Source of the DNA: Sacculina carcini
Taxonomy: Eukaryota > Arthropoda > Thecostraca > Sacculinidae
Direction of reading: 5' to 3'
Assembly: GCA_916048095.2 (NCBI GenBank)
Contig: OU696579.1
Location: forward strand, 4,999,998-5,063,997
DNA: 64,000 nt
Part shown: positions 1 through 64,000 of the stretch, piece by piece
Position numbering within the stretch: the first letter of the stretch is position 1
Layout of the letters: each line of letters begins with the position of its first letter
Notes under the pieces: generated by a model
Database searches by the model: none
What the model saw: the letters and a program-made list of their open reading frames with translations, nothing else
Told to the model about the DNA's origin: nothing
Program-made: the position numbers and the translations under genes

Positions 1-180
1 ATTCATCATGACACCCAGGACGGTGAGATTAGATTTATCATGACACCCAGGACGGTGAGATCAGATTCATCATGACACCCAGGACGGTGAGATAAGATTC
101 ATCATGACACCCAGGACGGTGAGATTAGATTTATCATGACACCCAGGACGGTGAGATTAGATTCATCATGACACCCAGGA
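1..180. repeat. 32-bp minisatellite, about six copies
   Basis: The phrase CATGACACCCAGGACGG recurs at 7, 39, 71, 103, 135 and 167, an exact 32-bp period. Units are contiguous with a few substitutions. The array is cut by the window start, so its true length is unknown. There are no spacers, so it is not a CRISPR array. Confidence 0.95.
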
Positions 181-359
181 CACGAACCACGCAAATCGTC
201 TGTAATATTTCACCGCCAATTTTATACTCGCACGAGCACAACTGCTTTCTGAGTGTAACGCTGAGCTTTCAACATTTGATTGAGTCAAGTCTCAACTCGC
301 ATTCACCGCAGCAGGTACAAAAACGGCCAATTAGACACTGTAGAATCTTGGCATCTGTA

Positions 360-605
360 GCCATCTCGACACAATGAAGAATTGATGATATCGTCAGCGT
401 AGAGTAGCGCCGAATCTCCCAAGCTCACTGCTAGGTCATTGACGAGTATGTCAAACAGGAGCGGACTCAGTACGGACCCAGTATGGATCCCTCCGGCACT
501 CGGCTGGTTACATCGGACCCCTGTGACGTTCTACCGTTGAGCAACACGCGCTGTTTGCGAGAAACGACAAACAGGAACGACTGCAGCATTTTCCAATTCG
601 GCCCG
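360..605 (-). pseudogene. LINE reverse-transcriptase fragment
   Basis: Read on the minus strand this segment encodes conserved RT motifs of non-LTR retrotransposons: a VPEGSILGP-like block, then SVLSPLLFDILVNDL and the catalytic LYADD box. The two blocks are in different frames, so there is at least one frameshift between them (near 480-500), and no flanking endonuclease domain is visible. It differs in sequence from the LINE family that dominates the rest of the window. The stretch 181-360 to its left may be more of the same element, but I cannot recognise domains there. It is a dead fragment of an unassigned Jockey/CR1-like LINE. Confidence 0.7.
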
Positions 606-1650
606 AAGGTCCGAATTGATTATTTTTTTGCCCTGCACTGATTGCAAATTTTCTAAATGTCTGTTTGTATCCTATCTCCTCCTAAACCATTGGACCGATT
701 TTGATTATACTTGGTCCCTAAGAGTAAAATGGATGCAAGAAGGTCATAGGCTTGGATTTGTTTAACTCTGAGGTCATTTTTAAGGTCATTGAGGTCATTT
801 GTGTCTGTTTACCCTATCTCCTCCTATACCTTATCTCCGGAAAATTTTTTGTCTACACTGTAGGTTAAATTTTTAATTTTAAAAATAAAACCAAAAAAAG
901 TTAGAGCGGTGAAAAGACAAAATGAACCCTAAAAAATGGGAAAATTTTGGTCAATTTTCTGAAGACTACTCTTCCTAAACCAGCAATGGTACAACTATAC
1001 AAATTATACCACTGTGTAGAAAAATTTCTGTTCTGCTCAACAAACTGTAATTCATACCCAAAAATTGAATATAAAACATGTAAAATGGAAAAAAATTCAA
1101 TCTACATTCCAAATTTTTTTTTAACTCCACGCGTCCGATTTTCTATAATTTTTTTCTCCATTTCTCAAAAATTAATTATCACACATCTAAATAAATAATA
1201 CCATCATGCTGTAAATTTTGTTTTTTACAACACGGTATAATTTTTAATTTTACAAAGACGCACGACGGGTGGGTTTAAATATGAAGCGGGATGGGGGAAA
1301 ATTTTGTCAAAATTAAACTGAAAATCATTACATTTACACTTTTCAATTGATATCCTTTGTTTTATTAATTGTTTTGCACGACGAACGGGTTTAACTGCTA
1401 GATGAGAACTTGAATTAAATTATATATAATTAAATCGCATTATACAATAGATGTGAATTAATCTGTCTTACAGTTTGGTTACTATATTATATTGGCGGGC
1501 TGCGAGAACATTACTGGTGGGCCGCGTGTTTGATACTAAGAGGGGAAGAGATGATATACGATAAGATGGGATGGTTGGGCTGGGTTTGGTAGGATTGGGT
1601 CAGGTTATATTGGGTTTAATATATATGGGTTTAATATTGGGTTTAATAAT
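606..1650 (+). repeat. Helitron-like repeat fragment R1
   Basis: Bases 606-840 hold the phrase CTATCTCCTCCTAAACCATT and a relative, typical of the 5' parts of Helentron-like repeats in invertebrates (family recollection). From 840 the sequence matches, in order, the body of the large element at 58.8-61.5 kb: CCACGCGTCCGATTTTCTAT near 1127, module cores CGCACGACGGGTGGGTTTAAA at 1259 and GCACGACGAACGGGTTTAA at 1376 followed by CTAG near 1400, then GGTGGGCCGCGTGTTTG near 1517. The LINE at 1650 truncates it. Short ORFs here are not genes: they recur only because the repeat does. Confidence 0.75.
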
Positions 1651-1925
1651 CACTTGCCTGGCGACACTCGTGGTGTGTGGTTGTGTTTAGCGGGCTATTT
1701 GAATTTGACTCTGAGCTGTATGTTTTTGGTCGCCGGGTGAGTATTCTGAGTGTTCTTGTTATCCTGGTGTTCTCTCAATCTTACATTATCTTTATTTTCT
1801 GTTTCTCTGTCTTGTTCGGATCGTTATTCACGTTGGTGGTTTACGTTCGGGTTGCTGGTGTATTTGGTGGATCATCTTGGTCTTGTTTGTATTATTATTT
1901 TGGATTCACAACTGCAACCGCCTCA

Positions 1926-2990
1926 ATGGCTGATTCGTGTGTATTCTGCAAGCGTGACACAGGTGAGCCTAGGCATATTTCTTGTTCCCTGTGCTCATCC
2001 TGGACTCACACTAGATGCGCCTCTCTCCTGGGAGTCAAGAGTGAGCTGCTGAGTTCCATCAATTGGATTTGTTCCCCGTGTATCGGGCGGGCTAAACTTG
2101 CTCTCCAACTCGTCCACAATGTGAGCGCCATTGACTCCCGGCTTTCTGTGATTGAATCTACGATTCGTGGGATTGATTCCGCTCAATCTGCACCGTCGGT
2201 GACCTCTAATGAGCGGCCTGCACGCAGCTATGATGTCGTTTTGAAGTCACGCAACGAAGCACCCGTAGTACCCAATTTAGTGGAGACTGCTCTTCAGGAT
2301 GTCCCAATTGCTGGTTCACGCACTACGTCAGGTGGAGGTCTCGTCTTGCGTTGCTCCTCTGCTGGCGCCGCTGAGCGGGCTGCTTCTAAACTACGCGCTG
2401 CTGTACCAGATGTCGAGATTCACGTCCCATCTGCTGCTCCACTCCGGCCCAAGATTACTCTGGCAAATGTTCCGGCGGGAATCTCCCCGGATAATTTCGT
2501 CAAATCCCTCCGGCTGAAAAACCCGCCACTTGCCAATATTCCGGACTCTGACTTGATGTTTCTTTTTTTCACCAAGCCAAAGAATAACGTATCTCACGCT
2601 GTCTTGTCCCTCTCTCCATCTGTTCGTTCTCTGATCCGCTCGATTGGCGACCGTTTGTTTGTTGGTCTCCATTCCTGCCCAGTGTTCGATAGATATTGGG
2701 TCGCTCGCTGCTCACGATGTGCCGGCCTAGGGCACAAATCAACGCGATGTTCTAGCCGTGTAATGTGTGGTCACTGCTCTGGTGATCATTCTTCATCTGA
2801 TTGTCCGCGCTCAGCTCCTTCCAAATGCTGTAACTGTGGGCGCTCGGGCCGGAACCATTCCCATTCTCACTCTTCATTTGACACTTCGTGCCCTTCCTTC
2901 ACTGCCGTCCGGGATTCCATCCGCCGCCGCACCGCCACCTCTGATTCTGATCTAATTTCGTTGGCTCAATCCCCGCAATCGAATCATTGA
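1926..2990 (+). CDS. LINE A ORF1: PHD-finger and zinc-knuckle nucleic-acid-binding protein
   Basis: The reading frame is open from 1677, but the ATG at 1926 (MADSCVFCKRD) is preferred: it begins just before the first recognisable domain, copy D starts equivalently with MANAHTQHSCCVC, and the upstream stretch is hydrophobic and unconserved. Residues about 5-55 form a PHD-type zinc finger (C-x2-C, C-x2-C, H-x2-C, then WICSPC). Near the C-terminus CCHC-type knuckles are visible (CSRCAGLGHKSTRC, CGHCSGDHSSSDC, then CCNCGRSG). ORF1 proteins of this LINE group bind the element RNA and form the ribonucleoprotein. The middle region, with PKITLANVPAGI, is conserved in copies B and D, so it is a family domain. 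Confidence 0.85.
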   Translation: MADSCVFCKRDTGEPRHISCSLCSSWTHTRCASLLGVKSELLSSINWICSPCIGRAKLALQLVHNVSAIDSRLSVIESTIRGIDSAQSAPSVTSNERPARSYDVVLKSRNEAPVVPNLVETALQDVPIAGSRTTSGGGLVLRCSSAGAAERAASKLRAAVPDVEIHVPSAAPLRPKITLANVPAGISPDNFVKSLRLKNPPLANIPDSDLMFLFFTKPKNNVSHAVLSLSPSVRSLIRSIGDRLFVGLHSCPVFDRYWVARCSRCAGLGHKSTRCSSRVMCGHCSGDHSSSDCPRSAPSKCCNCGRSGRNHSHSHSSFDTSCPSFTAVRDSIRRRTATSDSDLISLAQSPQSNH

Positions 2991-3065
2991 CTATCCTCTT
3001 TTTCCTCATTTTCTCACCCCTCTCAATCTATCTCTTCATCACCTCAGTCATCATCTTCACCACCT

Positions 3066-5948
3066 ATGTCTTCATCTCCGGTCAATCTTGTTCTTCCCTC
3101 TCCTGGATCAGAGCGAATGTATCGCGTCTCCATTGGTTTTGTAAATATTAGATCGTGCCGACATAAAACCGATCATATCTTAAACTTCTGCTCTTCTTAT
3201 GGCCTTTCCATTCTCTGTCTCGCTGAAACTTGGTTACTTGAGTCAGATGTATCGCTGTTTTCCTCCAACGTATCACCATTTAATTTTTTTCACAAGGCTC
3301 GTTCTAATTGTAAATCCTCTGGTGGCGGCGTTGGTTGCATTTTCTCAAACTCTCTCTCCATTTCCCCTATCTCTAGTTTGATTCCCCCTCCTTCTTCATT
3401 TGAATTTCTAGCCCTATCTCTTCATGTTCCTAACCACTCTGCATTCTGCTTACTTATATTATATCGACACAATCATACCGGCACTTCTCCGTTGTTCCTT
3501 GATGAATTTTCCCCTCTCCTTGAGGCTGTCACTACGTCTTTTTCTAGCAATTTCTTGATTCTAGGTGACTTCAATTTTTGGACTGATTCTCCCTCCCGTA
3601 ACCCCTACTGCTTAGGCTTTCTCTCTATGCTTGAATCTCATGGTTTGTTTCTTTGCAACTCTTCTCCTACTCATACCTCTGGCCATACCCTTGACTTAAT
3701 TCTGTCTCCGTCGCCTTTCATCTCTTCTGATCGCCATCCTCCGGACGTTCTCACCATTCCTCCAGATCCGTCAATCTCTGATCACAGTCTCCTTTTAACC
3801 TCAATTCCGTTTTCTTCTCCTCCCGTTAATTCTTCTTTCACTTATCGTAACTATAAGAAATTTGACCCATCCTCGTTCCTATCACTCCTGGATTATTTTC
3901 TTCCTATCCATTTTCTGTACTCACTTTCTCCTGCCGAATTATTTCCGTGTTTGTCTGCTGCTCTTACGTCTATTAATGATTGCATTTTTCCCCTTCGGAC
4001 ATGCGCTTCTCTTTCTCCTCGCCTTCCTCCTTGGTTCAATTCTAATCTCCGTAGCCTTAAATGTTCTCAGCGCCGTCTCGAACGTTGTTGGCGACGCTCT
4101 CGTTCTTCATCTGATTGGCTATCGTTTTGCTCGGCTCGATCATCTTACATTTCTGCCCTCTCTCTCGCCAAGTGTAACTTCTATAAAACTCGTCTTTCTT
4201 CTCTTTCTCGCTCTCCCAAATCTTTATGGGCTACTTTGAATTCTCTCCGTGGTCTCCGTTCGCGTTCTATTTCTTCCACTATAACAGCCTCACAATTTTC
4301 TACCTTCTTTGAGGATAAAGTCAATTCGTTGCTTTCCGTTATTCCTCCTTCATTATCTCCTCTCAGACACATTTCCTCACCTGATCATTTTTCATCTTTT
4401 AATCATCTTAGTGTGACTGACTTAACTGCCCTTATCTCGTCAACTAAATTGTCGTTCTCTCCTTCTGATTCTATAAATTTTAAGGCAATTTCTGAATTGA
4501 TTCCTTCCCTTTTGCCCTATTTTCTTCATTTGATTAATAGTTCTTTCCTCCATGGCGCTTTTCTTGCTGATAAACATGCTACAATCTACCCTATCCTTAA
4601 AAAACCCACGTTAGATCCAACTGTTATTAAAAATTATCGGCCTATTTCTCTTCTCAGCTTCCCTTCCAAACTTCTTGAATCTGCCATCTCTTCTCAACTT
4701 TCTCCCTTCATTAACCAATTTCTTGATCCTTACCAATCTGGCTTCCGTCCTTCATATTCCACTCAGTCTGTTCTTATCTCTGTAACCAATGGCGTTTTAT
4801 CCCACTTCTCTTACCGTCGGTCTGCCTTGCTTGTTCTCCTTGATATGTCTTCTGCCTTTGATTTGGTTAATCACTCTATTCTTCTTCGTGATCTCTCTCA
4901 TCTTGGTATCTGCTCTAGTGCTCTCTCCCTTCTCAAATCATATCTCAGTGGTCGGACTTATGCTGTGAAATTTAATTCCTATGTCTCTTCTTCGGTTGCT
5001 CTACGTCATGGTGTTCCACAGGGCTCCATTCTTGGGCCTTTGTTATTTAATCTGTACATGTCTTCTCTTTGTCCTATTCTTCGTAAACACTCTATAAGTT
5101 TTCATATTTATGCTGACGATATTCAGTTTTACATCCCGCTTCCTTTTCATTCTCCTTCCCTGCTATCTGACGTGCTTTCTGATATTTCTTCTTGGGCTGC
5201 AGCTCGCAATCTTCTCATCAACACTTCAAAGACTGAGTTTCTCCCTCTTCATCCTCCGCGCATTAGTCCTCCGCTGCTCTCAGTTCCTCTAGCCGTTACC
5301 GTTCGAAATCTTGGTATTATTGTTGATTCTTCGCTCTCCTTTGTAGATAACATTCGCTCCGTCGCACGCACTTGTCGTCTGATCCTACGTTCACTCTATC
5401 CCATTCGTCCCTGTCTCGATCAACCTTCATCTATTAAACTTGTTAATTCTCTTATACTCTCTAGATTAGACTATTGCAACTCACTATACTTTAGCTTACC
5501 TCGTTCTTCCCTAAAAATACTACAACGTGTTCTTAACCAATCTTGCCGATTTGTTCTTCACCCTACTCCTTGCCGTCATACCTCCAGTTTTCTATTTAAG
5601 TTTCGTTGGCTTCCAATTGTCTCTCGTATCCACTTTCGCCTTTGCTGTCTAATCTTCAAACTCCTTCATGATCCTAGTCAACCGCCCTACCTAGTCAGTC
5701 TTTTAACTCGTTCTGATAATGTTTCTTCTCGTAGACCTGTTCCCCTCATCTGTCCTCGGGCCACTAATGAATCTTCGTGGTCCTCTAAATCTTTTACTTT
5801 CTTCGGTCCGCGTATCTATAATTCTCTTCCTTCTCATATTATTTCATCTTCTTCCTACCGCATGTTTGCTTCCCGACTTCAAAATCACCTTTTTGACATC
5901 TCGTTTGATCCTGCTTCTCACACTCTCACTCCTTTCGCCAAACTATGA
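3066..5948 (+). CDS. LINE A ORF2: apurinic-like endonuclease plus reverse transcriptase
   Basis: A 960-codon ORF, about usual for CR1/L2-type ORF2. The N-terminal endonuclease (residues about 20-260) shows VGFVNIRSC, LAETWL, LGDFNFW and a terminal SDHSLL block, matching the APE nuclease fold that nicks target DNA. The reverse transcriptase (about 500-780) shows NYRPISLLSF, LLDMSSAFDLVNH, GVPQGSILGPLLFNLYM and the catalytic FHIYADD. A conserved C-terminal domain follows (SRLDYCNSLYF, WSSKSFTFFGPRIYNSLP). It starts 75 bp after ORF1. All key motifs are present and the frame is unbroken. Assignment to the CR1/L2 group rather than another Jockey-superfamily clade is by motif resemblance only. Confidence 0.92.
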   Translation: MSSSPVNLVLPSPGSERMYRVSIGFVNIRSCRHKTDHILNFCSSYGLSILCLAETWLLESDVSLFSSNVSPFNFFHKARSNCKSSGGGVGCIFSNSLSISPISSLIPPPSSFEFLALSLHVPNHSAFCLLILYRHNHTGTSPLFLDEFSPLLEAVTTSFSSNFLILGDFNFWTDSPSRNPYCLGFLSMLESHGLFLCNSSPTHTSGHTLDLILSPSPFISSDRHPPDVLTIPPDPSISDHSLLLTSIPFSSPPVNSSFTYRNYKKFDPSSFLSLLDYFLPIHFLYSLSPAELFPCLSAALTSINDCIFPLRTCASLSPRLPPWFNSNLRSLKCSQRRLERCWRRSRSSSDWLSFCSARSSYISALSLAKCNFYKTRLSSLSRSPKSLWATLNSLRGLRSRSISSTITASQFSTFFEDKVNSLLSVIPPSLSPLRHISSPDHFSSFNHLSVTDLTALISSTKLSFSPSDSINFKAISELIPSLLPYFLHLINSSFLHGAFLADKHATIYPILKKPTLDPTVIKNYRPISLLSFPSKLLESAISSQLSPFINQFLDPYQSGFRPSYSTQSVLISVTNGVLSHFSYRRSALLVLLDMSSAFDLVNHSILLRDLSHLGICSSALSLLKSYLSGRTYAVKFNSYVSSSVALRHGVPQGSILGPLLFNLYMSSLCPILRKHSISFHIYADDIQFYIPLPFHSPSLLSDVLSDISSWAAARNLLINTSKTEFLPLHPPRISPPLLSVPLAVTVRNLGIIVDSSLSFVDNIRSVARTCRLILRSLYPIRPCLDQPSSIKLVNSLILSRLDYCNSLYFSLPRSSLKILQRVLNQSCRFVLHPTPCRHTSSFLFKFRWLPIVSRIHFRLCCLIFKLLHDPSQPPYLVSLLTRSDNVSSRRPVPLICPRATNESSWSSKSFTFFGPRIYNSLPSHIISSSSYRMFASRLQNHLFDISFDPASHTLTPFAKL

Positions 5949-5999
5949 TTCCATTCAGCTATCCATTTTCTATTCCTCCTTATTCTACTCAAAACTCAT

Positions 6000-6150
6000 G
6001 TGTATATGTGTATGTATAAGTGCATGTCTGTGTATGTATGTATATGTATAAGTGCATGTTTGTGTATGTGTGTATATGTATAAGTACATGTTTGTGTATG
6101 TGTGTATATATATAAGTGCATGTTTGTGTATGTATGTATATGTATATATG
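6000..6150. repeat. 32-bp minisatellite in the 3' region of LINE A
   Basis: The phrase ATAAGTGCATG (one copy ATAAGTACATG) recurs at 6016, 6048, 6080 and 6112, a 32-bp period of TGTATG-rich sequence. Copies C and D also have TGTATA-rich stretches after ORF2, so this is a variable part of the LINE 3' region. Confidence 0.85.
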
Positions 6151-6245
6151 TATTTACGCTTTGTTGTTCGTCTTTAAGTTATGCGCGCCCGTGTTTTACA
6201 GGCGCTATAGTAAATATATGTTTGTTTGTTTGTTTGTTTGTTTGT

Positions 6246-6516
6246 GTATTCTGTATCCTGCGTGAATGATCGTCTGATTCTGATTTCGCGTGATTTGTTT
6301 TCCCATTCTTACTTATGGTGCCCCATGTGTATGTGTATGTTTTTTGCTTATGTATGTGTGTGTATGTCTGTGAGTGTGTGTGTGTTCCTATGTGTGCATT
6401 ATGTGTTCTTACTGTTGTCACATGTTTATCTCCATCGTTGTGTTTGCCTTTTAAATTTTGTCGCGCTTCTGTGCATATTAGCGCTATAACAAATACATTG
6501 ATTGATTGATTGATAA
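6246..6516 (+). mobile_element. second LINE 3'-end fragment
   Basis: Behind the (TTTG)n tail of copy A lies another stretch ending in CGCGCTTCTGTGC...AGCGCTATAACAAATAC and then (ATTG)n at about 6498-6516. This is the same 3'-end signature with a different tail, so it is a short, 5'-truncated LINE copy or an older tail into which copy A inserted. Confidence 0.6.
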
Positions 6517-6534
6517 TATGAATGCGGAATATAA

Positions 6535-9500
6535 TGTACTAGCATTAAAACCCGCCCGTTGTGCGGAGCAATTCATAACATGAAGTTCATATTCAATTCA
6601 TAAGAAATATGGAAAATTAAAAATTAAGTAGGGTACACTCATGAAAATATTTATCAATTGAAAATTCTAAGTTTAATTATTTTTATTTCGACAAAATATT
6701 TCCCCTCAGTCCGCCTTAGAAATTTTTACACCCGCCCATCGTGTTGAATAATTCAGAATTCGAACACGATCCGATCTGGATCTTGAAGTCAAATCCATTG
6801 ATTTCGTGTATGGATTAATTTTACAGGGAAAATTGAACGTTCTATTGTCTATAGTTGCTGCCCGCGGAGCATTTTTATTTTAAAGAAACCCTTATAAAAT
6901 GAACCATTTGAAAAAATGAACTAAAAGATGAAAACACTTTTTTTAAACCCACCCGTCGTGCGGAACAATTCATACAATAAAATCCATATTAAATCTATAA
7001 AATCTAATTAATACAAATTATAAAAAAAATTAACCTATAATTATCTTAACCAAACGAAAAGTCAAAATGTGAATATTTTTGTTTTTATTTTGACAAATAT
7101 TTTCCCTCGACCCTCCTGATATATAAATCTGCCCGTCGTGTGGTATAATTCAGAACACAAACACGAAACAAACAATGAATGATGATGAAATCTTTTCATC
7201 AGAATGTTTCCAAACTATATTTATTACTTAACATCATTCCCCAACATCATTTGCTTCAGTACTATTTTACTTTTACCGCCATAATATATATTGCTAAAAT
7301 TTATATATGTGCCGCTATCATTAAAACTCAATATAACCTGAGTCAAACCTAACCAACCCAACCCAACCATTCAATCTTTACCGCACTCAGCCTAGCCTGA
7401 GGTGATTGAGCTTATTAGTTTGTGATCACAAAATATACTGATTGGATGATAATTTGTAATCAGAAGACTGAGATTATTTACCCCAGGGGTCCCAAACACG
7501 CGGCCCACCAATACTTTTCTCTCAACCCGCCAATATAGTATCGTAACCAGACTATAAGGCAGCTAAATTCACATTTGTTGCATAATGCGATATATTTGTA
7601 CACCATTTAAGTCACATTTACATTAGTGAGTCTGGATCTTGAAGTCAAGCCCGTGAGTTTTGTATATGGATTCATTCCACACGGTAAAATTGAATGTTTG
7701 AACCCACCCGTCGAGCGGAACAATTAATAAAACAAAAGAAATACATATTTAAATGCAAACAGCCAGTCTAATAGAAAACTCTGAGTTGTAAAATCTATAC
7801 CAATAGAAAATTACTGTTCTGAATTTGCATATTCTTATTCTAATAATTGACGACATATTATTCAGTCAACCCGCCTCATACTTGAGCTCGCCCGTCGTCA
7901 GGAAAAATTTTGAAATGTAAACACAAAATAACAATGATTTTTTTAGTATATAAATCAATTTTTTCCATAAAATTATCTCATAATTCCCGCTTAATGCTTC
8001 CACTAATGCATCATATTCATACAGTTGATATTTTTTGGATTACACCGATATAACAGCCCTTGATATTACAGCCGATATTATATTATGCAATCTATATTCT
8101 GCTCCGTATTATTCCTAATACATATATCATCAGATCGCAAAATATATTTAGGGTTCACATCATTCTCCAAAATCATTTGCTTAAGAGCTATTCTACTTTT
8201 ATCACTAGAATATTTACTGCTAGCAAAATATAATATACCTCGCTATAATTCAAACCCACTCTTTATAGATACATTTAAGCCCGCCCGTCGTGCGGAACAG
8301 TTCATAAAATATAATTAATATTCAATTCATAAAAAAATTAGTGAAAATTGAAAAAGAAAAACAAACCCATAGGAATGTTTAGCCAATATAAAAATCTAAA
8401 TGTGAAATTTATATTTCAATTTAGAGAACATGTTTTTCCACAACCCGCCTCATATTTAAAGCTGCCCGTCGTGCGGAATAATTCAGAACTCAAACACGAA
8501 ACAAAGAAAATTGATGAAAAACGACCAATAGAAAAAGTCAAATTTGTAAATTCTTGTTTTAATTATTGTCGAAGTTTTTTCCCTCAACACTGCTCAAATT
8601 CTCACCCGTCCTTCGTGTGTAGTAATTCAGAAGTGTAACACTATCAAAACAATGAAACTTTCTCTCATCTCTATAATTCCAGATTTATGCTTCCGCTAAA
8701 ACAGCATATGCCTATAGTTGGCATTGCATGATATTACAACCCATATCCTTACGCAACTTATGCTTATGCAACTTGAAATTAAACCAATTAAATTACACAG
8801 TTAAATTCAGTAGTTTACTTTGTTACCAGTAGCAATTTACCCGCCCGTCGTGCGGAACAAATCATGTGTAAATATTGAGGAGAATAAAGCCTTTCTATTC
8901 AGTATAGTGTAGCATTAATTAAACTGTACCCAATAAAACCACACCATCCATGCTTGGAGCTAATATGATGCATTCTTAATTGTGATTGGGCTTCAGTCAA
9001 ATATAATCGGTGTATATTCCTGTGTAATCGCAAGTGCGCATAATAACTGACAAATTGGCAGTATATCCTTTTGAATTTACACCGCCTTAACGTCCTTCAG
9101 ATATAGTTTGGAAAATTACAAATTATACCGTATTGTAGAAAACAAGATTTCTAGCACGATGGTATAATTTATTTTTATGTATAACAAATAGTTACTGAGA
9201 AATAGTAGAAAAAGTAATTGATTTCAGTCGCCCGCTGTTCAAGTGTGATTTTGGATGTATTTGAGAATTTTGCCAATTTTACACGCTTTTTGTATCATTT
9301 GTGGGTATAAGTTATAGCTTATATTGTAGAACACAAAATTCTCTACACAGTAGTATATTCCTGTGTAATCGCAAGTGCGCATAATAGCTGTCAAATTGGC
9401 AACATGACATTTTGACTTTACACCGCCGTAACTTCCTTTAGATACACTTTGAAAAATTAAAAACTATACCGTATTGTAGAAAACAAACTTTTCAGCACGA

Positions 9501-9872
9501 TGGTATAATTTATTTTAATGTGTGACATACAGTTCCTGAGAAATAGATAGGAAAATGAATTAATTTTAGTCACCCGGTGTTCAAGTGTAATTTTGGATGT
9601 ATTTGAGAATTTTGACAATTTTACACGTTTTTTGTATCATTTGTGGGTACAAATTATAACTTTTCTTGTAGAACACAAAATTATCTACACAATAGTATAA
9701 TTTTCATAGCTGTACCATTAGTGGTTTATGAGGAATAAATAGCGAAATATTGACCAAAATATTCACGTTTTTTGTGGTAATTTTGCCTTTTTGACTTTGT
9801 CATTTACACTTCACACCGCCGTAACTTTTTTTTAATACACTTGGATGTGTTATAATTAATTTTTGAGAAATG
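6535..9872 (-). repeat. Helitron-like repeat R2, 3' and middle part
   Basis: Read on the minus strand the right end is ...CAACGGGCGGGTTTTAATGCTAG followed by T, matching the Helitron rule of a short GC-rich hairpin (CCGC/GCGG) just before a CTRR terminus. Along the element the core CCCGYCGTGCGG recurs near 6549, 6731, 6948, 7130, 7704, 7889, 8280, 8461, 8605 and 8841. Two flavours largely alternate, one followed by AACAATTCAT and one by AATAATTCAG. A hAT-like end (CAGGGGTCCCAAAC at about 7484) is embedded and is also present in R8, so it predates their split. From about 8880 to 9872 come ACACCGCCGTAACTT modules. No protein is encoded. The Gypsy element interrupts it at 9872. Confidence 0.75.
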
Positions 9873-10069
9873 TGTACGATATATTATAGCAACGGATCTA
9901 TCTCACCGAGCACTCAACACAACAATAACAATAACAATACAACAACAATAGAATGATACAACGCCACGACACACACACCACCACTGCTGTACACACACTG
10001 GCTGACGGCCGTTAGCGTCACCCACGCCTAATACCCTCGCGCCCTCTGGCGGTGTAGGCACACACTACA
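9873..10069 (-). repeat. Gypsy-1 3' LTR
   Basis: This is the 197-bp long terminal repeat at the downstream end of Gypsy-1 (the element reads leftward). It is nearly identical to 14478-14674. On the minus strand it begins TGTAGTGTGTGCC and ends ATCGTACA. Confidence 0.95.
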
Positions 10070-10077
10070 TCTCCCCT

Positions 10078-13000
10078 TCAAGTGGTGGAGGGGGCGCTGT
10101 CGGCTCTGCAGACGTAATCGCTCAGATGCGACGGTGGTCTGCGTGTTCGGGCGCTCCGGCGGAATTGCGGGGTTCGTGAGGCTTCCGATGTACCGCCCAC
10201 ATTCTCCCCCGGCGGCGGCGGCGGTGATGCGGGTCTGCTTCTGGTCTCCTGCGACGTTAGCGGCGCCGTGCCAACAGATGGCGGCGGCTGCACTTCGAGC
10301 GGCGGCTGTACCACGGGCGAGGGTGTGTTGGCTGCTGGTCGCAGGTGTCTACGGTTGCGCCAGTAGAGACCGCCGTGAGGCAGGCGCACAGCGTACTGGC
10401 GGCGACGGCCAGTCATGGCGACCACGCCAGTCCGGTCCCAGCGACCGGATGTCGGGTCCTGGAGAGCCACCGTAGTGCCGGGCAGCAACGGCGGCAACAC
10501 CTTAGCCGACCGGTTGTATTGGGCGACCTGCTTGTTGTGTAAGCTCGCCGCTCGCCGGTCGCACTCAGCGGTGGGCGGCTGCCACTCCGGCAGAAACGAG
10601 CGTGGATGCGCGGGAACGGCGGACGACACGGGGCGGCCGTACAAAAGCTGCGCGGGGGAGCGACCATCGGCACCCGGCGCGTTGCACAGCTCCAACAGAC
10701 CGGCGACAAAGGCGTCTGTGTCGATGTTCCCGTCGTGCGCCGCCTTCTGAATGAGCCGCTTCACCCGTTTCACGGCGGACTCAGCGTGCCCATTAGAAGA
10801 CGGGAAGTGCGGACTGGAGACACGATGGCGTATGTGCCAAAGTCGCAGAAATTCGGCCGTGTGGCGCGCCGTGAACTGTGGACCGCCGTCTGACGACAGT
10901 ATGGTCGGAACCCCCGTCATGGCGAACACATGTCGTAGCATCTTCACCAGCTGATGAGCCGAGGTGTCACGGCCACAGTCGAACACCAGTGGCCAGTTGG
11001 AGAACCGGTCCGCGCACACGAGGTAGGTCTTCCCTGCGTGTTGGAAAAAATCCGCGGACACCGATTCGAAAGGACGTGTCGGGTGCGGTTCCGTCAGGTA
11101 TGGCTCTTTTTGCTGGCTGTCTTTGTACTGCAGACATTTTCGGCACGATGCTACGGCAGTGGCGATTTCGTTGTTCAGGCCCGGCCAGAAGACAGTTTGC
11201 CGTGCGCGTTGCACAGTCCTGGCCTGCCCCTGGTGACCGTCGTGGAGCCGACGGAGGGTGTCCTTCCGCAAACACCTGGGCACAAGCAGGCGGCAGCCGA
11301 CCAGGATCAGCCCATGGTCCGCAGTGAGCTGGTCGCGCACGCCCCAGAATGGGTGGAGACTGGCGGGCAGCAGATGTTTGTGCTGAGGGAAACCGCCCAG
11401 CACGTACGTCATCAATTGGCGACACTCATCGTCGGCCAGAGACGCAGCTCGCACCGCCTCCAGGGTGGTGTCAATCGGTGACGTGCGATGACCCAGGTCG
11501 TCTGCGTCTGTGAACGCGTCCAGCGTCTGGACGAAGAATCCAGACGAGCACTCGTCAACGTCAGCGTCAGCATCAGCAGGCTGGGAAGGTGCGCGCGACA
11601 GAGCGTCGGCGATGTTGTGCTTTGCACCCGGTCTCCAGCTAGCGACAAAAGTCAAGTGCAGCAGACGCTGTCGCATACGTTGCAGGCGCGGGTTGGAGAT
11701 GTCTCCGAGTGCCTTCTCGTTCAGTATCGGAACGAGAGGCTTGTGATCGGTGACCACACTGAACGTGGGGAGGCCAGCCAGATACTGATGGCATTTCTGA
11801 CATGCCCACACAACTGCCAGCATCTCCAACTCACACACAGCATACCTGCTTTCGGTGTCGGACACAAATCGCGACCCACACTGGATCAGCTGCCAACGGC
11901 CTTGATCATCCCGCTGGCGAAGAACGAATCCGAGACCTTTCTCACGTGCTGCATCCGTCTCCAGCATTGTGGGCCGCGTTGGGTCGAAGTGACCAAGCAC
12001 AGGAGGGCTGGCCAATGCGCGTTTTACGGCCGTGAAAGCAGCGTCGTGTTGTGACGACCACTGCCACTCGACGCCTTTGCGGAGCAGCTGGCGCAGGGGC
12101 TCAGCAGCGGAGGCGATGGAGTCCGAGAAGTCACCGAACTGGTTCGCCAAACCGAGAAAGGACCGCAGGGATGTAAGGTCCGTCGGCGCGGGAAATTCTG
12201 CGAGGGCTCGAATTTTCTTGTGGTCGACGGTGAATCCAGAGGCGTTGATGTGGAATCCACAGAAATTGGCGGAAGTGGCGGCGAACATAAATTTTTGCAG
12301 GTTCAACGTAACGCCGGCGTCGTCGAAGCGTTGTAGCAGCTGCCAGACTCGCTGCAGATGCTCGTCGTAGCTGGCGGTATACACCAGCACGTCGTCCACG
12401 ATCTTGCAGGAGTCGGGTAGGCCAGACAAGGCGACGTCGCCGCGTCGGTTGAACTCGTCGCCGCTGGAGACCAGGCCCATAGGCGCGCGACCGAACCTGA
12501 ATCGGCCCCACGGGGTGATGAAGGTGGTGAGGTCTCGGTGCTCGCGCCGCAAGGGCACCTGAAAGTACCCTTGTAATGCGTCCACCTGGGTGAACCACCG
12601 ATTGCCGAGGCCCATACTGCTGACAGCCTCCACAGGCGAGCGAACCGGATGCGTAGGCCGGCGAACGAAGCGGTTGAGGCGTGTGAAGTCCACCGTGAGT
12701 CGGCAGCCGTTTGGCGTGCCATCTGCCTTGCGCTTGCCGACAACGACGATCGGTGAGCACCAGTCTGTCGGGTGGGAGACCGGCTCGATGACGCCCTGCT
12801 GCTGAAGCAGCTCCAGCTGCTGTTGTGCCTGGGCGCGATGACAGAACGGCACGGAGCGGGGAGCCGTCACGTTGTACGGCACCGCTTCATCGCGCAGATC
12901 GATCCGCATTGCCCCGCCTTTCATCTCCCGGAGAGGACCGTCCGTGGAGAACACACGAGGGAAGGCCGCTATAAGCTGCTCGCTATGCGAACGACGATCC

Positions 13001-14478
13001 GCCGCTGTTGGCTGAGCTGTGTTGGTCCAGCGCGGGCATTGCTGAGGTGTGGCTGCCGGTCCAGCGGTCACCTGCTGCAGGTGCTGTTCGCGAGACATCT
13101 GCCGAGGGAATGCGCGGTGCAGTAGACGCAGCTCCACTGCGTCTCGCCAGCAGAGCAGAGCACAGCGCACTGACGGCACCACGTACAGAGTGGAGCGGCA
13201 GGAGGCATCACCGAGTCGCAAGACTGCCTCGCACGTGCCCAGACACCGCAGTAACTGACCGTTGGCGACCCGCAAGCGTGACCGCGGTGGGCGCAAACTA
13301 TTGTTGGCCACTCCAAGTTGCTGCGCAATCCCAGCGTCAATTACCGACACATCGGCGCCGGAATCGCAACGCCACTTAACCTCGCGCGGCGCGCGGCCTT
13401 CTGCAGAAACGGTGATGCTAATAGCGGTTACGCGCGTGTGTTTAAAGTCATCAAAAACATCGCCGATATACGAGCACAAAGCAGGTGTATTGACATTCAC
13501 AACACCGTCAACATCATCATCAGTGTCATCGGCGACGTCTCTGACAAAATTGTCCCGACGACGGCCAGCACGGGACTGTGATGAGCGGCAGACGCGCGCG
13601 TAGTGCCCGCGCTTTCCGCACCGACGACACAAGCTCTCCGCGGCGCGGCACGGGGCCGACTGGTGATGCTGCCCACACCGCACACAAGGGGCGGAGCCAT
13701 CGTCGCGATCTGACTGCCGGCTCAGTTGACTGCGCATGCGCGGCTGCTGACGGCGTACAGCCGCGACCTCTGTGCGGGGAACCGGGGAACCAGTCACATC
13801 GGCCGAGGCGCTTCGCATAGCTGCAGCGTTGAAGCGGGCTGACTCAGCCGATTGGCACATTTTGAGTGCCTTGTCCAACGACAGGTCCCTGTGCGCGACT
13901 TGCAGGAGCTGGTGCAGAGCGGCAGAGTCGGACGTCCCCATAACAAGCTGGTCACGCAAACGCTCGTCGCGGCAGGCAGCGCAAAAATCGCAGCTGGCAG
14001 CAATTTCTCGCAGCGAGCGCAAGAATTCGCCCACATTTTCGCCGTCCTGCTGTCGACGGGCGAAAAAGCGCCGGCGTTCCACCAGCACATTCTGCTGCGA
14101 CTGCTGATGCTCCTCCAATAGGCGGATGCAGGCGGGCAAATCAGCCGTCGCCGGCAGCATCAGTGAGTGGCGGATGACGCGGCACCACTCGTCATCCAGC
14201 AGTGTCGTGAGCAGCGCTTGCTGCTGCGCAGGGCTCAGGCTATCACTGCCTGACAGTGTGGTGTGTGCCAGCACGCGCTCCTTCCAGGAGGTAAAGTCGG
14301 CTGCCGATGCTGCGTAGGCCAGACGGGCTGGTGGCTGACAATGAGCCATGGTGTGTGGGGCGACTGCGGACGAGCTGGCGGGGGCTGCCATTGCAAGCTG
14401 CTGGCGAGCGAGCTGAGTCACCAACTCTGTGAGCTGGTCCAGCTTCTGCTGTTGTTCGTCTCGCAGCGGCTGCGCCAT
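10078..14478 (-). CDS. Gypsy-1 gag-pol polyprotein
   Basis: One 1,466-codon frame carries all parts of a Ty3/Gypsy polyprotein in order: gag (residues about 1-260), two zinc knuckles (about 264-296, CVRCGQHH and CRRCGKRGHYARVC), aspartic protease (CDSGADVSVIDAG at about 368-380), reverse transcriptase (about 520-760, with IVDDVLVY), RNase H (about 830-950, LETDAAREKGLGFVL), and integrase (about 1070-1300, starting with a zinc-binding HDGHQ...CRKC region and including the core). The C-terminal tail is proline-rich. Gag and pol are fused without a frame change, as in several Gypsy lineages. The initiator ATG uses the last base of the 5' LTR and the first two of the primer-binding site, so there is essentially no untranslated leader between them. 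It looks whole. Confidence 0.95.
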   Translation of the reverse strand: MAQPLRDEQQQKLDQLTELVTQLARQQLAMAAPASSSAVAPHTMAHCQPPARLAYAASAADFTSWKERVLAHTTLSGSDSLSPAQQQALLTTLLDDEWCRVIRHSLMLPATADLPACIRLLEEHQQSQQNVLVERRRFFARRQQDGENVGEFLRSLREIAASCDFCAACRDERLRDQLVMGTSDSAALHQLLQVAHRDLSLDKALKMCQSAESARFNAAAMRSASADVTGSPVPRTEVAAVRRQQPRMRSQLSRQSDRDDGSAPCVRCGQHHQSAPCRAAESLCRRCGKRGHYARVCRSSQSRAGRRRDNFVRDVADDTDDDVDGVVNVNTPALCSYIGDVFDDFKHTRVTAISITVSAEGRAPREVKWRCDSGADVSVIDAGIAQQLGVANNSLRPPRSRLRVANGQLLRCLGTCEAVLRLGDASCRSTLYVVPSVRCALLCWRDAVELRLLHRAFPRQMSREQHLQQVTAGPAATPQQCPRWTNTAQPTAADRRSHSEQLIAAFPRVFSTDGPLREMKGGAMRIDLRDEAVPYNVTAPRSVPFCHRAQAQQQLELLQQQGVIEPVSHPTDWCSPIVVVGKRKADGTPNGCRLTVDFTRLNRFVRRPTHPVRSPVEAVSSMGLGNRWFTQVDALQGYFQVPLRREHRDLTTFITPWGRFRFGRAPMGLVSSGDEFNRRGDVALSGLPDSCKIVDDVLVYTASYDEHLQRVWQLLQRFDDAGVTLNLQKFMFAATSANFCGFHINASGFTVDHKKIRALAEFPAPTDLTSLRSFLGLANQFGDFSDSIASAAEPLRQLLRKGVEWQWSSQHDAAFTAVKRALASPPVLGHFDPTRPTMLETDAAREKGLGFVLRQRDDQGRWQLIQCGSRFVSDTESRYAVCELEMLAVVWACQKCHQYLAGLPTFSVVTDHKPLVPILNEKALGDISNPRLQRMRQRLLHLTFVASWRPGAKHNIADALSRAPSQPADADADVDECSSGFFVQTLDAFTDADDLGHRTSPIDTTLEAVRAASLADDECRQLMTYVLGGFPQHKHLLPASLHPFWGVRDQLTADHGLILVGCRLLVPRCLRKDTLRRLHDGHQGQARTVQRARQTVFWPGLNNEIATAVASCRKCLQYKDSQQKEPYLTEPHPTRPFESVSADFFQHAGKTYLVCADRFSNWPLVFDCGRDTSAHQLVKMLRHVFAMTGVPTILSSDGGPQFTARHTAEFLRLWHIRHRVSSPHFPSSNGHAESAVKRVKRLIQKAAHDGNIDTDAFVAGLLELCNAPGADGRSPAQLLYGRPVSSAVPAHPRSFLPEWQPPTAECDRRAASLHNKQVAQYNRSAKVLPPLLPGTTVALQDPTSGRWDRTGVVAMTGRRRQYAVRLPHGGLYWRNRRHLRPAANTPSPVVQPPLEVQPPPSVGTAPLTSQETRSRPASPPPPPGENVGGTSEASRTPQFRRSARTRRPPSHLSDYVCRADSAPSTT

Positions 14479-14674
14479 GTACGATATATTATAGCAACGG
14501 ATCTATCTCACCGAGCACTCAACACAACAATAACAATAACAATACAACAACAATAGAATGATACAACGCCACGACACACACACCACCACTGCTGTACACA
14601 CACTGGCTGACGGCCGTTAGCGTCACCCACGCCTAATCCCCTCGCGCCCTCTGGCGGTGTAGGCACACACTACA
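14478..14674 (-). repeat. Gypsy-1 5' LTR
   Basis: This is the upstream 197-bp LTR on the minus strand, with one difference from the partner at 9873-10069. As the 5' LTR it should contain the element promoter, but I see no unambiguous TATA box position. Confidence 0.95.
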
Positions 14675-15783
<1,109 letters not shown>

Positions 15784-15787
15784 ATAT

Positions 15788-17248
15788 TGAAACAACAACA
15801 ACAAACAACAACAACATGTATTTAATATAGCGCACTTTCGAGGACAAAGGCGCGAGCAGGAGCAGGGTAATAAAGTGTAGACACAGAGCGGTATGGGGAC
15901 AAAAATATGGAGCACAAATTGACAGAAAGTACATAGGTGCTTGCAAAATTGAACGCATACATACACACATACACACAAACACATGCACACGAAACATACA
16001 CACGCACATATACACACATACACATGCATACACATATACATATATGAATAATGTAATGTAATATAGCATATAATGGAAAGAGACAAAATATATAATGGGA
16101 ATATAGAATATAAAAAAGCATAGGATATAAAATAATAAAAATAAATGCTAGATGGTCGTTGACTAGCGAGTAGCTCTTCCGCCCTTGGACAGGTTTTATT
16201 TTTAGTCCTGCTGGGTGTCTAGCCATCCTCCTCACCGGTGGGAACCAGAGGGGGAGCCGGTTTAGTCGCCGACCACTCGACTATGAGACTGGTTGTACTG
16301 GGCTACACAGTACCAGTAGCAGGAATTCTCCTGACCAGACAATTTACCAGACGGAAGTGATTCAACCAGCCAAACACAGTAGATCACAATGAGGATAACA
16401 GTTGGAAGATAACGGAAACAGATTACAGGGTAGGTTAGATCAAGCAGATTCAAGTAGGTGTTTGTGCAAGGCGACAGAGAAAGAGTTGAGAGACGTTTTT
16501 TCAAGGATGTGTGAGGGAAGCGAGTTATATATACGAGGAGCATAAAATGTATAAGATTTGGACGACCAGGGAGATAAATTGATAGCGGGAGGACTAACTA
16601 CAGGCTTACGATGGCGACTATCAGAGCGAACGCTGGGTATGAGAAGAGAACGAAGATACAATGGTGAAGATTGAGAATGAATCAATTTGAATGTCAAACA
16701 GCAGATTTTGAATCGAATCCGTGAAAGAGCAGGAAGCCAGCCAAGCTGCCGGAGGTGGGATGATGTAGGAGTTTTAGGAGGAAGTCGCAGAACAAATCGA
16801 CATGCTAAATTAATCACAGATTGAAGTTGGCGGATAGATTTAAAAGGAAGATGAAAGAAGAGAAGGTTGCAGTAATCAATTTTTGAGAGGATGTAGGAAT
16901 TAACTAGTAGGGTGGCAGATGCTTCATCAATGAAAGCACGGATAGTGTCAAATTGGCGAATGATAAAACGGCAAGAGCGAGTGAGCTGAGAGAAATGACT
17001 TGAGAAGCAAAGTAATGGATCGAATATAACTCCCAAGTTGCGAATCTGGGAGGCAAGAGGAAGATTAATATTGAGAGGGGTGAGTCTAGGAGGGTGAAAT
17101 ACAAGGTATTCAGTCTTTGAATGATTGAGGACAAGTTTCCTTGAGGCAGCCCAAGAAGATATATCATTAAGAAGTTCAGAAACTAGACATGAGGAAGATA
17201 TAGTGAGGGGAAAGAATATTTGGACGTCTTCAGCATAAATATGGTACG
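15788..17248 (-). mobile_element. LINE copy C, 5'-truncated
   Basis: This is a minus-strand relative of LINE A covering the end of the RT and the 3' region. The 3' tail is (TTG)n at about 15788-15815, preceded by the family motif GTGCGCTATATTAAATACATG. The 5' truncation point is near 17248, where the Helitron-like repeat begins abruptly. AATGAAACACGCCC at about 15769 and AATGAAACCCGCCC at about 17252 flank the copy and may be a target duplication with one mismatch, although the left one overlaps the MITE end. Confidence 0.8.
16440..17248 (-). pseudogene. LINE C ORF2, C-terminal remnant
   Basis: About 270 codons align with the C-terminal part of LINE ORF2, beginning at the catalytic box, which here reads YAED instead of YADD. 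Then come NHSKTEYLVFHPPR, SKIDYCNLLFFHLP, LGWLPALSRIRFK and SSKSYTFYAPRIYNSLP. The endonuclease and most of the RT are missing through 5' truncation. The open frame starts inside the neighbouring repeat, so its first residues are not LINE. Confidence 0.85.
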
Positions 17249-18962
17249 CAATGAAACCCGCCCGTTGTGCGGAGGAATTCATAAAATGGAATTAATATTC
17301 ATAAAAATTCATAATAATAAAAAATATTCCAAATTAAAAAAGAAAATGAAAACTCATAAGTGTCCTACTCAATAGAAAAGTCCAAGTGAAAATATTTTTA
17401 TTTTTATTTTGACATAATCATTTTCACTCAACCCGCCTCATATATAAACCCACCCATTGTGCGGAATAATTCAGAACACAAACACGTAACAAGCAATGAA
17501 AATTCTAGCATGTAAACCAGCCCGTCGTGCGAAACAGTTCATACTATTAAACTTGTATTCAATTCATAAGAGAAAAGCAATATGAATTAACAAAAAAGAG
17601 TGGAATAAACCCATAGAAATGTCTAAATTTCTATATTTTCATATATATTTTCACGAAATAGTTTGCCTAAACCGCCTCATATATATACATGCCCGTCGTG
17701 CTGAATAATTCAGAGCTCAGACACGAAACAATGAAAAATGACTAATTATTTTATCATACTGTTTTCAAAATATATTTATAACTTAACATCACCATCTAGC
17801 ATTAAAACCCGCCCGTTGAGCAGAACAATAAATAAAGTAGAATGAATATTGAATTAATAAAAAACGATTAGTAATTAAAAAATAATAAGTAAACCCATAA
17901 AAAGTCTTAACCAATAGAAAAGTCTAAATATGAATGTTCTTATTTTAGATGTGGCAAAATATTTTCCCTCGAACAGCCTCGTATTTAAACCCGCCCGTCG
18001 TGCGGGACTATAAATATAATATAATGAATCAAAGAGCAAAAAGCTTATCCAATAGAAAAATATATATTTGTAAATTCTTGTTTTAATTATTGACGAAGTT
18101 TTCCCTCAACACTGCTCAAAGTCACACCCGTCCTTCGTGTGTAGTAATTCATAAGTGTAACACTATCAAAACTATGAAACCTGCTGTCATCTCTATAATT
18201 CCAGATTTATGCGTCCGCTAAAACAGCATATTCATATAGTTGGCATTGCATGATATTACAACCCATATCCTTATGCAACTTAAGCTTATGCAACTTGAAA
18301 TTAAACCAATTAAATTATACAGTAAATTTCAGTAGTAAACTTTGTTCCCAGTAGTATTTTATTCGTCCGTCGGGCGGAACAGTTCATGTGTAAATATTGA
18401 GGACAATAAAGCCTTTCTATTCAGTATAGTGTAGCATTAATTAAACTGTACCCAATAAAACCACATCATCCATGCTTGGAGCTAATATGATGCATTCTTA
18501 ATTGTGATTGGGCTTCAGTGAAATTTAATCGGTGTATATTCCTATGTAATCGCAAGTGCGCATAATAGCTGTCAAATTGGTAATATGTGCTTTTGACTTT
18601 ACACCGCCATAACTTCCTCCAGATACACTTTGGAAAATAACCAATTATACCGTATTGTATAAAACAAGATTTCTAGCACGATGGTATAATTTATTTTTAT
18701 GTGTAACAAATAGTTACTGATAAATAGTAGAAAAATGAATTAATTTTAGTCGCCCGGTGTTCAAGTGTAATTTTGGATGTATTTGAGAATTTTGCCAATT
18801 TTACACGTTTTTTGTATCATTTGTGGGTATAAATTATAGCTTATCTTGTAGAACACAAAATTATCTACACAGTAGTATATTACTGTGTAATCGCAAGTGC
18901 GCATAATAGCTGTCAAATTGGCAATATTTCCTTTACTTTACTTTACACCGCCGTACCTTCCA
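17249..18962 (-). repeat. Helitron-like repeat fragments R3 and R4
   Basis: The first fragment starts with AACCCGCCCGTTGTGCGG at 17257. A second 3' terminus, CTAGCATTAAAACCCGCCCG, starts at about 17799 and is followed leftward in family order by CCCGTCGTGCGGG, the AATAAAACCACATCATCCATGC stretch near 18452, TGATTACACAGG-type sequence and ACACCGCCATAACTTCC modules up to about 18962. Non-coding. Confidence 0.7.
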
Positions 18963-19275
18963 AGCATTAAAACCCGCCCGTTGTGCGGAGCAATTCAGGA
19001 AATAAAATTCATATTACATTAATAAATAAATTCATTTGTTCAAATTCAATTCGTTCATTTTGTACTTTCACCGCTATAACTTTTTTTGGTTTCATTTTTT
19101 AAATTTAAAATTTAATGTTAAGTGTAGACAAGAAAATTTCCAACATGATGTTTACACAATACATTTTTAGGGGGTACGCCATGTCATGACCGAGAAGCAG
19201 CTCATAGAATATGGACCAAGGAGGGTGGGACACACACACACACACAGAGGATCTCTTTTATATATATAGATATAT
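18963..19275 (-). repeat. short, internally deleted Helitron-like element R5
   Basis: In about 310 bp it joins the family 3' end (AGCATTAAAACCCGCCCG at 18963) directly to the family 5' head (ATGGACCAAGGAGGGTGGG, a CA run, CAGAGGATCTCTT). Both termini with almost no interior is the structure of an internally deleted non-autonomous copy. Confidence 0.75.
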
Positions 19276-19610
19276 GTATATAAATGTATATGAATATATG
19301 TATATGAATTTTTCGGGAGTTAATATTATACTGGTAAAAGTATAATAGTACTTGTGCAAATGATGTTGGGGAATTATGTTAAGTTATAGTTAACAAAAAA
19401 GTTGTTGAAGCCGATATTATATACCCTTTTTCTGCATGTGTTACTGAAAAGTTGATGAGTTTTTCGGCGGTGTAGGCAAGGTGCTGGTTGACTCAACTGA
19501 GTGGGGCATCACAATATCACGCCCAGGTTTGCTTGTTCATATCTCATATCATGGGGGGTCGCGGATCTGAACTGCCTAGGGCCCCGCGAAGTCTTAATCC
19601 GGCCCTGCTT
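19276..19610. mobile_element. TA-rich spacer ending in a solo hAT-type terminus
   Basis: Bases 19276-19480 hold TATATG-rich sequence and a degraded match to the GATATTGGGGAATGATGTTAA part of the Helitron-like repeat, with nothing coding. At the right edge CTTAATCCGGCCCTG (19596-19610) is, in reverse, CAGGGCCGGATTAAG, an end known from non-autonomous hAT elements (family recollection). The opposite end was not found, so extent and orientation are open. Confidence 0.45.
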
Positions 19611-19619
19611 TTATCATTG

Positions 19620-20112
19620 CACACTATATGAACAGAATTCCCACCAGAATTCATTCACCAGCCATATCACCTATACCACCTTGGTCGAATGTGCTTGGCA
19701 CCATTCATCGATAAATGTATACACAGCAGCATTTTCAATACCACCCATCAATTCCGACACTATACTATCCAAATTCAATCACATAGATTCCTTACCAAAA
19801 TGCCTCTCCAAAATCACAAAGATGCCTTTACCAAAATTTTGTCAAAATATTCACGAATGGCTCACAAGAACCCACAAGAAAAGAGTCAGGAGCTGCACTG
19901 TACGTACAGCAACACAACCGAATTCAAACGTGGAAATTTCATCGTTTTGCCTCCGTCACTCATGCCGAGCTTTTCGCCATTCATCAAACTATCCAGTACA
20001 TTCATAACCATCTGCCACCGTGAGAAAATGTCGTCATTTACACCGACTCGAAATCATGTCTCGACCTCATCAACCAGCCACAGCCGAAAAATCATCAAGG
20101 TCAAATCAACAT
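19620..20112 (+). pseudogene. LINE RNase H domain fragment (I/R1-like)
   Basis: One reading frame encodes an RNase H signature: IFTNGSQEPTRKESGAALYV, then ASVTHAELFAIHQTI and VVIYTDSKSCLDLI, with ISPIPPW upstream, as in non-LTR elements of the I/R1 type. In-frame stops are present, for example between IHNHLPP and ENVVIY. The dominant LINE family in this window shows no RNase H, so this is a different element. It ends abruptly where the hAT coding remnant starts. Confidence 0.6.
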
Positions 20113-20121
20113 CATACATAG

Positions 20122-21202
20122 ACTTATTTCGGGCTGAAGAAGAACGGGCTGTCGTGGATGCAGTTCCAGCACATTTGCACTGATGTAGCGCCAGCCATGA
20201 TCGGTGTTCGGACAGGATTCATTACCCTCGTGAAGAGTAAGTGGCCTCACATCTCCGATTCTCACTGCTCTCTTCACCGATACGCTCTCGCTTCGAAGAC
20301 GATGCCTCCTGAGTTGATGTCTGTGCTCGACTCCGTGATCAGCTCCATCAACTTCATCCGACGGCGCGCCAAGAACCACCGGTTCTTCGGAATGATGGTA
20401 CAGGAAATAGGCTCGACCCATACGAGCCTCCTCTACCACACTCAGGTTCGCTGGCTCTCGAGGGGAAAGTGCCTGGCCAGGGTCTTTGAAATGCACACGG
20501 AAGTGGATATCTTCCTTCGCGAGATGGAAACCAGGAGATCATCGCCACGAAAACTACAAAAACCCGGAGTTTCTGATGAAGCTGGCGTACTTGGCAGACA
20601 TTTTCGGCACCTTGAACGAAGTAAATGTCACTCTCCAGGGCCGTGAGGCGTCTGTATCGGACGTGAAGGACAAACTTGCCGGATTGGGGGCTCGGATTGC
20701 CCTCTGGTTTCGGAGACTGCACCGAGGGAACGTCGCTGCCTTTCCATTGCTTTATGCCTTCCTCCTCGACAAACAACTTGACCTCCCTGATGATTTGAAG
20801 GAGTCCATCGCTGCGCATCTCGAAAGGCTCACGAGTGAGTTCAAGGTTTACTTCGACGGCGTCTAACCGGCCTACTACCCATGGTACAAAGACCCATTCG
20901 GAGCGGTAGTGGACGACGAAATGGAGGAGGCAGAGTAGCTGCTCATGCTCCGAGAATCAGCAGTGGCAAAGGCCGAATTCCGAAAGCTAAGCCTCAGCGA
21001 ATTTTGGCTACAACAGCAGGACATCTATCCACGTCTTTGCAACAAGGCAGCGGAGATGTTTCTCCCGTTTCCTACGACGTACTTGTGTGAAACAGGGTTT
21101 TCAGTGATGTTCGATCTGGAGCCAATTAAGAGAAATCGACTTGAAATGAGTAGTGATATGAGACTCGCATGTTCTGAGACCAAACCAAACATATTAACAT
21201 AA
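20122..21202 (+). pseudogene. hAT (ZBED5/Charlie-like) transposase, broken
   Basis: The catalytic-core segment begins GLKKNGLSWMQFQHICTDVA and continues HCSLHRYALASKTMP, LLYHTQVRWLSRGKCLARVFE and LAYLADIFGTLNEVN. The C-terminal dimerisation region shows FWLQQQDIYPRLCNKAAE and FPTTYLCETGFSVM. These are hallmarks of the hAT proteins related to vertebrate ZBED5/FAM200. The gene is dead: one frameshift around 20530-20550 and two in-frame stops (20864-20866 and 20936-20938). The N-terminal BED finger is missing. Confidence 0.85.
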
Positions 21203-21535
21203 CATAACATAACATAACATAACAAACATATCATTTTTGTCCGCCTCGTAGCCGAGTGGCTAAGACGCACGCTCTGTGCACGAGAGTTCCAGGGTTCGAT
21301 TCCCTGGCGAGGTGAAACGTTTGGGCTCGTTTCTGAAAGGGTAGCCCAATTTTCGCACTGCAGGTTTTGTGTGCGCGCAGCCGTGCAGTTTCTGTGCTGG
21401 CGATGACTGCAAAACCCGTGCGGCCGGACCTGCGGTGTGCCAGCCGGGGCCGTGAGGCTTTGCGCATGCATAAATTCACGCGAACATTAGCCTTTCCATT
21501 GCTGTGTTCAAATGCGTAAATTTATATATTTATAT
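21198..21535 (+). mobile_element. tRNA-derived SINE-like insertion with 11-bp target duplication
   Basis: AAACATATTAA flanks the unit at 21187-21197 and 21536-21546, inside the hAT remnant. Within it, 21243-21314 is tRNA-like: an A box (TAGCCGAGTGG), a B box (GGTTCGATTCC) in a perfect T-arm stem, and 5'/3' ends that pair (CCTCG with CGAGG). A unique body of about 180 bp follows. A (CATAA)n run lies at the left end, where a 3' tail would not be expected if transcription follows the boxes, so orientation is uncertain. Confidence 0.7.
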
Positions 21536-21684
21536 AAACATATTAAAACTGGTCGCGGACTGCAAAGAGCAGGTCTCGCATTGAAATTGAAATTCGCGTT
21601 TTTGACAAAATTGAGGCGGAGTCCACGGAAAGTGCCCGAAGACCGTTAGGTGTCCACGAGCCGAATCCAGTTGGGAACCACTGC

Positions 21685-22074
21685 CCTTAATCATCTTGAT
21701 TGATTTGACTTTTAAGCATTGCCCTTCTGTTCTCATTTGCAAATAGTGCTTTGCTTCGTGCATGGGTCGTTTAATTTTCCAAGTCTAAAGGATTGATGAT
21801 GACTTAGACAGGAATTTTACGCTGGCCGTTTTCGACATACTGACATACTCTGCTCGAGGCAAAAACGTCATCTCAACCATGTCCAAATGGATTATACTGT
21901 CGTGACAGTCGGCCGTTTCTCAATAAACACTCATAATGTGAAACAGCACATATTACTTTTTCCAGTTGACATTCAATCCTCGTTCAATGCATGTTATGAT
22001 GTGCCCGCTGAAATATCCTAAAGTTGTTTGTCATTGATCTCAGTGAGCGTACAAACACTGCAAAGCCCCTGATC
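21685..22074. other. unassigned sequence between hAT and Gypsy-2
   Basis: About 390 bp of AT-rich unique sequence. I see no ORF with recognisable domains, no terminal repeats and no microsatellite. It may be old intergenic DNA, the insertion target of Gypsy-2. Confidence 0.4.
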
Positions 22075-22079
22075 TATAC

Positions 22080-22363
22080 TATACTGTTTCTACACTTGTG
22101 GCGCAAGTGTCGTATATGACTGTGGGGCTGGTTGGTGTTGTTTATATGTATTAATGATAACTTTCCAAATAAGTTATATGGTAGGATTTAATTATATTGA
22201 GTGTTTGTATTTGCTAATCAACCTTGTTAATGTACATTACTAACCACTATCATTTGGGTTATGTTTCAGGCATTGAATGTTGGTGTCTTATTGCTATGAA
22301 ATAGAGTGGCACGTTTCACGGTTGTTTTCATTGTAACGGCGATGACGGAAAAGGAATAGTAAA
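22080..22363 (+). repeat. Gypsy-2 5' LTR
   Basis: About 284 bp beginning TATACTGTTTCTACACTTG and ending AGGAATAGTAAA, with short inverted ends TACT/AGTA. The same sequence is rebuilt by joining 26611-26772 to 30917-31039. Confidence 0.85.
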
Positions 22364-22393
22364 ACTGGCGACGAGGTAAAAAAAAATATCCAA

Positions 22394-25300
22394 ATGGCTC
22401 AAGGTATCCCAAATATACCACCGCTGGAGTTCGACGAGAACAACCAAACCAGCGCGTGGAGAGAGTGGGTTGAACATCTTGAAGACGCATTCACGGCGTT
22501 TGAGATCACAAGTGACAGCAGGCGACGAGCCTTACTGCGATTTTACGGAGGTACGAAACTCAAAGACATTCTGAAAACACTACAACTTGAGGTGCCAACG
22601 AACCAAACCGAACCTATGTACAAAACTATCAAGGTAGCGCTGGATGAATATTTTCAAGAGCGTACAAGTGAAGTATTCGAGCGACACAAATTCCGTAACC
22701 TTACACAAGAAATGGGCGAAAACACCAACACGTTCGTGACAAGGTTGCGAACACAGGGAGCTAAATGCAATTTTGGTCAATATAATCTGGACATGGCGAT
22801 AATTGACCAATTAGTGGAGACATGCACCTCGAACACGCTAAGGCGCTCATACCTCAAAGAACCTGATTTGACAGTACAGACTGCACTACGATTGTCCTAT
22901 ACACACGAGGCAACAGAATCGCAGGCACAACAAATAGAGTGTACAGAGCAAGACACCAGCATTCATAAAGTGCCTAGATATAGGCAACGCCCGAAATCTG
23001 AATAGGAAAAAGACAGAAAGAAGCATGAGGGTGGGGACAAACCAACTGATTTGTCACGATGCTTCGGATGCAATGGTACAGGACACCGGCACGGTCAACG
23101 AGATTGTCCGGCGTTTGGAAAGAAGTGTCATCATTGTGGCATACGAAACCATTTTGCCACAGCATGCCGTAAGAAGTTACAACAGGCTAAACAAATACAA
23201 GCAATAGATGACACATCGTCTGGCAAGGAGAACAACGGCGTTCGACGCCTCTCAGCGACGCGTAGCAGATACACGGACGACGAGTCCAACGTCTTTCGCA
23301 TAAATACCAAAAGTTCGGGCACGAAGCGCATTCTAGTGGACAACGTGGCGGTCCGTATGCTGATCGATTCGGGAGCTAGCGTTAACTTGTTGGATGGCAG
23401 AACGTTTGAGCATCTGGCGGATGCAAAACCAACGGTCGTCCTTAGCCGCTCAAAAGTTGTACCCAGATCGTACGGCGACACACCGATTCCGCTTCGAGGA
23501 GAATTTTTTGCCACACTCACATATGGGTCCAGACGAATTATACAGAAAATGTTGGTAACCAAGGCACATGACAGTGGGAATATATTGGGACGACAAGCGT
23601 GTTTGGAACTGGGTTTACTGTCTATGCCTCGAATCGACAGTGTGAAAGCCGAGGAAATCCCAGAATCAACAAGAAGTATTTTGAACAGACATCTACCTGC
23701 ACTCGAAGGCATCGGGCGGATGAGGAATTTCCAATTGAAACTCGACATAGATGAGAAAGTCAAACCGGTAGCGATACCACCGCGGCGAGTGCCATTCCAC
23801 CTAAGAGGGGCCGTGGAAGAAAAAAATCAAGACATGCTGAAAAACGACATCATCGAAAAGGTAGAGGGACCCACACCATGGGTTTCACCATTGGTCACCG
23901 CGCCCAAACCTAACGGTGACATCAGAATCTGTGCAGATTTGCGAATGGCGAACAAAGCCGTAAAGCGCTCTCGCTACCCGATTCCTACAGTAGAGCAAAT
24001 CCTCAGCGAGGTCAGTTGAGCCAAGGTGTTCTCAAAAATTTATTTGAATTCCTACTATCACCAGATAGAACTGTCACCGGAGTCCAGAGGAATCACCACT
24101 TTTTCGTGCGATTCAGGTATCTATAGATACAAAGTCTTGGTAATGGGCATAACTTCGGCAGCAGAAGAGGGACAGCGCTTACTCCAACAAATACTGCAAA
24201 AATGTCCGAACTGTCGCAACGGAGCAGATGACATTCTGATTTGGGGGAAAAACACACAGGAACACGACAGAGCTCTTGAATCCGTTCTCCGTACCTTACG
24301 GGAAAATAATCTGTCCATCTCTCAGGATAAGAGCATCTTTCACGTGGAAGAAGTCATATTTCATGGCTTTTCAGTTTCTAGCAGCGGCGTCAAGCCGACA
24401 ATGTCCAAAATCGTAGCAATCCAAGGGTTCGAACGACCGAAAACACCGCAAGACGTCAGGAGCTTCATGGGGCTCATAAACTACCTGACCAGATTCATTC
24501 CGCGACTGGCAACTAAGAGCGAGCCACTGAGACTACTAACCAGACAGAACACCGCGTGGAGATGGACAGAGAAGGAAGAAAAATGTTTTCACGAACTGAA
24601 AGAGGCGGTAAAGAAAGAGGCACACCTTATTCATTTTGACCGGAAACGTCGGACATCACTCATTGTGGATGCGATCCCAGTTGGCTTAGGGGCGGTACTC
24701 TGCCAGAACCATCATGGCGATCTAAGGCCAGTGAGCTACGCGTCCAGGACGTTAACCGACGTTGAACGAAGATATTGCCAACTTGAAAAAGAGGCACTGG
24801 CGATTGTGTGGGCTTGTGAGCGATTTCATTTGTACCTATACGGAGCAGAATTCGAAATTCGAACCGATCACCAAGCGCTCACATCAATCTTCAAACCAAC
24901 AGGTAATCCTTCAGCACGCATATTGCGGTGGATATTACGTATGCAGCAGTATGACTTCACCATTCGTCACATCAACGGGCGAGACAACCCTGCCGACGTG
25001 TTATCAAGACAGCCTGTACAATATCACGACAAAATCTCAGCAGAAGAAGAAATAGCTGAGGGGTTCGTCAACTACGTCGTCGCACACAGCGTACCGGTGG
25101 CGCTTACTCTGTCTGAACTGGTCGAAGAGTCACAGAAGGATAGCACATTACAGGCAGTGGAGAGAGCCATACAACACGGTGATTGGGAAGACGAACGAAT
25201 TCAAGCATTCAAAAAAAATCGCGATGAACTCACATCTAAAAGGGGACTGATCATTCGCGGATCCAAGATCGTCATCCCATCGTCGCTTCGCAGGCGCACA

Positions 25301-26575
25301 CTTCAACTTGCCCACGAAGCTCATATGGGAATAGTTAAAACCAAGGCACTATTGCGGACAAAAGTATGGTGGCCTAAGCTGGACCAAGATGTGGAAAAAT
25401 TGGTAAGTGCGTGCATACCGTGTGCAAGCTTGGATCAGCGAAAACGTACGAACCCATTGAATACGTCGATGATGAGCGGGGCGTGGGAGGTTATCCACGT
25501 AGATATTTGCGGGCCATTTCCCAGTGGAGACTATGTAGTTGGCATCGTAGACGCGGGTTCCAGGTGGCCTGAGGCATCAGTCGTGAGAGCCACCGACACT
25601 CACACGGTTACGGCGGTGATTGAAAACTGCATCTACACTCACGGAGTGCCAGAGGTGATTGTATCAGACAACGGACCACAGTTCCGGGGCAAGGAGTTCG
25701 CGCTATTTTGCAAAGAATGGGGTATACGGCACAGAAAGGTTTCACCGTATCATCCACAGAGTAATGGCGAAGTGGAAAGGTTTTTCTCTTCGTTACTCAA
25801 AAACGTTCGTGCATCCAATACAGAGACGAGAAACTGGAAACGATTGTTGGGAATGTTTCTTTTGCAGTACCGAAATACGCCACATTGCACCACGGGAGGA
25901 ACACCCGCACAACTACTGATGGGTAGAAGTTTGAAAATGAAATGGCCTCAACTCCAATCGAACACGGAAGGGTGGAGGTGGAGAAAAGCGCGTAAGACAG
26001 ACCGGGAGGAAAAATAAAAACTGAAGGCGCGCACAGACAGGAAGAATAGAGCCAGGTCGAGCGATATCGCGAAAAACGACAGAGTCCTGCTTCGCCAGAC
26101 AAGAACGAACAAACTCTCGCCCCGATATGACCCACGACCATGGACGGTCACCGAAAGAAAGGGAAGTACCGTCATAATTCAAAGAGAAAATCAGCAGAAA
26201 CTGCGTGAAACATCACAACTGAAAAAAGTTCCAGACAGCCGGTGGGAGGAAGGCGGCACGTTTACAAGCGACGGGCTCGGTCCAATTATCGGTACACAAG
26301 AAGATCGAACCGGAACGACGGACGAGGCAACACACATACACATGGAAAGTTCAAGAGGCGTCAACGGGTTCGAGCAACAAAAACAAACAAGGCGGAACAG
26401 ATCAGATCGCGACGGAGGCAACATAACGGATATTGGTAATGAGGCGGTGACATTATCGGACTCGTCAGAAGCGATTGGTTTCCCCAACAGACGACGGAGA
26501 ACCATAAGAAGGCCACAGAGATTCTGCGATGGCGCTACTGAGGCAGATATTGAAGACGCTTTTCTATCATCCTGA
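22394..26575 (+). pseudogene. Gypsy-2 gag-pol region, fossil
   Basis: In order: a gag-like protein (about 22.4-23.0 kb), two CCHC knuckles (about 23.05-23.17 kb; CFGCNGTGHRHGQRDC and CHHCGIRNHFATAC), aspartic protease (LIDSGASVNLLDG near 23.36 kb), reverse transcriptase (about 23.7-24.5 kb), RNase H (about 24.6-25.0 kb), an H2C2-type zinc-binding region and integrase core (about 25.2-25.95 kb; VIVSDNGPQFRG), and a basic tail. The coding capacity is interrupted by roughly three breaks, so this copy is not functional as it stands. It is a different lineage from Gypsy-1 and much less GC-rich. Confidence 0.88.
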
Positions 26576-26610
26576 ATTCCACCGACAGAAGCAAAATGAA
26601 GAGGGAGGAT

Positions 26611-26772
26611 ATATACTGTTTCTACACTTGTGGCGCAAGTGTCGTTTATGACTGTGGGGCTGGTTGGTGTTGTTTATATGTATTAATGATAAGTTTCCAA
26701 ATAAGTTATATGGTAGGATTTAATTATATTGAGTGTTTGTATTTGATAATCAACCTTGCTAATGTACATTAC
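26611..26772 (+). repeat. Gypsy-2 3' LTR, left piece
   Basis: This is the first 162 bp of the 3' LTR, ending at the LINE B insertion in ATTAC (26768-26772), which is duplicated at 30912-30916. Confidence 0.9.
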
Positions 26773-27197
26773 AACAAGCAAGCGTGTATTTGATATAGCG
26801 CACTAATCAACAAAGGCGCGATAGACATGAAATATAGATATACAAGATAATAATTACATCAAAACGGGAGCTCAGAAAGAAGAAAACAAGAGCTAGCAAG
26901 GACAAAAATATAACAGGGAAGATAAACACCGAATTATTTTGTGCTGAAAAAAAAACAAAAAAAAACAAAACAACAACAACAACAACAACAACTACAAAGA
27001 CATGAACAGACAAATATGAACACTGGCGCACGTCACATACAAGCACGATTAGCACAAACATAAGATCAGGGGCTGTGAGCGGAATAAAAAACACAGCAGG
27101 AAAACCAAAACACAAAGTGCAGTATTGTTAGTAAGAGTATATACATGGCGATAATATGGAGATACGAAAATATGGAGATATATATACAAAGGTAGTG

Positions 27198-30139
27198 TCA
27201 GTGCAATCTATAAGGAGGTGTAAGCGGCGACGGAAGAGAAAGCAGGTACTTATGTAGCGCAGAGGAAAAGGAAGAATATGATTTATGACTAAGGATATGA
27301 GGAGGAAGATAGTTGTATAATTGGGGGGCAGAAAAATAGAAAGACTTCGCGGACCAATTTGATAAGTGGTCGGCGGGAGGGCAAACAAGAGGTGCGGGAC
27401 GGCGGCTGAAAGGACGATCAGAGAAGGTAAGAAGTGAGAGCAAGTACGAGGGAGGAGAAGATGAGTGGAGGAGTTTATATACAATACAACACAGCTTATA
27501 TTGTATCCTTGAAAGAGCTGGCAGCCAGCCGAGTTCTCGGATATGAGCGGAGGTGGGTGTCTTAGGAGGAAGGCGAAGAACGAAGCGACAAGAAAGATTG
27601 ATGATTGATTGAAGAGAGCGAATGGACTTCTTAGGAAGATGAAAGAATAAGGAATTACAATAGTCGAGACGAGAAAAAATAAACGAGTTCACTAAGGAGG
27701 AGAGCAGACGCAATATCAATATGAGAGCGGATCGGGTAGAATTGGCGCAAGGTGAAACGACAGAGGCGGGTAATTTTTGAAAGATGCTGAGAGAATGTTA
27801 GAGAGGGATCAAGAACAACACCCAGATTACGAATATGAGATGAAAGAGGCAAGTTGACAGAGCAAGGAGCAATACTGGGAGGGTGAAATAAGAAATATTC
27901 AGTTTTTTTCAGGATTCAAAAGGAGATTTCTTGAGGACGCCCAGGCAGCGATGTGTGATAGAAGTGGAGAAATTAGACCAATTTTTGAGGAGGAAAAGGG
28001 GAAGTAAATCTGTATATCGTCTGCATATATATGAAACGATATGGGGTAAGACCGGAGTATGGGGCAGAGGGATGAAATATACAGATTAAACAGAAGAGGG
28101 CCGAGAAGAGAACCTTGAGGGACACCGGAATCCAATGGAAGAGGAGAGGAAAACTCGGAGTTGCAGCGAACTGTATATGAACGATTTGTAAGATAGGAAG
28201 TTAGAAGAGATAGAGCTGAAGAAGATACACCAATATGGGCAAGATCTTTACAAAGAATCGAGTGATCAACGAGATCAAAGGCGGAAGAGAAATCTAGAGA
28301 GATGAATATTACGGAGTTGCCTGAGGAAAAGGAAGCGAAGATGTCGTTCAATAAAGATAGAAGGAGAGTCTCAGTTGAGTGATTAGAGACGAAACCGGAT
28401 TGACGGGGGTCTAAAAGTATGTAGAGCTAAAAGTATGTATGACGGGGGCAGAAAGTATGCAAGGGCGGAGTTGAGGAAGGATGGCAGCCTCCAGAAGCTT
28501 AGAAGGTAGTGGAAGCAAGGAAATAGGCCTATAACTACATGGAGTACTTGTATCCAGGCAAGGCTTTTTAAGAATAGGAGAAATAACAGCGTGTTTAGAG
28601 GCCAGGAAAGTACCGTGGAGGAAAGAAGTGTTCACCAGATGAGCAAGAAATGGGGAAAAGAGTATGATGGAGTCGGAAAGAGTCCGGAAGTTAAATGGAT
28701 CAGATGGACACCTGGAGGATTGAAGTTTTTTCAGAAATTTGGCAGTCATGGCTGGAGAAATTGGAGAGAAAGAAGATAAAGAGGTGTTTGAAGAAGGAAA
28801 AGATAGTGGAAGGGAGGACGGAGGTAATTTGGATTTGGCCGTGGCAATCTTGTCTCGAAAGAAGGATGAAAAACAGGAAGCAGATATTGAGCAAGGGCTA
28901 GAGTTCGATGAGCCAGTGATAGATTTCAGGGTCGACCATCTGGAGCGGGAAGAATAAGTACACGAAGAAAGCTTAGAACGATAAAAAAGAGACTTTGCGG
29001 CATCAAGGGCTGATAGGAAAGATTTACGAGCCTGACAAAACATAGACCAGTTAGCGTCGGTCCGGAAACGTCGCCAGGAACGCTCATGAGCTCGAGAATT
29101 GGCACGAAGGCGGCGCAGTTCGGGAGTCAACCACGGCTGGGGTGAAGATGAAGGGCTGGTGGTACAACGACGCAATGGCAATAATGTGTCATTAAATATG
29201 GATAGTGAATTGTCGAAGAAGGGTAGCAGCGATGAAGGGGACAGGAAGTGATAGTTGTTGGGAGCAAGAGAAATTGACACGAGATAACTGAAAATGGATG
29301 AGTCAAAGTTTTTGTAATCACGTGTGAAAAGAGTTCTCGGTGAAGGATTTGTTTCCTGGCGTTTAAGAAACAATTTAAATGATATCAGACTGTGGTCGGA
29401 AATCGTGGGATCGGGAGGATAAGTAGGCAAACCAGGAGGAATAAATTTAGCAGAAGCTTCGGTGCAGATGATTAGATCGAGGGAATGACCGGATAGATGT
29501 GTGCTACCTGAGTTCAGGACTGAAAGATCCCAGGAATTTAGCAGGGAAAGAAAGTTTTGAGTAGGTGTATGAAGTGAAGAAGAATCTGCCCAGAAATTGA
29601 AATCGCCAAGAAGAATGAAATTGTCGGAAAAATTTTTCAAATATAATAGAGATGAGAGTGTCAAAATCTGAAATGAATTGTGAAGAAGAACCTGGATTGT
29701 TGTGGCGATATATAAGGATTATGCCGAGCCTACGTGATGCAGGTAGTGAAAGGTAAAGTGCAATATATTCCAAAGATAGAGAGGTAAATGATATATCAGG
29801 CAGTTGATTAAGGTTAAGGAAAGAACTGAAGATAACGCCGACGCCACCCCCGGATTGTTTGAAAGAATTCAAAGGGGAGCGACAGACATGAAGGAACTTA
29901 AAAGAAGCTGGAAGATTGGCTGAAAAGGTAGGCAGATCAGTTTGAAGAAGCCAGGTTTCTGTTAGTAAGAGAAGCGAAAGACCTAGGTGTGATAAAAGAT
30001 CGGAAATAAATGATGTTTTGTTATGGGCCGATCGGATATTAAGGAGACCAACGGAGATTAAGTGAGAGGTGGTTTGTGGGGGAATGTGACGAGGAGAACA
30101 CAAAAGTGTAGGAGGTGGGGTTGGATCAGTGGGCGGCAA
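27198..30139 (-). pseudogene. LINE B ORF2, broken
   Basis: All ORF2 parts are recognisable but lie in successive frames. Endonuclease: VGLLNIRSAHNKTSF, LLTETWL and LGDFNFWADSSS, then SDHSLISFKL. Reverse transcriptase: PCSYRPISLLPLPSKLLEAA, SLDFSSAFDLVDHSIL, GVPQGSLLGPLLFNLYI, FHIYADDIQIYF. C-terminal domain: SRLDYCNSLFFHLPKKS, LGWLPALSRIQYK. There are about four frame changes (around 29.5-29.6, 28.35-28.45, 27.85-27.9 and 27.65-27.72 kb). The catalytic YADD box itself is kept. Confidence 0.88.
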
Positions 30140-30157
30140 CGCAGGACAACCATCTAG

Positions 30158-30911
30158 TCATTGCTTGCTAGGTGAGGGATTAGTGGGGGAAAAAAGAGAA
30201 CGAGGGGAAATGGGGAGTGGAAGGGTAGATGTGGTGGTAGAAGTAGGGAGAGGAGTAGCGGATGGCGGAGAAAGAGGGGCGACAATGGTGCGTGTACGGA
30301 GAGATGCGCGGACCGCAATGAAAGAGGGGCAGTTGGGTGAAAAGGACGAGTGGCTGGAAGGGCGGCAGTGACGGACGCAGTTTACGCATTGTGCTCTGCC
30401 GCGAGCTTGGCACTCGGAAGAACGATGAGCTCCCGCGCAGTGGCCGCAAGCCACTTTGTTGTTGTCGTGACATCGGTCAGCGCGGTGGCCCAAACCAGCG
30501 CAGCGGTGACAACGGACCACCCAGAAGCGGTCATAGACGGCGCAGCAGCGGAGGCCGATGAACAGACGATCGACGACTGCTTTGATAGCACGACGAACAT
30601 CCGGTGAGACGGCGAGGACGGCGTGAGACAGGCCTGATTTAGCTCTATATATGAACAGCAGTTTGAGCTGGGATGCAGGGGCGTCAGAAACAATGGGGTT
30701 TTTCAGGCGTAGAGACGAAATGAGTGTGTCGGGGGCTATGCCTGCGGGAACATTGGCGAGGGTGATTTTCGGCGAGATTGTCGGAGTGGGCTTGTGGACA
30801 GTCAATTCAACATTGTCCAGCTTGTTCGCCAGCTTCGTTGCAGCGTCATTGACGGATGCTTCGGAGTGCCAAGTGAGCACGACTCCCCCCGACGACGTTT
30901 GACGTACCACT
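30158..30911 (-). pseudogene. LINE B ORF1, C-terminal part
   Basis: 250 codons matching the second half of LINE A ORF1: PKITLANVPAGIAPDTLI, LLFIYRAKSGLSHAVLAVSP, then the knuckles CHRCAGLGHRADRC, CGHCAGAHRSSEC and CVNCVRHC. The N-terminal PHD finger is lost by 5' truncation at the insertion border. The remaining frame is intact, unlike the following ORF2. Confidence 0.85.
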
Positions 30912-30916
30912 ATTAC

Positions 30917-31039
30917 TAACCACTATCATTTGGGTTATGTTTCAAGCATTGAATGTTGGTGTCTTATTGCTATGAAATAGAGTGGCACGTTTCACGGTTG
31001 TTTTCATTGTAACGGCGATGACGGAAAAGGAATAGTAAA
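30917..31039 (+). repeat. Gypsy-2 3' LTR, right piece
   Basis: This is the remaining 123 bp of the split LTR, from TAACCACTATCATTTGGG to the end. It matches the last part of the 5' LTR with one difference. Confidence 0.9.
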
Positions 31040-31123
31040 TATACCATTGAGTCCGCACAGTTAGGTCATCTCATATTCAAGCATACACACACAGACAGAC
31101 AGATCATTTCATTTATATTTATA

Positions 31124-32130
31124 TAAATACTAGCATTAAAACACGCCCGCTGTGCGGAGCGATTAATAAAATGAAATTCGTATTTAGTTTATACAAATAT
31201 GGCAAATTTAAAAGGAAAAAAGTTAAACTCATACATTTTTTATCAATTGGAGTCAAAATTAAGTAATTTTTATTTCAATTTTAACAAAATACTTCCCCTC
31301 AGCCATCCTCATATTCAAACCCGCCCGTCGTGCTGAATAATTCAGAACTCGAACACGATCCGTTCTGGATCTTGAAGTCAAATCCGGTAGTTTTGTATAT
31401 GAATTCATTCTACATGGTGAAATTGAACGTCCTATTGTCTATAGTTGCTGCCCGCGGGACATTTTCATTTCATAAACATCCATCGCTTCGTTTTGCATTG
31501 GGGCGTTTCCGTGCTAGCTCGCTGTGGTTTGTGCAGCGCAGTGTGTGCTGACTGGCCCACTGTCTTCATGGTTGTTTACTGTAGCTTTTGGAACTTGTGT
31601 GTGTGTGTGTGTGTGTGTGTGCATGTGTGTGTGCATGTGTGTGTGTGCATGTGTGTGTGTGTGTGTTTCGTGTATGCACACACACTACACAGCAGACAAT
31701 ATGCGTCATAACTTATTATTTCTTATAATGTTTTATCACACCTTGTCAGACTCACAGACTTACCTCGAAAGTGGGCTCACCAATAATGCTACTGAGAAAT
31801 CTCTCACAAGCTAGAATTTAAACTCGTCCGTCGTGCGGAACACTTCATAAAATAATATTCATATTCAATTTAGAAATTAAAAAGGAATACAAATAAAACA
31901 GAATATGTGAACCCATAAAAAGTCTAACCCATAAACCAATAGAAAAGTCTAAATGTGAATATCTTAATTTTTATTTTCACAAAATATTTTCCCTCAAATA
32001 GCCTCAAATAGACCCAAAGAGTTAAGTTAGACCCAAGAGACTCATAGTTAGCCCGTACGCAATAAAATCACACCAATAATGCTTGGAGCTAATGTTCACA
32101 CACAGGTAGAGTAAAAATTTACAAATTTCG
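31124..32130 (-). repeat. Helitron-like repeat R6
   Basis: The 3' end is CTAGCATTAAAACACGCCCG at 31129 (minus strand ...GCTAG followed by T). Cores CCCGCCCGTCGTGCTGAAT (31320) and CCGTCGTGCGGAACACTTCAT (31829) follow, then AATAAAATCACACCAATAATG near 32062 before a breakpoint at about 32100-32130. A (TG)n run interrupts it at about 31598-31672. No coding sequence. Confidence 0.7.
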
Positions 32131-32159
32131 ATTTTGCCATTGGTTAAGCTTTTGACTGT

Positions 32160-33155
32160 ATTTATTCATTTATACCTTTGAGCGCATCGAAGGCTGCAAA
32201 ATACTGTGCGTCAGATTGTGAAATAGATGACACAACATCTGCCGGACTGTCGCTCATGTAAGGCTCCCTGACGACATACCGATTTAGGCGCGTCAGATCG
32301 ATGCAAAGACGAATTTTGTCGCAATGTTTTTTGGTGTCACGACTATTGGGGTACACCAGTCCGACATTTCAGTCGTTGGAGTGATTACGCCGCTCCGTAC
32401 GACAGTGTCAAGCTCATCTTTGAGCTTGTCTCTTAGAGCGAACGGTATCCTTCTGGGTGATGTAACGCAGAAAGGCTTGGCGTCTTCATGAAGAGCAATT
32501 TTGAATTTTTCACCTGGAAGTGGTCTGATGATTCCGTCAAAAACTTGAGGAAAACGCTGCATTATGTCATCGGTATTTTTTTTCAGCACTTTGGCATCAA
32601 CATCGCTTGCTGGATGTGAGACCATCGCCTTTGAAGGTTCGCTAGCGACGGGATGTGCCTTTACAGTACCACTAGCGTCGATCCCGCACACTGTTTGTCT
32701 TGGGTACTGTTCATGGAAGAAATGAAGAGCACGCGAGGTGCGCCATGATAGAATGAGTCCTTGAACTACAGGCAGCACATGAAAGACTTCTCGTGCGTTG
32801 TGTTGCCCGCAAGAGACGTTTCCTAAGAATGTTCCCAGAGTCTCAACTACTGATTGATCGGCCAATTTCGCACGATTATGAGCCTCAGCTGCAGTCAAAT
32901 CAGCTGATGTCATGCTCAGTCGATGCAGTATATCGAGTAAAGCTACTGAAATATCAGCTCTGGAATCCGGGAGTGTCGATACTTTGATGGTCTTGTCGGT
33001 TTGCAACGTCACTGTCACCCGTGGTGCATGTTCAGTCGTCGTGCTGGCTATGATGCTCGTAACTTGCATCTGTGAGACGCTTTGCGATTGTGTCCTTGAA
33101 CGCCGGCGACACACTTCTGAAAATGTTCTTTTTTCTTGCAAAATTTGCATGGGCC
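32160..33155 (-). pseudogene. Ty3/Gypsy pol fossil (protease to start of RT)
   Basis: Minus-strand frames encode a protease-like segment (VSTLPDSRADISVALLDIL), the linker typical ahead of Gypsy RT (LPGEKFKIALHEDAKPFC, RRIPFALRDKLKDELD, MSDWCTPIVVTPK) and the first RT block (LCIDLTRLNRYVVREPYM). LTRs, RNase H and integrase are absent. It is a broken internal fragment of a Gypsy lineage different from both other elements, and abuts the Penelope-like fragment at about 33,160. Confidence 0.8.
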
Positions 33156-33159
33156 TGTC

Positions 33160-33640
33160 GAGCGGGACACTGCCACCTCAACAACGGTGCTATCAAGAGG
33201 CATTTCAATTCGGCACATGACAGAAAAATCACACGTCAAGACATCGTCGAAGGAACACTGGTTTTGGCCCGCGAAAACGACGCACGGCGATTGCGCATAT
33301 TAGAGGCGGTATATATCACCCAACTGAAGCCGACGCTGATAATACAGCTCGAAGAAAACGGTATTCTGCCAACTCACCGAACCCCCCCGTTGGCGCGAAG
33401 CTCGACGCGCCCCTGCGATAGCCAGCCAACACCACTTTCAAACCTACCAGACAATGACACCTAGGAGTGACACCTGGTTAATGACATAAATAGCCTGTGA
33501 ATTATTGTTTGAATGTTGTAGTGATTGTATGATGGTATTTGCGTTGTTATTGTGTTTTCATGTGATTTGTGTCTGATGATGGAGTCTTGGAACTCCGAAA
33601 CGTTAAGTAATATAGGGAACTTGTTGAGTTGTCTGAATAG
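33160..33640 (+). mobile_element. Penelope-like element, 3' end with GIY-YIG remnant
   Basis: The frame to 33,464 encodes NNGAIKRHFNSAHDRKITR followed by LARENDARRLRILEAVYITQ and LKPTL, the C-terminal part of the GIY-YIG endonuclease of Penelope-like elements (RxxLEAxxI motif). After the stop comes a short untranslated region with the phrase TCTGATGATGGAGTCTTGG...CTCCGAAACGTT that typifies Penelope 3' regions. The RT and the start of the endonuclease are missing, so it is a 5'-truncated copy. Confidence 0.75.
33573..33601 (+). ncRNA. hammerhead ribozyme-like core
   Basis: CTGATGA (33573-33579), a 5-bp hairpin GGAGT/ACTCC (33581-33585 with 33592-33596) and GAAAC (33597-33601) reproduce the invariant hammerhead core with stem II between its two halves. 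Penelope-like elements are known to carry such ribozymes in their terminal repeats. I could not place the cleavage-site strand (stem III, then NUH, then stem I), so self-cleavage by this copy alone is unproven. Confidence 0.6.
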
Positions 33641-33767
33641 AAGCGATCAGAAATTGGCTAGAGACATGGAATCGACCAAAAAGAAAATGGCTAAATGTGA
33701 AATAGCAATCCAGTTTAATCTCGTTTGCAAACGCGAAAATTTACTGCCTGGCTAAACCAACATCATA

Positions 33768-33788
33768 TCTATATATATGAAAGAGATC

Positions 33789-33881
<93 letters not shown>

Positions 33882-35182
33882 TGTGTGTCCTACCCTTCTT
33901 GGTCCATTTTCTATCAGCTGCTACTCAATCATCACTACGTGTACCCGCTAAAAGTTTATACATCATTTGGGAAATTTTCTTGTTTACACTGTAGGTTAAA
34001 TATTTAATATTAAAAATGAAATCAAAAAAAGTTATAGCGGTAAAAAGACAAAATGAGCCCTGAAAAATGCGAAAATTTTGGTCAATATTCTGAATATTAC
34101 TCTTCCTAAACCAGCAATGGTACAACTATACAAATTATACCACTGTGTAGAACATTTTCTGTTCTACCCAATAAATTATAATTCATACCCAAAAATTGAA
34201 TATAAAACATGTAAAATGGAAAAAAATTCAATCTACATTCAAAATTATACTTAAACTTCACGCGTCCGATATTCTATACTTTTTTTATATTTCTCAAAAA
34301 CTAATTATCACACATTTAAATAAATAATACTATCATGCTGGGAATTTTGTTTTCTACAACAGGGTATAATTTATAATTTTTCAAAGTGTATTAAAAAAAG
34401 TTACGGCGGTGTGAATTGTAAATGACAAAGTCAAAAAGGCAAAATTAGCACAAAAAATCGTGAATATTTTGGTCAATATTCCGCTATCTATTCCTCATAA
34501 ACCAGTAATGGTACAGCTATAAAAAGTATACTATTGTGTAGATGATTTTGTGTTCTACAAGAAAAGTTATTAGTTATACCCACAAATGATACAAAAAAAC
34601 GTGTAACATTGGCAAAATTCTCAAATACATCCAAAATTTCACTTTAACACCGGGTGACAAAATTAATTCATTTTTCTACCCATTTATTAAGAACGATTTG
34701 TCACACATTAAAATAAATTATACCATCGTGCTGGAAATTTTGTTTTCTACAATACGGTATAATTTGTTATTTTCCAAAGTGTATCTGAAGGAAGTTACGG
34801 CTGTGTAAAGTCAAAATGTCATGTTGCCAATTTGACAGCTATTATGCGCACTTGCGATTACACAATAATCATTGCGATTACACATTAATGATTTAATTTC
34901 ACTGAAGTCCAATCACAATTTACGCAATTGCGATTACACAGGAATATACTACTGTGTAGATAATTTTGTGTTCTACAAGATAAGCTATAATTTATACCCG
35001 CAAATGATACAAAAACGTGTAAAATTGGCAAAATTCTCAAATACATCAAAAATTACACTTGAACACCGGGCGACTAAAATTAATTCATTTTTCTACTTTT
35101 TCTCAGTAAATATTTGTTATACATAAAAATAAATTATACCATCGCGCTAGAAATTTTTTTTTTACAATACGGTATAATTTGT
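33768..35182 (+). repeat. Helitron-like repeat R7, 5' part
   Basis: It opens with the family head (ATATATATGAAAGAGATCCTC) and a (TG)n run of about 45 repeats (33792-33880), then CTTGGTCCATTTTCTATCAG and the same module order as R8: CACGCGTCCGAT, the GTGTATTAAAAAAAGTTACG module, then GTGTATCTGAAGGAAGTTACG. It stops at about 35182 inside TACGGTATAATTTGTAAT, so the 3' half with the CGGGCGGGT cores is missing. Confidence 0.8.
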
Positions 35183-35847
35183 AATGAGGTGATGGAGACC
35201 ACTTTGCACATGCTCTCGGTGGAATATTTCCCAATTACCGCTCATATTTCTCCAAGCGTGCTGCTGTATCAACACAATTGTAAACGTTTGTATGTGCGTG
35301 TGTACCAAGTGTGCTCTTGGGCGTTTGCGTTGGCGCTCATGTGTGCGTGTGTGTGTGTGTGTGTCAGTGGGATAGTGTAAGCCGATGTGAGAGGTTGTGT
35401 GTTTGTGTGTGTGTTTCTTATTTGATTTTCGAACTTTAATTCAGGGTTAGATGACTGTTTGTATGTTCTTCTAAAGGTTAAATGTTCCTATCGCATTTTG
35501 TCTGTGCATTACCGCTGCTTGTAAGGTGCAAGTGAAGCAGAAATTAACACTGCGACATTACAATAGTGAAATTGACAGGATATTTATGATCGGGGTATTA
35601 TTGCAAGCAGGAGCTTGGTTCTGCTCAATGTTCACCCCTGCAAGCTGACATTGTGTGAACAAATACACAAGATGTGTGATGAGGGACAAGAATAATTATA
35701 TTGTCCGAAATCTCGCGCTAATTCCACGTTTTCCTCATCTTCTTTGCCTCGTCAATCAAATCCTGTGTTTGCACCTTGTTCTCGATCAATGCTGTTTGAT
35801 CACGTCTTCCGTCTGCCGCGATATCGGCCAGGAAGAGGTTCTCAGAG
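35183..35847. other. non-repeat sequence upstream of the first exon candidate
   Basis: Mixed-composition sequence with short TG runs near 35350-35420. It could hold the promoter or an untranslated exon of the gene whose exons follow, but I see no certain TATA box or initiator. A possible splice acceptor, GATATCGGCCAG, lies at 35821-35832. Confidence 0.4.
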
Positions 35848-36123
35848 CATTATCACCATTGTGTTCCCCATCAACACCAGCATCAAGATGATGAACATCT
35901 CTCAGACATCACCAAGTACTCGCATCAACACTCATTCCTGCACATGCCGCAGGAGTGTTTGCTGAAGACGAGCAGAGGAGGAGAATGTTGTGTGCTGGAT
36001 CTAACTCCTCCACCTCCTCCACCAGTTCCTCCACTGGTTCCTCCACGAGTTCCTCCACCTCCTTCACGTGTCAGACAAGTTCTCCTTCGCTTGCTGTACT
36101 ACCTACGCTCAAAACCCGACCAA
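35848..36123 (+). CDS. proline-rich exon candidate, copy 1 (possible first coding exon of the dipeptidase gene)
   Basis: A 276-bp open stretch (92 codons) ends at a good splice donor (CAA|GTAAGA). An internal ATG at 35944 would start MPQECLLKTSRGGECCVLDL, followed by proline/valine repeats (PPPPPPVPPLVPP) and a basic leucine-rich end (RQVLLRLLYYLRSKPDQ). It ends in phase 0, and the next exon of the dipeptidase (42835) begins in phase 0, so they could be spliced together to form a cytosolic tail ahead of the membrane segment. Its twin lies exactly 4,150 bp downstream. The protein segment is not one I recognise; membership in the dipeptidase gene is inferred from phase, strand and order only. 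Confidence 0.5.
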
Positions 36124-37754
36124 GTAAGACACTTCGATAATAATAAAAAATAATAATAATAAAGGGTAAGTAATATAGGTATTTCTTAAATATATAACAA
36201 AAAATATATATGAAAAACAAAATATATATATGTGTATATGAAAATGTGCCAGGAAAATTGTGTAACAGTGGGGATAATAATAATAATATGTTGTTGTGTT
36301 GTTCTTCGTTCGGCTGATCGTGAAGTCTTGATAGTTCCTCTTGATGTTGTGGTCCGCGATAACAAGTAATAGTCACCCAGTCGTATTTTAATTGTGTATT
36401 TAGAAACCAGTCAAATCTACTCATAAAACTTGATAAAATCCTGAACCTAATGCTCTAATGACGACTTAATAACTGCCTGCCTGGGTGAGTGGTCCTCTGT
36501 TGTTAGTGTCACATCTTGACTGCCCTATCGTTAGTGAGCCTAGTATCTCTAGCGTCTCCAGTCTCTAGTATCACCCCCTTATTGTTAGTACAACACAGGT
36601 ATATATACCCACGACCACAGGTCGTCGGCTCAATGTGCCACACTGAATCTCACCGGGCAAACAGTTCGGCTGCCAACCTAGTTGCGAGCTATTTCTAAAC
36701 ACGGTCTGACAGTACACAGGCGTGTTGCCTCGAGATGCTCAGCCAAGTCAGACACAAGAAAGATAATTAATCAACGGTCACACGTTGCCAAGCATATCAG
36801 GCGCAGTGTACTACGGGCGTCGCTCTAACACATAAATTAGCCTAACGACAGCTGCACAAGCAAGCCGCGAAAGAACGCGAACGTAAACTGAGAAAGAGAG
36901 AGAAAGAAAACTGAGTAAACTGACAGATAGAAAACTGGTCTGATTATAACTTTGTTATATCACAGCTGCGAGGTCTTTTAAACGAATGTGAACACTAGGC
37001 ACAATCACGGCCATCAAAGCCAACGGCTCTACTGAATCGTGATAGTTGCAATTATAGCAAACTGCCAGTCATTATTTGCCGAGTTTCCACTTCAGGGTAG
37101 GACTGAGGCATAATTCTGATCAGTGATTATACAGCGTCATTTCTCACCATACACACATACTCCATGAGTAAGTGCATACAGTATTGTGCGTCTGTAATAA
37201 TCAACTGTCACATCGAGTCGACAGGGCCGTACATAAAACACAGGAACGTCCTGTGTCACCAGCCAATTGCTGGTGAATTCTGGCACATTAACTGTCTTTT
37301 GTCGATGTTTGCCTCATCCCAATATTTTTGTGGTATTCCTGCAGCATCAAGAACTGACAGCTCCAGCATCCAGTATTAGCCAAACTACTCGACGGCTCGA
37401 TCAAAAGTGATGTTTTAAAAATTACTCAGACCAGTTATCTTTACATTTTCGCTGACAAATTATTAGCTATAACCCTAACTAGTCATTACAACCCCTTTCA
37501 CCTAAATATTCAAGTGTGTATATCAAAGTAATTAAACACAATTATACAATGAAACAAAATTCTAGATTAGCGCATGTCTATGTCTATCGCATACATTAAT
37601 CGCAAATAATACAGTAACTTAAAATCTAGAACAACACGAATCTATATCTCACAAATCTACATGAGAAACTAACTTAGTTGTAATTAACACACGGTTATGG
37701 ACATAAGGTTACGGACACCTGGCTATAAAATTAACACTATTAATTCTAACTAGC
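36124..37754. other. intron-like or intergenic, no gene seen
   Basis: After the donor come an (AAT)n run and TATATG-rich sequence (to 36253) also present after copy 2, then unique sequence of mixed composition. No ORF with recognisable domains and no clear terminal repeats. The AGAAAGAGAGAGAAAGAAAA stretch near 36890 is low-complexity. Confidence 0.5.
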
Positions 37755-38021
37755 TCAGCACATTATACATATAAAATGGGTGATATATCGTGTTAATAAA
37801 ACCATTTGTCGCCGACCACGAACGCGTCCACGGCTCGATCCAAGCAGGTGGTGTTGATCTTGAACCACATCAGGCAGAGGTCGTATACCGGCGGGGTATA
37901 CTGTGTCGACTCGTAGTCCACGCGCTGCTTCACCAGTCATCCAGCTGCTGTCGTCGTTTTGCGCAAACACCTGCAGCACTTCGTTGGGAATCTCGTTGAT
38001 AAATATTAGACCGTCTTCCAT
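37755..38021 (-). other. unrecognised 88-codon ORF with coding-like composition
   Basis: On the minus strand the ATG at 38021 opens MEDGLIFINEIPNEVLQVFA with many C- or G-ending codons, unlike the AT-rich neighbourhood. Partway through, a second frame also looks coding-like, so this may be a damaged gene piece or an exon edge. I do not recognise the product and see no repeat ends around it. Confidence 0.25.
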
Positions 38022-39269
38022 GATTACTCGTCCCCATCTTTATAGCAGTTGTCTTTCAGGCTGATTGGTGAACCGCTGGAGTTGTCTCGGCTCGTGTTGA
38101 TGATGATTTCGGCATTGACTTATCTCAGTCCGCTAAATGTTTTCGTTGTCGTTGTTAGTAGACTGTCAGTTCAGCACACGGTTGATCAGGGGGTTCAGCA
38201 CACTGTTGACTCAATCTCGCCTCTTCAGACCGAAAAACGGACAATTTTCGCCAGTGACTCATTGTTCTGTGTCGGTGTGGTAGCAGGATTGAGACAGGGA
38301 ATTGAATGAAAAACGCATGCAATGTCCACTTGGAAATACGAAACTAATTTACCACGAGGTAGGAAAACTGGGCCGCATCATGAGAGGAAAATAGACAATT
38401 AATAGGAGACAATAAATAGGATACAATTAATAGGAGCAATATCCAGAGCCGTTATACTTTTAATCATTATGAAATATTATTGTATTTATATATTCTAATT
38501 AAACCCACTTTTACTTTATAATTGTTAAGTTGCCATATATTTATATAGTTTTAAGAAGGTGTTTTACACACTTACAGAGTAATGTTTCGTCTTTTGTAAC
38601 TTTGAGTGCACGCATACTTATGCGTATATTCTCGATGATAATTACAATCTACTTTATTGGTCGTTAATTGAGGTCGTAGCATACTTCTGTGTATGCCTCC
38701 AGTTTCAACTAACCGACTTAGTCAACAAAGTAATTGCTTCAATAACTCCGCTTGTTTATTAAGTAGCATGTTAAATTCTTTCAACTAAATGTCTTATTTA
38801 TTTTCACAGTTAGACGGTTGACACAAGCCTCTTCTCTTGACACCATTTGTGCCTCGTACATTATCTTGTTTCTCAATATTAATCGCATTCATATATCCAT
38901 CAGTGAAGTCCATCAGACAGTATCAGTCATCAGTCATCCATCAGTATGGAACTTTCCTCGATAGCCGTTTCGTATTATATAACACCTTACACTCTCATTT
39001 TCTGGTATGAGATACACAGTGTCTACACCAACATCTACTTAATCTAGTCATTTAGTCATATAGTCATTTAGTTATTTAGTCATCATTCATTTATTTATTT
39101 AGTCATCATTAATTTATTTATTTAGTCATCAGCGGTATATCGTGCCCTGATGTTCCAATGCATCTTATATGCGTTGCTATACATACTTTAAACGTATGTT
39201 CTTAAATATCTGTCACTTTTGACAGATAGTTTTACATTTCATTTCAAACATTTCAACATCTCGTTCTGA
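38022..39269. other. AT-rich non-coding sequence
   Basis: No recognisable gene. It contains short repeats of TTTAGTCAT/TTATTTATTTAGTCATC around 39045-39130. The ORFs seen here are short, unconserved and without domains. Confidence 0.45.
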
Positions 39270-39720
39270 TTAAAAAAAGTAATCGTGAGTGATTGTCTTC
39301 TCATATTTCTCAGTCGTATATAGTACATGGTTTGACATAAAAATAAAAATATCAAAGTCCAATTGTACACCATAATGATTATACAAATAATTAAACAGAT
39401 CCCAGCCTAATATCCAACTGTCCTTCAATTTCGTGTCCTCTAATAGAATATTTAGTGTCAAAATTCACAAAAGACACCGATCATTTAATAAGTGCAATAT
39501 TGTTTAATCTTGTCCCCTTTATACTAGTCAAACGCATTCTACAAGACATGCAACTTAGTTTCTTCACGCAATATTTCGATATTATTCATACATCACACCC
39601 AGCATCTACTAAAATATTGATTGGAGATCCTCCTATATTTACATAACATTGATTTTTAACATTAGCAGCAAAATTATTTCTGGGTTTTGCTTTCCGAACC
39701 ACATACTGGCCATATTCAGT
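39270..39720 (-). pseudogene. LTR-retroelement protease fossil
   Basis: Minus-strand frames read QCYVNIGGSPINILVDAGCD and, further on, WILGWDLFNYLYNHYGVQLD, the two ends of a retropepsin-like protease (catalytic D-[ST/A]-G region and the ILG-D-F region) as in Gypsy-type pol. AT-rich, broken and old. No LTRs, RT or integrase were found nearby, so the family cannot be narrowed. Confidence 0.4.
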
Positions 39721-39997
39721 GGTGGTTTTAGTTCATTTTTTCATACTTAATATCACTGATATTTCCTGATCTATATTTGCTCCATATTTCATCCAAATAT
39801 ATTTCTTATATTTCCTAATTTTATTCTGAGTAAGGCTCTGGATGCTGACAAGGCTTAAGGAGAATTGAGATAAAACTCACCTCACAGTTCATTGAGCCAC
39901 CGGTGTGATCGACCGAACATTCGACACGATGATGCTATTCAGCAATAATTCTGTAGTTGTCTGGATGCTATTCAGCAATAATTCTGTAATTCTGTAG

Positions 39998-40273
39998 CAT
40001 TATCACCATTGTGTTCCCCATCAACACCAGCATCAAGATGATGAACATCTCTCAGACATCACCAAGTACTCGCATCAACACTCATTCCTGCACATGCCGC
40101 AGGAGTGTTTGCTGAAGACGAGCAGAGGAGGAGAATGTTGTGTGCTGGATCTAACTCCTCCGCCTCCTCCACCAGTTCCTCCACCAGTTCCTCCACTAGT
40201 TCCTCCACCTCCTTCACGTGTCAGACAAGTTCTCCTTCGCTTGCTGTACTACCTACGCTCAAAACCCGACCAA
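39998..40273 (+). CDS. proline-rich exon candidate, copy 2
   Basis: A second copy of the 276-bp exon, also 92 codons, open, with the same donor (CAA|GTAAGA) and the same internal ATG context (40094). It differs from copy 1 by only a few substitutions, mostly in the proline run (PVPPPVPPLVPP instead of PVPPLVPPRVPP), with no length change. The sequence before it (TTCTGTAATTCTGTAG|CAT) offers a splice acceptor. The similarity starts at the exon edge and continues about 135 bp into the downstream intron. The two could be alternative first exons, mutually exclusive exons, or one working and one spare copy. Confidence 0.5.
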
Positions 40274-42834
40274 GTAAGACACTTCGATAATAATAAATAA
40301 TAATAATAATAAAGGGTAAGTAATATAGGTATTTCTTAAATATATAACAAAAATATATATGAAAAACAAAATATATATATGTGTATATGAAAATGTGCCA
40401 GGAAAATTGATATATATTACAGGCAATATGAAATATATGTATAAATATTATATTTCTTATCTTGAACATAGCATGGTTTATTAGAAACTTCTTTTGTGGA
40501 AAAATTTGCTAGAAATATACTCTAATATTTGTGGACTTCATTTAGTAATACAGATGTGTACACGTATATATAAGTACACACATACTGACACACACACACA
40601 CGCACATACACACACACACACACACTGACACACAAACACACACTGACACACATACATACACACACACACATACACACACTCACATACACACACACGGTTT
40701 TTCACAAATGCGTGTGTTTTGTTTGGCTGTTAACGATGGTTAATGTGTATTAATTTGTGTTAATGTGTGTTAATGTGTGTAAATATGTGTTATTGTGTGT
40801 TAATATGTGTTAATGTGTATTAATGTGTGTTAATGTGTGTTAATATGTGTCAATATGTGTTAATGTGTGTTATTGTGTGTTAATATGTGTTAATATGTGT
40901 TAATGTGTATTAATGTGTGTTAATGTGTATTAATGTGTGTTAATGTGTGTGAATGTGCATTAATGTGTATTAATGTGTGTTAATGTGTGCTAATGTGTGT
41001 TAATGTGTATTAATGTGTGTTAATTTGTGTTAATGTATGTTAATGTCTGTTAATGTTTGTTTGTGTAAATGTGTTGTGTTGCAATATCAACACACTTGTG
41101 GAATAAGCAATTGCAGAATTATCTCTACAATTGCGTCAATTATAATTCTATCTATCTTTCTATCTTTTTTCTATGTTTTTCTATCTATGTTTCTATCATT
41201 TGCTATCTATCTTTCTATCTTATCCATCTATCTTTCTATCTTATCTATCTATCTTTCTATCTTATCTATCTATCATTCTATCTTATCTATCTTCCTATCT
41301 CATCCATCTTTCTATCTCTCAAGTCTTTTTCTATATTTTCTTTTCCCACACACGCACACACACGCACACACATGCTTGCGATCTGGGGCCATTTCGCGCA
41401 CTAATGGTCTTAAGCGAAAAGGAGATAGCATGAAACTCAACTTACAAGCAAGAATCAATGAACTAATTGCTTCTCTCCCATTCGCTAATGCCTCTTTCTG
41501 TCTGTCTTTGTGTGTGTGTGTGTGTGTGTACGTATGTATGAGTGTATATATGTGTGTATGTGTGTGTGTATGTCTGTGTGTTCGACTGGGCAAAAAACAG
41601 GAATTTTTTTTTGAAAATCGCAAGTTCATTGTATTAAATGCGTAACCGATTTCCATCAAAGAACCAATTAGACCAAATAGCAATAGGAACCAATTGGGAA
41701 CCGGTTCCGTTTGAATATTGTTACAATTTGTGTGTCTGTGTGTGTGTTTGATGAGTGAGATACCTTAAATTATATCGGTGTAATTTTATGCTTTCATCAA
41801 CATAATCTAGGCAATTAACACACACACACTCATTTGCATACACACATATAAGCATACATACATGCATACATACAGACATACACACCTGCACTCATAGATA
41901 TATACACACACACACTCATAAATACAGACAGACACTCAAACTGTAGTGCTTATGCATTTGTGAAGCGATAACACACACACACACACACACCGACATACCT
42001 ACACACACAGACAGACAGACAGACATACATACACATATACAGAGCCATTGTCAGAATTTGAGCAGCAAATGCATTATGAAGAGCTGGAATGATTAATGTT
42101 CTCAGAGTATAAGCGAGAAGTGTAGTGGTATTGTTACCACGTGGTATGCGAGCTGGTATATTACGAGCTAGCTATTCTACACTCATACACTAGAGTATGT
42201 ATGAAGTCTATACCTAACATTTAGCGAATATGCGTATGAGTAAGTTATACTTCGAATACTTCTAACTTTGTTTAGAAAATATATAATAATATTGATTCAT
42301 TTTAATAATAATAATATAATTATTATTTGTATATAATTCATTGAGCACTAATTTTGTGAAAAAATACTAATATTTCCCCCTCATGTTTAATTATATAATT
42401 AAATCTTAAATATTTCAATCTCGTGCATTGAATATTGGCGTTTGATGATGGATATTGAATATTGGAATTTGATGGATTTTTATTTTAGCGCGCGCGTGTG
42501 TGTGTTTGTGTTTGTGAGGCTTTCATTGCTTGTAAATAATAAATAACAACAAATGGACTTATCTCCCTCCCTCTATCTCACACGTATCATCCACTCTCTC
42601 TTTCTCTCTCTCTGCCATTCTTTCTGTTTATTTTCTGTGCATATCAACACACACACACACACATAAACACACATATATAAATACACACACACACACATAC
42701 ACACACATACACACACATACTTGCACTATCAAGCACTACCACATTGAATTCACCGCAATAATGTGTATGTGTTTATGTGTGTGATTGTGTGTGCATGTGT
42801 GTGTATGTATGTGTGAGTGTGTGTGTGTGAACAG
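40274..42834. other. microsatellite-rich intron
   Basis: No gene. In order: (CA)n at about 40578-40700; a 10-bp TTAATGTGTG array at 40736-41075; (ATCT)n/(TTTC)n at about 41145-41335; CA and TG runs at 41345-41380 and 41505-41580; CA-rich at 41815-42045; TA/AAT-rich 42200-42400; CT-rich 42560-42620; CA then TG at 42645-42832. The TG run directly abuts the acceptor of the next exon. Confidence 0.85.
40736..41075 (+). repeat. decamer minisatellite (TTAATGTGTG)n, about 33 copies
   Basis: Units read TTAATGTGTG with variants TTAATGTGTA, TTAATATGTG and TTATTGTGTG. It is a clean 10-bp period and a likely expansion from a TG microsatellite. Confidence 0.9.
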
Positions 42835-42976
42835 TGCTCCAGCAAGTGTTGCACAAGACTGTCGAAGCAATCACAAAGTGGAGACATTGTTGAAGATCAA
42901 GACGTAACCATTCTTCCGTCAGCTCGAGTTTTAGTCACGTCAGATGTATTTGACCATCACGTCGCAACCAAACACA
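42835..42976 (+). CDS. membrane dipeptidase gene, cytosolic-domain exon
   Basis: A 142-bp exon between an acceptor (GTGTGTGAACAG|TGC) and a donor (CACA|GTATGT), open in the frame CSSKCCTRLSKQSQSGDIVE followed by DQDVTILPSARVLVTSDVF. It enters in phase 0 and leaves in phase 1, exactly what the next exon needs. It would code for part of an N-terminal cytosolic region with cysteines and acidic residues. No domain is recognisable; the assignment rests on phase match and order with the two following exons. Confidence 0.65.
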
Positions 42977-43012
42977 GTATGTTTGTATGTGTTAATATTA
43001 CATACCCTTGAT

Positions 43013-43300
43013 CAGTGGTTCTCAAACTTTCTCACTGCTAGAACTTCTTTCACAAATCCACAGTCAGTTCTGGCACCCCCCATGGATTCTTGATAGCTAT
43101 ACGAAAATATAAAAATACAAATGACGAAATAATAATTTATATATTTAATACTCATTCATGCAAATCCTTTAAGATGATTTAGGAGGATTTGAAAATAAAT
43201 CCGTCCTTTCTTATCATTCAAGTGTTAATTTACGTTTTTCAACAAACTATTGCACACATTTGTACTTTATTGGTATAATTCACAGTGTATTGAAACTTAT
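43013..43300 (+). mobile_element. hAT-like terminal sequence in an intron
   Basis: CAGTGGTTCTCAAACTTT at 43013 is the typical beginning of Charlie-type hAT elements, followed by their usual AGTTCTGGCACCCCCCATGG phrase. The other end was not found, so the right edge given is nominal. Confidence 0.4.
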
Positions 43301-43498
43301 TGTTTTGTGTATGTATAAAACTTTGGCAGACTGAACGTTTTTCATCATGTGAAATAACTGTGGATATGAAGCACTCCATGAATAATATGAAGTAGAATTT
43401 TGTATCAAAATATGGGCTTAATGACAGGATCTATGGGATGTATGTCATTGTGGGTTTGTTATGTGTTTTTGTGTGTGTTTGTGTGTTAATTCTGGCAG

Positions 43499-43802
43499 CT
43501 GTCGTTGACACGACTTCACTCAATCCTTCAACAGCGTCATGCACTGGCAGCAGAGGTGTGGTGTGTGTGGCGGTGTTGCTATTGTGTGTCCTGATGGCGG
43601 TCACAATGCTGCTTCTCATGTCGCCTCACTGGACGTGGCCTGTGTGGCAGCCACACTTCCTGTCATCATCGTCATCATCAGTGGAGGAAGCAGGAGTAGG
43701 TGTTCATGATGATGATGATGATGTAGCATCCGTGATCCTGCTGGATAGTGAAACAGTAAACAGTCGCACTCTGCTAAACTCCGTCACTCGGGTCATAGAC
43801 GG
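43499..43802 (+). CDS. membrane dipeptidase gene, transmembrane exon
   Basis: A 304-bp exon bounded by TTCTGGCAG| and GACGG|GTAAGC. It enters in phase 1 and leaves in phase 2. It encodes VVDTTSLNPSTASC, a 23-residue hydrophobic helix (GVVCVAVLLLCVLMAVTMLL...), then a linker with serine and aspartate runs (SSSSSSVEEAG, HDDDDDVAS), and ends DSETVNSRTLLNSVTRVIDG, the last residues of which are the conserved start of the M19 catalytic domain. The layout (cytosolic N-terminus, one membrane segment, extracellular domain) suggests a type II membrane dipeptidase instead of the GPI-anchored form of vertebrates. Confidence 0.8.
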
Positions 43803-44476
43803 GTAAGCAGCACTCTCTCACAAGAGTGCTCTATACCCTCTCTCTATCTCACAAGAGTGCTCTATACTCTCTTTCTCTCTCTATCTCACAAGAGTGCACC
43901 ATACTCTCTCACACTCACTCACAAGAGTATAATTAACTCATTCACTATCACTCACTCATAACAGTTAAATAATATCTCTCATTCTCTCATAAGAGTGTAA
44001 TTAACTCGCCTCACTCTTAAGCGTATCGGATACTCACTGAAGAACACTATATAAACAAACTTGTTCAATATCATTCCTCTTCTTTCTTTCATCATCTTAT
44101 ACTCCATTTATGAGCACATCGGTGTGTGTGTCAGTGTGTGTGTGTGTGTGTGTGTGTGTCAGTGTGTGTGTGTGTGTGTGTCAGTGTGTGTGTGTCAGTG
44201 TGTCAGTGTGTGTCAGTGTGTTAATTAGGGAGCCATAAGAACACATACACCGACACACACACCGACACACACACACACACACCGACACACACACACACAC
44301 ATAAGGCTTCATTTGATGACAGTTTCGCTAGTATCATAAGCTTAGCCTATCTATCTATCTCTCGCTCTCTCTTATTCAAGTTTATTCTATTTGCCCGCCT
44401 ATTTATGTCTGTATTGCCCACAATAACTCACATACAGACACACAGACAGTGGCTATGTGTGTATGTGTGTGCGTGT

Positions 44477-44540
<64 letters not shown>

Positions 44541-44919
44541 CAATGTAATATATTTTAATGTGTATTGTGTATTTATGTGTGCATCGATATTTTGTAATGT
44601 AATGTAATTTTATGTAATTTAATTTGATGTAATGGTGTGTAATGCAATCTAATGTATGTAATGTAATGTAATTTAATATATTATAATGGTATATGATGTA
44701 ATTTAATGTATTGTATGTGTGTAAGTGTGTCAGTCACAATGTAATGTAATTTACTGTAATGTAATACAATACAATGCCAAATAATGTAATTTCAAATAAC
44801 TTAAAATAGTGTAAAGCAATGTAAAATAATATAATGTGATGTAATGTATTACATGCATGTGAATGTGTCAGTTACAATGTAATATAATGTAATATATTAC
44901 ATGTGTGTGAATGTGTTAG
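43803..44919. other. microsatellite-rich intron
   Basis: No gene. CT-rich imperfect repeats with CACAAGAGTGC phrases (43805-44030); TG runs with GTCAGTG interruptions followed by CA runs with ACCGAC interruptions (44120-44300), an imperfect inverted pair; (ATCT)n near 44347; (TA)n at about 44478-44538; then AATGTAATGTAATTT-type repeats to about 44910, just before the next acceptor. Confidence 0.85.
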
Positions 44920-45076
44920 ACACAACGATTTGCCGTGGAATATTCGCAAGTTTGTACAGAACGAACTGAAAACGTTCAATTTTGACAGTGACCTGCGTCA
45001 CGTGACCCCGTGGAACTCGAGCCGATGGTCACACACTGAACTGCCTCGCCTCAGGCAAGGTCATGTCGGGGCCCAG
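44920..45076 (+). CDS. membrane dipeptidase (peptidase M19), active-site exon
   Basis: A 157-bp exon between TGTGTTAG| and GCCCAG|GTGTGT. With the two bases carried from the previous exon it reads ...RVIDG|HNDLPWNIRKFVQNELKTF and later WSHTELPRLRQGHVGAQ. This matches renal-type dipeptidases (vertebrate DPEP1: VIDGHNDLPWQL...THTNIPKLRAGFVGGQ). The His and Asp of H-N-D are zinc ligands of the binuclear metal site that hydrolyses dipeptides, including leukotriene D4 in vertebrates. It leaves in phase 0, just before where the family continues FWSVY. The downstream exons were not found; LINE D and the nuclease element lie in what must be the next intron. Confidence 0.92.
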
Positions 45077-45577
45077 GTGTGTATGTTTGTATGTTTGTGT
45101 GTATGTTTGTCTGTGTGTTTGTGCTCAAGACAAGTATATTGAAAAAGAGCTCATTTAATATTGAACATGGCATTGTATAACACATACTATCCATGTTCTT
45201 ACACTTTCATACACTTAACACACAAGTAACACACAAATAACACACAAATAACACACACACAGACACACATACACATACAGTAATTGTGCCCGCACTATAG
45301 TGCAGTGTTGAATTGAACGGGAGGCTGGCTCAGCCGCAATGCACATATTTTTCATGTGAAAATCCCTGCCAATCTGCTGTTTTGCGATTATAATTACTGC
45401 AAGAATTTATCGTGCCAACTATTCAGACAAGCCTTTACATTATACATTAATTGTCTTTTTCTATGTATTTAATGTATTTCGCCATTCTCTGAATTACAGA
45501 GATATGTATATGATACACCATTCTCTGTAATTTAGAGATATGTATATAATACAGTACAATATGTATAATAATATAAT
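45077..45577. other. intron sequence before LINE D
   Basis: Short TG and ACACAAATA runs. At 45478-45555 there is a tandem pair of near-palindromic units (ATTCTCTGAATTACAGAGAT and ATTCTCTGTAATTTAGAGAT), and a third relative (CCATTCTCTGTAGTG) follows LINE D at 49800, so the LINE appears to have inserted into this small array. Confidence 0.6.
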
Positions 45578-45688
45578 CGTCGTGTTGTGACCTTGGTTGT
45601 GTGTGGTTGTGCGCGCCCCTTGTGTGTATTTGGTGTGCTTTGCTGTGTTTTGCGGAGTTGTATCCACTCATTCACCTTGTTTGTGAAT

Positions 45689-46771
45689 ATGGCGAATGCG
45701 CACACTCAACACTCGTGTTGTGTATGCAAATCTAATGTCACGGGTGATTCGAACAAAAATATCGCCTGCAAACTGTGTGAATGCTGGAGCCACACGAAAT
45801 GTGCCAATCTAAGCGGCACGAAGACAGAGCTGCTTAAAGCCATCAACTGGGTGTGCTCTCCGTGTCTCAACAGGGCCACTCAGGTTCTTTCGGGCACTGA
45901 CAAGCTATCGGAAGTGGCATCTCGTCTATGTGCAGTGGAGTCATCTTTGGCGCGGCTTGCGAGAAAATCCTAAATTGCTGATACTGGACCTTCGGCTGAA
46001 CAGGCACCTGCCAGGCTGTCATATAGTGTGGTTGTAAAGTCCACCTCTAAGAAAAACGTGACCACTGGCGATATTGCCCCTGCTCTGGCAGCCATCCCAG
46101 TGAAGAGTTCACGTGCTGCTCCTGATGGCGGGATTATCCTGCAATGTAAGACGTCGGATGAGGCCCAGCGTGCGGTGGAGTGTGTCCGATCACAGGTAGC
46201 TGGTGTGGAAGTACATGCCCCTTCACGCATTTTACTACGCCCAAAAATCACTATGGTGAATGTACCGCCTGAATCTACCGCTGAGTCTCTTCTCGAATCC
46301 ATTCGTCTCAAGAACCCGGAGCTGACAGCGACGCCAACGGATGACTTGAAGGTGCTCTTCGTCACTAAGCCGCGTAACAATGTGACACACGCGGTACTGT
46401 CAATTTCGCCGAGGACCCGTGACATTATACGTCGTCTCGGCGACCGTCTGTTTGTCAGCCTCCGAGTTTGTGCTGTACACGACAGATTTTGGGTAACGAA
46501 ATGCTACCGATGCGCAGGTCTCGGGCACACAGCCGCTCGCTGCTCCAACGCGCTGACGTGTGGAAAATAAGTGGCGCTCATGCTCAGTGGCGCTCATGCA
46601 ACTAGGGACTGCTCTTCCACCACAGTGAAATGCGTCAACTGTTCTCACATGGAACGTCCCCACGATCATTCATCTCTGTCTTCATCTTGTCCCTCATTTA
46701 TTGCGGTAAGAGAATCGATTCGTGCTCGTACAGAAATAACTCAGTCACCATCCTGTACACTCATCTCCTGA
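45689..46771 (+). pseudogene. LINE D ORF1: PHD finger plus zinc knuckle, two stops
   Basis: It starts MANAHTQHSCCVCKSN. The PHD finger is complete (CKLCECWSHTKC then INWVCSPC). The middle domain (RPKITMVNVPPES, LFVTKPRNNVTHAVLSISP) and the first knuckle (CYRCAGLGHTAARC) match LINE A. In-frame stops occur at 45971-45973 and 46568-46570, the second just at the second knuckle. The rest continues in the same frame to 46771. Confidence 0.85.
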
Positions 46772-46789
46772 CGTTCAAGGCTTGCTGGC

Positions 46790-49623
46790 ATACCGCGCCA
46801 CATCTCTGATGCCTGCTCACCGTCATTAGCTTTACTAAACATTCGTTCAGCTCGAAATAAATCATCCTACATATCCGAACTCCTTATTTCACATAACCTT
46901 GATATTCTCTGCCTAACTGAAACCTGGCTTCTGGAATCCGACTCATCAATATTCTCCGCATCCATTCCTTCACATTATTCTTTCCAAGGCGTTCCTCGAC
47001 CTTTGTTTCTAAATCGCTCTTCAGGAGGTGGTATTGGTATCATTTATCAATCTAAATTGTCTGTTACTCGCTGTACACTCCTGGCCACACCACCTAGCTC
47101 TTTTGAAGTTATCTCACTTGTTATCAAAATTTGCTCGCACTGATGTTTGTCTTAACATTGTCTACCGCCATGACCACCACGGTTCCACTCCCAATTTTCT
47201 GTCTGAATTCCCTGTCCTTATTGAATCCTTAATCTCGCGTTTCTCACACTCATTTATTATTCTTGGTGATTTCAACTTTTGGCCTGATTCTCCTTCAAAA
47301 AAACCTTATACCAATGAATTCCTCTCTATTATAGACTCTCACACATTATATTTTTCTCCGCGTGTTCCTACGCATACTGCCGGTCACATCTTAGACTTAA
47401 TTATTTCACCTTCTCCGTCTCATCACTCTGAACCATCCCTACCGGTTGTCACTGTTCTTCCCCCTGATACAAAAATTACCGACCACAGCCTCCTTCTTAC
47501 TTCCATTCCGCTTCCTTCCGTCACTTCCTATACCAAAAACCTTCTCTTTCCGTGATTACAGGGCTTACAACCCAGAACGTTTTACCGCTTACATCCACCA
47601 TTATCTATCTCCTTCTGCATATTTGCATCTTCTTCCCACTAAACTTGAATCCTTCTTCAATTCTCAGCTTACGCTTATTGCTGATCAAATTTTTCCACTC
47701 CGCACCATTCGTGGTAATAAACGGCCACCACCATCTCCCTGGTCCTCACCATTCCTGGTCTCACTCCAGCGCTCCCAACGTCGACTAGAACGACGCTGGA
47801 GACGCACCCGGTCTCCTACTGATTGGTCTGCATTCACTTCTTTTCGCGCTCATTACATTTCCTCTCTCCGTGCTGCAAAGGAATCATATTACTCTAATCA
47901 CATACCATCACTATTATCTTCCCCGAAATCACTCTGGTCAACTCTTAACTCTCTTCTAGGTCGTAAACCGAATCGTCCTGCGTCCACCATCACCTGTTTT
48001 GATTTTGCCGATTTTTTCACCGATAAGATCGTCGCTTTACGCACATCTCTTCCAACATATACAAACCGCGTCCTTCCCCCTGCCCCCGTATCTGGTTCAT
48101 TTACTGCTTTTAGCCATGTACCAATATCCACCACAATACGTCTCATCACTAACACCAAAAAATCATTTTGTCCTTCAAATCCAATTAATTTTGCCATGGT
48201 ATCTTCCTCTCTCCACCTTCTGGCTCCTATTCTGACACACCTTATAAATGCCTCTTTCCTTCATGGGACTTTTCTTACCAGTAAAAATGCCATTCTCATT
48301 CCTATTCTCAAAAAGCCTTTCCTTGACCCAAACATTCTAAATAGTTACCGACCAGTTTCACTTCTTCCATTCTCATCCAAAATTCTTGAGTCCGCCATTT
48401 ATCATCAAATAGCATCTTACCTCTACAACAACCGTCTTCTTGATGACCTACAATCAGGGTTTGCTCCTTATCGTTCCACTGAAACTGCTCTTGTCCGCCT
48501 TCATCACAATTTACTTTTTCATTTTTCTCAAAAATCTCCCGTAGTCATCACTCTCCTTGATATGTCATCCGCATTTGACCTTGTTGATCACAAAATTCTT
48601 ATTCAGGATCTCTTCTCCATAGGAACCTCTCATTCTGCTTTTTCTCTTCTCACTTCCTATCTCACTAATCGCTCCTACTCAGTTCTATTTGATAGCTGTC
48701 GGTCTCAAAATTTCCCTCTTTCATCAGGTGTCCCCCAGGGCTCATCACTTGGTCCTATCCTTTTCAACGTTTACATGACATCTCTATGTCCAATACTACG
48801 AAATTTATCTATTCCTTTTCACATATACGCAGATGACGTTCAGTTCTTTCTTCCTCTGTTTGAGCAAAACTATATTCCTCATATCATCAATAATATCTCA
48901 GCGTGGGCTTCTTCTCGTTGGCTCATAATAAATTCCTCAAAAACTCAATACATCGTACTTCACCCGCCTAAGATCCATCCTCCTCTATCTGACTTTCCTC
49001 TTTCCTCATCAGTACGTGACCTCGGTGTCTTACTAGATTCTCATTTGTCATTTCAAAAATATTTTACTTCTACAGCTGGCACCTGCCGTCTAATCCTTCG
49101 AAACATCTACCTCATCCGTCCCTACATTGATTCATCAATTGCACAATCTCTGGTATCGGCTCTCATCATTCCTCGTATTGACTACTGTAATTCACTGTTT
49201 CTTCATCTTCCACAGAAGTCACTCAACATTTTACAAACTATCCTTAATCAAGCCTGCCGCTTCATTCTTCGCCTTCCTCCGCATCATCCCACATCATCCA
49301 ATCTATGTGATCTTGGTATTCTTCCTATTCCTTATCGCGTTCAACACAAAATCTGCACACTCACCTATAAACTCTTGCATTCTCCTGACTCTCCACAGTA
49401 TTTACTTGAACTTCTTTCTCCACATCCGTGTCCTCGTGATACAAGACAAACTAAAATCCTTCTTGAACCTCGTTGTCACTGTGAATCTTCTTGGTTTACA
49501 CGCTCCTTCCAACACGCTGCTCCTCGCATATACAATAGCCTCCCATCTCACCTACTGTCCTCTCCCTCGCTTAAATCCTTCTCGAAACAGCTACATTCTC
49601 ACCTTCTTTCACAGTTGAATTAA
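46790..49623 (+). pseudogene. LINE D ORF2: endonuclease plus RT, two frameshifts
   Basis: Endonuclease motifs ALLNIRSARNKSS, LTETWLLESD, LGDFNFWPDSPS and TDHSLLLTSI; RT motifs SYRPVSLLPFSSKILE, LLDMSSAFDLVDHKIL, GVPQGSSLGPILFNVYM and FHIYADDVQFFL; C-terminal SWFTRSFQHAAPRIYNSLPS. Frameshifts lie near 47,130 (within the endonuclease) and near 47,550 (after it). From 47,560 the frame is open to the end, including a complete RT with intact YADD. Confidence 0.88.
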
Positions 49624-49800
49624 ACATATTGCATGTATTGAACTATTTGAATGCTGCTGTGCAATTTGATGGCTTGTATGTGTTTGTTTTTTAAATGTAT
49701 ATATGTGTATGTGTGTATATATATATGTGTGTATATGTATATGTTTATGTATATATATAGCCTGTTGGAGGCTCAATACATTGAATTGAATTGAATACAC

Positions 49801-49971
49801 CATTCTCTGTAGTGAAATTCAGAGACTAGTCCTTGCTTGCTGAAAATACAGAGATCCAGATGGCGTTGATGTAGCCTGGGGCTCAATTAGTGCAACTGCC
49901 CACTTTATCAGCATCAATGACACCTGAGCAAACACACTCGCATGCAATACGAAACGTATGCAAGTGTGTGT
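49801..49971. other. short unique segment left of the nuclease element
   Basis: It includes an imperfect hairpin, AACACACTCGCATGC against TATGCAAGTGTGTGTT (about 49930-49971), immediately outside the element border. Confidence 0.4.
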
Positions 49972-50003
49972 TAGTCCGGCAGCCAAAGCGATGATTTTTG
50001 TTT

Positions 50004-50612
50004 AACCTTGCAGTAGAGGTCCCATGAAGGGTTTTCATGGATTTGGTACCCCCAGACATTGTAGAATTCAAAACCAGAGGGTGCCAAGCTGGCACCTTTG
50101 GGCGTTTTTTGAAAATCGTTGATTTTTATGGTGCCCGCTACCCATCCTTTTTCGCGATATGCGAAAAACGAAAATATTCATATCTTCACCAATATAGCTG
50201 ATATAAATACAATTTTGGTATCAAATTGTATGTTTTCAGACATGAGAAATCCAATGAACACATTATTGTCATGATCTGAAATAGTCTTTATAGCCAAACA
50301 TCATAATTCTACCCCAAAACACCAAATGAAAACATAATTTTTTTCTGAATTATATATTTGATCTGATTTATGATGCATTTAACTGAAAATCAGTATAATA
50401 GGGATATCAGACATTATATGAACATCAGAAATGTTGGTGACAAACACCATAGAGACTGTATAAAGGATCTAAAAAATAATAAACAATATCTAAAGTCTAA
50501 GAAGCTTTGTTTCCATCATCGTCGTCATCATCATTTTCGACAACTACTTTAGTGTGCTCATTGCAGCAATCCAATCCACCTTCACAACTGCAAAATATTG
50601 TGCATGGAAGCA
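50004..50612. repeat. left terminal inverted repeat of the nuclease element
   Basis: It begins AACCTTGCAGTAGAGGTCCC and is matched in reverse by 52787-53398. It includes an inverted copy of the last codons of the nuclease gene (minus strand reads CTIFCSCEGGLDCCNEHT from about 50605 to 50540). Confidence 0.92.
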
Positions 50613-50735
50613 AGCATCTGATGAAAGCAAGACAACAAAACTCTGGGTAGATAACCTGCTCAAGCCTGTCCTGCTGATGATGTTGTTTTGTCGAGCTGAG
50701 AAGGAAGCAGATTGGGCACTTTTTCACGTATGCTG
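50613..50735 (+). pseudogene. nuclease gene, N-terminal segment in a separate frame
   Basis: This segment reads SDESKTTKLWVDNLLKPVLL then FCRAEKEADWALF, which corresponds to the N-terminal LW...ER-x-G-D/N-W pattern of the family. The frame then shifts at the T-run near 50,720-50,730, after which the family sequence continues in the frame of 50744-51556 (YAVEHMIPYFFSARHPNYAH). The true start is unclear: the frame is open back into the left inverted repeat. A single-base indel in a homopolymer is the simplest explanation. Confidence 0.55.
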
Positions 50736-50743
50736 TAGAACAC

Positions 50744-51556
50744 ATGATTCCCTACTTTTTTTCTGCGCGCCACCCAAATTATGCCCACTATGGGCTATAT
50801 TACCTTCGCTCACTTACAGCAATGCAACCAGACCTCTTGGAGAGATTCATGAAAGGAGAGCATGTCACCCGTCATACCCCAGGTGTATGGAACGGAATGT
50901 GGACGGACATGATGATCGAGACAACGTTCATGCGGTATGGAAAAGGACCCAATGGTATTATTGGTATCACACTCAAGCCAAACACGCTGAAGACCTGGGC
51001 CTTAAGTCTCCATGATTGTAGTGTACTAGCCAAAGACGTCTGTGATATGACCTCACATGACCAACATCAGCACCTTCACAAGGAAGAGATGAAAGCTCGG
51101 ATGGCATCAGATGCTGTGGACCGCAAGAAGATCAGAGAGAAATTACAAGTTTCTATTGATCCACTTGATCCATCCTCACACTCACATGGTGATCTTGTCC
51201 ACGTTGTGAGCGGTAGAATAACAACTGACCCAACAGTGAACGCTCATGAATCAGTATCAATAGGAACGCAGATGATGAAGCAATATGAAAGCACATGGTC
51301 TGGCGGTTTCCATGATACGCTTCCCAAGAAAGTGCATACACAAACAATCACCAAGAAGCACATCCAAGTTGGCAAAACGAAGGTAAATTACACCAATTTG
51401 ATATATTCACGCATCATTGGTCTGCATGCTTCTGGTCGAGAGATGAACCTCAATGAGGTTCTGATGTATGAACTGCCACCGATTTCTACTTCGATGTTCA
51501 CCGACAATGGCGAGATGAGATTAGCAAAAAATAAATCAACACTCAAAACATGCTGA
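50744..51556 (+). CDS. nuclease element protein, middle region (270 codons)
   Basis: The ORF opens MIPYFFSARHPNYAHYGLYY, then TPGVWNGMWTDMMIETTFMR, GPNGIIGITL, and ends NEVLMYELPPISTSMFTDNG before a lysine-rich tail. These match the N-terminal half of the uncharacterised family (HYARW..Y, a W..D..IE region, G..GIT, and a YEL.P.P.S motif just before the PIN-like domain). Function of this half is unknown. It overlaps the next ORF by seven bases in ATGCTGA, where the ATG starts the next ORF and the TGA ends this one. In relatives I recall the two halves as one protein, so the overlap is either a frameshift mutation, programmed frameshifting or stop-start reinitiation. Confidence 0.7.
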   Translation: MIPYFFSARHPNYAHYGLYYLRSLTAMQPDLLERFMKGEHVTRHTPGVWNGMWTDMMIETTFMRYGKGPNGIIGITLKPNTLKTWALSLHDCSVLAKDVCDMTSHDQHQHLHKEEMKARMASDAVDRKKIREKLQVSIDPLDPSSHSHGDLVHVVSGRITTDPTVNAHESVSIGTQMMKQYESTWSGGFHDTLPKKVHTQTITKKHIQVGKTKVNYTNLIYSRIIGLHASGREMNLNEVLMYELPPISTSMFTDNGEMRLAKNKSTLKTC

Positions 51557-52905
51557 AAATTGAGATAACTGGACGATCTGCACCCAAAGCGAACATTGTG
51601 ATCATTGATGGCTCAGCTGTATTGTGGGTGATTCACTGGCCAACACAAGGAACAGTCAAAGACTTCATTGACAATGTTGTATCATACGTAACAGCCAAGA
51701 TGAAAGAGGCTGACGTATACCTGATATTTGACCGATACGAAACTTACAGCACCAATGGAGTCACTCGTACTGCAAGAGGGAAGGAGGCAAGCAGACACCG
51801 CCAGTTGTCGCTGTCAACACAACTGCCTTCTCAGAAAGTGGTGCTAACAGTATCATACAATAAAGTACAGCTCATTGCTCTGATTGTAGACGCACTACAG
51901 ACACATAAAGACCGCATAGGTTTGACCAATCACAAACTAGTTGTCACAGGGCCAGATCCAGTACCGGTAGAAATAAGCCATGGCATGACCATCCATCGAG
52001 CAGATCTGAGCAACACTCAGGAAGAAGCTGATGTCATTATAATACTCCAGCTATTGTGTATTCTTGACAGCACAAGAGAGGGCAATAACAGTGTCAGCGT
52101 CATTTCAGATGACACTGATGTGTTCGTCTTATTGGTCCACTTTTATCATGAACCAAACCTCACTTGTAATTTGACGATGGAAGCTACATCCAAAGAAAGG
52201 AAGTCCATTGACATACAGGCAACAGCACATCGCCATAAAGACATCCCTGGCCAGCTGTTAGCTGGCCCTGCATTGTCAGGTTGCGACACAGTAGCTCAGT
52301 TATGGGGCATCGGAAAAACCAAAGTTGTGAAAGTTCTTCAGGCAGGTCATCAGTTGTTAGAACTTGGGAATACGATTGCCGCACTAGCTGATGTAATCCA
52401 AGAGTTCACCAAATTCATAGCTACTTGCTATGGGCATGTAGAAGCCGTGACGATGACCGATGTACGATTCAATATGTGGAAAGTGAAAACAGCAAATGCA
52501 AATATTGTTTCTGCACCAAAGCTCATGTCTCTCCCTCTGACCAATGAATCGTTCCATCAGAATGTTCTAAGAGCCCACTTGCAGTGCTGTATTTGGAAGC
52601 ATGCTGCGGAACCAAACCCACCAGAGATTGATCCGACCATGCATGGATGGCACCGAGATACCGTCAACAAGACGCTACAACCCACTATGCTTCCGCCCAA
52701 TACCTCTGCGGCACCTAAGGCCATTCTCAAACTGATCAAATGCACTTGTGAAAACTGCAAGTCAGCCAGATGCTCTTGCTCTTCTGCAATGCTTCCATGC
52801 ACAATATTTTGCAGTTGTGAAGGTGGGTTGGATTGCTGCAATGAGCACACTAGAACAGTTGTCGAAAATAATGATGACGACGAGGATGGAAACAAAGCTT
52901 CTTAG
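51550..52905 (+). CDS. FEN1/XPG-like (PIN-fold) nuclease with C-terminal CXC motif
   Basis: The 451-codon ORF shows the acidic pattern of FEN1/XPG-type nucleases in order: an N-terminal aspartate in NIVIIDGS (Asp20), EEADVII (Glu158, Glu159, Asp161), ISDDTDVFVLL (Asp187, Asp188, Asp190) and SGCDTVAQLWGIGKTK (Asp246 with a helix-turn-helix GIGK at 253-256). FEN1 has the equivalents CEAEA, EDMDCL and GSDY...GIGPK. Such enzymes cut flap or branched DNA using two metal ions. Residues 395-433 are cysteine-rich (CTCENCKSARCSC, CTIFCSCEGG), resembling tesmin/TSO1 CXC DNA-binding repeats, followed by an acidic tail. The last 39 codons lie within the right inverted repeat. All proposed catalytic acids are present. 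Confidence 0.8.
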   Translation: MLKIEITGRSAPKANIVIIDGSAVLWVIHWPTQGTVKDFIDNVVSYVTAKMKEADVYLIFDRYETYSTNGVTRTARGKEASRHRQLSLSTQLPSQKVVLTVSYNKVQLIALIVDALQTHKDRIGLTNHKLVVTGPDPVPVEISHGMTIHRADLSNTQEEADVIIILQLLCILDSTREGNNSVSVISDDTDVFVLLVHFYHEPNLTCNLTMEATSKERKSIDIQATAHRHKDIPGQLLAGPALSGCDTVAQLWGIGKTKVVKVLQAGHQLLELGNTIAALADVIQEFTKFIATCYGHVEAVTMTDVRFNMWKVKTANANIVSAPKLMSLPLTNESFHQNVLRAHLQCCIWKHAAEPNPPEIDPTMHGWHRDTVNKTLQPTMLPPNTSAAPKAILKLIKCTCENCKSARCSCSSAMLPCTIFCSCEGGLDCCNEHTRTVVENNDDDEDGNKAS

Positions 52906-53398
52906 ACTTTAGATATTGTTTATTATTTTTTAGATCCTTTATACAGTCTCTATGGTGTTTGTCACCAACGTTTCTGATGTTCATATAATGTCTGATATCC
53001 CTATTATACTGATTTTCAGTTAAAATCATCATAAATCAGATCAAATATATATTTAAGAAAAAAATAATGTTTTTATTTGGTGTTTTGGGGTAGAATGATG
53101 ATGTTTGGCTATGAAGACTATTTCAGATCATGACAATAATGTATCCATTCGACTCCTCATGTCTGAAAACATACAATTTGATACCAAAATTGTATTTATA
53201 TCAGCTATATTGGTGAAGATATGAATATTTTCGTTTTTCGCATATCGCGAAAAAGGAGGGGTAGCGGGCACCATAAAAATCAACGATTTTCAAAAAACGC
53301 CCAAAGGTGCCAGCTTGGCACCCTCTGGTTTTGAATTCTACAATGTCTGGGGGTACCAAATCCATGAAAACCCTTCATGGGACCTCTACTGCAAGGTT
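52787..53398. repeat. right terminal inverted repeat of the nuclease element
   Basis: It ends CCTCTACTGCAAGGTT and mirrors 50004-50612. Its inner 119 bp are the 3' end of the nuclease coding sequence. The outer part contains GCCAGCTTGGCACC, itself a short palindrome. Confidence 0.92.
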
Positions 53399-53420
53399 GT
53401 CTCACACTTCCGCCGGACTA

Positions 53421-54407
53421 TGTGCGTGTCGGTGTGTCAGTGTGATTGAGTGTCGAACGGCTTGATGTAGTGTTTGAGCAGAAATGATCAATCAATCTTG
53501 CTCTGTAACAAAATTGATTGGCACAACATGAATTGAGCTCTCTATTGAAAATGGCCTCGGGCAATATTTCAATGCGGTTTTTGTCGCTAGTAAACCCGCG
53601 TCTCGTAACCTCGTTGTCAACATATTGGGAACATTATTACAAACTTATTAAATATAAACTGATTTTGAACCGTAAATCAACTGTAAGCGGCTATCAAAAA
53701 CCAGCAGTCAAACAAAGCCAAATTATAATTACATTGTAAAAATATTTCTCACAAATATGCCGTTTTAAGCGAAAAAAACATAAAATGACATTTTTACTGA
53801 GAATATTACTCAAATATATAATTCTAGAGATTGCGCCCGGAATTTATATATTCTGTTAATAATTGTAATAGCACAGATCACGAATTCAACATGTTATGAT
53901 ATACTCAAACACTGCATAAATGTACAGCAATGTTCCTGATAGATTTTAAAGTCGAGATACCATGTGAGTAGCGCGGTGTTATAACCCTAGTTAACTACCT
54001 CGTTTGTCCTGCGGTCAGGGATAAGAATACTGCCGCCGTACCCGCTGCGTGTCGTGTAAGAGGCGACTAAAAGCGGACCATCTGCTTTTTCCCTTCCTGT
54101 ACTGCCATGTCCGATGGATGAGCGATAATCCAACAGGCATTCCCCTTGGATAACTGCAGCTGTCTTCTGTCCTATCCTTCTACCTGAAATATAAAAAGCT
54201 ACCGTATGTGTTGTGGCGGTGGTTTATTTGTTGTAATTCAATCGCTCCAAGCTAGGTTCACGTGCCATTGGTCTTTTGGTACGGTAGGATTATGCATACG
54301 TGTATTTCATATTCACATTTTCGGGAAATTATTCAACACAAATTGTTAAAATGGTGTCTGTACTGTCAAGCTCAAATGGATTGAAAGAATTCAAGTGGAA
54401 TTTCCTA
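53421..54407. other. non-coding, with one repeat-like hairpin segment
   Basis: Mostly AT-rich unique sequence. Around 54010-54180 is a GC-richer stretch with GTCGTGTAAGAGGCGACTAA, a hairpin-forming phrase I associate with dispersed repeats in invertebrate genomes but cannot name. No gene seen. Confidence 0.4.
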
Positions 54408-54600
54408 GAAAAACGTGTCTGATGGTACAGTATGTTTCCCGTTGCATGGGAGAAAAACGTGTCTGATGGTACAGTATGTTTTGTGTTGCATGTGAGAAAA
54501 ACGTGTCTGATGGTACAGTATGTTTCCCGTTGCATGGGAGAAAAACGTGTCTGATGGTACAGTATGTTTTGTGTTGCATGTGAGAAAAACGTGTCCGCTG
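54408..54600. repeat. 44-bp satellite with alternating A/B units
   Basis: AAACGTGTCTGATGG starts at 54411, 54455, 54499 and 54543, with a fifth, diverged AAACGTGTCCGCTGG at 54587: an exact 44-bp period. Units alternate between one containing TTTCCCGTTGCATGGG and one containing TTTTGTGTTGCATGTG, so the higher-order unit is an 88-bp dimer repeated twice. Confidence 0.92.
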
Positions 54601-55146
54601 GTCACAAGTTGCAGCTCGAACAACACAACAAATCTGCTGCTCACTAGAAAAACATCAAACGCAGCTATACATGCAGAATCGAATCATTAGATTATTGCGC
54701 CTCGAAGTAAAATTCTAGAATGGTACCACTACCAAGGGGCAGCACCAGGGGACAGGGGTTGTAGGGGTTTAACCCCCACCCCCAATGTGAATCTCTTGTT
54801 TATGAGGAGTTGATAGAAACATTTGGGGGCTTCAACCATCTGAGCTCCTTCTGGATCCATCAGTGTGTATCCTTTAAAGCGCATATAAAAATGTATATAT
54901 TATGTGTTCTAATACGCAGTGCAAGTGCATTAAAATGCACATGGATTTGTGGTCATTTAAACACGATATTATTTCCTGTTTATTTTCTCCCAAAATGTAT
55001 TTATACATATATACACCCAGATAGATAGATAAATAGATAGATAGAAATATAAATGGATAGATATAGCGGTTTAGAAGCAGACTTTAAATATTGTCATTGC
55101 CTACACCAGGATATAGCAAAATATAGTGATATATTGGAAAACTGTT
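54601..55146. other. AT-rich unique sequence with a (GATA)n run
   Basis: No gene recognised. A short GATA run lies at about 55020-55060. GGGGTTTAACCCCCACCCCC near 54766 is a small palindrome. Confidence 0.45.
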
Positions 55147-55740
55147 TTAATTATTGCCGAAAGAGAGATCTAACCGTGGATGTCGAGGGATACTCCAAAA
55201 ACGTTTCAACACATCATGAACTGCTGCTCTGATATTCCACACAGCTTGGTCCACTTTCTGTGGCTTTTCGGGTAGCTCGTTGTGATACAGGGCATTATAC
55301 AGAAAATATCTGCAGTCTTTCAAATTCTTCACATGTATTCCTTGTGGCAGTGGCACATTTCCTTGAGCTGGTGGCAGTAGTCCATTGATGAATTTGATCA
55401 GGATATTAGCATGTTCACGGTACATGAGCAGTACATTCATCGAGTATCTGTATGTTGCAGCATTGCTGAGTGTAGTGCCCAATAGGGTATGCAAAAATAT
55501 AGCAGCGACTGGTTTATTGTCTACGGCCTGCGGCATATGAAGTTTCATGGTATTTTCCAGAACTTGTATGGCTTCTTTCTCTGCAGCATGAAAGATATCT
55601 TTCTCTTCGTACACAATTTTTTTAACCCAGTACAGCATATAAATGGTAGCTCTGGCTGATTTAGTTACTTGTTCGATCACCTCACGGGGTTTCTTCGACT
55701 GCACTTCACTGCTTGCCGAAATATACACCTGTACATCAGC
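55147..55740 (-). CDS. unrecognised open reading frame, about 193 codons
   Basis: It is an open frame on the minus strand from about 55728 (MYIS.. if GTG is read as start; no ATG is evident there) to the stop near 55147. It contains EVIEQVTKSARATIYMLYWV, EKEAIQVLENTMKLHMPQAV, IFLHTLLGTTLSNAATYRYS and FINGLLPPAQGNVPLPQG. Codon use and length argue that it is or was coding. I see no signal peptide, catalytic motif or family I know. Its upstream edge (TGATGTACAG|GTG on the minus strand) could be a splice acceptor or simply the junction with the LINE E tail, which begins at about 55737. It may be a host exon or an exapted or integrated gene. Confidence 0.45.
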   Translation of the reverse strand, partial: ADVQVYISASSEVQSKKPREVIEQVTKSARATIYMLYWVKKIVYEEKDIFHAAEKEAIQVLENTMKLHMPQAVDNKPVAAIFLHTLLGTTLSNAATYRYSMNVLLMYREHANILIKFINGLLPPAQGNVPLPQGIHVKNLKDCRYFLYNALYHNELPEKPQKVDQAVWNIRAAVHDVLKRFWSIPRHPRLDLSFGNN

Positions 55741-56945
55741 AACGACAACGACAACGACAACGTGTATTTGCTATAGCGCCGGTAAAACACAAGCGCGAAA
55801 AACGGAAAACATCAATTGTGGTAAACCGACAATAGTAAAGAATAAGGGAGAAATGAGCGGGTAAAAGAGAGGGAAGTCACAAAACAACCAAAATGAATAA
55901 ATAGCAAGCACAAGCACAAATAGCACAGATTCAAAAATCAAGTGGTATGTTCGAACAATAAAATCGAAAGAGAATTATTACAGAGAAAATTCACAATAGA
56001 AAACAAGAAAGCAGCAAGGAAGGAAAGGAAGCAGCAACTGTGCTCAAGACAGGAAAAATAAGACAACGACAAGAATTGAAACAATCATTGTAGAGTAGCG
56101 ATTGGTTCAGCACGTAGTCCAAACGGTGGGCGCTAGAGGGCGCCAAGTGATAAGCGCCAGAGTCAAGGTGAGCGACCCTGACCAGTCGCTGTACAGTCAT
56201 TACACAGTGCGTTCCACTAGTGGTGGTGTGCGGCATTTTATTGTGAGTAATGTGTATGTAATTACATCATATGATATAAACGTAGTAATGAGTGTGTAAT
56301 TGTATTATAGTATAACTCATGGCATTAATCAAATTTCAGATAGTTTGATTGCTGTGTAATCGAATCATTCACCCACTCGCTGTTTAAGGTCACGATTGGA
56401 TGAATGGATAAGTTATGTATGGTCGTGCGTCACGACCAGAGTTATCATCAATATGTGAGTCTAATACGCCGTTGCCGTTTACGTGTTTTTGTATTTCAGG
56501 AAATAACATTCGTGATGATAATATACTCGTGCCACGAATGTCGTTTTTGATCAATCATGAAACGGAGAAATAGTTGAAACAATATCACAGAGAGGCGAAA
56601 GAATAGAGAGAGAGAGAAAGACGGGATCAAATGAAATGTCAAAAAGGTAAAGGCGAAGACGAAGGCGGAATGACCAAAGTGTAGAGGCGCGGGTGACATG
56701 AGAGGGAAGAGAATTATACAAGCGAGGGGCGTAAAAGAAGAACGATTTAGAGGACCAGAAAGATTCGTTAGATGCACGAGGACAAGCGAGAGGAAGAAGG
56801 CGACGAGAAGAGTGTGAGTCAGTGGGAGGCAGAAGATTAGCAAGATAAGAAGGTTGGTGAGGATCACGCAGGAGCTTGTAAATGAGACATCAAAGGCGAA
56901 AATGAACTCGTGGGATGATTGGAAGTCAGTGGAGTTGAAAAAGTA
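55737..56945 (-). mobile_element. LINE copy E, 5'-truncated fragment
   Basis: The 3' tail (TTGTCG)n at 55740-55766 is preceded by the family signature (CGCGCTTGTGTTTTACCGGCGCTATAGCAAATACACG, shown here in two parts: CGCGCTTGTGTTTTACC, GGCGCTATAGCAAATAC). The segment about 56600-56940 encodes, in shifting frames, the end of ORF2: SSKSFFFYAPRLYNSLPSH and, upstream, a match to the YLANLL region. Between about 56089 and 56515 is sequence that does not look like LINE 3' region. Confidence 0.7.
56089..56515. other. possible insertion within LINE E
   Basis: About 430 bp starting TGTAGAGTAGCGATTGG and ending GGAAATAACA, with TG...CA ends and a GGGCGCTAGAGGGCGCC palindrome-like phrase near 56130. Size and ends would suit a solo LTR, but no matching target duplication is visible and no related internal sequence is present in the window. 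Confidence 0.3.
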
Positions 56946-57171
56946 CTCACTAATTAGCACTCAGCATTCACTAATTAAGCAGAAGGCACTCACTAATTAG
57001 AAAAAGCACTCACTATTAAGAAATTAAGAAAAATAAATTATTAAGCTAGCTAAGCTATTCGATAAGCTATTAAGAAGCTATTAAGAAGCTATTAGCTAAG
57101 CTATTCGGTAAGCTATTAAGAAAAAGCACTCACTAATTGGGTTGAATTTCAATTTTGCGCTTGTTGCATAG

Positions 57172-57226
<55 letters not shown>

Positions 57227-57613
57227 TCATTTAACATTTTTTATTGGGTAATATAATTTTATTCCTTGTTTAATACTTTTTCAATTTTTTATTAATTAAC
57301 TTTAATCTTCCTGACTTAAACATTCTCCTTACGAACTCTCTCTATACATCATTTGGCTAGTTTCCAGTACATAAGGCCACCGCACAGGGTGGTAATGGTG
57401 CACTTGCACTCTTCCCCCATGCTACTGGATTTGCCTGTAATTAATAATAATAACAATAATAATCTTTAATACGACAATAAGAATTAATTATATCCTCACT
57501 TACCAGCAGCAAGCGGGACGTGGTTGCAAATTTCATTTTGATTCGAGAAGGTGGTGTAGAATACCTCTGTGGCAACACAACACAACAATGTAGCAGCAGT
57601 GAATATGACAATA
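56946..57613. other. low-complexity sequence and (AT)n run
   Basis: Short tandem phrases GCACTCACTAATTA and AAGCTATTAAG/AGCTAAGCTATTCG at 56940-57140, an (AT)n run of about 23 repeats at 57176-57222, then AT-rich unique sequence. No gene seen. Confidence 0.7.
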
Positions 57614-58087
57614 CAGTACAAGCCCTCTTATCCGGCATCCGAGTATCCGGCATCCGAGTTTCCGGCAAATTTTCCCCGAGTTGATACTCTGAAATGATTC
57701 GCACCATTGAAACCACTAAGTTGAAAATTATGTTGGAAACCATTGGCTAATCAAAGCTCACTGTCTGATGAATACACTACTGGGTTGAAAAACGCTGAAA
57801 TTCAAGTGAACATATTGTCCACACGTTGTTCTGATGCGGTATTGAGAATTGAACATATTGACCACACCTTTAGCCCCACTCACAGGTCTTTGTACGGCTC
57901 TGAATATATGCAGAACTTGTGGCTCTGAATACAGCAGAATTGTATCAGCTTATCTTTGTTATGGTAAGATGCGTGAGTGTAGGGTGGTGATTGTGGATAT
58001 AATTTTGCTTCTATTCAAGTATCCGACACTTTCAAGTATCCGGCATGTCGGTGGCCCCGTTGATGCCGGATAAGAGGGCTCTTACTG
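57614..58087. mobile_element. pogo/Tigger-type MITE, 474 bp
   Basis: The ends are inverted repeats of 26 bp with two mismatches: CAGTA then CCCTCTTATCCGGCATC at the left and its reverse at the right, ending ...TACTG. TA flanks both sides (57612-57613 and 58088-58089), the Tc1/mariner target duplication. CAGT ends with a TCCGGCA phrase are typical of pogo/Tigger elements. The interior has no transposase. Confidence 0.88.
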
Positions 58088-58723
58088 TATCTCTCACAAA
58101 TGCTCAAATACACATACAGACGACTGGACGTGTGAAAGGCAAGCTCAAGTGACAGCTGCTTCACGGCAAGAAGCCGAAGCTTATGAGCACACACAGGTGT
58201 GTCCCGTGCAGCTCGCTGCCACCGCAGAAATGATTATATACATACTTGACTAAATGACATACTTCAATAAATGACTATATACATACTTGATACTATGGCA
58301 AAGATGGCATACCTGCGTGTAGAATGGCCGAGTGCTGCGTGTAAACTGTCTACGTGGCTCTGTTGGGGTGCTCCTATATAGACTTTTCTGGTGTCAGAGG
58401 CGTAGCCAGGCTGTCTGTCGCAGGGGGAGTAATTTATGCCCCCATGTATGCTGGCCGGTCACTTAGCCGCACGAAACTGTGTGAGCCTTAACACGACTGT
58501 AATAGGGAATTAGTTCATATGTCGGACTTTTGGAATCGCTTCTGTCACGTGCAGCGCGCGTGCTGAAGCGCACGTGCACGTGCAGCGCGCGTGCAGCGCA
58601 GGTGCAGCGCGCGCGCTGGCCGCTGCTTGTTTTCGCCCACTCGCGACGGCATATCCAGAAATATCCGGCTTGAACCGGCTGCAGTGTGTACGAGCTGGAT
58701 ATTGCGGAGGCGGGTGTGTGTCA
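58088..58723. other. unique sequence with a GTGCAGCGCGC-rich stretch
   Basis: No gene recognised. Around 58548-58615 GTGCAGCGCGCGTG/CACGTGCACGTG repeats make a locally GC-rich, partly palindromic segment. The phrase CAGAGGCGTAGCCAGGCTGTC near 58394 (in two pieces: GTCAGAGGCGTAGCCAGG, CTGTCTG) resembles ends of non-autonomous hAT elements. Confidence 0.4.
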
Positions 58724-61700
58724 GTGTGTATATATATATATATCTATATATATAAAAGAGATCCTCTGTGTGTCTGTCTGTGTGTGTGTGTGTGTGTGTG
58801 TTCGACCCTCCTTGGTCCATTTTCTATCAGCTATTATTCGGCCACCACTCAGCCTACCCGCTAACAATTTATACCATCACGTTGGAAATTTTCTTGTCTA
58901 CACTTTAGATTAAATTTTAAATTTCAAAAATGAAATCAAAAAAAGTTATAGCGGTGAAAAGACAAAATGAACCCTGAAAAATGCGAAAATTGTGGTCAAT
59001 GCTCTGCCATCTACTCCTCATAAACCAGAAATGGTACAGCCAAACAGATTATACCACTGTGTAGAGAATTTTCTGTTCTACAAGATAGGTTATAATTCAT
59101 ATCCAAAAATACAACATAAAAGATGTAAACATGACAAAATTTCAATCTATATTCAAAATTATATTTATACTCCACGCGTCCGATTTTCTATACTTTTTTC
59201 TCTATGTATCAAAAACTAATTATCACACAACTAAATAAATAATACCATCATGCTGGGAATTTTGTTTGCTACAACACGGTATAATTTTTAATTTTCCAAA
59301 GTGTATTAAAAAAAAGTTACGGCGGTGTGAAGTCAAAATGACAAAGTCAAAAATGCAAAATTAGCACTGGAAACCGTGAATGTTTTGGTAAATATTCCCC
59401 TATCTATTCCTCATAAACCAGCAATGGTACAGCTATAAAAATTATACTATTGTGTAGATAATTTTGTGTTCTACAAGAAAAGTTATAATTTATACCCACA
59501 AATGATACAAAAAATGTGTAAAATTGGCAAAATTGTCAAATACATCCAAAATTACACTTGATCACCGGGCGCCTAAATTAATTCATTTTTCTACCTATTT
59601 CTCAGGAACTATTTGTCACACATTAAAATAAATTATATCATCGTGCTGGAAATTATATTTTTTTAAATGCGGTATAATTCTTAATTTTCCAAAGTGTATC
59701 TGAAGGAAGTGACGGCGGTGTAAAGTCAAAAGGACATATTGCCAATTTGACAGCTATTATGCGCACTTGCGATTACACAGGAATATACTACTGTGTAGAG
59801 AATTTTGTGTTCTACAAGAAAAGGTGTAATTTATACCCACAAATGATACAAAAAACGTGTAAAATTGGCAAAATTCTCAAATACATCCAAAATTACACTT
59901 GAACACCGGGTGACTACAATTTATTCATTTTTATACCCATTTCTCAGGAACTATTTGTCATACATTAAAATTAATTATACCATCGTGCTAGAAATTTTGT
60001 TTCCTACAGTACGGTATAATTATTAATTTTCCAAAGTGTATCTGAAGGAAGTTACGCCGGTGTAAAGTCAAAATGTCATGTTGCCAATTTGACAGCTATT
60101 ATGCGTACTTGCGATTACACATGAATATACACTGATTAAATTTCACTGAAGTCCAATCACAATTTACGCACTTGCGATTACACAGGAATATACTACTGTG
60201 TAGAGAATTTTGTGTTCTACAAGATAAGCTATAATTTATACCCACAAATGATACAAAAAACGTGTAAAATTGGCAAAATTCTCAAATACATCCAAAATTA
60301 CACTTGAACACCGGGCGACTAAAATTAATTCATTTTTCTACTATTTCTCAGTAACTATTTGTTACACATAAAAATAAATTATACCATCGTTCTAGAAATC
60401 TTTTCTTCTACAATACGGTATAATTTGTAATTTTCCAAAGGGTATCTGAAGGAAGTTACGGCGGTGTAAAGTCAAAAGGACATATTGCCAATTTGACAGC
60501 TATTATGCGCACTTGCGATTACACAGGAATATACACCGATTAAATTTCACTGAAGCCCAATCACAATTAAGAATGCATCATATTATCTCCAAGCATGGAT
60601 GGTGTGGTTTTATTGCGTACAGTTTAATTAATGCTACACTCTACTGAATATAAAGGCTTTATTGTCCTCAATAACGTTCCGCACGACGGGCGGGTAAAAT
60701 GCTATTGGGAACAAAGTAAACTACTGAATTTAACTGTGTAATTTAATTGGTTTAATTTCAAGTTGCATAAGCATAAGTTGCATAAGGATATGGGTTGCAA
60801 TATCATGTAATGCCAACTTATGCTGTTTTAGCGGAAGCATTAACCTGGAATTATAGAGATGACAGAAGGTTGCATTGTTTTGATAGTGTTGTGGAAAAAC
60901 ATGTTTTCTAAATTGAAACATAAATTTCACATTTAGACTTTTATATTAGCTATAACTTTCCTGTGGGTTTGTTTTTCTTTTTCAATTTGCACTAATTTTT
61001 TTATGAATTGAATATTAATTATATTTTATGAACTGTTCCGCACGACGGGCGAATTAAATGTATCTATAAAGAGTGGGTTTAAATGATAGCGAGGTATATG
61101 ATATTTTGCTAGCAGTAAATATTCTAGCGATAAAAGTAGAATAGCTCTTAAGCAAATGATTTTGGAGAATGATGTGAACCTTTAAATATATTTTGCGATC
61201 TGATGATATATGTATTAGGAATAATACGTAGCAGAATATAGATTGCATAATATAATATCGGCTGTAATATCAAGGGCTGTAATATCGATGTAATCCAAAA
61301 AATAACAACTGTATGAATATGATGCATTAGTGGAAGCATTAACCGGGAATTATGAGATAATATGATAATGGTGTAAAATTATATCGCATTATGCAACAAA
61401 TGTGAATTTAGCTACCTTACAGTTTGGTCCCGATACTATATTGGCGGGTTGAGAGAAAAGTATTGGTGGGCCGCGTGTTTGGGACCCCTGGGGTAGATAA
61501 TCTCAGTCTTCTGATTACAAATTATGATCGCATCAGTATATTTTGTGATCACAAACTAATAAGTTAAATCACCTCAGACTAGGCTGAGAGCGGTCAAGAT
61601 TGAATGGTTGGGTTGGGTTGGGTAGGTTTGACTCAGGTTATATTGGGTTTTAATGATAGCGGAAAATATATAAATTTTAACAATAAATATTATAGCGGTA

Positions 61701-62986
61701 AAAGTGAAATAGTACTTAAGCAAATGATATTGGGGAATGATGTTAAGTAATAAATATAGTTTGGAAACAGTCTGATGAAAAGATTTCATCATCTTTCATT
61801 GTTTGTTTCGTGTTTGTGTTCTGAATTATACCACACGACGGGCAGATTTATATATCAGGCGGGTTGAGGGATAATATTTGTCAAAATAAGAACAAAAATA
61901 TTCACATTTAGACTTTTCTATTGGTTAAGATATTTATAGGTTACATTTTTTGCTTTTCGATTTGTATTCATTATATTTTATGGATTTGATATGAATTTTA
62001 TTGTATGAATTGTTCCGCACGACGGGTGGGTTTAAAAAAGTGTTTTTAGATCATTTTTTCAAATGGTTCATTTAAAAAAAGGTTTTTTTTTTTAAATAAA
62101 AATGTTCCGCGGGCAGCAACTATAGACAATAGAACGTTCAATTTACCCTGTAGAATTAATCCATACACAAAACCAATGGATTTGACTTCAAGATGCAGAA
62201 CGGATCGTGTTCGAGTTCTGAATTATTCAGCACGACGGGCGGGTTTAAAAATGACTCAGGCGGACTAAGGGGAAATATTGTGTCGAAATAAAAATAATCA
62301 AACTTATAATTTTCAATTGATTAATATTTTTATGAGTGTACACTATTTCATTTTTATTTTTCCATATTTTTTATGAATTGAATATGAATTTCATGTTATG
62401 AATTGCTCCGCACAACGGGCGGGTTTTAATGCTATATATATACATAAAGAAGAAATTATCTGTCTGTCTGTGTATGTATGCTTGAATATGAGGTGACATA
62501 ATTGCGCTGGCTCATGGTTCGCTGGTTCAATTATCAGGGGCTTCAAACGCAAACGAAGCGATGGCTCATTTTTATGAAATAAAAATGTCCCGCGGGCAGC
62601 AATAAAACGTTCAATTTCACCGTATAGAATGAATTCATATACAAAACTAATGTATTTGACTTCATGAACCAGAACGGATGGTGTTCGAGTTTTGAATTAT
62701 TCCGCACGTCTGCTGGGTATAAATATGAGGGGGGCTGAGTGAAAATATTTTGTCAAAATAAAATTAAAAATAATGAAATTTAGACTTTTTAATTGATTAA
62801 GATTTTTATGAGTTTGCCTTATTTATTTTTAATTTGCAATATTTTTATTAATTGTTCCGCACAACGGGCGGGTTTTTATGCTTTGGTTTTTCAATTGATT
62901 AAGGTTTTTATGAGTTTGCCATATTTATTTTTAATTTGCAATATTTTTATGAATTGCTCCGCACAACGGGCGGGTTTTAATGCTAG

Positions 62987-62990
<4 letters not shown>
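58724..62990 (+). mobile_element. Helitron-like element R8, longest copy in the window
   Basis: A TA run, then the 5' head AAAGAGATCCTCTGTGTG and a TG run; CTTGGTCCATTTTCTATCAG; four internal modules marked by CCAAAGTGTAT at about 59294, 59690, 60035 and 60434 (345-400 bp apart), each with GTTACGGCGGTGTAAAG; then nine cores of the type CCGCACGACGGGCGGGTTT near 60676, 61036, 61826, 62012, 62227, 62406, 62700, 62855 and 62957. It ends GGGCGGGTTTTAATGCTAG. The hairpin CCGC-N7-GCGG before CTAG fits a Helitron/Helentron 3' end. Without Rep/helicase coding it is non-autonomous; assignment is by end structure only. Confidence 0.7.
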
Positions 62991-63020
<30 letters not shown>

Positions 63021-64000
63021 ATATATATAAAAGAGATCCTCTGTGTGTCTGTCTGTGTGTGTGTGTGTGTGTGTGTTCGACCCTCCTTGGTCCATTTTCT
63101 ATCAGCTATTATTCGGCCACCACTCAGCCTACCCGCTAACAATTTATACCATCACGTTGGAAATTTTCTTGTCTACACTTTAGATTAAATTTTAAATTTC
63201 AAAAATGAAATCAAAAAAAGTTATAGCGGTGAAAAGACAAAATGAACCCTGAAAAATGCGAAAATTGTGGTCAATGCTCTGCCATCTACTCCTCATAAAC
63301 CAGAAATGGTACAGCCAAACAGATTATACCACTGTGTAGAGAATTTTCTGTTCTACAAGATAGGTTATAATTCATATCCAAAAATACAACATAAAAGATG
63401 TAAACATGACAAAATTTCAATCTATATTCAAAATTATATTTATACTCCACGCGTCCGATTTTCTATACTTTTTTCTCTATGTATCAAAAACTAATTATCA
63501 CACAACTAAATAAATAATACCATCATGCTGGGAATTTTGTTTGCTACAACACGGTATAATTTTTAATTTTCCAAAGTGTATTAAAAAAAAGTTACGGCGG
63601 TGTGAAGTCAAAATGACAAAGTCAAAAATGCAAAATTAGCACTGGAAACCGTGAATGTTTTGGTAAATATTCCCCTATCTATTCCTCATAAACCAGCAAT
63701 GGTACAGCTATAAAAATTATACTATTGTGTAGATAATTTTGTGTTCTACAAGAAAAGTTATAATTTATACCCACAAATGATACAAAAAATGTGTAAAATT
63801 GGCAAAATTGTCAAATACATCCAAAATTACACTTGATCACCGGGCGCCTAAATTAATTCATTTTTCTACCTATTTCTCAGGAACTATTTGTCACACATTA
63901 AAATAAATTATATCATCGTGCTGGAAATTATATTTTTTAAAATGCGGTATAATTCTTAATTTTCCAAAGTGTATCTGAAGGAAGTGACGGCGGTGTAAAG
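62991..64000 (+). mobile_element. second head-to-tail copy (R9), cut by the window end
   Basis: Starting in the TA run directly after the CTAG end of R8, this matches 58,724-59,725 at a constant offset of 4,275 bp. In about 990 bp I found one substitution, in a T/A run near 63,940. Family order is the same. The copy continues beyond the window. Confidence 0.9.

Follow-up and report, generated by a model that had tools for sequence, protein, structure and literature searches.

Which enzyme moves a 3.4-kb element that appears to encode a nuclease and nothing else? An earlier note on the genome of Sacculina carcini, covering a window of 64,000 nt (the whole stretch of DNA that was analyzed), described inverted repeats of about 0.6 kb around a single gene for a FEN1-like nuclease with a CXC-like tail, and suggested that the nuclease itself could mobilize the element. 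Our analysis of the element, its copies, and its longer relatives makes it very likely that the element is non-autonomous, arose by internal deletion from a DDE-type cut-and-paste transposon fitting AcademX, and was moved in trans.

Structure of the element and its copies in the genome

The limits of the element are exactly 49972 and 53420, as first given, and the inverted repeats are real: the arms 50004–50612 and 52790–53398 are 609 nt each and 97% complementary. The outermost bases of both ends match (TAGTCCGGC at left, GCCGGACTA at right), and in the approximately 25 bp just inside them the left end differs from the right end. The features of the window copy are as follows:

49969..49971, no strand: left target-site duplication TGT, from flank comparison; a single TGT is present at the empty site L033
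49972..50003, + strand: left-end-specific terminus TAGTCCGGCAGCCAAAGCGATGATTTTTGTTT, 45 copies across the genome
50004..50612, + strand: left inverted arm, 609 nt
50602..50616, no strand: deletion/inverted-duplication junction, present in 20/20 shortened copies checked and absent from L032
50608..50769, + strand: transposase remnant, P0002 codons 465–517, partly out of frame with the downstream sequence
50744..51556, + strand: ORF1, the C-terminal end of a transposase-like region plus linker, with the conserved E at 50918–50920 in MMIETTFMRYG
51535..51556, + strand: overlap of ORF1 and ORF2 in different frames; in L012 and L013 the two form a single open frame of 720 codons
51550..52905, + strand: ORF2, 451 aa, with a FEN1/EXO1-fold nuclease domain (residues 1–363; predicted fold, conserved acids) and a C-terminal tail
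52741..52836, + strand: CXC-like cysteine motif, C398–C429 of ORF2
52790..53398, − strand: right inverted arm of 609 nt, which covers the final 116 nt of ORF2
53399..53420, − strand: right-end-specific terminus ending in ...GCCGGACTA
53421..53423, no strand: right target-site duplication TGT, from flank comparison

The host assembly (264 Mb, 43 contigs) contained the left 32 bp in 45 copies at ≤3 mismatches versus 0 for a reversed control, far beyond chance. The best 40 of 99 candidates in a search with the arm gave 40 matches representing at least 31 loci. Twenty of the 30 loci besides the window were fetched, namely those ranked highest by the left arm, so the studied set consists of the copies most like that of the window. 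Identical 3-bp flanks were found in 19 of 19 copies, counted among 22 (the 20 fetched, the window, and L032) after leaving out L010 (which duplicates the window locus), L026 (short flank), and L027 (right end not located). A separate flank comparison showed ATT on each side of L026, which thus has a 3-bp duplication too, as does L034 (GAT).

The joined flanks of the 19 copies were compared with the genome; scoring took in the best 40 of 7411 candidates, which makes the outcome a lower bound. Sixty rows were obtained; the best 40 each cross the junction with a single duplication, and the other 20 are weaker partial matches. Paralogous empty sites were recovered for at least 5 of the 19 insertions, including that of the window (16 rows for L021, 11 for L028, 7 for L024, 4 for L012, and 2 for the window). 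The empty site of the window insertion, L033, aligned over 194/198 positions and carries one TGT. The earlier note had proposed a selfish element, to be recognized by copies of the repeat ends, duplications, and empty sites, and all three are present, the empty sites as paralogous ones.

Among the 19 sized elements, 16 are 3.44–3.51 kb long, in a set biased by having been picked by similarity to the arm of the short form. L009 (6.4 kb) was considered as an autonomous copy and rejected, since a LINE nested in it in opposite orientation accounts for the extra length. L012 and L013 are 99.7% identical and occupy different sites, and L022 and L023 are likewise 99.7% identical; these pairs suggest that the transposase donor was active recently. 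Both the uniform size and the L012/L013 pair, which keeps a 720-codon open frame, would also suit an autonomous 3.4-kb form mobilized by the FEN1-like nuclease alone via flap-nuclease chemistry. The reading frames, the longer relatives, and the pattern of decay bear on this possibility.

The full-length protein and its two predicted catalytic regions

A frameshift separates ORF1 from ORF2 in the window copy. In L012 and L013 the two are continuous, giving 720 codons from the first ATG (product P0001), and the open frame of L028 has 694 codons; a frame of about 700 codons is thus present in 3 of the 19 sized elements. Neither window ORF matched any Pfam family at E up to 1. A homolog search with the 720-aa frame returned 212 proteins, 120 of them listed. 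One of these, P0002 (1229 aa), is 93% identical across 100% of P0001 and has about 510 more N-terminal residues. A second search with residues 90–600 of P0002 returned 230 proteins, of which 120 were listed, many 1450–1480 aa long. Contrary to the earlier note, the nuclease is not the only gene of the element: the upstream frame 50744–51556 is the C-terminal part of a transposase-like region.

Conservation was counted in P0002 together with 108 relatives that the second search added to the list, using only sequences with a residue in the given column. D192, D195, and D365 were invariant in 109/109 and E568 in 97/97 sequences; the catalytic aspartate of the first motif may be D192 or D195, both being candidates only. 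The window copy retains the E motif in ORF1, and both D positions are gone. A structure model of P0004 (1140 residues, pTM 0.58) contained strands 92–103, 109–121, and 229–236, helix 244–260, strand 266–270, helix 272–284, and strand 292–296, which is the order of the RNase-H-like DDE core. D96 and D99 lie within the first strand (pLDDT of the first D motif about 78), D271 directly after the fourth, and E474 in helix 469–474, in a stretch with pLDDT of about 60. A DDE fold for the D/D/E region of the full-length protein is thus supported but not confirmed by the model.

Foldseek and VIA searches with the whole 1140-residue model yielded no DDE chain among the best 50 rows each, the credible rows being FEN1/EXO1/XPG/GEN1/XRN-type nucleases. 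Since the nuclease domain alone filled these lists, the missing DDE chain does not count against a DDE fold. The top rows from a viral structure library were FEN/XPG/XRN-type nucleases mixed with uncharacterized proteins. The sole widely recurring Pfam match was DUF6589, a family of unknown function that 22 of 30 relatives match with E no higher than 1 (best value 5.4e-6), below the cut-off wherever scores were shown; a protein database assigns it to P0094, P0096, P0141, and P0223. A weak 5'-3' exonuclease match occurred in 2 of the 30 relatives (best E 0.14). PDB profile searches gave one meaningless match at E 4.6 for A1 and none up to E 10 for A3.

ORF2 contains the motifs IIDG, FDRY, EEAD, DDTD, GCD, and GIGK in this order, with conserved acids D20, D61, E159, D161, D188, D190, and D246. 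The nuclease acids of the P0002 alignment are similarly constant: D798 in 81/81, D839 in 77/77, E937 and D939 in 63/63 each, D966 and D968 in 61/62 each, and D1024 in 63/63 sequences. The structure prediction that the earlier note had called for matched ORF2 to the FEN1/EXO1/XPG (PIN/FEN) fold and, together with the seven conserved carboxylates, upholds its assignment as a FEN1-like nuclease. This predicted nuclease differs from FEN1/EXO1/XPG nucleases in being only 8–18% identical to them in the rows compared and in being part of a transposon protein that ends in a CXC-like tail. The CXC-like tail is supported as well: nine cysteines between residues 398 and 429 of ORF2 are each at least 90% conserved in an alignment of 69 sequences, and seven of the nine are kept in 55–57 of 55–58 relatives in the P0002 alignment. 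This nine-cysteine pattern resembles the tesmin/TSO1-like CXC motif; ORF2 had no Pfam match at E up to 1, and the relative P0045 is named Tesmin/TSO1-like CXC in UniRef.

The longer parent, the origin of the short form, and its decay

A genome search with P0002 codons 1–464, in which 10/10 candidates were scored, gave 7 matches at 5 places: the close relatives L032 and L034, and three distant places on C9, C2, and C4 at 32–34% identity. L032 (C20:5909000–5916500) measures 5761 bp, is flanked by the duplication CAG, and has 307-bp repeats at 88%. Its left end, TAGTCCGG, is the same as in the short form, and its right end is ACGGACTA. It covers P0002 codons 135–1229 in pieces at 71–95% identity, including the transposase and nuclease regions, and is broken by frameshifts and stops, the first D motif lacking two residues. 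L034 (3834 bp, partial) consists of parent bases 1–561, about 60 unmatched bases, and then bases 2565–5761, and is a second, different deletion derivative of the same parent. The earlier note had named, as something that would refute its idea, a classical transposase in longer relatives that acts in trans. L032 largely provides one: between nearly the same ends it encodes, upstream of the nuclease, a region with a putative DDE fold whose D/D/E residues are invariant in relatives.

A further search with the whole of P0002 scored the best 38 of 182 candidates. Distant relatives with 27–32% identity and the same kinds of motifs are located on C9 (L031), C1 (L029), and C12 (L030); L029 retains the cysteine tail. 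An inverted-repeat scan of L029–L031 found no gene-enclosing pair among the longest pairs listed.

Alignment to L032 showed that bases 645–3449 of the window element correspond to parent bases 2958–5761, and bases 33–641 to parent bases 5739–5130, inverted. About 2.6 kb of the parent, including both conserved aspartate positions, is lost. The outer ~307 bp of the left arm are the ancestral terminal repeat. The inner ~300 bp go beyond the parental repeat, whose length is just about 307 bp, and so represent right-end sequence newly copied in inverted orientation, with the last ~40 codons in antisense. A cysteine-rich antisense frame is present at 50497–50745. The junction check covered the window, L009–L026, and L028, with L010 being the window-locus duplicate. 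Because all 20 shortened copies checked share the same junction, one founder is the simplest origin for all of them. In this event ~2.6 kb would have been lost and ~300 bp of inverted right end put in, so that the repeats grew to about 640 bp; faulty repair of an excision gap with template switching is the likely mechanism. The founder would then have spread to at least 19 sites, moved by transposase from full-length copies.

Selection on the leftover frame was tested in 19 shortened copies, excluding L010 and L032. Variable sites at codon positions 1, 2, and 3 numbered 110, 97, and 106. Private changes comprised 160 replacements and 55 silent ones, a ratio of 2.91 versus 3.22 expected when the same mutation spectrum is placed randomly (P 0.32), with 11 stops versus 10.0 expected. 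Shared variants (85/31, with 4 stops) gave a ratio of 2.74 versus 3.32 expected (P 0.25). The pooled dN/dS was 0.84 overall and 0.82–0.87 across three parts, inside the neutral simulation. No purifying selection on the open frame was detected in these 19 copies, the slight deficit being non-significant, and the frame looks to be decaying neutrally. A frame required for its own movement should be clearly constrained, which argues against the nuclease fragment moving its own element. The region with the conserved D/D/E residues is also carried by the longer parent, whose ends are nearly the same, and the 3.4-kb form comes from this parent via one deletion junction. The idea of a flap nuclease acting alone as the transposition enzyme is thus not supported, and we regard it as highly improbable.

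The shortened copies could instead be kept because the truncated protein represses or helps the full-length transposase in trans, and the frames of about 700 codons retained by L012, L013, and L028 might be seen as a sign of this. Such a role is very improbable, since the replacement/silent counts and stop codons show no departure from neutrality, and three open frames are explicable by youth (L012/L013) or chance. The full form encodes a transposase-like region, and the short copies have lost both D positions, share one junction, and carry a frame evolving as if neutral; mobility is therefore very probably provided in trans, and the D/D/E core presumably does the catalysis.

A separate observation concerns the source of the transposase in the present assembly: the search with codons 1–464 found no intact copy, L032 being broken and L034 partial, and this counts against the explanation.

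Classification and the proposed role of the nuclease

The AcademX nuclease is XPG-type. According to PMC10045372, AcademX is a DDD/E Academ lineage with a nuclease (Kojima 2020, as cited there); its duplications are 3 or 4 bp long and those of AcademH 9 or 10 bp, which is related there to nuclease and helicase. Zator is likewise described as a DDE element with 3-bp duplications (PMC10045372). The occurrence of such duplications in the DDE elements Zator and AcademX speaks further against a nuclease acting alone. Academ consensus elements from bivalves average 5565 bp (PMC10294476). The parent family fits AcademX by duplication length, nuclease, and size, compared by description only. As far as these descriptions go, the likeness comprises 3-bp duplications, a putatively DDE-type transposase-like region, an encoded nuclease, and a full form of about 5.6–5.8 kb; the window copy differs as a deletion derivative that lacks a complete transposase and has repeats of about twice the length. 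The lineages KolobokE, KolobokD, and KolobokP, as presented in PMC9587614, similarly combine a DDE transposase with a recruited extra nuclease, which is lambda-exonuclease-like, DEDDh, or His-Me finger and so, in contrast to that of the window family, not FEN1-like.

The same deletion-derivative origin could apply to a parent from another or undescribed DDE superfamily. The likeness to AcademX is to descriptions rather than to an Academ reference sequence, Pfam names part of the region only as DUF6589, of unknown function, and none of the papers searched names DUF6589. We consider this unlikely, because the 3-bp duplication, the nuclease within the element, and the 5.76-kb size all fit AcademX/Academ as far as they are described in PMC10045372 and PMC10294476. 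The window element is very probably a shortened copy of an ordinary kind of animal cut-and-paste transposon.

The full-length parent would be a 5.76-kb element with ~307-bp terminal inverted repeats, a 3-bp duplication, and one long protein, in which a D/D/E transposase-like core is followed by the FEN1/EXO1-like nuclease and the CXC-like cysteine motif. The nuclease would help to process ends or strands at excision. A more specific and rather doubtful proposal is that it acts as a second catalytic subunit, which would cut the non-transferred strand or resolve long-repeat hairpins, with the D/D/E core joining the transferred strand. In Tn7, TnsA and TnsB split the strand labor, and the flap nuclease would stand in the place of TnsA. 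If so, this division of labor would fix the length of the 3-bp duplication.

A window with a single copy can mislead: what looked like a lone gene encodes the C-terminal part of a larger transposase protein. One genome here holds a full-length parent, two distinct deletion derivatives, empty sites, and a leftover frame in neutral-looking decay; with these together, what the nuclease domain does in this DDE lineage can be tested.

Repeats in the window and a near-identical duplicate of the locus

Besides the shortened transposon copy, four retroelements were identified in the window:

2991-5945, + strand, LINE-like retroelement with a reverse transcriptase match
10084-14502, - strand, retroelement with reverse transcriptase, RNase H and integrase matches
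22346-26572, + strand, retroelement with reverse transcriptase, RNase H and integrase matches (scan coverage, 24020-26014)
47401-49620, + strand, LINE-like retroelement with a reverse transcriptase match

Direct repeats of 44 bp were located immediately downstream of the transposon copy (window 54407-54626). The copy and its flanks (window 49397-53997) differed by one mismatch in 4,601 bases from L010 (C11:5307100-5311700), a duplicate of the window locus that shares its contig and is separated from it by 258 kb. Such near-identity would reflect either a segmental duplication of recent date or a locus represented twice in the assembly.

Insertions in and beside other copies

The same-genome copy L009 extends to 6.4 kb because a LINE-type ORF was inserted near codon 1045 of that copy:

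L009:3270-5870, - strand, 867-aa LINE-type ORF with reverse transcriptase and endonuclease matches

The left flank of another copy, L023, contained an extra TAGTCCGG within 25 bp outside the left end of the element, as if the insertion had landed next to sequence similar to its own terminus.

Distant relatives and homologs assigned to a bacterium

The distant relatives L029 (C1), L030 (C12) and L031 (C9) showed 27%–32% identity and carried transposase and nuclease motifs of the same kinds. Element ends were not found for any of the three among the longest pairs listed by an inverted-repeat scan. One perfect inverted repeat adjoins the gene of L029 and does not enclose it:

L029:800-2076, perfect 383-bp inverted repeat (spacer, 511 bp)

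Two proteins retrieved in the homolog searches, P0010 and P0179 (47%–48% identical), have a bacterial MAG (Sedimenticola sp.) as their database source. They most likely represent animal-host DNA within a symbiont bin.
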